A program made the translations under genes and the position numbers. Under the pieces are notes generated by a model. The model was not told where the DNA came from and did not search any database. It saw only the letters and a program-made list of their open reading frames with translations. From a virus, in IMG/VR virus record IMGVR_UViG_3300031669_000299, positions 1-20,448 of that record: a stretch of DNA of 20,448 bases; one strand, given 5' to 3'. How positions within the stretch are numbered: position 1 is the first letter of the stretch; every line of letters begins with the position of its first letter. Below, in pieces: positions 1 through 20,448 of this stretch.

Positions 1-1351
1 CAGCAGTAACGGTCTCGTTAGAGGTCGCTGTGTCAGCCGTTCCAGCCTGGTTCTCAGTGTCAGACATTTCAGTCGTCTCCTTATTGGTTGTTTCCTCGGT
101 GTTGTCGGCTGACTCCACCTGAGATAGCGTTGCGAAGCAGTACGGGCAGACGGGGATGTAAGCACTTACCCCATTCCCACATGTGGGGCACATGGTCTGC
201 TGTTCCGCTTCGGTCGATTCTTGTGATTCGGGCTTGGTAGATGGGGCCGTGGTAGCGGTCGTGTCCATCGTGTCAATATCGCCGTCTTGATCGGGGTCAA
301 TGAAATACATGCCCATGATCGCGGCGAGTGCAATGCGGTGTGCGACTGCGAGCAGGTCGGAACCGTCGTTGGCGTAACCATTCGTAGTAACGCTTCCGTC
401 ACCATTCGAAACGGTCATCGAGGCGTACATCTCGTTCAGCCCCGAAATTTCGAGGGTCTCCATGATGCCCGCTACGAATTCTTCGTACCACTCGGCAATG
501 TTGATGCCGTACTTCTTAGCGGCACTCTTGATCTTGCCCTTCATGCGAGCAAGCTGAGCGGACGAGTACTTGCTCGCGTTCTTCGGCATGTTGATGTAGC
601 TCCATGCAGCCTTGACGTGCTGCTCGGAGTCGAGTGGATAGCGCTTCTTCTTATCCGCCTGGTATCCAGGATCGGCATAAGAGACAGCACCATAAGGCTC
701 CTTGGAGTCCTTCTCCATAACCTCTGCCATGGCGTCTAGGACGCGCTCCACGATGTCCTCGGACAAGGCGTTCGGCGTTTCCATCTCGGTGAACGGCTCA
801 AGAGTCACTTCAACCGACTCGGTGATGTCCGAGAAGACCGAAGGATCGAATGCCTCATCTGACTCCTGAAACGACTCCAGGAAGTCAATGCCTTCAATGG
901 TGGCACCGTCAACGCCAGGGGAAGCCGTACCGTCTGCGCCACCTAGTCGGAGCGTAGGAGCGGTGAGAACCTTCTGCCCGTCGAAGTCTTCAATCGTTGG
1001 GGTCGATCCCCAGCCACCACGAATGGAAATGGTGCGCTGGAAACCGCCGCTCGTCAGGTTGGCGTAGTCACGACCGGTGGTGGTGTTGGGAACGTCAGCC
1101 TCGAACTTGAGAGATCCGTCGTCTTCCTGCCATACCTTCGTGAACTTGCCGACGAGAGCCATCGGGTCGTCTTTTGCGGCAGCATCGTGTGTGGTGTACA
1201 TGTTGAGAGTCGCACCAGCAGCGAGGTCCTTGTTGGCAGCTTCTGCTGCGCTACGGATGTTCTCGGCGGTGTAGAGACGCTTGTTCTTACTCACACCCGG
1301 CTTAAGGAGGGTGCCGCGAATGGTGGCAACCTTGGTATTTGTTTGTGCCAT
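1..1351 (-). CDS. capsid maturation protease (3' end outside window), zinc-ribbon tail
   Basis: The reading frame is open from the ATG at 1351 to the window edge, about 450 codons. The N-terminal half has the layout of actinophage prohead proteases: a GVSKNKRLYT segment, a THD motif with His55, a G-x-F strand, and SIRGGW with Ser109 as candidate nucleophile (S78-like; inference from the motif pattern). Residues about 225-283 (YADPGYQ...KKYGI) match the DUF6582-type domain often fused to phage proteases. Four cysteines (388, 391, 402, 405; CPTC and CPYC) form a probable zinc ribbon, followed by an acidic Thr/Glu-rich tail. It should cleave scaffold and capsid during head maturation. An AGGAG lies 5 nt before the ATG. 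It follows the basic protein gene in the portal operon. The family assignment is good; catalytic residues are by eye. Confidence 0.85.
   Translation of the reverse strand, partial: MAQTNTKVATIRGTLLKPGVSKNKRLYTAENIRSAAEAANKDLAAGATLNMYTTHDAAAKDDPMALVGKFTKVWQEDDGSLKFEADVPNTTTGRDYANLTSGGFQRTISIRGGWGSTPTIEDFDGQKVLTAPTLRLGGADGTASPGVDGATIEGIDFLESFQESDEAFDPSVFSDITESVEVTLEPFTEMETPNALSEDIVERVLDAMAEVMEKDSKEPYGAVSYADPGYQADKKKRYPLDSEQHVKAAWSYINMPKNASKYSSAQLARMKGKIKSAAKKYGINIAEWYEEFVAGIMETLEISGLNEMYASMTVSNGDGSVTTNGYANDGSDLLAVAHRIALAAIMGMYFIDPDQDGDIDTMDTTATTAPSTKPESQESTEAEQQTMCPTCGNGVSAYIPVCPYCFATLSQVESADNTEETTNKETTEMSDTENQAGTADTATSNETVTA
65..82 (-). promoter_or_regulatory. internal in-frame RBS and ATG within the protease gene
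   Basis: AAGGAG (77-82) stands 9 nt before an ATG at 67-65 that is in frame with the protease (codon 429). The product would start MSDTENQAG and be acidic. This is the arrangement used by phages that make the scaffold from an internal start of the protease gene. The rest of the product is outside the window. Confidence 0.5.
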
Positions 1352-1367
1352 CGAAGCTCCTAGGAGG

Positions 1368-1934
1368 TTACTTCGGGACCCACATGTGGCCCCGGTGCAT
1401 CCAATTCTTTTGGTGAGCCAATCGCTTCTTGCGTGGCTTCACGATTTTGACGAACCCAGACGAGTTGTGAGTTCTTGTCCACGAAGTTCTGAGGGAGAAG
1501 TTCCCAACTCCGATCTCTTTGATGAACTTGTGGTATATGCCCGTAGCTTTTAATGGCTTTGGCGCTTTCTTCGCGTCATACGCAATAAATCTGTCGCCTC
1601 TCGGGAGAGGGCGAAGGCCAGCAAGATAAGCACCATCTTGGAAACGCTTTCCATACTTATGACCCCTTGACGTTGCAGTTCCGTAGTGGCCGGTTTTCGG
1701 AAGCTTTATTCCGCTGTGGTGTATCCTTTGAGCTTTGGTGATCTTGTTGATGTTGGTTACTGAGCCAAGACGATCATGGTTAGCGATTTCTAAGTTCGCT
1801 GTTTGGGCGGATAACTGAGCAGAAGTCTCGTTACCCTTGGAGTACTGAGCGTGTAACGCAGCGGAGCCAGCAAGGGCTCGGTCGTGCGGGCTGCTAGCTC
1901 CAGTTACTCGGAAGCTAAGCCCTCTACGAGCCAT
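1368..1934 (-). CDS. hypothetical basic head-region protein
   Basis: 188 aa, rich in Lys, Arg and His (for example VKIVKPRKKRLAHQKNWMHR near the C-terminus), with an Ala/Ser/Gln-rich stretch near residues 20-50. I recognise no family. Its place between portal and protease, in a module where neighbours are structural, suggests a head or connector role, but nothing in the sequence proves it. There is no Shine-Dalgarno sequence in front of the ATG; the upstream gene stops only 6 nt before it, so translation is probably coupled. The gene ends 16 nt before the protease ATG. Confidence 0.75.
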   Translation of the reverse strand: MARRGLSFRVTGASSPHDRALAGSAALHAQYSKGNETSAQLSAQTANLEIANHDRLGSVTNINKITKAQRIHHSGIKLPKTGHYGTATSRGHKYGKRFQDGAYLAGLRPLPRGDRFIAYDAKKAPKPLKATGIYHKFIKEIGVGNFSLRTSWTRTHNSSGFVKIVKPRKKRLAHQKNWMHRGHMWVPK

Positions 1935-1940
1935 CGGTTA

Positions 1941-2240
1941 TTAACCAACTTGCTTGTGCTGCAAGGCTGCAAACTGTGAAGCTCCGGGGATTCCACTAGG
2001 AGGAGTGCCGATCACAGCACCCATGAGGGCACCGCTGGCAGGAGCGGTCGCGGAGTCAAGGAGAACGTGCCCACCGAGACTTCCGGTGAACAGAGCCGCC
2101 TCGTGCTTCGAGTTGTCAACCTCTACAGCCGGTGCTTCTGCAACAGCCTCGTCAGTGGTCTCATCAACCGTCTCTTCAGGTGCGTCAACCGTCTCGTCAG
2201 CGGTCTCTCCATGCTTTTTGGTTGCTTTCTTGGCGGTCAT
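1941..2240 (-). CDS. hypothetical small acidic head-region protein
   Basis: 99 aa in two parts. Residues 10-45 are almost entirely Glu, Asp, Thr, Ala and Val (ETADETVDAPEETVDETTDE). The rest is small and apolar, with Gly, Ala and Pro. There is no known domain. GGGAG is 8 nt before the ATG and lies just after the portal stop codon. A charged tail plus an apolar body can fit a decoration or chaperone protein, but that is speculation. It is co-transcribed with portal and protease. Confidence 0.7.
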   Translation of the reverse strand: MTAKKATKKHGETADETVDAPEETVDETTDEAVAEAPAVEVDNSKHEAALFTGSLGGHVLLDSATAPASGALMGAVIGTPPSGIPGASQFAALQHKQVG

Positions 2241-2252
2241 TGGGGGTTCTCC

Positions 2253-3911
2253 CTAAGCGTTGGGTACAGGACCCATAATCGTCAGATTGACGTAGGTCTC
2301 TTCTTCTAGTTCAAATTCGTAGTCAGTCTCTTCGAATTCGTAATCGAAGTCTTCTGACTCGGTTGCCTTTGGCGGCTTGGGGGCCTTGGAGCCCGCAGGA
2401 GCTTGCTTGACCTTCTTGGCGAGAGCTTGCTTCTGCTTCTGTGCGGGATTCATGCGGTCAGGCTTCCCTGGGTTGGTAGAGGGACCGGCAGGCGCATTAG
2501 AAGTTCCACCAGCGGTAGTGGGCTGAACTCCGACACCCTTCTGTGTGGCGTCCGTACCAGCAGCAGCCAACTGGACAACGGCGAGGTTGGCCTTGGAAAG
2601 AGCGTCGAGGTCACGCACAACAACCATGTTCTGACGGTCAACGATGATTGAAACATCGCCGCCAGGTGTGGGAGGCTCACCGATGTCGGCACGAGCACGG
2701 TTAACAGACCAGGTACCGTTACGGATACGGAGGTCCCTAATCTGCTCAAGAATGTGGTCATCTCGCCAGTCAACTGTTCCGAAGAACAGCGCCCAGTCCT
2801 GTACCCCATACGCTTCGTATAGAAGCTTGAATGAGAACTTTTCGAGAACGAGTTCCTGGGCCGGGCCAATGGTGTTGATGCGGAAGTTACGGTCTTCTGA
2901 CACGCCAAGTCCGCCACCGAGTCCACCCTGTTGGGAAACTCCAGCCTTAGAACGAGGTACACCGAGCCCTGATAAGATCTCGTCACGGACATCAGCCTGG
3001 TTGTTACGCCACACGGCGATGTTGTTGGTGCCCAACTCCTGGACAGTCGCTCCACCCTTGGTCTCCAGAAGGGTACCGATGTTGGCGAGTCCGAGATTCT
3101 TGGTGCGGTACTGGTCCTGGAAGCGCTGACGCTCAACGTCAGGGAGCGCGATGGGCCAGTCAATGTGAGCCTTCAGAGGGTCACCCTTCATGAAGGTCAT
3201 GCGGAGAAGCGAAGCACCGAAGATCCAGGTGGTCACCGGGAGTATCAGCTTTTCGATTGGGCTCAGACCATAAACGGTGTTGCCCGGAGAGTCGAAGCGG
3301 ACGTGAATGACTTGCTTGAGTGAGAAGTTCGCCGTCTTGTTTCTCTTCGTCTGCTGATAGTACCCAGTAGGGTCACCATGGTCGTCAGTGAGGACGGTGA
3401 TGGTAGCCGGGTCGAGCGGGTAAAGAGCAAGAGGTGCGCCCTTGAGGTACACCACTTCAGTGAATGAGTCACCGTAGATGTACATGTCCGTAAGAACCCC
3501 GCGCATTAGTTGGCGAGAGTCCATGGTTGGGTTCACGTAGCGAAGCAACTTCGTCACAGCAATGACGCCTGGGGGAGGCGTTTGCTTGATCTTCACGGAT
3601 GAGTTCATGTCGCGGATTGGTCGTGGCGTCAATCCACCAGCAGTTGCTGTCTTGGCGATCACGTCAACTGCAACAGAAACCGGGTAACAGTTGATGTATA
3701 GACCAAGGAGCTGGTCCATGCGTGCCTGTCTATTTGCAGAACTCCCGCCCCACGAATCTGCTGGTTGAGTCGCTGTGGCACCCCCATAGGGAACGCCCTC
3801 GGCATAACCGAGTCGTTGTGGTGCCTTGGGCTTACGCCCTTCTAAGACTAGCCCAGATCGAGAGTCGTGGCGTTCCTGAATACTGTCTAGCTTTGCTAGG
3901 AAAGATGGCAT
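2253..3911 (-). CDS. portal protein
   Basis: 552 aa. It forms the dodecameric ring at the head vertex through which DNA enters and leaves, and to which terminase docks. Typical HK97-like portal features are visible: an N-terminal part with LLGLYINCYPVSVAVDVIAK, the central YIYGDSFTEVVYLKG and LYPLDPATITVL strands, HVRFDSPGNTVYGLSPIEKL, and the stem region before LGVPRSKAGV. The C-terminus is a long low-complexity tail, first Lys/Ala/Pro-rich, then very acidic (residues about 520-540). A GTG two codons upstream (3917) is possible, but AGGAGG sits 6 nt before the ATG at 3911 and directly abuts the GTG, so I chose the ATG. This ATG overlaps the terminase stop as TAATG. Confidence 0.95.
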   Translation of the reverse strand: MPSFLAKLDSIQERHDSRSGLVLEGRKPKAPQRLGYAEGVPYGGATATQPADSWGGSSANRQARMDQLLGLYINCYPVSVAVDVIAKTATAGGLTPRPIRDMNSSVKIKQTPPPGVIAVTKLLRYVNPTMDSRQLMRGVLTDMYIYGDSFTEVVYLKGAPLALYPLDPATITVLTDDHGDPTGYYQQTKRNKTANFSLKQVIHVRFDSPGNTVYGLSPIEKLILPVTTWIFGASLLRMTFMKGDPLKAHIDWPIALPDVERQRFQDQYRTKNLGLANIGTLLETKGGATVQELGTNNIAVWRNNQADVRDEILSGLGVPRSKAGVSQQGGLGGGLGVSEDRNFRINTIGPAQELVLEKFSFKLLYEAYGVQDWALFFGTVDWRDDHILEQIRDLRIRNGTWSVNRARADIGEPPTPGGDVSIIVDRQNMVVVRDLDALSKANLAVVQLAAAGTDATQKGVGVQPTTAGGTSNAPAGPSTNPGKPDRMNPAQKQKQALAKKVKQAPAGSKAPKPPKATESEDFDYEFEETDYEFELEEETYVNLTIMGPVPNA

Positions 3912-5509
3912 TACCACCCTCCTCTGCTAGATGGGTTATTAAGGTCAGCGGGAAAATGAAAGTCCTCACTGCTCATACCGAATCTCATTGGCTTGGAAAA
4001 ATCAGCGGTAGGCTGGTCATTCATCCGTTCGAGAACCTGTTGTGCAGTTGGAGGAGTGTAGTCTTCGTAGAAGATTGGGCTGGCAAAGTTGCCTGCGTAC
4101 ATGTTCACATAACGCCAGGCGTCGGGCATGTGGTCTTCTACGTTACGGGTTTTTGCATCGTCGGGACGAATGTCGTCGCGAGGAAGGGCCGGAACTGTCT
4201 CAATGAACTTGGGACATGCCGACTCGAAAACGTGGAACATAGGGCAGGTATCTCCATACCAAAGCCCCAGCTCTCTCTTGTGAGCGTGGTACTCGCAGAT
4301 CGGACCCTCGTTGAGACGCTGGTGGCAAAGTGACCAACCAACTACTCTGTCGTTGTTCGCCTTCAGCAGGCCAACCCCTTCGAGCCCATAAATGTCTGCA
4401 ATGGAGTACGGAGTTCCGCGCTGCCCCCACATTGAAGGGTCGGCAACGTGAACTACTGATGACTCCTTCGCGGCAACTTCAGCGGCCAGGATGAGCTGCG
4501 CCTGCTGAGGAGCCTGAACATCAGTCAAGCAGTACTCTCGATAAGCCCACATACGGGAGTTGTTATCCAGAGCGATCCACAGAACGGCCCATGCGTCGTG
4601 GATTCCATAGTCAACGCCAGCGTAACGCTGCCATTCCATGGGGATGGTGAAGGTGTCTTCCTTGGGGACAACGTGGCGGGCACGGCTCCATTGGGTGAAG
4701 AACTGTCCTTCAGAGGTGTCCCAGTCACCGTCACGCATAGCGGCTCGACGCTGGGGATCCGGGATGGAGTTGAGGGTGTCGTGGTATCCGTCATCAAGGT
4801 ACGGGTTGTCGTACGCTGTTGCACGGATGAACGAGTACTTCAGGACGTTCTCTGAGCCCTCAGGGGTGAATTCGTAGACGATACGGCCATCATCGGTTGG
4901 CTTGATGTAGTTGTCTTTGTAGAACTGAGCGCCGATCCCACCAGGGTTACTACCGGCTCGGGATCCAAACACGGGGATGAGCGGGGTTCTGGTTCGAAGT
5001 CGCTCTTCCAGACGCTGGATTACGCGAGGGTCGCAGAGACTGGCCTCGTCAAAGTACCAGATGTTGTACTCTCCACCCTGAATCTTGGAGGCGTCCGCGA
5101 GGGTTTCAGCAAACTTGAACAGGATGACCGACCCGTTGGGGAAGGTGAGCGTCTTCGCCGTCTTATTCCAGCGAGGCTCAGTACCGTTCCAGACAGAAGC
5201 GAGCTTTTTGGCGTAGTCCCAGTTGGACAGTTCGCGGATCAAGGACTCGTCAAGTTCGGGGTACGACTTTCGGTGCATACCAATTCGAATGCGCGGGTAG
5301 TTGGTCGCGAACCAGATGGCGTCCTGGATCATAGCGGCGGTTTTCCCACCACCGGCAGCACCACCGTAGAGAATACGGTTGACTCCGCCACGGGACTGCG
5401 TGTGGAACACTACCTGCTTTTCAGTGGGCTCGTAACCCATGATGGCAAACGTGTCTACGAGGTCCGGCGAGATTGCCGAGGCCAGGAAGTCGCCTACGTT
5501 AAGACCCAT
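3911..5509 (-). CDS. terL: terminase large subunit (ATPase and nuclease)
   Basis: 532 aa, the packaging motor that cuts concatemeric DNA and pumps it into the prohead. The ATPase domain has Walker A GGAAGGGKT (49-57) and Walker B NIWYFDE (149-155) with catalytic Glu155; GSNPGG (186-191) fits the coupling motif region. The RNase H-like nuclease domain has GVDYG with Asp300, VADPS with Asp357 and DHMPDAW with Asp463, the expected acidic triad. Length is normal for the family. The gene starts 2 nt after the previous stop with only weak ribosome-binding sequence, so it is probably translated by reinitiation. It overlaps the portal start by one base. Confidence 0.97.
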   Translation of the reverse strand: MGLNVGDFLASAISPDLVDTFAIMGYEPTEKQVVFHTQSRGGVNRILYGGAAGGGKTAAMIQDAIWFATNYPRIRIGMHRKSYPELDESLIRELSNWDYAKKLASVWNGTEPRWNKTAKTLTFPNGSVILFKFAETLADASKIQGGEYNIWYFDEASLCDPRVIQRLEERLRTRTPLIPVFGSRAGSNPGGIGAQFYKDNYIKPTDDGRIVYEFTPEGSENVLKYSFIRATAYDNPYLDDGYHDTLNSIPDPQRRAAMRDGDWDTSEGQFFTQWSRARHVVPKEDTFTIPMEWQRYAGVDYGIHDAWAVLWIALDNNSRMWAYREYCLTDVQAPQQAQLILAAEVAAKESSVVHVADPSMWGQRGTPYSIADIYGLEGVGLLKANNDRVVGWSLCHQRLNEGPICEYHAHKRELGLWYGDTCPMFHVFESACPKFIETVPALPRDDIRPDDAKTRNVEDHMPDAWRYVNMYAGNFASPIFYEDYTPPTAQQVLERMNDQPTADFSKPMRFGMSSEDFHFPADLNNPSSRGGW

Positions 5510-5511
5510 TC

Positions 5512-5844
5512 CTACTTGTCTCGCTTGGTGATGAGAGCTGTAAGCGCGTCCCAGAAGTGGGCACGAGCCATCAAGTGGAGGTACTTAGCGTCTTCCACAG
5601 CGACTTCAGCGCGGCGCTGTTCGAGGGGAAGAGTGAAGCTGTACTCAAACGCCATCTCAGCGGTGAGCGGGTCAACTTCCGGTTCTGGAGTTGGTTCTGG
5701 CTGCGGCACTCCACCATTCATCACAAGAAGGATGTTGGGATCGAGCTCAGACGGGTTAGAACCCGGAGCGTAGAGTGGCTCTTCTTTCATGAAGCCAGGA
5801 ACGATGAGCTCTTTGGCAGCGTATTCGTCAGGTGTCATTGGCAT
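5512..5844 (-). CDS. hypothetical protein just upstream of terL
   Basis: 110 aa with a Pro/Glu-rich linker (VPQPEPTPEPEVD) in the middle and a mostly helical, charged C-terminal half (LPLEQRRAEVAVEDAKYLHL). Position next to terL is where a small terminase subunit is often found, but no helix-turn-helix is evident and I do not claim that function. The start codon overlaps the previous stop as TAATG; a second ATG two codons in (5838) is an alternative. It is part of the packaging operon. Confidence 0.75.
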   Translation of the reverse strand: MPMTPDEYAAKELIVPGFMKEEPLYAPGSNPSELDPNILLVMNGGVPQPEPTPEPEVDPLTAEMAFEYSFTLPLEQRRAEVAVEDAKYLHLMARAHFWDALTALITKRDK

Positions 5845-6032
5845 TAGAAGCCCAGCCCTGGGATAGTCCCGTTGTCAGACATAACGATGCGGATCGCTTC
5901 TCGATAGACGATTTCTCGCTGGTCAGGGGTGGCCTGTGAAAGGTATGCAACCTGCCAGTCGTTGAGCCCAGCCCAACGAAGATCGTCGTCGGAGATCCGC
6001 ACGGGCAGAGTTCCTTCAGTGTCTACAGACAT
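5844..6032 (-). CDS. hypothetical small protein
   Basis: 62 aa beginning MSVDTEG. A longer frame from a GTG at 6059 exists, but AAAGGG lies 7 nt before the ATG at 6032 and that ATG overlaps a short ORF stop as TAATG, so 6032 is the better start. The segment DDDLRWAGLNDWQVAYLSQATPDQREIVYREAIRIV looks like two or three helices. No family recognised. It ends in a TAATG overlap with the next gene toward terL. Confidence 0.65.
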   Translation of the reverse strand: MSVDTEGTLPVRISDDDLRWAGLNDWQVAYLSQATPDQREIVYREAIRIVMSDNGTIPGLGF

Positions 6033-6079
6033 TATAGCGCCCTTTGAGCAAAAATCCACTCTTTAGATGTTTTACTCAT
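6032..6079 (-). CDS. 15-codon coupling mini-ORF
   Basis: The ATG at 6079 overlaps the stop of the gene upstream (TAATG). The frame reads MSKTSKEWIFAQRAL, then a TAA that itself overlaps the next ATG at 6032 (TAATG again). It therefore bridges two genes exactly, with no untranslated base. There is no good ribosome-binding site of its own. It may only keep ribosomes on the message; whether the peptide matters is unknown. Confidence 0.4.
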   Translation of the reverse strand: MSKTSKEWIFAQRAL

Positions 6080-6666
6080 TAAAGATCCGTCACCAACACA
6101 ATGCCCTCAGAGTTTCGCGTCTGCTGGCAGTACATGACGAACCGTTGGCGGTCGCACCCGATGGAACGCCACTCTTCGAAGTGCTCATCGCAGAAGCCGG
6201 ACTTCTGTGCCGGGAGCGGACAGTTGGCTTCGCAGGGGGCTGATGAAGTCTCACGCCTCTTCTTCTCTTCGGCGTAGAAGAGGTACTGTTGGCGCTCGAC
6301 TATCTTCGTGGACAGTGATTCAAGCTCGAACACCCAACGCTCCATCTCCCGGAGGTCCTCGCGGAAGGGGTCTCGGATGTGACGCTCGACATCGGGGCCG
6401 CCCCCCCGGCTGCTGTACCTCGACAGAACAGCGCGTTCGATGGGGGTGCTATCTGATCCACCGCCACGTGAGTTGATGACGATGCTGGATCCGGTCGCGG
6501 ACTTTGCGAAGGTGTCAGGCCCGATCTGGTCGCGGCGGAACAACTCCCCTAGCGCTGTCAGATCGATACGGCTGAGATTCTCGTTGGCCTTATCAAGGGA
6601 CTTAGAAGCTCTGGTGAGCCTTTCCTTCGACCGCTGATTGATTGATTTGGCTCCAATGGTAGCGAT
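6079..6666 (-). CDS. hypothetical protein with no normal start codon near its apparent N-terminus
   Basis: The only usual initiation codon near the 5' end is TTG at 6543 (154 aa), but a ribosome-binding-like AGGGGAG directly abuts it with no spacing. The frame stays open and looks coding for 41 more codons, up to the stop of the nuclease gene. That extension reads IATIGAKSINQRSKERL and then a coiled-coil-like LDKANENLSRID. GGGAG stands 8 nt before the ATC at 6666, so an ATC or ATT start (195 aa in the long form) or UGA readthrough from the upstream gene should be considered. The C-terminal part has Cys/His residues (PCEANCPLP, GFCDEHFEEW) that may bind zinc. No function assigned. Confidence 0.6.
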   Translation of the reverse strand: MATIGAKSINQRSKERLTRASKSLDKANENLSRIDLTALGELFRRDQIGPDTFAKSATGSSIVINSRGGGSDSTPIERAVLSRYSSRGGGPDVERHIRDPFREDLREMERWVFELESLSTKIVERQQYLFYAEEKKRRETSSAPCEANCPLPAQKSGFCDEHFEEWRSIGCDRQRFVMYCQQTRNSEGIVLVTDL

Positions 6667-7026
6667 TCACGCTTCTCCCTTACTTGCTTCTTGTTCTAGG
6701 CGGTTCAACTCGGCCACAATTGCTTTCGCGGCAGGGACAAGTTGATCCAGTGGGAGGGTTACATACGACTTTGATACGTTCTTGCGAATGCGCTTGTGAA
6801 CCACGGCGTAGGGCAAATCCACTCTGGCCCCTGAGCGCTCGGCCTGGTCGATCCACTCCGCAAGGGTCATGGACTTCTGGTTCTTCGCCTCCAGGACGAT
6901 GGGGAAGTTGACGAAATCCCCGTGTGGGCTTGAGAAGGGAGCCCGTTCGATGTCGGGGAAGATCGGCTTAAGCCAATCACGCACGTCTACCTCATATCCA
7001 GTGCCCTTAGCTCTTTGTTTGCTCAC
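6667..7026 (-). CDS. PD-(D/E)XK nuclease, Holliday-junction-resolvase-like
   Basis: 119 aa from a GTG at 7026 that overlaps the previous stop (TAGTG), with AGGGA 9 nt upstream. The sequence KQRAKGTGYEVDVRDWL, then ERAPFSSPHGDFVNF, then VLEAKNQ followed by TLAEWIDQAE fits the small actinophage nucleases annotated as Holliday junction resolvases. Asp in HGDF and Glu-x-Lys in EAK would be the PD-(D/E)XK metal-binding residues, and the helix before them carries the conserved Glu. Its expected job is to resolve branched DNA before packaging, consistent with its place beside terminase. An upstream extension of the frame is disfavoured by the overlap start. Confidence 0.75.
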   Translation of the reverse strand: MSKQRAKGTGYEVDVRDWLKPIFPDIERAPFSSPHGDFVNFPIVLEAKNQKSMTLAEWIDQAERSGARVDLPYAVVHKRIRKNVSKSYVTLPLDQLVPAAKAIVAELNRLEQEASKGEA

Positions 7027-7436
7027 TAACAAGCATCCCTGTCGCACATCACACAGCCGCCAACGCAGCATGAGGATTGCTCAGTGATCGGGTGAAGGAA
7101 TGTTATAGACGATCCACCAGGGGTCGGGTCTTCGGGCCCATCATCCCAAACATGTCCACACACTAAACAGGTGTACGCGAGAGGTCCCTCCTGGGATCCC
7201 TCAGGACGGATTCTGCCATTGAACTCGACACGCGGGTTCTTCCCCGGCTCAACGATCTCAATGGTTCTCACTTCAGACGGGATCTGCTTAACACCACATT
7301 TAGGGCACACCCAAGGTGTCTCGAACATTGTGATTGTGGAGGTTGCCGGAGGCGAAACGTTAGGTGGCCAGTAGCTTGGGACCCAAGGATTGGTGGGGAA
7401 AAAGTCTCCGACGTAGTAATCATGGCCAAGTGTCAT
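7026..7436 (-). CDS. Cys-rich zinc-ribbon protein
   Basis: 136 aa starting MTLGHDYYVGDF at the ATG that overlaps the preceding stop (TAATG); AGGGAG is 8 nt upstream. It has CPKCG near residue 43 and CLVCG near residue 90, a classic two-knuckle zinc ribbon split by a loop of about 45 residues. The C-terminus has seven more cysteines packed closely (SSCCVGGCVMCDRDAC). The N-terminus is rich in Pro, Trp and Tyr. No named family. A structural or nucleic-acid-binding role is possible. Confidence 0.75.
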   Translation of the reverse strand: MTLGHDYYVGDFFPTNPWVPSYWPPNVSPPATSTITMFETPWVCPKCGVKQIPSEVRTIEIVEPGKNPRVEFNGRIRPEGSQEGPLAYTCLVCGHVWDDGPEDPTPGGSSITFLHPITEQSSCCVGGCVMCDRDAC

Positions 7437-7681
7437 TACATAAGCTCCCTGAGAAATGCGTAAAGACCTTCCCACAGGATGGTTAATGGCCAACGCGCGG
7501 AGGACGAAAGAATATCGGGGAGAAAGCGCAGGTAGGTGATCGGGCGTCCCAACTCATCGGTCTGCAACCCTCGGGTGGCCTTCAGCTCGGCGCGTTTACG
7601 GTTGACCAGTGTAGACACGCGCACAAATACCGCCGCGAAGACGGTAAGGTAAACAGAAACGAGCCATTGTAACCAGGTCAT
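7436..7681 (-). CDS. small membrane protein
   Basis: 81 aa with an N-terminal membrane segment (LVSVYLTVFAAVFVRV, residues about 7-22), a basic stretch (NRKRAELKATR) that should stay in the cytoplasm, and an amphipathic C-terminus. No lysis family can be named. The ATG lies 7 nt after a TACAAT hexamer, the spacing of a leaderless transcript, and there is no real ribosome-binding site. It is the first gene of the overlapping chain that runs down to the portal. Confidence 0.65.
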   Translation of the reverse strand: MTWLQWLVSVYLTVFAAVFVRVSTLVNRKRAELKATRGLQTDELGRPITYLRFLPDILSSSARWPLTILWEGLYAFLRELM

Positions 7682-7688
7682 TACCTAA

Positions 7689-7694
7689 ATTGTA
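7689..7694 (-). promoter_or_regulatory. -10 element of probable leaderless promoter for the 7681 gene
   Basis: TACAAT, then TTAGGTA, then ATG. No clear -35 hexamer is seen. The distance puts transcription start at or next to the initiation codon. Confidence 0.45.
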
Positions 7695-7711
7695 CAGTGT
7701 CTTTCAACTCT

Positions 7712-7915
7712 TTACACGAGCTTGAGGAGCTGACTTCTCTTGAAGTGGGCGAACTCATAGGTACCCGTTCCGATCATCTCGGCTCCATACTCTTGCGTAG
7801 GGCTCTTACCGTTGCTCGACAGGACGATCTCTCGGATAATTCCGCGCTTGCCGGATGCCTTGGGCTTGATGATTACTTCTTCGTCCAGGCTGAATTCGGT
7901 TTCGTATGTGCTCAT
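7712..7915 (-). CDS. hypothetical protein, KOW-like size
   Basis: 67 aa starting MSTYETEFSLDEEV. An upstream in-frame extension runs back through the terminator and a tRNA gene, so it is not used. The composition EEVIIKPKASGKRGIIREIV and GTYEFAHFKRSQLLKLV suggests a small beta-barrel such as those of KOW/SH3-like proteins, but this is only an impression. There is no ribosome-binding site. A TATGCT hexamer 7 nt upstream suggests a leaderless message starting just after the tRNA operon terminator. Confidence 0.65.
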   Translation of the reverse strand: MSTYETEFSLDEEVIIKPKASGKRGIIREIVLSSNGKSPTQEYGAEMIGTGTYEFAHFKRSQLLKLV

Positions 7916-7922
7916 GGGTGTC

Positions 7923-7933
7923 AGCATAGCACA
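7923..7933 (-). promoter_or_regulatory. extended -10 of leaderless promoter for the 7915 gene
   Basis: TGTGCTATGCT followed by 7 nt and then ATG. The same TGTGCTATG string is found before the gene at 16789. The -35 region lies inside the terminator hairpin and shows no consensus. Confidence 0.45.
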
Positions 7934-7960
7934 AAAAAATCCCCTACCCGAAGGTAAGGG
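7933..7960 (-). terminator. rho-independent terminator of the tRNA operon
   Basis: On the minus strand CCCTTACC, loop TTCG, GGTAGGGG, then A and seven Ts. Seven of the eight stem positions are Watson-Crick and one is a mismatch. It follows the last tRNA (Ile-TAT) by a few bases. Confidence 0.85.
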
Positions 7961-7964
7961 AGAT

Positions 7965-8044
7965 TGGTGTGCCCTCCCCGAATTGAACGGGGCACCGAAT
8001 GGATATAAGCCACCCAGCCGCGACCAAGGCAGGCTCCAAGGCAC
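7965..8044 (-). tRNA. tRNA-Ile(TAT), reads AUA
   Basis: Acceptor GTGCCTT pairs with AGGGCAC; discriminator A and CCA are encoded. The D-stem AGCC/GGCT, anticodon loop CTTATAT and T-arm CCCCG-TTCAATT-CGGGG are all intact. The anticodon stem has two G-U pairs. It is the last tRNA before the terminator. Confidence 0.9.
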
Positions 8045-8046
8045 AT

Positions 8047-8117
8047 TGGTATCTCAGGAGTGAAACGAACACTCTCATCAGGGATATGAGCCCCGAGTCC
8101 GAACCATCGGCAGAGAT
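8047..8117 (-). tRNA. tRNA-Met(CAT), elongator-type, short D-arm
   Basis: Anticodon loop CTCATAT on a CGGGG/CCCTG stem; T-arm GAGTG/CACTC; encoded CCA. Only 71 nt: the region between acceptor and anticodon stem is a reduced CCG-ATGGTT-CGG D-arm. One T-T mismatch in the acceptor. Ile2 (lysidine) is an alternative, but AUA is already served by the TAT tRNA. Confidence 0.7.
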
Positions 8118-8122
8118 ATGAG

Positions 8123-8195
8123 TCGAGGTAGTAGGAGTCGAACCCACATTGAGGAGGTAGAAGCTCCCCGTCCTTATCCGTTAAACGATACCCCG
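8123..8195 (-). tRNA. tRNA-Arg(TCT), reads AGA/AGG
   Basis: Acceptor CGGGGTA/TACCTCG, anticodon stem GGGAG/CTCCT with loop CTTCTAC, T-arm GTGGG-TTCGACT-CCTAC. Discriminator A; CCA is not encoded (CTC follows). Confidence 0.9.
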
Positions 8196-8196
8196 G

Positions 8197-8274
8197 TGGC
8201 TTTGGGACTAGGCTTCGAACCTAGAAAAATCCTCTTTCAGAGAGAGGTGGGTCTACCAGTTCCCCCATCCCAAA
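8197..8274 (-). tRNA. tRNA-Gln(CTG), reads CAG
   Basis: Acceptor TTTGGGA/TCCCAAA, anticodon loop CTCTGAA on CCTCT/AGAGG, T-arm CTAGG/CCTAG. Discriminator G and encoded CCA. CAT stands directly before the 5' end. It abuts the Arg tRNA with one base between. Confidence 0.88.
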
Positions 8275-8290
8275 ATGGTCATAAAAGTGG

Positions 8291-8317
8291 CTTTAAGACT
8301 CTAAAAGATACTTAAAG
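8291..8317. repeat. inverted repeat between tRNA-Gln and tRNA-Ser
   Basis: CTTTAAG and CTTAAAG, 7-bp perfect arms with a 13-nt AT-rich loop. It lies in the 64-nt spacer and may be an RNA processing or pausing hairpin. Confidence 0.4.
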
Positions 8318-8338
8318 ATCACAATCATGTCTACTGCG

Positions 8339-8422
8339 CGGAAGACGGACTACTCGAAAATCATCCCTTGCGGGACCCATCGCTTAGCAAGCGAGTTCGG
8401 TACCCTGACCGATTCGCCTTCC
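8339..8422 (-). tRNA. tRNA-Ser(GCT), reads AGC/AGU
   Basis: Class II tRNA: acceptor GGAAGGC/GTCTTCC, anticodon loop TTGCTAA, long variable arm with TCCC-GCAA-GGGA, discriminator G. The outermost anticodon-stem and T-stem pairs are mismatched. CCA is not encoded (CGC follows). Confidence 0.85.
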
Positions 8423-8425
8423 ATG

Positions 8426-8467
8426 ATACTTCACTGTTCCACAAAAAGCCTTGGAACGATGAAGTAT
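8426..8467. repeat. 42-nt imperfect hairpin between tRNA genes
   Basis: Arms of 8 bp (ATACTTCA/TGAAGTAT) and 6 bp (GTTCCA/TGGAAC), separated by a 2-nt internal mismatch, close a 10-nt loop. It fills nearly the whole spacer between tRNA-Gln(TTG) and tRNA-Ser(GCT). No T-run follows, so it is more like a processing site than a terminator. Confidence 0.55.
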
Positions 8468-8470
8468 TAG

Positions 8471-8543
8471 CTGAGAGAGAAGGGGTCGAACCTCCACAGA
8501 CTGAGTTCAAAGCCCAGCGACCTGCCAATTAGTCTATCTCTCA
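8471..8543 (-). tRNA. tRNA-Gln(TTG), reads CAA
   Basis: Acceptor TGAGAGA/TCTCTCA, D-stem GAC/GTC, anticodon loop CTTTGAA on CTGGG/CTCAG, T-arm GGAGG-TTCGACC-CCTTC, discriminator G. CTA follows instead of CCA. CAT directly precedes the 5' end. Confidence 0.9.
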
Positions 8544-8693
8544 ATGCTTACTGCTCTATCTTGTGATTCTTCAGTCTATGCGTAGTCCCGAGCAAGCGGC
8601 GAAGATCCTTATGGATGTTGCTGCACCAACAGCTCTCCTTGCCGCAACGCCTTTCGCGCCCCCTGCGCTCGCTTTTGAATGTCCTACTCATAG

Positions 8694-8767
8694 TCCTGCT
8701 GGCGGGATTCGAACCCACAACTCTGGAGGTTTGAGCTCCAAGCCTCTACCGATTGGGCCACATCAGG
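8694..8767 (-). tRNA. tRNA-Leu(CAA) by anticodon, short variable loop
   Basis: Anticodon stem TGGAG/CTCCA with loop CTCAAAC gives CAA (codon UUG). T-arm GTGGG-TTCGAAT-CCCGC. The variable loop is only GAGTT, unlike normal bacterial Leu tRNAs. Acceptor CCTGATG/CAGCAGG has one A-G mismatch; discriminator A. No encoded CCA. Confidence 0.75.
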
Positions 8768-8775
8768 TTGTTCTC

Positions 8776-8820
8776 TTTACCTTTTGACATAAATATGCAA
8801 GATTTGCATTTAAAGGTAAA
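8776..8820. repeat. nested AT-rich inverted repeat with TATGCAA motif
   Basis: Outer arms TTTACCTTT/AAAGGTAAA (9 bp) and inner arms AAATATGCAA/TTGCATTT. TATGCAA occurs again at 8836 and 8855. On the minus strand TTGCAT, 16 nt, CATAAT (8835-8862) could be a promoter for the tRNAs to the left. The 225-nt spacer 8768-8991 holds no other gene I can support. Confidence 0.45.
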
Positions 8821-8991
8821 AATGTAAAGCACCATTATGCAAATTCTGCACTTTTATGCAAGGTGCAATATATTACATCTTAACTCACCTTACGTGCAGT
8901 ACAACGATCATTACGACCGTACTGATTCTACCACATCGGGGGAGAAAACCCCATCAAATGGATCAAAACCGCACGATCATACTGATTTCAG

Positions 8992-9074
8992 CGGAGAGCA
9001 GAGGTGTCGATCCCCCATCCTTTCAGAGCGTCCCTGTTTTCAAGACAGGTTGGCAGGCCGCTGCCGTGCTCTCC
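8992..9074 (-). tRNA. tRNA-Ser(TGA), reads UCA/UCG
   Basis: Acceptor GGAGAGC/GCTCTCC, anticodon stem CCTGT/ACAGG with loop CTTGAAA, long variable region, T-stem GGGGG/CCTCT with loop ATCGACA (A54 instead of T54). Discriminator G; no encoded CCA. Confidence 0.85.
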
Positions 9075-9163
9075 ATACAATGCCGGGATATCCCCACTTA
9101 ACGCAATGTCGGGATTTAAGCACATCGTGCATCATTGGACAATGTGCCTAAACCACAACATCG

Positions 9164-9241
9164 AGGCGCAGATCGGATTCGAACCGATGATGATAAAACG
9201 GGTTTGCAATCCGTCGCTTTCAGCCGCTCAGCCACCGCGCC
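9164..9241 (-). tRNA. tRNA-Cys(GCA)
   Basis: Acceptor GGCGCGG/CTGCGCC with discriminator T, the CysRS identity base. Anticodon loop TTGCAAA, T-arm ATCGG-TTCGAAT-CCGAT. One A-C mismatch closes the anticodon stem. CGA trailer; CAT leader. Confidence 0.88.
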
Positions 9242-9327
9242 ATGGAGTGCGGCCCCTAGGTTATCGGGCAAGCCGACCTGCCAGTTGCGAAAACCCCTCC
9301 GCTATACCTGATCGACACCGCACTTCG

Positions 9328-9411
9328 TAGGCATAAGGAGACTTGAACTCCTACTCCCTTTCGGGAACAACCACCTCAAGGTTGCGCGTCTGCCAATTTC
9401 GCCATACGCCT
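9328..9411 (-). tRNA. tRNA-Leu(GAG), class II
   Basis: Acceptor AGGCGTA/TATGCCT, discriminator A. Anticodon stem CAACC/GGTTG with loop TTGAGGT. Long variable arm TTCCC-GAAA-GGGAG, T-arm AGGAG-TTCAAGT-CTCCT. This is a normal leucine architecture, unlike the three other Leu-anticodon tRNAs here. CGAAG trailer. Confidence 0.9.
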
Positions 9412-9476
9412 ATTGTTGCAGCAGCCGGAAAACGGTGGCCTACCGACGACACTCCTGTGCGCCGACTACTGCTTCG

Positions 9477-9550
9477 TACAAGTGGAGAGATTCGAACTCC
9501 CGACAAACTGGTTCTAAGCCAGTCACCTCTAGCCGCTGGGTTACACTTGC
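9477..9550 (-). tRNA. tRNA-Leu(TAG) by anticodon, short variable loop
   Basis: Acceptor GCAAGTG/CACTTGT, anticodon stem ACTGG/CCAGT with loop CTTAGAA (codon CUA), variable loop TTGTC, T-arm GGGAG-TTCGAAT-CTCTC, discriminator A, trailer CGAAG, leader CAT. Its 5' end is copied in the tandem repeat upstream. Confidence 0.82.
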
Positions 9551-9553
9551 ATG

Positions 9554-9627
9554 TTGCTGATATTCGCAAACTGTGACCATTGTGTCACACTTGCTGATAT
9601 TCGTAAGCTGTGACAGCTCTGTCACAC
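9554..9627. repeat. two tandem 37-bp repeats, each with a hairpin
   Basis: Units 9554-9590 and 9591-9627 start TTGCTGATATTCG and end GTCACAC. They differ at a few bases in the hairpin loop region, but each keeps a TGTGAC/GTCACA inverted repeat (8-bp arms in the second). Both are followed by ACACTTGC-like sequence equal to the 5' end of tRNA-Leu(TAG). Confidence 0.8.
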
Positions 9628-9688
9628 TTGCATGTTGTACAACTTGACTGACGAAAAGCAACAGGTTCTACTTTTGTCACTAACATCG

Positions 9689-9762
9689 TACTGATCCAGG
9701 GATTCGAACCCTGACTGAAAGGGGTTTAAGCCCTCTCCCTCTGCCAATTGGGGTACATCAGT
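9689..9762 (-). tRNA. tRNA-Leu(TAA) by anticodon, short variable loop
   Basis: Anticodon stem GAGGG/CCCTT with loop CTTAAAC reads UUA. D-stem CCCC/GGGA, variable loop TCAGT, T-arm CAGGG-TTCGAAT-CCCTG. Acceptor ACTGATG/GATCAGT has a G-G mismatch at 7-66. Discriminator A; trailer CGATG; leader CAT. UUA is the rare bldA codon if the host is Streptomyces. Confidence 0.82.
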
Positions 9763-9844
9763 ATGTCGCCGTCCACTCTCGGATACGGCTATGTGTCACA
9801 CCACTCCGCAGGTGTCGCGTAGAGCTAGTCTTTGCCGAAGACAG

Positions 9845-9918
9845 TGGAGAAGGTGGAATTCGAATCCACGGCTTCCGCATTGCAAGTGCGGCACTCTGGC
9901 CAACTGAGTTACAACCCC
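9845..9918 (-). tRNA. tRNA-Ala(TGC)
   Basis: Anticodon stem CCGCA/TGCGG with loop CTTGCAA; T-arm GTGGA-TTCGAAT-TCCAC. G3-U70, the AlaRS identity pair, is present, but acceptor pairs 5 and 6 are T-T mismatches. Discriminator A; leader CAT. Confidence 0.82.
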
Positions 9919-9932
9919 ATGTTTACTGCTAG

Positions 9933-10005
9933 TGGAGATACGGCGATTTGAACGCCGGACCCTTTCGATGCCATCGAAATGCTCTACCAACTGAGCTACA
10001 TCCCC
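9933..10005 (-). tRNA. tRNA-Ala(GGC)
   Basis: Acceptor GGGGATG/TATCTCC with the G3-U70 identity pair, anticodon stem TTTCG/CGAAA with loop ATGGCAT, T-arm CGGCG-TTCAAAT-CGCCG, discriminator A. Confidence 0.92.
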
Positions 10006-10064
10006 ATTGGGTTTGCCGGGAGAAGGGAAGAAAAGATCAATTAAAGACCCTTCCCCCGGCACCG

Positions 10065-10137
10065 TGGTCCCCCTCAGGATCGAACTGAAACCGACAGGAT
10101 TTCAAGCTGCCGTGCTTACCAATTACACCAAAGGACC
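10065..10137 (-). tRNA. tRNA-Phe(GAA)
   Basis: Acceptor GGTCCTT/GGGGACC, D-stem GTGT/GCAC, T-arm TTCAG-TTCGATC-CTGAG, discriminator A. Loop TTGAAAT gives GAA. The innermost anticodon-stem pair is C-C, so the loop may be 9 nt; an offset reading would give TGA, but base counting from the D-arm supports Phe. Confidence 0.78.
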
Positions 10138-10241
10138 ATGTGCCCAGACTATCCCTTCGTCCTCCAGGCTGTTCCGACTCCTTACGTCTTTGTCGGACTA
10201 CCACATCAGCAGACACCGTGTTGCACACGGCACTTACCTAG

Positions 10242-10313
10242 TACACAGCGAGGGACTCGAACCCCCAGCCTTCTCGGTGTAAACGAGTTGCGCTTCCATT
10301 GCGCCAGCCGTGC
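10242..10313 (-). tRNA. tRNA-Val(TAC)
   Basis: Acceptor GCACGGC/GCTGTGT, anticodon loop TTTACAC on ACTCG/CGAGA (outer A-A mismatch), T-arm GGGGG-TTCGAGT-CCCTC, discriminator A. CTA follows. It is the only Val tRNA seen. Confidence 0.87.
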
Positions 10314-10398
10314 ATAAGGGCAGTGAATTTCACCCCTGGCTTTTTTCATTACCAGGGCCATAGAGCGCTCTCACGGGCACCCCAAGGACTACCTCCAG

Positions 10399-10472
10399 TC
10401 TCCCCGGACAGATTCGAACTGCCGCCGATGACTTCGTAGGTCATAATTCTTGATCCACTAAACTACAAGGAG
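10399..10472 (-). tRNA. tRNA-Arg(ACG), reads CGN after A34 editing
   Basis: Acceptor CTCCTTG/CGGGGAG, anticodon stem ATGAC/GTCAT with loop CTACGAA, T-arm GGCAG-TTCGAAT-CTGTC, discriminator A. The D-stem is weak. A34 would need host TadA to become inosine. Leader CAT. Confidence 0.85.
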
Positions 10473-10560
10473 ATGTCCCCGTCTCTCCGGAGCGCCAAGT
10501 CTTTATCCGAGTAACATCAGGACGAATCCTGAATCCGTGGCTAGTTTGACTTTCTACTAG

Positions 10561-10634
10561 TAGTGGTAAAGAGTCTCGAACTCCTGGCCTTCTCGGTATC
10601 AGCGAGATGCTCTAACCAACTGAGCTACACCACT
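10561..10634 (-). tRNA. tRNA-Ile(GAT)
   Basis: Acceptor AGTGGTG/TACCACT, D-arm GCTC-AGTTGGTTA-GAGC, anticodon stem TCTCG/CGAGA with loop CTGATAC, T-stem AGGAG/CTCTT, discriminator A, leader CAT. Confidence 0.92.
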
Positions 10635-10703
10635 ATGCTTTGCTACTTTGTCCAAGTTGGCACTAACTCACATTTTCCGTGAACTCCTGCCATCTTGCAC
10701 AAC

Positions 10704-10780
10704 TGGGGTGAAAGACGAGGTTCGAACTCGCTTCCTCCGGGGTCACATCCCGGCGTTCATCCACATGAACTTCTATCACC
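10704..10780 (-). tRNA. tRNA-His(GTG) with G-1
   Basis: The extra 5' G (10780) pairs with discriminator C73, the HisRS identity feature. Anticodon stem CCGGG/CCCGG with loop ATGTGAC, T-arm GCGAG-TTCGAAC-CTCGT, encoded CCA. One T-T mismatch in the acceptor. The CAT leader begins exactly before G-1. Confidence 0.92.
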
Positions 10781-10876
10781 ATGTGAAGCGAGGAGAGTGT
10801 CCGTACACAGCGGTGTCTCCATGGATTCCGGTCGTGCTGTGTGCGTGCCTTCATTCCATCTTTTCACTTCAAAATC

Positions 10877-10905
10877 AACTTACCACATTCTTGCGAACCT
10901 GTCAA
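10877..10905 (-). promoter_or_regulatory. internal promoter in the tRNA operon, upstream of tRNA-His
   Basis: ACTTGACA with TTGACA at 10900-10905, 17 nt, then TGG-TAAGTT (extended -10 type). The -35 is perfect and the -10 hexamer is weak. The 135-nt gap it lies in has no tRNA. Confidence 0.5.
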
Positions 10906-10915
10906 GTCTTTTTCG

Positions 10916-10984
10916 CAGGGAAGGCAGAAATCGAATCCACCTTGGAGGTTTTGGAGACCTCTCGTTCACCTTGAACACTTCCCT
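10916..10984 (-). tRNA. tRNA-Trp(CCA)
   Basis: Perfect acceptor AGGGAAG/CTTCCCT, anticodon stem GAGGT/ACCTC with loop CTCCAAA, T-stem GTGGA/TCTGC, discriminator G as expected for Trp. D-arm is a small GTTC-AAGGT-GAAC. 69 nt. Leader CAT. Confidence 0.9.
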
Positions 10985-10996
10985 ATGCTTACTACT

Positions 10997-11082
10997 TGGT
11001 CGAAGGAGAGGGATTTGAACCCCCAGTGTATCTTACGTCACTGTTTTACAGGCAGCTTGCTTCACCGTTTGCATACCCTTCG
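10997..11082 (-). tRNA. tRNA-Tyr(GTA), class II
   Basis: Acceptor CGAAGGG/TCCTTCG, anticodon loop CTGTAAA (innermost pair C-A), long variable region of about 15 nt, T-arm GGGGG-TTCAAAT-CCCTC, discriminator A and encoded CCA. Confidence 0.88.
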
Positions 11083-11163
11083 TTGTGCCCGTCTCTCCAG
11101 GTGTGTCGCGCCTTTAGCTGACGTTTGCTGCCGATTCCTAGGGTTGCCCCGTCTTCGGCATCG

Positions 11164-11235
11164 CTGTCCAAGAAGGGCTCGAACCTTCAACCTAGCGATT
11201 AACAGTCGCTTGCTCCGCCATTGAGCTACTGGACA
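11164..11235 (-). tRNA. tRNA-Asn(GTT)
   Basis: Acceptor TGTCCAG/TTGGACA, anticodon stem AGCGA/TCGCT with loop CTGTTAA, T-arm GAAGG-TTCGAGC-CCTTC, discriminator G. Leader CAT. Confidence 0.92.
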
Positions 11236-11253
11236 ATGCTTACTTCTTACTAC

Positions 11254-11329
11254 TGGTGCCTCCGGTAGGTTACGATCCCACTCGCTTCGGATTAAAAGTC
11301 CGCTGCTCTTCCGATTGAGCTACAAAGGC
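11254..11329 (-). tRNA. tRNA-Lys(TTT)
   Basis: Acceptor GCCTTTG/CGGAGGC, loop CTTTTAA, T-stem GTGGG/CCTAC with loop ATCGTAA (A54), discriminator A, encoded CCA, leader CAT. The outer anticodon-stem pair is G-A. Confidence 0.88.
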
Positions 11330-11330
11330 A

Positions 11331-11406
11331 TGGTCCTCCAGGACGGACATGATCCGCCGACCTTGCGATTAAGAGTCGCCTGCTCTTCCGGCTGAGCTAC
11401 TAGAGG
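11331..11406 (-). tRNA. tRNA-Lys(CTT)
   Basis: Acceptor CCTCTAG/CTGGAGG, loop CTCTTAA, T-stem GGCGG/CCGTC with loop ATCATGT, discriminator A, encoded CCA. One base separates it from tRNA-Lys(TTT). Confidence 0.87.
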
Positions 11407-11474
11407 ATAATCAGTTAGTCGTGCTTACCCCATGTTACACCATCTCCATGCGTTACGTACCCGCATCTTGGAGA

Positions 11475-11490
11475 CCAAGTATGGACTTGG
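11475..11490. repeat. short perfect hairpin in tRNA spacer
   Basis: CCAAGT-ATGG-ACTTGG, 6-bp arms and a 4-nt loop, between tRNA-Pro and tRNA-Lys(CTT). Probably an RNA stem; no T-run. Confidence 0.4.
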
Positions 11491-11499
11491 ACCTACTAC

Positions 11500-11577
11500 T
11501 GGTCTAGTTAGAGGGATTCGAACCCCCGACTTCTCGGACCCAAACCGAGCGCTCTGGCCAAACTGAGCTACAACTAG
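11500..11577 (-). tRNA. tRNA-Pro(TGG)
   Basis: Acceptor CTAGTTG/TAACTAG, anticodon stem CTCGG/CCGAG with loop TTTGGGT, T-arm GGGGG-TTCGAAT-CCCTC, discriminator A, encoded CCA, leader CAT shared with the end of the adjoining half-tRNA. Confidence 0.93.
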
Positions 11578-11580
11578 ATG

Positions 11581-11670
11581 ACGGATGCTCTACCCGCTGA
11601 GCTACCGACCCCTCCGCCCTTAATAGGGGCTATGGAACCGAGGCGGACTCGAACCACCGACCTTCCGAAC
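11581..11670 (-). pseudogene. permuted tRNA unit X: 3' half (11634-11670) precedes 5' half (11581-11611)
   Basis: On the minus strand a T-arm half comes first: TCGGA (39-43), AGGTC, GGTGG-TTCGAGT-CCGCC, acceptor TCGGTTC and C73. A 22-nt linker follows, then a 5' half: GGGTCGG, TA, D-arm GCTC-AGCGGGTA-GAGC, A, TCCGT. The two halves fit each other: GGGTCGG pairs with TCGGTTC over 7 bp (four G-U), and TCCG pairs with CGGA. CAT stands at both unit borders. The anticodon loop cannot be rebuilt. It may be a permuted tRNA gene or recombination debris. Confidence 0.55.
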
Positions 11671-11745
11671 ATGACGGTGCTCTACCAATTGAGCTACACC
11701 GGGGATCTCTCCCCAGCGACAGGACTCGAACCTGCAACCTCCGTC
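11671..11745 (-). pseudogene. permuted tRNA unit Y: 3' half (11711-11745) precedes 5' half (11671-11703)
   Basis: After the CGA trailer of tRNA-Asp comes a 3' half: GACGG (39-43), AGGTT, GCAGG-TTCGAGT-CCTGT, acceptor CGCTGGG, G73. A 7-nt linker follows, then a 5' half: CCCGGTG, TA, GCTC-AATTGGTA-GAGC, A, CCGTC, AT. The acceptor halves pair 7 of 7 (two G-U), and CCGTC pairs perfectly with GACGG. Halves cover positions 1-33 and 39-73; nucleotides 34-38, the anticodon, are missing unless flanking bases are used. The 5' half joins directly to the 3' half of unit X. Confidence 0.6.
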
Positions 11746-11748
11746 TCG

Positions 11749-11822
11749 CGCCGTTGAAGGGGTACGATCCCTCTGTCTCTAGATTGACAATCTAGCGCCT
11801 TTACCACTTAGGCTACAACAGC
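11749..11822 (-). tRNA. tRNA-Asp(GTC)
   Basis: Acceptor GCTGTTG/CAACGGC, discriminator G (Asp identity), anticodon stem CTAGA/TCTAG with loop TTGTCAA, T-stem GAGGG/CCCTT with loop ATCGTAC. Leader CAT, trailer CGA. Confidence 0.92.
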
Positions 11823-11883
11823 ATGTGAAGTAGGCTGGGCCTCCAATGGCCCTAAGCGACACAGCATTGCCGCGCCTACATCG

Positions 11884-11955
11884 TACTGTCAGGGAGAATT
11901 GAACTCCCGTTACCTGGTTGAGAACCAGGCGTCATAACCGCTAGACCATGACAGC
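11884..11955 (-). tRNA. tRNA-Glu(CTC)
   Basis: Acceptor GCTGTCA/TGACAGT, anticodon stem CCTGG/CCAGG with loop TTCTCAA, T-arm GGGAG-TTCAATT-CTCCC, discriminator A. Leader CAT, trailer CGATG. Confidence 0.92.
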
Positions 11956-12062
11956 ATGTACTTCAAAAAGAGCGGCGGTGGCTGCCTCTCCCACCTCCCT
12001 CCGCAGACGCCGCGCGACGCTATTCTGTGAAGGAAACGAGTTGAACGTTTATCTCCGCTTCG

Positions 12063-12135
12063 TACTGTGTATGGGATTCGAACCCATGATCTTCTGATTG
12101 AAAGTCAGAGGACTTAACCGCTAATCGAACACAGC
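12063..12135 (-). tRNA. tRNA-Glu(TTC)
   Basis: Acceptor GCTGTGT/ACACAGT, anticodon stem TCTGA/TCAGA with loop CTTTCAA, T-arm ATGGG-TTCGAAT-CCCAT, discriminator A. Leader CAT, trailer CGAAG. Confidence 0.93.
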
Positions 12136-12147
12136 ATGTTTACTACT

Positions 12148-12223
12148 TGGACCAGTAGACCGGATTCGAACCGACACCGAAGGCTTGGAAGGCGCTCGTG
12201 CTAACCGTTAACACCACTACTGG
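12148..12223 (-). tRNA. tRNA-Gly(TCC)
   Basis: Perfect acceptor CCAGTAG/CTACTGG, discriminator T, encoded CCA. Anticodon loop CTTCCAA; the middle anticodon-stem pair is C-C. T-stem GTCGG/CCGGT. Confidence 0.87.
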
Positions 12224-12276
12224 ATAATTGCCGGGGGAGCAGCCACACTGTGGTATTCGACTTCCCCGACTTCAAA

Positions 12277-12306
12277 ACTGTACTGCACGCTTCCCCCCGC
12301 TGTCAA
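12277..12306 (-). promoter_or_regulatory. internal promoter in the tRNA operon, upstream of tRNA-Gly(TCC)
   Basis: AAATACTTGACA with TTGACA at 12301-12306, 18 nt, then TACAGT. The 115-nt gap 12224-12338 is otherwise without a gene; G-rich and C-rich blocks at its ends can pair in the leader. Confidence 0.5.
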
Positions 12307-12338
12307 GTATTTCTCATGACAATCAGGTTACAACGTAG

Positions 12339-12409
12339 AGTCTCAGGAGGGAGTTGAACCCTCGCCCCAACCTTGGCAAGGTTGAATTCTGCCGCTGAAC
12401 TACTAAGAC
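12339..12409 (-). tRNA. tRNA-Gly(GCC)
   Basis: Acceptor GTCTTAG/CTGAGAC, anticodon stem CAACC/GGTTG with loop TTGCCAA, T-arm GAGGG-TTCAACT-CCCTC, discriminator T. CTA follows. Confidence 0.92.
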
Positions 12410-12492
12410 AAGGCCGTCTCTCCGGCAGTCACGCCTACCCAGGGGCGTTCCTAGTGATCAGCCCCGCTCCTAGGAGGTAGGTAACCACTTCG

Positions 12493-12564
12493 ATCCGCAA
12501 GAAGGGAACGATCCTTCTCCTCCACGTTACCAACGTGGCGTGCTGCCTTTATCACCATCACGGA
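12493..12564 (-). tRNA. tRNA-Thr(GGT)
   Basis: Acceptor TCCGTGA/TTGCGGA, anticodon stem CCACG/CGTGG with loop TTGGTAA, T-stem GAAGG/CCTTC with loop ATCGTTC, discriminator T, leader CAT. Confidence 0.9.
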
Positions 12565-12576
12565 ATGCTTCACTAC

Positions 12577-12650
12577 TGGATCCCCGAGCGGGAGTCGAAC
12601 CCACGCCGCTGGTTTACGAAACCAGGGTTCTGCCACTGAACTACCAGGGA
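12577..12650 (-). tRNA. tRNA-Thr(CGT)
   Basis: Acceptor TCCCTGG/TCGGGGA, anticodon stem CTGGT/ACCAG with loop TTCGTAA, T-arm GTGGG-TTCGACT-CCCGC, discriminator T, encoded CCA, leader CAT. Confidence 0.92.
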
Positions 12651-12655
12651 ATGCG

Positions 12656-12729
12656 GGCCGCTAGAGAGATTCGAACTCCCGACCACTCGCTTACAAGGCG
12701 AACGCTCTGGCCAACTGAGCTACAACGGC
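12656..12729 (-). tRNA. tRNA-Thr(TGT)
   Basis: Acceptor GCCGTTG/TAGCGGC, anticodon stem TTCGC/GCGAG with loop CTTGTAA, T-arm GGGAG-TTCGAAT-CTCTC, discriminator C. Confidence 0.9.
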
Positions 12730-12830
12730 ACTGTTAATGCAAAAATCCTGACTTCCAAGTTACCAACCCCTCCCAAGGTTAGGCAGCTCTTCCGCCAGGA
12801 TTTAAGACTTTTCCTATTGCTAGGACTTAG

Positions 12831-12906
12831 AGGCGGAAGTTGGATTCGAACCAACGTTCTGAACGTAATGAGCGTTCCGAGATAGACCAGGCTTCTCCAT
12901 TCCGCG
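12831..12906 (-). tRNA. tRNA-fMet(CAT), initiator-like
   Basis: First pair of the acceptor is a C-C mismatch (CGCGGAA against TTCCGCC), the hallmark of a bacterial initiator. D-arm GAGA-AGCCTGGTCTA-TCTC. Anticodon loop CTCATTA on GAACG/CGTTC, without the usual three G-C pairs of initiators. T-arm GTTGG-TTC-CCAAC. First tRNA of the operon. Confidence 0.82.
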
Positions 12907-12913
12907 ACGCTTA

Positions 12914-13210
12914 TTACTTCACTGCTTTACTTCCTACTGCGGGCACTACTGGGGTCTTCGGCTGGAGTAGAATTCCCAGCAACCAACCCATCTTCGGGAA
13001 CCTTGTTTCGGCCCACTGGATCGCCGCATGGTATGTCCCCGCGAGCGCGAGCGCTAAGCCCGCGAATTGGCCCTTATTAAAGTGGGCCCACTTCGAATAG
13101 AAGTACGAAGCCACAAGACCAACGGCACCCGTAATGATTGTACGAATTGTCGCACGCACACGGGTGGTAAATATTGAGTTTGTGGGCTGCGCCACTACAG
13201 GAGTCGTCAT
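12914..13210 (-). CDS. small membrane protein heading the tRNA operon
   Basis: 98 aa. Two likely membrane segments: TIITGAVGLVASYFY (residues about 24-38) and GQFAGLALALAGTYHAAI (about 47-64), joined by a short basic loop. Length and two-helix layout could fit a holin or another phage membrane protein, but no family is clear. The ATG follows a good promoter -10 by 6 nt with no ribosome-binding site, so the message is probably leaderless. It ends 7 nt before tRNA-fMet and is presumably co-transcribed with the tRNAs. Confidence 0.7.
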   Translation of the reverse strand: MTTPVVAQPTNSIFTTRVRATIRTIITGAVGLVASYFYSKWAHFNKGQFAGLALALAGTYHAAIQWAETRFPKMGWLLGILLQPKTPVVPAVGSKAVK

Positions 13211-13216
13211 GCTTAC

Positions 13217-13245
13217 AATATAGCATGGGTTTTTCTGTTTGTCCA
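13217..13245 (-). promoter_or_regulatory. promoter of the leftward tRNA operon (leaderless)
   Basis: TGGACA (13240-13245), 17 nt, TATATT (13217-13222), then 6 nt to the ATG at 13210. Both hexamers match 5 of 6. Transcription should start at the ATG. Confidence 0.75.
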
Positions 13246-13267
13246 GTCTTTAGAAATACTTGCATCA

Positions 13268-13297
13268 CATGGTATAAACGGCTACACTCATACCATG
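13268..13297 (+). promoter_or_regulatory. extended -10 promoter overlapped by an 8-bp inverted repeat
   Basis: TGG-TATAAA (13270-13278) for the rightward genes. CATGGTAT (13268-13275) and ATACCATG (13290-13297) are perfect inverted arms around the start-site region, a typical operator position. A repressor has not been identified. Confidence 0.6.
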
Positions 13298-13321
13298 GAG
13301 AAAAACCACAACGGAGGACAT

Positions 13322-14059
13322 ATGGAAATCAAGGTTTCAACGGATCCAAAGACTGTCAAGATGTTCCGGCGACTCGAACGTTTTCTAGACGATGAAGGTC
13401 TCGCGACTGGGCATTCTATTGATTTTCAGAATGCAGAGACGGGGCGCGTTTTCGCCACTTTCGTCCCCACGGAGTCTTACCGAGAGCTGCTTGAGGATAA
13501 CAAGTACCTTGTAGGGGCGCTTCGCGAAGCCCAAGCCCTCATGTTCGAAGCTGCCGAGCACATCGACTTCCTCGAAGACGGCAACGCCCTGCTCGATCTT
13601 ATCGACCTTCAGAATGAAGTGATTCAGGGTAGAGCCATCATGGATGAGGCGGAATTGTCCGATGACGAAGGCCATGGCCCAGGTCCATTCCCAATTCCTG
13701 GTACTAATGGCCAAGTGGAGTGGGTCTTCACTGGCAATGACGTGGCGGGGAACGCCGGTACCCTCATCTCGGCCCAGGAGTACGAGGAGTTACTCAACCT
13801 GCGCAAGAAGCGCGAGCGCGACCACAAGGCGCTCTCGTCAATGGATGCCAAGTTGAAGGAATACAAGAAGAACATCAACTCCCTTCAGTCTTCCCGCGAC
13901 ACCTGGCACGCCAGGGCTGACGAGAATTACGAGATGGCCTTGCGTATTCTCAACAATACCCGACGCATCAACGGGCTAGCCCCCCTTGACCTTGTTCCCG
14001 CTCCTTGGAGCGATGGGCACATTGCTTTCACCGCTGACGCGATCCGGTCAGTGAGGTAG
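13322..14059 (+). CDS. hypothetical coiled-coil protein
   Basis: 245 aa from the ATG at 13322, chosen because GGAGG lies just upstream; an earlier ATG (13295) is inside the inverted repeat and lacks such a site. Residues about 50-105 (ELLEDNKYLVGALREAQ...) and about 150-210 (EEYEELLNLRKKRERDHKAL and onward) are heptad-like and helical. A Gly/Pro-rich linker (HGPGPFPIPG) separates them. No family recognised. It is first in the rightward run, so it may be expressed early. It stops 4 nt before the kinase fusion. Confidence 0.8.
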   Translation: MEIKVSTDPKTVKMFRRLERFLDDEGLATGHSIDFQNAETGRVFATFVPTESYRELLEDNKYLVGALREAQALMFEAAEHIDFLEDGNALLDLIDLQNEVIQGRAIMDEAELSDDEGHGPGPFPIPGTNGQVEWVFTGNDVAGNAGTLISAQEYEELLNLRKKRERDHKALSSMDAKLKEYKKNINSLQSSRDTWHARADENYEMALRILNNTRRINGLAPLDLVPAPWSDGHIAFTADAIRSVR

Positions 14060-14063
14060 TACG

Positions 14064-14996
14064 ATGACCAAGCGTATATATGTCGCCGGTCCCATGAGGG
14101 GATACGAGAAGTGGAATTTTCCTGCGTTTGACAGGAACGCTGAATTCCTCGCGAGCCTGGGATGGGATCCGGTGTCACCGGCTGATCTTGACCGGCAGAT
14201 GGGCTTTGACGAGAACGACGACACGGTGGTGTTCGGTGAGGCTGAGTTCCACGAGGCGATGCTTCGTGACTACGAGGCCATCCTACGCTGTGACGCCATT
14301 GCCTTCATCCCCGGCTGGGAAAAGTCAACGGGGGCGGCGTTGGAGCGATCATTCGCCAGTCGCCTGAAGCTCGATATGTATCGGGTTGACGCCGACAATG
14401 CCTATCTGGAGAAGGAGCTCGTCATCGGCCTGACTGGGTATGCCCAGAGTGGGAAGAACACCTTGGCCGACATCCTCTCCAGTAACTACGGATTTGAGCA
14501 GCGTGCATTCGCTGATTCTCTCCGTGGCATCCTGTACGCACTTAACCCTCGTCTCCCCGAGCCCGACTGGGCGGAGGTTGGCGATGGGTTCGGGAACACT
14601 GGGGTTGTGCGTGTCCATGACTACATCGACAAGTACGGTTGGGAGTATGCGAAGGAGAACGTCCCTGAGGTTCGCCAACTGCTCCAGCGCCTTGGCACTG
14701 AGGGCGGTCGAACTTTCCTGGGCGAGAACGTGTGGGTGGATGGGCTCTTCAACAAGCCTCACGCTGCGCGACTCGTCACTACGGACTGCCGCTTCCCTTC
14801 TGAAATCTCTGCGGTCAAGGAACGTGATGGCGTCGTGATCCGTGTAGAGCGCAATGGGTATGGCCCAGTCAACAGCCACGTTTCTGAGACTGCTTCCCTG
14901 GGCCTTGAAGACTTCATGGTTCACAACGATGGAGAAATCTGGGAGATGGAAGAGCAAGTCTTAGAAGGACTTCGTGAGAGAGGTGTGAAACTCTGA
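14064..14996 (+). CDS. DUF4406 / deoxynucleoside monophosphate kinase fusion
   Basis: 310 aa in two domains. Residues 1-110: YVAGPMRGYEKWNFPAFDR and the CDAIAFIPGWEKSTGAALE strand-helix are the pattern of DUF4406, related to nucleoside 2-deoxyribosyltransferases. Residues about 119-310: IGLTGYAQSGKNTLADIL with a P-loop GYAQSGKNT (125-133), then DCRFPSE and GPVNSHVSE, resemble phage dNMP kinases of the T4 gp1 kind, which make dNDPs from dNMPs. Each part is full length, so this is a true fusion and not a frameshift. It should feed phage DNA synthesis. A GAGG lies 7 nt before the ATG. Confidence 0.82.
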   Translation: MTKRIYVAGPMRGYEKWNFPAFDRNAEFLASLGWDPVSPADLDRQMGFDENDDTVVFGEAEFHEAMLRDYEAILRCDAIAFIPGWEKSTGAALERSFASRLKLDMYRVDADNAYLEKELVIGLTGYAQSGKNTLADILSSNYGFEQRAFADSLRGILYALNPRLPEPDWAEVGDGFGNTGVVRVHDYIDKYGWEYAKENVPEVRQLLQRLGTEGGRTFLGENVWVDGLFNKPHAARLVTTDCRFPSEISAVKERDGVVIRVERNGYGPVNSHVSETASLGLEDFMVHNDGEIWEMEEQVLEGLRERGVKL

Positions 14997-15499
14997 TGTC
15001 CTATCAGGTAGCTAACGGGATGATAGAGAATGTGCATTCGCCACTTGTCTGTGAGGGTGAGAACTGTTGCATTCACAATCCGTCCGCGCACTCGATGCGT
15101 GACTTCCCCCAGTACTTCGGGCGACGAGGGACGGTGTTCATGGAGCGCCAGTGCCCGCACGGTTTCTTCCACCCGGATCCTGACGACCCCAAGACCAAGG
15201 ATTGGGTGGAGCGCCGTCACAACTGCGATGGGTGCTGCCAGGGATGCTACGAGGGCTATCCCGGAAAGCCGGACTGGTGGAATGAGATGCACACTCCTGA
15301 CCAACGCCTGCTGGTCAACAAGGCCCAGTGCAGGGCTTGCGGAGACATCATCCAGTCAGTATCCCGCCATGACTTCGTGAGCTGCGATTGCGGAGCAATT
15401 TCCGTTGACGGGGGGGTTGACTATCAGCACTGTAGTGCAGACTCCTGGGAGAACTTTTGGGACCTCAGTATCTACGAGGAGATTAACAGTGACTCTTAG
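14996..15499 (+). CDS. Cys-rich, zinc-binding-type protein (DUF7695-like C-terminus)
   Basis: 167 aa; the ATG overlaps the previous stop (TGATG). Fourteen cysteines in clusters: CEGENCC, CPHG, CDGCCQGC, then QCRACGDIIQSVSRHDFVSCDC ending in VDGGVDY. The last part matches a small two-knuckle domain common in phages. The N-terminal half (HNPSAHSMRDFPQYFGRRG) is not recognised. Probably binds zinc; target unknown. Confidence 0.8.
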   Translation: MSYQVANGMIENVHSPLVCEGENCCIHNPSAHSMRDFPQYFGRRGTVFMERQCPHGFFHPDPDDPKTKDWVERRHNCDGCCQGCYEGYPGKPDWWNEMHTPDQRLLVNKAQCRACGDIIQSVSRHDFVSCDCGAISVDGGVDYQHCSADSWENFWDLSIYEEINSDS

Positions 15500-15743
15500 T
15501 GAGGCCCTCGATACCGGGGCGATCATGTACTCGCGTCAACAAGCTCTCGGGGTGGAGTACGTCGAGTCGTACGACCTTGGACGGCTGGACATGCTGCTTG
15601 ATCTTCTCTGTGATCCCCTGGCAATTACCGACAACCACACCCGTGAGTTCATCAGACTTGCGGCGGAAAACATCTGTGAGGGGCTGAAGGACGCTGGGGT
15701 GTTCTTCTGGTCGATCTACGGAGATGCGGAGGAGTACCTGTGA
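15489..15743 (+). CDS. hypothetical protein
   Basis: 84 aa from a GTG at 15489 with GAGGAG 7 nt upstream; the start lies inside the end of the previous gene (11-nt overlap). An ATG at 15525 is an alternative. The protein is acidic and helical, with LGRLDMLLDLLCDPLAI and TREFIRLAAENICEGLKDAG. No family recognised. Confidence 0.75.
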   Translation: MTLSEALDTGAIMYSRQQALGVEYVESYDLGRLDMLLDLLCDPLAITDNHTREFIRLAAENICEGLKDAGVFFWSIYGDAEEYL

Positions 15744-16021
15744 GCGGTCTATTTGGAGGCGCTGTCCTCCTTCTTATCATTCTGATATTTGGGTATGGCT
15801 TATCGCTAGCCATCACCTACTGGTTCATTTCGATACCGCTGTTCTGCCTGTTGATCTACTCACAGGTGAAGCGTGACCAGAGGCGTGCGGCGAGGCCCCT
15901 GACCCCGGCGCAGCAAGCGGCGGAGGCGAAAGCAGCGGCAGACATCAGCCGGTTCATGGCGAAGGAAGCGATGTACCGGCAGATAGGGAAGGACGAGAAG
16001 AACAGGATGAGGGGACGATGA
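15740..16021 (+). CDS. small membrane protein
   Basis: 93 aa; GTG start overlaps the preceding stop (GTGA). Two membrane helices: GGAVLLLIILIFGYGLSLAI and ITYWFISIPLFCLLIYS (residues about 6-43). After that comes a basic, Ala-rich cytoplasmic tail (KRDQRRAARPLTPAQQAAEAKAA). The layout fits a membrane-anchored helper protein; a holin role cannot be excluded or shown. Confidence 0.78.
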   Translation: MSGLFGGAVLLLIILIFGYGLSLAITYWFISIPLFCLLIYSQVKRDQRRAARPLTPAQQAAEAKAAADISRFMAKEAMYRQIGKDEKNRMRGR

Positions 16022-16377
16022 ATCTAAACAAAGAGAAACTCAGCTCGGGGCTCAAGGACAAGCGGCGCAAGAAGTGGACCAAGCAGCGCACCAAGCGTGG
16101 CTACTCAGACCGTGACGTATGGAACTTCGACGGCTTCCTGGCGGAGGTAATCGCGGGCGGCGTACGGCAGATCAGCCTCTTTGCGGGACACCCAGCAGGC
16201 GTGAATGAGCAGGAGTGGATCGACACTCTGACCTTCATTGCCGATCAGTTCGAGTGGTACGCCAAGGAGCAGTTCTCCTACGACAAAGACTTCCGCGACA
16301 AGATCAACGACCCCGAGGGGGACTTCCACAAGGCATGGGTCTTGCTGGAGGCTAACTTCGACTGTCTCTGGACCTAA
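16018..16377 (+). CDS. hypothetical actinophage-type protein
   Basis: 119 aa; the ATG overlaps the previous stop (ATGA). After a Lys/Arg-rich start (KDKRRKKWTKQRTKRG) comes DVWNFDGFLAEVIAGGVRQI and a helical region with many aromatic residues (FEWYAKEQF). The style is that of small actinophage hypotheticals; no function known. Its stop overlaps the stop of the convergent minus-strand gene. Confidence 0.78.
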   Translation: MNLNKEKLSSGLKDKRRKKWTKQRTKRGYSDRDVWNFDGFLAEVIAGGVRQISLFAGHPAGVNEQEWIDTLTFIADQFEWYAKEQFSYDKDFRDKINDPEGDFHKAWVLLEANFDCLWT

Positions 16378-16718
16378 CGGTTCTTCGCCCTGGCGAGTCG
16401 CGCGGCCTTAGACCTACGGCGGCTCACCGCTGCCCTGCTGGCCCGTGATTGCTTGGTCATCGGGCTACCGTCTGCCCGGTGCGGCTCAGGGTTATTCCAC
16501 GAGTTGACGCGGGTGTGGTGCGTACGGCCCATGTTGAGGGCGGTCATCATGACCATGAACTTTGCAAAGTTCTTCTGCATGACCCGCTGGCGTTCCGCTT
16601 CCTCTTCCGTGTACTTCTCTAGATCCTCATTGATATCAGGAAACGCCTCCATTCTTTCCGAATAAGAGGTACGTTCTAGGGTCTCTACAGGAGCTTCTAT
16701 GGTGTCGTTCATTACCAT
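16374..16718 (-). CDS. hypothetical protein, convergent to the rightward genes
   Basis: 114 aa starting MVMND (a second ATG two codons later, 16712, may be the real start). Acidic first half (EAPVETLERT...FPDINEDLEKYTEEEAERQ), then FAKFMVMMTALNMG, and a strongly basic tail (SRASRAAVSRRRSKAARLARAK). The tail could bind nucleic acid. No family found. It sits alone on the minus strand within the plus-strand block, head-to-head with the gene at 16789. Confidence 0.7.
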   Translation of the reverse strand: MVMNDTIEAPVETLERTSYSERMEAFPDINEDLEKYTEEEAERQRVMQKNFAKFMVMMTALNMGRTHHTRVNSWNNPEPHRADGSPMTKQSRASRAAVSRRRSKAARLARAKNR

Positions 16719-16776
16719 CAGACTACCACGGGCTTCTAGCCTTCAAAAATTTTGCAAAAAAGGTGAACGTATGTGC

Positions 16777-16782
16777 TATGAT
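16777..16782 (+). promoter_or_regulatory. extended -10 of a leaderless promoter
   Basis: TGTGC-TATGAT, then 6 nt, then ATG at 16789. The -35 is weak (TTGCAA at 19-nt spacing). Same design as before 7915. Confidence 0.55.
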
Positions 16783-16788
16783 ATGGGG

Positions 16789-16938
16789 ATGATAGAAACG
16801 CTCCAAGATAACGCGGTCTGCACCTGCGGTGTATCGAGCCCCGGCGTCGTGGTCGTCCTCAAGGGGGCCATCGAGCACCACTGCACATCACCCGCCCCCT
16901 GCTGGGTGGATCAGCCACTACCTGACATCGAGGTTTAA
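16789..16938 (+). CDS. small Cys-containing protein, probably leaderless
   Basis: 49 aa starting MIETLQDNAVCTCGVSS, with four cysteines spread over the chain (CTC, CTSPAPC) and one His pair (EHHC) that could hold a zinc ion. Longer in-frame starts run back into the promoter. The ATG lies 6 nt after the -10 hexamer; no ribosome-binding site is present. The stop overlaps the next start (TAATG). Confidence 0.6.
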   Translation: MIETLQDNAVCTCGVSSPGVVVVLKGAIEHHCTSPAPCWVDQPLPDIEV

Positions 16939-17228
16939 TGCTGCACGAAATACGCTACATTTGGCTCCATTATTTCTGGCCCTCGGACCTGGGTAATGGC
17001 CCGGAGTCCATTCAGGAGATGGTGCTTCTAGCCGTCCTCTCGTCGTTCATCTACCCTCCTCTTCGTCACTACATCCAGCGTGAGTTCGAGAAGATCCACC
17101 ACAAGCTCGATCACGTCACGAGCGGTACCACGGACCCATACGAAGAGCCTGAGTGGGACCGTTTCGAACATTGGGTGGCCAAGCTGATAAAGTTGGTCAC
17201 TAGACCCTTTAGAAAGAAGGCATTGTAA
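16938..17228 (+). CDS. small membrane protein
   Basis: 96 aa; ATG overlaps the previous stop as TAATG. Residues about 28-45 (MVLLAVLSSFIYPPLRHYI) form one membrane or re-entrant segment, preceded by an aromatic stretch (IRYIWLHYFWPSDLGNG). The rest is charged and helical. It occurs in a set of three membrane-type proteins in this arm. No family named. Confidence 0.75.
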   Translation: MLHEIRYIWLHYFWPSDLGNGPESIQEMVLLAVLSSFIYPPLRHYIQREFEKIHHKLDHVTSGTTDPYEEPEWDRFEHWVAKLIKLVTRPFRKKAL

Positions 17229-17395
17229 TGAAAAAGCGCGTCTATGCGTATATGAGCGGATTGGCATTCATCATCGCCGGGAACCTTGGCGAGGCCCACA
17301 GCGGGTGGTGGGGCTGGTGGGACATCCCCGCTTTCGTTTTCGTCATGATCGGGTTCTCGCTGATGGATGCTTACTCCAAGGAGTGTAAGAACTAA
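17228..17395 (+). CDS. very small membrane protein
   Basis: 55 aa, MKKRVYAYMSGLAFI... Two hydrophobic stretches, VYAYMSGLAFIIAGNLG (residues about 5-21) and IPAFVFVMIGFSLM (about 33-46), with a Trp-rich connector (GWWGWWD). ATG overlaps the previous stop (TAATG). Its conserved coupling with neighbours supports a real gene. Confidence 0.7.
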   Translation: MKKRVYAYMSGLAFIIAGNLGEAHSGWWGWWDIPAFVFVMIGFSLMDAYSKECKN

Positions 17396-17396
17396 A

Positions 17397-17759
17397 ATGA
17401 GCAAGCAAGCACACTGGCTGGATGATGTGGAGGCTCACGACTACGACGCTGCCGAAGAGTACCTATCTCTCTTGATGCTCGGCGGGAGTGCTAGGAGTAT
17501 CGCCCTTAGTTTGAAGAGCGCGTCCCCCTTCCGCTGGTTTAAGGCCAAGGACATCCTCCGGGCTTCGGGTCTACCGGCGCTCCCCGAGAGCAACGCACAC
17601 GTTCACAAGGACCTCTGGAAGATCAAGGATGGCGAGAAGCTCTCCCCGATCCTACTCTTCAGGGGGGGCCATGATCTCATCATCGCTGATGGATACCACC
17701 GCGTCTGCGCCAGTTACATTCTGGACGAGAACGCCGAGATACCTGCTAAGTTAGTGTAG
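17397..17759 (+). CDS. ParB-like small protein
   Basis: 120 aa from the ATG at 17397. The block FKAKDILRASGLPALPESN, then GEKLSPILLFRG and LIIADGYHRVCASYILDEN, is the signature of a ParB/Srx-type family found in many bacteria as a stand-alone protein. In ParB proteins the Gly-x-HR motif belongs to the nucleotide-binding (CTPase) fold, but this short form has no helix-turn-helix. The ribosome-binding site (AAGGAG) is 13 nt away, so coupling to the upstream gene is likely. Its stop overlaps the next start (TAGTG). Confidence 0.72.
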   Translation: MSKQAHWLDDVEAHDYDAAEEYLSLLMLGGSARSIALSLKSASPFRWFKAKDILRASGLPALPESNAHVHKDLWKIKDGEKLSPILLFRGGHDLIIADGYHRVCASYILDENAEIPAKLV

Positions 17760-18130
17760 TGGCGAGGCGCATCCTGGTAACTGGGGGCAGATCTTGTTAC
17801 GACTGGCTGACAGTCAGTAGGGCGATCTTCGACCGCTGTAGCCAGGGCGATATCATCGTCCACGGGGGGGCGGCGGGCATCGATAGCATCGCATCCCAGA
17901 TCGTGCGCTACAACCCGGATCTCTTCGATGAGGACCCGTTCCCCGCCGACTGGGACACCCACGGTAAGGCAGCGGGGGGCATTCGCAATCAGGCGATGCT
18001 CGATTCGGGCATCAGCGGAGCTCTTATCTTCGCTGGCGGGAATGGCACGGCGGACATGGTGAGGAGACTCACTGCCGCTGGCAAGAAGTGTTACGACTAC
18101 AGCGGGTACTGGATGGGCCAGCCAAAGTAG
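17759..18130 (+). CDS. SLOG-fold protein (DUF2493, YspA/cpYpsA-like)
   Basis: 123 aa; GTG start overlaps the ParB-like stop. N-terminal RILVTGGRSCYDW and IVHGGAAGIDSIA are the Rossmann-like nucleotide-binding motifs of the SLOG superfamily; LIFAGGNGTADMVRRLTAAG is the second half of the fold. Members bind nucleotides or cleave nucleotide-like ligands; the substrate here is unknown. Phages often carry this fold near small regulatory genes. Confidence 0.8.
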   Translation: MARRILVTGGRSCYDWLTVSRAIFDRCSQGDIIVHGGAAGIDSIASQIVRYNPDLFDEDPFPADWDTHGKAAGGIRNQAMLDSGISGALIFAGGNGTADMVRRLTAAGKKCYDYSGYWMGQPK

Positions 18131-18138
18131 AAGCTGTC

Positions 18139-18183
18139 AGACCCCCGGTAGCGCAACAAGGGCATGTGGGCTACAGGGGGTCT
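18139..18183. terminator. probable bidirectional terminator hairpin
   Basis: AGACCCCC and GGGGGTCT (8-bp perfect arms) close a 29-nt loop containing TAGC/GCTA. It lies between convergent genes (18130 plus, 18196 minus). No T-run, so the terminator call is tentative. Confidence 0.45.
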
Positions 18184-18195
18184 CCTCTGGCCCGA

Positions 18196-18582
18196 TTAAA
18201 GACTCTGCGCCTTCTCTCGGGCCAGGAGGATGGTGGTCTTCTCGAAGGTATCAGCTCGATCCTTCTCCTTGGCGAGTTGGGCCCGAAGGCGCTCAATCTC
18301 CAACTGGTCCTTGGCACTCGAAATCTGGTGAGTAACCGGGGGACGCTGGGCAGTGTTGCGACGACGATTCTCCGTCCGCTCCTTACGGACCCAATTGCTG
18401 AGGGTTTGCTGGGAGACCTGGAACCTCGCGGCCACATCCGTGAGCCGTTCACCACCGTGAACCACCATACGCGCAGCTTCGTGCCTGAAGTCCTCGGTGT
18501 ACTTGTTGCGGTGACGGACGAGATCCTCTGGATCGATCCGGGCTTCGGTATCTTCTGGCTTCACCTCAGTGGCTGCTGACAT
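18196..18582 (-). CDS. orphan IS3 OrfA-type transposase / DNA-binding protein
   Basis: 128 aa. The N-terminal half (YTEDFRHEAARMV, then RLTDVAARFQVSQQTLSNWVRKE) is the HTH of IS3-family OrfA. The C-terminal half, EIERLRAQLAKEKDRADTFEK, is the leucine-zipper coil of OrfA. There is no OrfB downstream, no inverted ends, and no frameshift signal, so it is not an active insertion sequence. It has a strong own promoter and a strong RBS (AAAGGAGG), which suggests a gene kept for regulation. Confidence 0.8.
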   Translation of the reverse strand: MSAATEVKPEDTEARIDPEDLVRHRNKYTEDFRHEAARMVVHGGERLTDVAARFQVSQQTLSNWVRKERTENRRRNTAQRPPVTHQISSAKDQLEIERLRAQLAKEKDRADTFEKTTILLAREKAQSL

Positions 18583-18644
18583 ACATTCCTCCTTTGGAAC
18601 TGTTCGATCAGAATGATCAGAACTGGTGAACTACCACAAAGATG

Positions 18645-18673
18645 AATATACGTTCACGGTTATGGTTTGTCAA
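18645..18673 (-). promoter_or_regulatory. strong sigma70-type promoter with operator-like repeats
   Basis: TTGACA (18668-18673), 17 nt, TATATT (18645-18650). Downstream leader of about 55 nt has TTCTGATC twice and a GAACTGTTC palindrome, possible autoregulation sites for the OrfA-like protein. Confidence 0.8.
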
Positions 18674-18738
18674 GCCGATTTTTAACAACTACCCTGCGGG
18701 GGAGGTCCCTTCCCTGATCCGCAGCGATTAAATTTTCC

Positions 18739-18948
18739 CTAGAGGGGGGATAGAAGCGCCTTAAAAAGGGTCAATTCCTCCGAGTCGGCTACCAATTGAT
18801 CATAGTCATCGACCCGGATCAGGACCGCCCAAGGATCCCCGTCAGCGTCATGGAAGGTGTACGGCTCCCGACCCATCCGGTACGCCAAACTCTCGATACA
18901 ATCGCCCAACTCCTCGTCAGACAGGTCCTCACTATCCAAATGCTTCAC
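18739..18948 (-). CDS. small acidic protein, Phd/YefM antitoxin-like
   Basis: 69 aa from GTG at 18948, with AAGGGGG upstream; a TTG one codon earlier is less suited. The string EPYTFHDADGDPWAVLIRVDDYDQLVADSEEL resembles the strand and helix region of Phd-type antitoxins (xPvAVLIsxxDYexL). No toxin ORF is found beside it. Could be a solo antitoxin against a host system; this is inference only. Confidence 0.55.
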   Translation of the reverse strand: MKHLDSEDLSDEELGDCIESLAYRMGREPYTFHDADGDPWAVLIRVDDYDQLVADSEELTLFKALLSPL

Positions 18949-18951
18949 CAA

Positions 18952-19424
18952 TACCCCCTTGCCGTAGAGCCGCCTTCTGGAGCTCTCGGATCAGGATAAC
19001 CATCACTCTTGGCCTTGTCAAGTATTTACACTGTGTATTTCCTACCGGGAACTACTGTTCTTTGAGTTTCTTCTCAGGACGCCCTCCCAGCGCAAAAAAA
19101 TTGGGCGGGGGCGAAGCACTAAGGAATGGGGAACCCTAGAAAATTTTTCAGATTCGGGGCTCTTACCTAGACGGATCTTAGAAACCGCCAGGTTACCCCG
19201 GTTCGGCGGGGGCCTGCGGCGGTCGGAACCGGACATGGTTCAAGTAGCGGTGTTGCTACTCCACCAGCATATCAGATATTCCAGGGTCATCCGACACTCG
19301 CTGCGCTCGCTGACCCTGTTTCTGGGTCTATCTAAATGGCCACCAGCCCGTCCAGGAGGGGTCAAACGGGCCCGCGAATCCCTTAGAAGTATCCTAGTAC
19401 CCCTTAAAGGCGAATAGGGGCCTT
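18952..19424. other. 473-nt region without a convincing gene
   Basis: Holds a promoter (18993-19021) and two hairpins: AGTAGC/GCTACT at 19243-19260 and CAGGGTCA/TGACCCTG at 19282-19318. The inner loop of the second repeats CGCTGCGCTCG. GC-rich and A/T-rich blocks alternate. ORFs there lack ribosome-binding sites. Confidence 0.5.
18993..19021 (-). promoter_or_regulatory. promoter for the antitoxin-like gene
   Basis: AAATACTTGACA with perfect TTGACA at 19016-19021 region, then TATCCT (18993-18998) after 18 nt. Leader of about 40 nt to the GTG. Confidence 0.65.
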
Positions 19425-19532
19425 CTAGAGTCTCTTGAACATTCGTTCGATATCATGAGCTGGAAGTTGCGTGTGGTGGTATCGCAATCTTCCACACTGA
19501 TCCCAGTACGAAATGGCTGATGATTTATGCAC
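19425..19532 (-). CDS. 35-aa small protein
   Basis: GTG at 19532 with AAAGGAGGG 5 nt upstream. The peptide starts MHKSSAISYWDQCGRLRY and ends DIERMFKRL, basic with a protein-like mix. A -35/-10 pair (19562-19590) precedes it at a sensible distance. An ATG upstream in another frame has the RBS inside it and is less likely. Confidence 0.55.
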   Translation of the reverse strand: MHKSSAISYWDQCGRLRYHHTQLPAHDIERMFKRL

Positions 19533-19561
19533 TGTAACCCTCCTTTAATCATCGTTCGATT

Positions 19562-19590
19562 CTGATAGCATATCGTCCACAGCCTGTCAA
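19562..19590 (-). promoter_or_regulatory. promoter for the 35-aa gene
   Basis: AAAAACTTGACA with TTGACA at 19585-19590, 17 nt, then TGC-TATCAG (extended -10). Shares the ACTTGACA form with other promoters here. Confidence 0.65.
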
Positions 19591-19715
19591 GTTTTTCGAT
19601 TCTACAAAGTAGGGTAGTTCTACCCTCACCAGATAGTAGCGGGCTCATATGGGCCATCTAGGTGCCAAGGGTGGCAGTCTGGCAGTGGCCACGGTAGGGC
19701 AGTCTGCACTATGGC

Positions 19716-19742
19716 AACAAGAAAGGCACCCCGTAGGGTGCC
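19716..19742 (-). terminator. rho-independent terminator after the 188-aa gene
   Basis: GGCACCC, loop TACG, GGGTGCC (7 bp perfect) followed by TTTCTTGTT on the minus strand, about 27 nt after the stop codon. Confidence 0.75.
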
Positions 19743-19768
19743 TGACTTGCCTTTGTGGTGAGTATGTG

Positions 19769-20335
19769 CTAGGGGCGCGTTAGCCTCTTGATAGTGCCGT
19801 CAGTACCGCCGAACGGTAGTAGGTGAGACTCCGTAGTGTCGTATGGGTTATCTCCATCGCGGTCAGTGTGGATGGTCACTACTGGGCGACCGTAGAACCC
19901 GTCGTTCAGTAGGGCGCGTGCCTGACCTAGGTACGTGGCGACTCGTTGCGACATATCTACTGGTGCATATTGGTTGCCGATACGGCGACGGAACCCATGA
20001 GCGGTGAGAGTCACGCCGGTCAGGTCAGTCCTACGGATAACCCAACTACCGGATAGTTCGCCAGTGTTATCAGATAGTGACCATGCACTAACGCGAAGAG
20101 ATACTTTGCCCCCGGTGTTGCGCGACACTAGGACATTGGCGACCAGTAGGTAACGGATACCGGCGACGGTAGCGGTAGTCCCTACTTGTAGGCGGTCGCC
20201 GAAGGTGTCGCCGGTAACGGTGTTCGCGTAGTCACCTTGATAAGCGGTAGCGCTGAACTTAGTTCTGATATCGCGTGCCAGCGTTGCTAGGTGTTGGCGG
20301 ACTGTTTTGTCCTGTTCGATAGTAAATACTGACAT
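19769..20335 (-). CDS. hypothetical protein with CTA-rich leucine codons
   Basis: 188 aa, beta-rich look (TVAGIRYLLVANVLVSR and GKVSLRVSAWSLSD), ending VVTIHTDRDGDNPYDTTESH. No family recognised. 11 of 17 leucine codons are CTA, read by the phage's own tRNA-Leu(TAG). AAAGG is 8 nt before the ATG, and a -10 TATACT (20377-20382) with TTGTTA 16 nt upstream lies about 40 nt ahead. It is a stand-alone transcription unit with its own terminator. Confidence 0.75.
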   Translation of the reverse strand: MSVFTIEQDKTVRQHLATLARDIRTKFSATAYQGDYANTVTGDTFGDRLQVGTTATVAGIRYLLVANVLVSRNTGGKVSLRVSAWSLSDNTGELSGSWVIRRTDLTGVTLTAHGFRRRIGNQYAPVDMSQRVATYLGQARALLNDGFYGRPVVTIHTDRDGDNPYDTTESHLLPFGGTDGTIKRLTRP

Positions 20336-20376
20336 TGTGACTACCTTTCACGGGCCACCCATTGACCCACGTAGTC

Positions 20377-20404
20377 AGTATATCGAACATGGGGAGGATA
20401 ACAA
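20377..20404 (-). promoter_or_regulatory. promoter for the 188-aa gene
   Basis: TTGTTA (20399-20404), 16 nt, TATACT (20377-20382). A TTGACT also lies nearby at 21-nt spacing. Confidence 0.5.
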
Positions 20405-20448
20405 GTCAAACAGGTAATTATTTCTGCCAGTTATTCCTACTAAGTTGA

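Follow-up and report, generated by a model that had tools for sequence, protein, structure and literature searches.

The tRNA array in this stretch of viral DNA (20,448 nucleotides, referred to in full as the window) may do two things at once. On an evenly balanced judgment, we read it as a phage-encoded replacement tRNA pool with an embedded, non-decoding tRNA mimic that could act as a decoy, with the mechanism inferred from sequence features. It comprises 34 minus-strand tRNA genes within 4.9 kb and, between tRNA-Asp and tRNA-Pro, two tandem, circularly permuted tRNA-like modules (11581-11745, minus strand).

Composition and integrity of the tRNA array

The initial annotation had placed 34 tRNA genes on the minus strand between positions 7965 and 12906, and ARAGORN bore out their number, strand and span. 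Default settings returned 30 tRNAs for 18 amino acids, with Ser and Trp absent; lowering the threshold to 95% and 90% added exactly four (Met-CAT, Ser-TGA, Trp-CCA, and Ser-GCT), and with these counted the claim of all 20 amino acids by anticodon holds. The 15.5 kb outside the array yielded no calls at the 90% threshold, at which shuffled windows gave 0.6 calls per window. A 35th call at 90% (tRNA-???, 11634-11727) was the permuted element misread as a tRNA.

Searched over the array stretch alone, Rfam model RF00005 scored 28 of the tRNAs above its gathering cutoff and did not list Ile-TAT, Gln-CTG, the Met tRNA at 8047, both Ser tRNAs, or Trp, of which Trp matched tRNA-Sec weakly. For all six, some relative has a tRNA at the syntenic position that ARAGORN calls at default, and at least one counterpart each of Ile-TAT, Gln-CTG, Met, Trp, and Ser exceeds the Rfam cutoff. 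Encoded CCA is missing in 24 of 34 genes; U33 is present in all, with at least four of five anticodon-stem pairs and at least five of seven acceptor-stem pairs formed. The pseudo-tRNAs that the initial annotation had raised as a possible source of amino acid gaps are therefore not the rule, no amino acid is lost, and the 34 tRNAs are structurally sound. The tRNA genes and modules, 5' to 3' on the minus strand, followed by two candidate flanking signals, are as follows (ARAGORN default calls unless stated; L numbers denote related lineages).

12830..12906, minus, tRNA-Met CAT, initiator-like, first gene of array; also Rfam; near-identical first gene in L010 and L026
12655..12729, minus, tRNA-Thr TGT
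12577..12650, minus, tRNA-Thr CGT
12492..12564, minus, tRNA-Thr GGT
12338..12409, minus, tRNA-Gly GCC
12148..12223, minus, tRNA-Gly TCC
12062..12135, minus, tRNA-Glu TTC
11883..11955, minus, tRNA-Glu CTC
11748..11822, minus, tRNA-Asp GTC
11673..11745, minus, permuted tRNA-like module 1; descriptor and covariation; kept in L009, L010, and L026
11581..11668, minus, permuted tRNA-like module 2; descriptor and covariation; kept in L009, missing in L010 and L026
11500..11577, minus, tRNA-Pro TGG
11331..11406, minus, tRNA-Lys CTT
11254..11329, minus, tRNA-Lys TTT
11163..11235, minus, tRNA-Asn GTT
10997..11082, minus, tRNA-Tyr GTA
10915..10984, minus, tRNA-Trp CCA, short D-arm; sub-default; near-identical L026 tRNA-Trp called at default
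10704..10779, minus, tRNA-His GTG
10560..10634, minus, tRNA-Ile GAT
10398..10472, minus, tRNA-Arg ACG
10241..10313, minus, tRNA-Val TAC
10064..10137, minus, tRNA-Phe GAA
9932..10005, minus, tRNA-Ala GGC
9844..9918, minus, tRNA-Ala TGC
9688..9762, minus, tRNA-Leu TAA, short variable loop
9476..9550, minus, tRNA-Leu TAG, short variable loop
9327..9411, minus, tRNA-Leu GAG
9163..9241, minus, tRNA-Cys GCA
8991..9074, minus, tRNA-Ser TGA; sub-default; Ser-TGA at matching site in L011
8693..8767, minus, tRNA-Leu CAA, short variable loop
8470..8543, minus, tRNA-Gln TTG
8338..8422, minus, tRNA-Ser GCT; sub-default; Ser-GCT at matching site in L011 and L026
8197..8274, minus, tRNA-Gln CTG; syntenic L009 Gln-CTG above Rfam cutoff
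8122..8195, minus, tRNA-Arg TCT
8047..8117, minus, tRNA CAT, second Met (elongator-like or Ile2); sub-default; counterpart in L009 and L026
7965..8044, minus, tRNA-Ile TAT, last gene of array; syntenic L009 Ile-TAT at 54.0 bits, above Rfam cutoff
7940..7961, minus, intrinsic-terminator-like hairpin with T7 tail directly after the last tRNA; such matches not above chance overall
13217..13245, minus, sigma-70-like promoter upstream of small ORF 12914-13210; such matches not above chance overall

The small ORF at 12914-13210 precedes the array.

Decoding capacity and proposed replacement of the host pool

If U34 reads whole family boxes (superwobble), 60 of 61 sense codons are readable, the sole exception being CGG (20 of the 3649 codons used), and common codons, including AAG, GAC, and TTC, each have a cognate tRNA in the array. 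The further claim of an initiator stands in part: the Met tRNA at 12830-12906 shows two of three hallmarks, an unpaired position 1-72 (C1xC72) and A11-U24 (D-stem GAGA/TCTC), and lacks the three anticodon-stem G-C pairs (GGG/CCC), its stem being GAACG/CGTTC. These pairs are likewise absent from the initiator-like Met tRNAs of L010 and L026.

Gene order is near-identical in three relatives (L009/G001, L010/G002, and L026/G007); L026 apparently has no Glu tRNA, so the full set is not strictly kept among them. A "tRNA-Pyl" in L010 and L011 is more likely a misframed Arg-TCT, judging by its loop and synteny. One relative encodes RNase P RNA within its tRNA array; BLAST matches of the L009 RNase P region to other phages proved to be matches of the flanking Met tRNA. 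Megablast of the window found no match among phage records and only a 40-base tRNA-Pro match among plasmids, and a search for prophage portal genes in bacterial genomes, made to find the host, returned none.

With 60 of 61 codons readable and gene order kept in relatives, this near-complete set is better explained as a substitute for the host pool than as a remedy for a few rare codons, a conclusion that is partly supported. Phage tRNAs rescue translation from PtuAB and PrrC (PMC11555353) and have been proposed to evade anticodon nucleases (PMC10264068). The 34 tRNAs, probably carried on one long transcript, would read nearly every codon and may allow phage translation to continue despite cleavage or depletion of the host's tRNAs. 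An alternative hypothesis is that the tRNAs tune the host pool to phage codon use instead of replacing it. The phage has ~55% G+C and a GC3 of 0.65, a compensating tendency has been shown in the full-set phage XacN1 (PMC5852040), and in one survey larger tRNA sets accompanied a larger G+C difference from the host (PMC13015707). However, codon compensation predicts a selective set for host-rare codons, whereas here almost every codon is covered, common ones too, making it a rather unlikely account of this array.

Full sets are rare, as the initial annotation had it, but known: a full-amino-acid array is by itself not new, with a precedent in Xanthomonas phage XacN1, which like the window covers all 20 amino acids, using 56 tRNA genes (PMC5852040). 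XacN1 differs in being a jumbo phage with tRNA processing proteins, terminal repeats, and an unrelated host group, and the available part of that report describes no permuted tRNA-like RNA (PMC5852040). The tRNA array units of mycobacteria, mycobacteriophages, and plasmids are similarly dense, cover 19-20 amino acids, and have a proposed anti-defense role, as here, but hold 26-27 tRNAs compared to 34; the available part of their description mentions no Y-RNA-like RNA (PMC12803027).

A permuted tRNA-like element between tRNA-Asp and tRNA-Pro

Module 1 consists of a closing stem (GACGG/CCGTC), a T-arm, an 8-bp acceptor hairpin with a 6-nt loop, and a D-arm; in module 2, the acceptor hairpin has a 21-nt loop. 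Module 1 begins 2 nt past tRNA-Asp, and module 2 stops 3 nt short of tRNA-Pro. The initial annotation did not mention this element. Besides the window, a structural descriptor matched in L009, L010, and L026, in each case in the gap separating the Asp and Pro genes, against a background of 0.01 hits per shuffled 5 kb. A third hit in the window (~12045, between the two Glu tRNAs) was attributed to chance, as relatives have a different spacer there or almost none, and the hit ends in a terminator-like T run. No further lineage was recovered with a DNA pattern built on the junction of tRNA-Asp and the module, its other hits being coding or unrelated tRNA sequence.

Covariation was assessed across six modules from four lineages. 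The closing stem forms 28 of 30 possible pairs, a level reached in 1 of 720 permutations; for the acceptor stem the figures are 46 of 48 and 2 of 720. In the four sequences of module 1, pairing extends to 96.5% of cells, compared to 41-52% when the partner is slid, and six pairs have changed on both sides. The modules retain the tRNA elbow (T-loop, D-loop, U8, and variable loop) together with a stem of the anticodon type that is maintained by covariation, with no conserved anticodon. Module-1 acceptor loops are 4-7 nt and lineage-specific (AGAGAT, TGAAAAT, GGAAAC, and CTTG), none with CCA. With a CCA-less loop closing the acceptor end and no conserved anticodon, the modules should be neither chargeable nor decoding. 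Stable RNAs C and D in the tRNA cluster of phage T4 may be comparable, in that they too are small non-tRNA RNAs, without an assigned role, among phage tRNA genes.

Permuted tRNA genes are thought to originate by tandem duplication with loss of the outer halves. The element could be a dead by-product of such an event, in which overwritten outer halves leave a 3' half, spacer, and 5' half that pair at birth and have no function. Tandem ordinary tRNAs also match weakly (32.2 bits to YrlA and 50.4 bits to a model of the modules), so that these scores alone are unspecific, and neither L010 nor L026 has module 2. A relic would decay, however, whereas the closing and acceptor stems differ among lineages yet stay paired, and the element occupies one fixed site in four lineages, which share 76-87% portal-protein identity with the window. 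We consider a functionless relic possible but doubtful.

Resemblance to YrlA and a putative decoy

The best Rfam match in the stretch was YrlA (RF02553), and the best outside matches of the module model were the YrlA RNAs of two Ro60-bearing phages (63.5 and 63.1 bits). Weak YrlA matches in other phages, e.g., Salmonella phage 19, were junctions of ordinary or partial tRNAs, and the YrlA score alone was dropped as evidence for that reason. YrlA, a bacterial Y RNA, has a tRNA-mimic domain with the fold of the modules, sharing their core sequence and the permuted order of T-arm, acceptor hairpin, D-arm, and closing stem, which would suit a true Y RNA acting with a host or phage Ro60 protein. That identity is nonetheless improbable: the match scored 37.3 bits against a family gathering threshold of 69, and YrlA has an outer Ro60-binding helix, whereas the window element is tandem, lies inside a tRNA array, and leaves no room for a long outer helix between tRNA-Asp and tRNA-Pro. 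In L080 and L082, used as positive controls, such a helix encloses the YrlA RNA. The TROVE (Ro60) gene, found in both YrlA-bearing phages, was absent from seven related contigs of 10-47 kb, all fragments, so that a distant Ro60 gene is possible.

A permuted tRNA gene, its product circularized and cleaved by RNase P into a working tRNA, is a very improbable identity for the element: the 3'-before-5' order and complementary stems match those of algal and archaeal permuted tRNA genes, all tRNA stems fit, and one relative has RNase P RNA in its array, but those genes have a usable acceptor end and a conserved anticodon, whereas module-1 loops are short, lack CCA, and differ by lineage, the would-be anticodon-loop nucleotides lack conservation, and the L009 module has a base other than U at position 33.

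Under the reading of a replacement pool with an embedded mimic, the mimic would act in trans, tying up proteins that bind tRNAs at the elbow, and most plausibly would compete as a decoy for a nuclease directed at tRNAs, although no such nuclease was seen. The tRNA-like domain of YrlA has likewise been proposed to act as a decoy (PMC7790460). More tentatively, we speculate that the tandem element is a new type of anti-defense RNA, a mimic without anticodon loop or free 3' end that binds and withholds host proteins which cleave or sense tRNAs, with the 34 tRNAs replacing those cut; as part of the same tentative proposal, it may derive from, or have converged with, the YrlA tRNA-like domain, freed from Ro60. 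The element would then be a natural case of a tRNA mimic of the Y-RNA type that functions independently of Ro60. At default thresholds it escapes both Rfam and tRNA scanners, and it may therefore be overlooked elsewhere. The purpose of phage-borne tRNAs has been argued over for decades, and a nearly self-sufficient decoding set beside a conserved, non-decoding elbow mimic offers a compact test of that purpose.

Integrity and decoding range of the tRNA array

At its default threshold, ARAGORN called 30 tRNAs in the 20,448-base IMG/VR virus contig, all on the minus strand at 7965-12906; Ser and Trp were missing, so that a default scan would label the set incomplete. The gaps between tRNAs were read by eye, and ARAGORN was then repeated at 95% and 90% of threshold, which gained four genes:

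8047-8117, minus strand: tRNA-Met (CAT)
8338-8422, minus strand: tRNA-Ser (GCT)
8991-9074, minus strand: tRNA-Ser (TGA)
10915-10984, minus strand: tRNA-Trp

At 90%, there were no calls across the 15.5 kb of the window outside the array and 0.6 calls per shuffled window, false calls setting in at 85%. The count of 34 in the initial annotation is therefore exact (ARAGORN at 90% of threshold), and its concern over pseudo-tRNAs is allayed: U33 is present in every one of the 34, and none has fewer than four pairs in the anticodon stem or five in the acceptor. Rfam passes 28 of the 34; each of the other six is matched at the same order position in a relative by ARAGORN at default, and for most of these the relatives' counterparts pass Rfam too. 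Encoded CCA is missing in 24 of the 34. Short motifs recur in the array's spacers, for example AGTAGTAARCAT downstream of CCA-bearing tRNAs and GGAGAGACGG upstream of some tRNAs.

If wobble is of the ordinary bacterial kind and U34 can pair across entire family boxes, the 34 tRNAs can decode 60 of 61 sense codons, leaving only CGG (20 of 3649 codons in predicted genes); uncovered codons amount to 9% if U34 is limited to A and G. Codon compensation is a rival explanation for such an array. The proposed initiator is upheld in part: the first gene of the array, a tRNA-Met nearly identical in the related contigs L010 and L026, has the initiator-like C1xC72 and A11-U24, but the three G-C pairs are missing. 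A second CAT tRNA lies at 8047-8117. AUA is read by a tRNA-Ile with anticodon UAU (7965-8044), unusual in bacteria, which normally read this codon with a lysidine-modified CAU. Three of the four Leu tRNAs called by ARAGORN are 75 nt long with a short variable loop (8693-8767, 9476-9550, 9688-9762), unlike normal bacterial tRNA-Leu, which is class II; Leu-GAG is the only 85-nt tRNA-Leu of the window.

Related phages and the probable host

Same-group contigs were collected by TerL and portal searches. Array order is almost unchanged in three of them (L009, L010 and L026), L015 is near-identical to L009, and portal proteins of array-bearing relatives share 76-87% identity with that of the window. 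Small gene gains and losses include a duplicated block in L009 and the seeming loss of Glu from L026. The tRNA set is intact, conserved and nearly complete. The nearest TerL matches, from Arthrobacter phages (~33%), and the sole near DNA match among plasmids, a tRNA-Pro of the actinobacterium Frondihabitans, point to a likely actinobacterial host. On a 450-kb Frondihabitans sucicola plasmid (NZ_AP027733.1), 17 tRNA genes are clustered at 4742-8710.

The tRNA array of L009/L015 also encodes a class A RNase P RNA of full length, which scores 203.9 bits against a cut-off of 100:

L009 6264-6604, plus strand: RNase P RNA
G001:C1:36749-37089, minus strand: RNase P RNA in the record paired with L009

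It was not found in the window or in 21 other searched related-phage records; it would be noteworthy for a phage to encode this RNA. The L009 array also contains an HNH endonuclease gene (1477-2241), possibly a homing endonuclease, and L009 has at 3305-3381 a tRNA-like gene whose acceptor has ~11 pairs and whose anticodon loop is 6 nt long; ARAGORN assigns it no amino acid. TerL frames in L010 and two further relatives, L011 and L012, are ~903 aa versus 532, with an intein-like insert past GGAASGGK that is absent in the window. One window frame (14064-14996) fuses a DUF4406/nucleoside 2-deoxyribosyltransferase-like domain to a deoxynucleotide monophosphate kinase, and a similar fusion occurs in the contig of L010.

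A permuted tRNA-like element between tRNA-Asp and tRNA-Pro

A conserved permuted tRNA-like RNA sits inside the array, between tRNA-Asp and tRNA-Pro (11745-11581, minus strand). ARAGORN at 90% reads it as a nonsense tRNA; by our reading of the sequence, it comprises two tandem modules:

11673-11745, minus strand: module 1
11581-11668, minus strand: module 2

Each runs from a closing-stem strand through AGGTY, the T-arm and the acceptor 3' strand to a short loop, followed by the acceptor 5' strand, TA, the D-arm, A and the other closing-stem strand. Such an order amounts to a tRNA whose anticodon loop has been opened and whose acceptor end has been closed. A descriptor search, which returned 0.01 matches per shuffled 5-kb array, recovered the permuted form at the same Asp-Pro site as two modules in L009 and one each in L010 and L026; remaining matches were unconvincing junctions of other sequence.

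Over six modules, closing stems form 28 of 30 standard pairs against a mean of 20.3 when 3' strands are dealt among modules, and acceptor stems 46 of 48 against 28.0; the observed pairing was reached by 1 and 2 of 720 permutations, respectively. When only the first module of each phage is considered (four in all), paired cells make up 96.5%, both partners have changed in six pairs, and sliding the partner by 1-3 columns lowers pairing to 41-52%. These statistics overstate independence because the modules are related, but they clearly favor the permuted structure. The element might alternatively be a duplication relic or a permuted tRNA gene that matures.

Another rival is a Ro60-bound Y RNA. 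The YrlA match in Rfam is 37.3 bits, below the cut-off of 69, and a model built from the modules finds its best outside matches in the YrlA RNAs of phages L080 and L082. Ordinary tRNA junctions also score under that model (50.4 bits in Salmonella phage 19), and bit scores alone were therefore set aside as evidence. The YrlA-type Y RNAs (L080 4502-4571; L082 4427-4495) accompany a Ro60/TROVE gene in each phage and have a long outer helix, whereas the window's element has no such helix; a Ro60 gene was not found in seven related contigs.

A putative decoy

The array tRNAs and the permuted mimic are probably co-transcribed; a promoter-like site (13245-13217) and a terminator-like hairpin (7961-7940), both on the minus strand, would fit this, although such matches are not above chance. 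Processing of tRNA-Asp at its 3' end, together with cleavage of tRNA-Pro by RNase P, could then free the mimic. Phage tRNAs would replace host tRNAs while the mimic might act as a decoy, an idea drawn from the suggestion that the uncut YrlA tRNA-like domain could be a competitive inhibitor of an anticodon nuclease (PMC7790460) and from rescue experiments in which phage tRNAs countered PtuAB and PrrC (PMC11555353). Arrays of this type are already known; it is the permuted tandem element that sets this locus apart and deserves follow-up.

What the first reader, a model, noticed from the sequence alone, without database searches (positions are those of the whole stretch)
11581..11745. Two half-tRNA pairs arranged in permuted order inside the tRNA array
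Between tRNA-Asp and tRNA-Pro the order on the coding strand is Y 3' half, Y 5' half, X 3' half, X 5' half. In Y the acceptor halves pair 7 of 7 and the anticodon-stem halves CCGTC/GACGG pair 5 of 5. In X the acceptor pairs 7 of 7 (four G-U) and the anticodon stem 4 of 5. D-arms and T-arms are complete. CAT stands at the unit borders, as at normal tRNA 5' ends. Permuted tRNA genes are known from some algae and archaea. Here the anticodon nucleotides are not recoverable, so either flanking bases are used in a processed RNA, or these are remnants of tandem duplication followed by loss of the outer halves.
Basis: partly seen in the sequence, partly recalled or inferred. Interest (0 to 1): 0.85.

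Follow-up and report, generated by a model that had tools for sequence, protein, structure and literature searches.

The report
Phage tRNA mimics built inside out
Between two ordinary tRNA genes this phage carries two conserved RNAs that fold like tRNAs read from the middle outwards (amino-acid end sealed by a hairpin, anticodon end left open), so they look like decoys or adaptors resembling the tRNA-like part of bacterial Y RNAs, not broken tRNAs and probably not tRNAs that are later repaired.

Summary
On the minus strand, between tRNA-Asp and tRNA-Pro, lie two circularly permuted cloverleaves: Y (11745-11673) and X (11668-11581).

They are not remnants. At the same Asp-Pro slot, six related phages (terminase about 52-81% identical) hold Y, and one of them also holds X. 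The two helices that define the permutation covary: 4 of 5 anticodon-stem pairs and 7 of 7 acceptor pairs have double changes. Overall 95.8% of cells are paired, against 40-51% in slid controls. The tertiary pair 15-48 switches between A-U (6 units) and G-C (3 units) with no exception.

They are probably not permuted tRNA genes. The acceptor stem is capped by GNRA, UUCG or CUUG loops or a hairpin. U33, a 7-nt anticodon loop and an encoded CCA are missing.

The fold is that of the tRNA-like domain of bacterial Y RNA (YrlA). A model built only from these phages finds a Y RNA beside a Ro-like gene in a mycobacteriophage. The basal Ro60-binding stem is absent, and no Ro60-like gene was found in the contigs.

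Best reading: a stand-alone phage tRNA mimic released by tRNA processing. Fold and conservation are shown; the decoy role is inferred.

The parts
11673..11745 (-). Unit Y: circularly permuted tRNA-like RNA. AC3' 11745-11741, variable 11740-11736, T-arm 11735-11719, acceptor 3' strand 11718-11712, cap 11711-11704 (GAGAGATC, i.e. an A-T pair closing a GAGA tetraloop), acceptor 5' strand 11703-11697, D-arm 11694-11679, AC5' 11677-11673
   Evidence: Minimum free energy fold is exactly this cloverleaf, -32.9 kcal/mol, z -3.2; covariation; conserved in seven phages
11581..11668 (-). Unit X: second permuted tRNA-like RNA. AC3' 11668-11664, T-arm 11658-11642, acceptor 3' strand 11641-11635, 23-nt cap holding a GCCC/GGGC hairpin 11634-11612, acceptor 5' strand 11611-11605, D-arm 11602-11587, AC5' 11585-11581
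   Evidence: Present also in L009 (989-1075) with compensatory changes; cap hairpin predicted in both; its cloverleaf lies 2.4 kcal/mol above its own minimum, within the range of the array's ordinary tRNAs
11669..11672 (-). 4-nt spacer ATGT between Y and X
   Evidence: Spacer is also 4 nt (AAAT) in L009
11746..11748 (-). CGA between the tRNA-Asp discriminator base and Y: a typical 3' trailer of this array
   Evidence: GCGA kept in six of seven phages; other tRNAs of the window also end in CGA trailers
11578..11580 (-). CAT between X and tRNA-Pro: the array's commonest 5' leader
   Evidence: 17 of 30 tRNAs of the window are preceded by CAT
11749..11822 (-). tRNA-Asp(GTC), upstream neighbour
   Evidence: ARAGORN and Rfam 58.8 bits
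11500..11577 (-). tRNA-Pro(TGG), downstream neighbour, with encoded CCA
   Evidence: ARAGORN and Rfam 60.9 bits
7965..12906 (-). Phage tRNA array of 30 ordinary tRNAs that holds the slot

Best explanation
[quoted passage not shown] They are transcribed in the tRNA array (inferred). RNase P at the 5' end of tRNA-Pro and the 3'-end processing of tRNA-Asp would release them as a by-product, because nothing but a typical trailer (CGA) and a typical leader (CAT) flanks them (inferred from anatomy). Each folds into an L shape with an intact elbow, a sealed acceptor arm and an open anticodon end (shown by covariation). Such an RNA cannot be charged and cannot decode. [quoted passage not shown]
For: Same slot between Asp and Pro in seven phages. 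Covariation in nine units: 95.8% of cells paired, 14 pairs with double changes, 0 of 500 shuffles, slid controls 40-51%; manual alignment agrees. Pair 15-48 is A-U in 6 and G-C in 3 units; U8, A14, GG of the D-loop and TTCRA of the T-loop are invariant. The unit in L103 was not used to build the model and was found by it at 55.3 bits; its minimum-energy fold is the permuted cloverleaf capped by CUUG. Caps: GAGA (window), GAAA (L009, L010), UUCG (L019), CUUG (L103). YrlA is the only Rfam family besides tRNA with a good match (38.8 bits, E 1.9e-7, below its cut-off 69). The model built only from this family finds a unit with all pairs standard, E 1.3e-11, just downstream of the Ro-like gene of mycobacteriophage OhShagHennessy. 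RtcB lies next to the tRNA array in two relatives, and a PF09414 RNA ligase is in three.
Against: No expression data. The decoy role has no direct evidence and the target is unknown. Cloverleaf is the minimum-energy fold in only 4 of 9 units, and L046 is 8.9 kcal/mol off (ordinary tRNAs of the window: 11 of 30, up to 5.7 off). All contigs are fragments, so a Ro60-like gene elsewhere cannot be excluded. The Rfam YrlA cut-off is not reached.
Confidence: 0.6

Rival explanations
1. They are true Y RNAs: a Ro60-like protein of the phage (outside the contig) or of the host binds them, and the tRNA-like domain tethers PNPase.
For: Same permuted fold; Y-RNA-like units lie beside Ro-like genes in mycobacteriophage OhShagHennessy and Enterococcus phages; Ro-like genes occur in 669 of 50,697 phage records.
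Against: The basal stem that binds Ro60 is missing: only CGA and CAT flank the helices, and only 1 to 4 nt in L103, whereas the Enterococcus and mycobacterial units have 9-bp and 7-bp basal stems. No TROVE, DUF2828 or Ro-like profile match in contigs of up to 96 kb.
Confidence: 0.2
2. [quoted passage not shown]
For: Permuted order; split at the anticodon as in most algal cases (PMC3978253); relatives encode RtcB and a PF09414 RNA ligase.
Against: Stable tetraloops or hairpins cap the acceptor stem in all nine units; position 33 is U in only one of nine; the joined anticodon loop would range from a few to about 65 nt; no CCA and no constant would-be anticodon. Bacteria lack the BHB splicing endonuclease (established knowledge).
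Confidence: 0.06
3. Structured spacers: the fold only keeps the ends of tRNA-Asp and tRNA-Pro apart so that they are processed well, and has no function after release.
For: The units fill the space between a standard trailer and a standard leader exactly.
Against: A spacer needs no tRNA elbow, yet elbow bases are invariant and pair 15-48 covaries; other gaps of the arrays hold no such unit.
Confidence: 0.08
4. Debris of tandem duplication and loss of outer halves.
For: tRNA arrays recombine easily; X may be a later addition, since it is seen only in the window and L009.
Against: Conserved slot and compensatory changes across seven phages; no relative with intact tRNAs at the slot.
Confidence: 0.02

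Closest known systems
tRNA-like domain of YrlA, bacterial Y RNA (Rfam RF02553; structure 6CU1)
   Same: Circularly permuted tRNA order (T-arm, capped acceptor arm, D-arm, 5' and 3' ends at the anticodon stem), intact elbow sequences; 6CU1 superposes on tRNA by circular permutation (PMC11472068)
   Different: YrlA is defined by a long basal stem that binds Ro60 plus the tRNA-like domain (PMC8394870); here the basal stem is absent, two units can stand in tandem, and they sit inside a tRNA array. Score 24-39 bits, cut-off 69
Phage Y-RNA-like units beside Ro-like genes (mycobacteriophage OhShagHennessy, Enterococcus Schiekvirus)
   Same: Same permuted unit; found with the model of the window's family
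   Different: They have basal stems (TGGACTC/GAGTCCA, AAGAATCTA/TAGATTCTT) and lie next to a Ro-like gene
Circularly permuted tRNA genes of algae and archaea
   Same: 3' half before 5' half, often split at the anticodon loop (PMC3978253)
   Different: Those mature to aminoacylated tRNAs with an anticodon; here there is no anticodon loop, and the acceptor cap is a conserved stable loop

Membership tests
YrlA-type Y RNA | Circularly permuted tRNA-like domain with D-, T- and acceptor arms | tested here: met
   Covariation in nine units; match to RF02553
YrlA-type Y RNA | Basal stem of paired 5' and 3' ends that binds Ro60 | tested here: not met
   Only CGA and CAT flank the units; 1 to 4 nt in L103; known phage examples have 7 to 9 bp
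YrlA-type Y RNA | Rfam gathering score (69 bits) | tested here: not met
   38.8 bits window, 34.6 L009, 33.3 L048, 24.4 L046; the Enterococcus unit beside a Ro-like gene also stays below, 45.2
YrlA-type Y RNA | Ro60/Rsr gene in the same genome | tested here: inconclusive
   None with PF05731, PF11443 or alignment A5, but all contigs are fragments
YrlA-type Y RNA | Binds Ro60 and PNPase; modified by DusA and TruB | not testable with these tools
   Needs biochemistry (properties as reviewed in PMC8394870)
Circularly permuted tRNA gene | 3' half precedes 5' half, halves pair | tested here: met
Circularly permuted tRNA gene | Joined ends give a 7-nt anticodon loop with U33 and an anticodon | tested here: not met
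   U33 in one of nine units; loop length varies
Circularly permuted tRNA gene | Removable intervening sequence between acceptor ends | tested here: inconclusive
   Length 6-23 nt would fit, but the content is stable tetraloops or hairpins
Circularly permuted tRNA gene | Circular intermediate and aminoacylated product | not testable with these tools
   Needs RNA from infected cells

The most novel reading that the evidence does not exclude
A class of Ro60-independent phage RNAs made of the tRNA-like domain alone, kept at a fixed slot of large tRNA arrays, released by tRNA processing and acting as decoys for tRNA-recognising host enzymes (anticodon nucleases, RNA repair or PNPase), possibly circularised by a phage RNA ligase.
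Probability: 0.4. Interest if true: 0.78.

Novelty: new variant of a known kind. Interest (0 to 1): 0.63.

Why it matters
Phages carry tRNAs partly to outlast host nucleases that cut tRNAs. An RNA that keeps the tRNA body but has neither an amino-acid end nor an anticodon would be a direct probe of what those enzymes read. For YrlA, the idea that its tRNA-like domain competitively inhibits an anticodon nuclease was proposed but not tested (PMC7790460); a natural form without the Ro60 module makes it testable. Standard tRNA finders do not report these RNAs (ARAGORN leaves the gap empty), so more may lie unnoticed in phage tRNA arrays.

Tried and rejected
1. Collinear tRNA from Y 5' half and X 3' half: Rfam tRNA matches it only without the acceptor (24.4 bits), and the acceptor pairs 1 of 7.
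2. Cross-pairing of Y GACGG with the CCGTC inside X: possible in the window, not kept in L009 (GTAGG against CCCGT, sequences).
3. Model score alone as proof: ordinary tandem tRNAs reach 41.5 bits in these phages, and a tRNA pair in Salmonella phage 19 reaches 50.8, so I relied on pairing, covariation and position.
4. Permuted units elsewhere in the arrays: none convincing; L009 3262-3336 spans two tRNA calls; L021 hit is spurious.
5. DNA patterns for more members in viral contigs gave only loci already known; one exact pattern gave none.
6. Host: the genome scan found distant terminases (30-42%) in a Streptosporangiaceae MAG, a Streptomyces and a Hyphomicrobiaceae MAG; host not settled.
7. 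T4-type RNA ligase PF09511: no match anywhere, including controls, so nothing can be concluded.
8. The main papers on YrlA (Chen 2014, Wang 2018, Sim and Wolin 2018) are not held; I used reviews that cite them.

Full report
Setting. The window is a 20,448-base virus contig of IMG/VR. Its minus strand holds 30 ordinary tRNA genes between 7965 and 12906. ARAGORN and Rfam at curated cut-offs leave the 170 bases between tRNA-Asp and tRNA-Pro empty.

Check of the observation. Y pairs 7 of 7 in the acceptor and 5 of 5 in the anticodon stem; X pairs 7 of 7 and 4 of 5. As a chance control I extracted the stems of 196 ordinary tRNAs of seven related arrays and scored each neighbouring pair in the same permuted register: mean 5.8, maximum 10 of 12 in 189 pairs, against 12 and 11 for Y and X. 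The Y fold of lowest energy is exactly the permuted cloverleaf.

Relatives. A terminase search gave L009/L015 (the same phage in two assemblies) and L010; a wider one gave L019, L046, L048 and L082. All with a long array keep the order Thr-Gly-(Glu)-Asp-gap-Pro. The gap holds a Y unit in each: L009 910-984, L010 2047-2118, L019 1371-1441, L046 5343-5429, L048 5672-5757, and L103 7750-7820, the last being the extended contig of L082. L009 also holds X (989-1075). L103 was found with covariance model R1, which had not seen it.

Covariation. On alignment A2 the permuted structure has 95.2% paired cells and 13 of 21 pairs with changes on both sides; sliding the partner by 1 to 3 bases drops this to 38-52%. 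With all nine units (A4, fitted to the model): 95.8%, 14 pairs, 0 of 500 shuffles. A hand-made structural alignment, checked letter for letter against the loci, gives the same: anticodon stem 43 of 45 cells paired and 4 of 5 pairs with double changes; acceptor stem 57 of 63 and 7 of 7; the seven Y units alone, 3 of 5 and 6 of 7. The tertiary (Levitt) pair 15-48 is A-U in six and G-C in three units without exception, and U8, A14, the D-loop GG and TTCRA are invariant. The RNA therefore keeps the L shape. This excludes debris for Y and makes it unlikely for X.

Tandem-duplication test.

Not a gene for a decoding tRNA. The acceptor stem ends in A-GAGA-T (window), T-GAAA-A with a bulged T (L009), G-GAAA-C (L010), C-UUCG-G (L019) or G-CUUG-C (L103), and in L046, L048 and both X units in a longer cap with a hairpin. 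Exchange of one stable loop for another is expected if the cap stays in the RNA, not if it is cut out. Position 33 is T in one of nine units. The bases that would form the anticodon loop number from a few (L103) to more than 60 (L010). No CCA is encoded at the acceptor 3' strand. Algal permuted tRNAs are processed through a circular intermediate at a BHB motif (PMC3978253); bacteria lack that endonuclease (established knowledge).

What it resembles. Among all Rfam families, only YrlA (RF02553) besides tRNA scores well: 37.3 bits and 38.8 bits in the window, 34.6 in L009, 33.3 in L048, all below the cut-off of 69. YrlA has a long basal stem that binds the Ro60 homologue Rsr and a tRNA-like domain that binds PNPase and is modified by DusA and TruB (review PMC8394870); its crystal structure matches tRNA by circular permutation (PMC11472068). 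Y RNAs have been reported in mycobacteriophages (cited in PMC12282133). As a control, model R1 found a unit with all pairs standard (46.6 bits, E 1.3e-11 in 36 kb) in the gap after the gene annotated 'Ro-like RNA binding protein' of mycobacteriophage OhShagHennessy, and units of 58-63 bits just upstream of a DUF2828/DUF7788 gene with a von Willebrand A match in Enterococcus phages, a protein alignable with the Ro-like one. These have basal stems TGGACTC/GAGTCCA and AAGAATCTA/TAGATTCTT (read). The window family has none: the array's common trailer (CGA) and leader (CAT) abut the helices. No TROVE, DUF2828 or Ro-like profile match appears in its contigs, the largest 96 and 89 kb, but all are fragments.

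Neighbourhood. In L046 and L048 an RtcB ligase gene lies about 2-3 kb from the array in the same direction (interrupted by an intein-like insert in L048), and a PF09414 RNA ligase is present in L019, L046 and L048. In Salmonella, Ro60, YrlA and RtcB share one operon (PMC7790460). The link to RNA repair is thus suggestive. RtcB was not found in the window's contig or its close relatives.

Mechanism. Shown: fold, conservation, slot, sealed acceptor, open anticodon end. Inferred: release by RNase P and tRNA 3' processing, stability, binding of proteins that read the tRNA body. Least certain: the target. Wolin and colleagues suggested that the YrlA tRNA-like domain could inhibit an anticodon nuclease (PMC7790460); a form without the Ro60 module fits a pure decoy, but competition for PNPase is equally possible.

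Limits. Seven phages, no RNA data, host unknown. The cloverleaf is the lowest-energy fold in 4 of 9 units; for ordinary tRNAs of the window it is 11 of 30, so this is not unusual, but L046 is 8.9 kcal/mol off. Model scores alone do not separate permuted units from tandem tRNAs.

Noticed in passing
L009 6264-6604 (+); contig range G001 36749-37089: A full class A RNase P RNA (203.9 bits, cut-off 100) lies inside the tRNA array of a related phage; the 12 other records searched have none.
   Followed up: partly
L111 2671-2734 and 3003-3073 (Enterococcus phage EfV12-phi1): Unannotated Y-RNA-like units upstream of a DUF2828/DUF7788 gene with a von Willebrand A match, alignable with Ro-like proteins; same in related Schiekvirus phages.
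   Followed up: partly
L134 4058-4123 (mycobacteriophage OhShagHennessy): Unannotated Y-RNA-like unit just downstream of the Ro-like gene 51, with a 7-bp basal stem.
   Followed up: partly
L010 8708-11416 and L012 2-2719: The terminase large subunit reading frame is 902-905 aa with an intein-like insert in two relatives; the RtcB gene of G014 (L131 2196-4379) also carries one.
   Followed up: no
L010 6217-6292 and L011 3823-3898: ARAGORN calls a tRNA with anticodon CTA (amber), overlapped by an Arg call on the other strand.
   Followed up: no
window 10916-10985 (-): Weak match to the selenocysteine tRNA family (27.8 bits, cut-off 47) in the gap after tRNA-His; possibly an undetected tRNA, for example Ser, which the array otherwise lacks.
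   Followed up: no
L115 400-560 (Salmonella phage 19, unverified record): An apparent tRNA whose 5' and 3' halves are separated by another 3' half; may be an assembly fault.
   Followed up: no
L009 3305-3381: tRNA with a two-base anticodon call (aa) next to tRNA-Arg.
   Followed up: no
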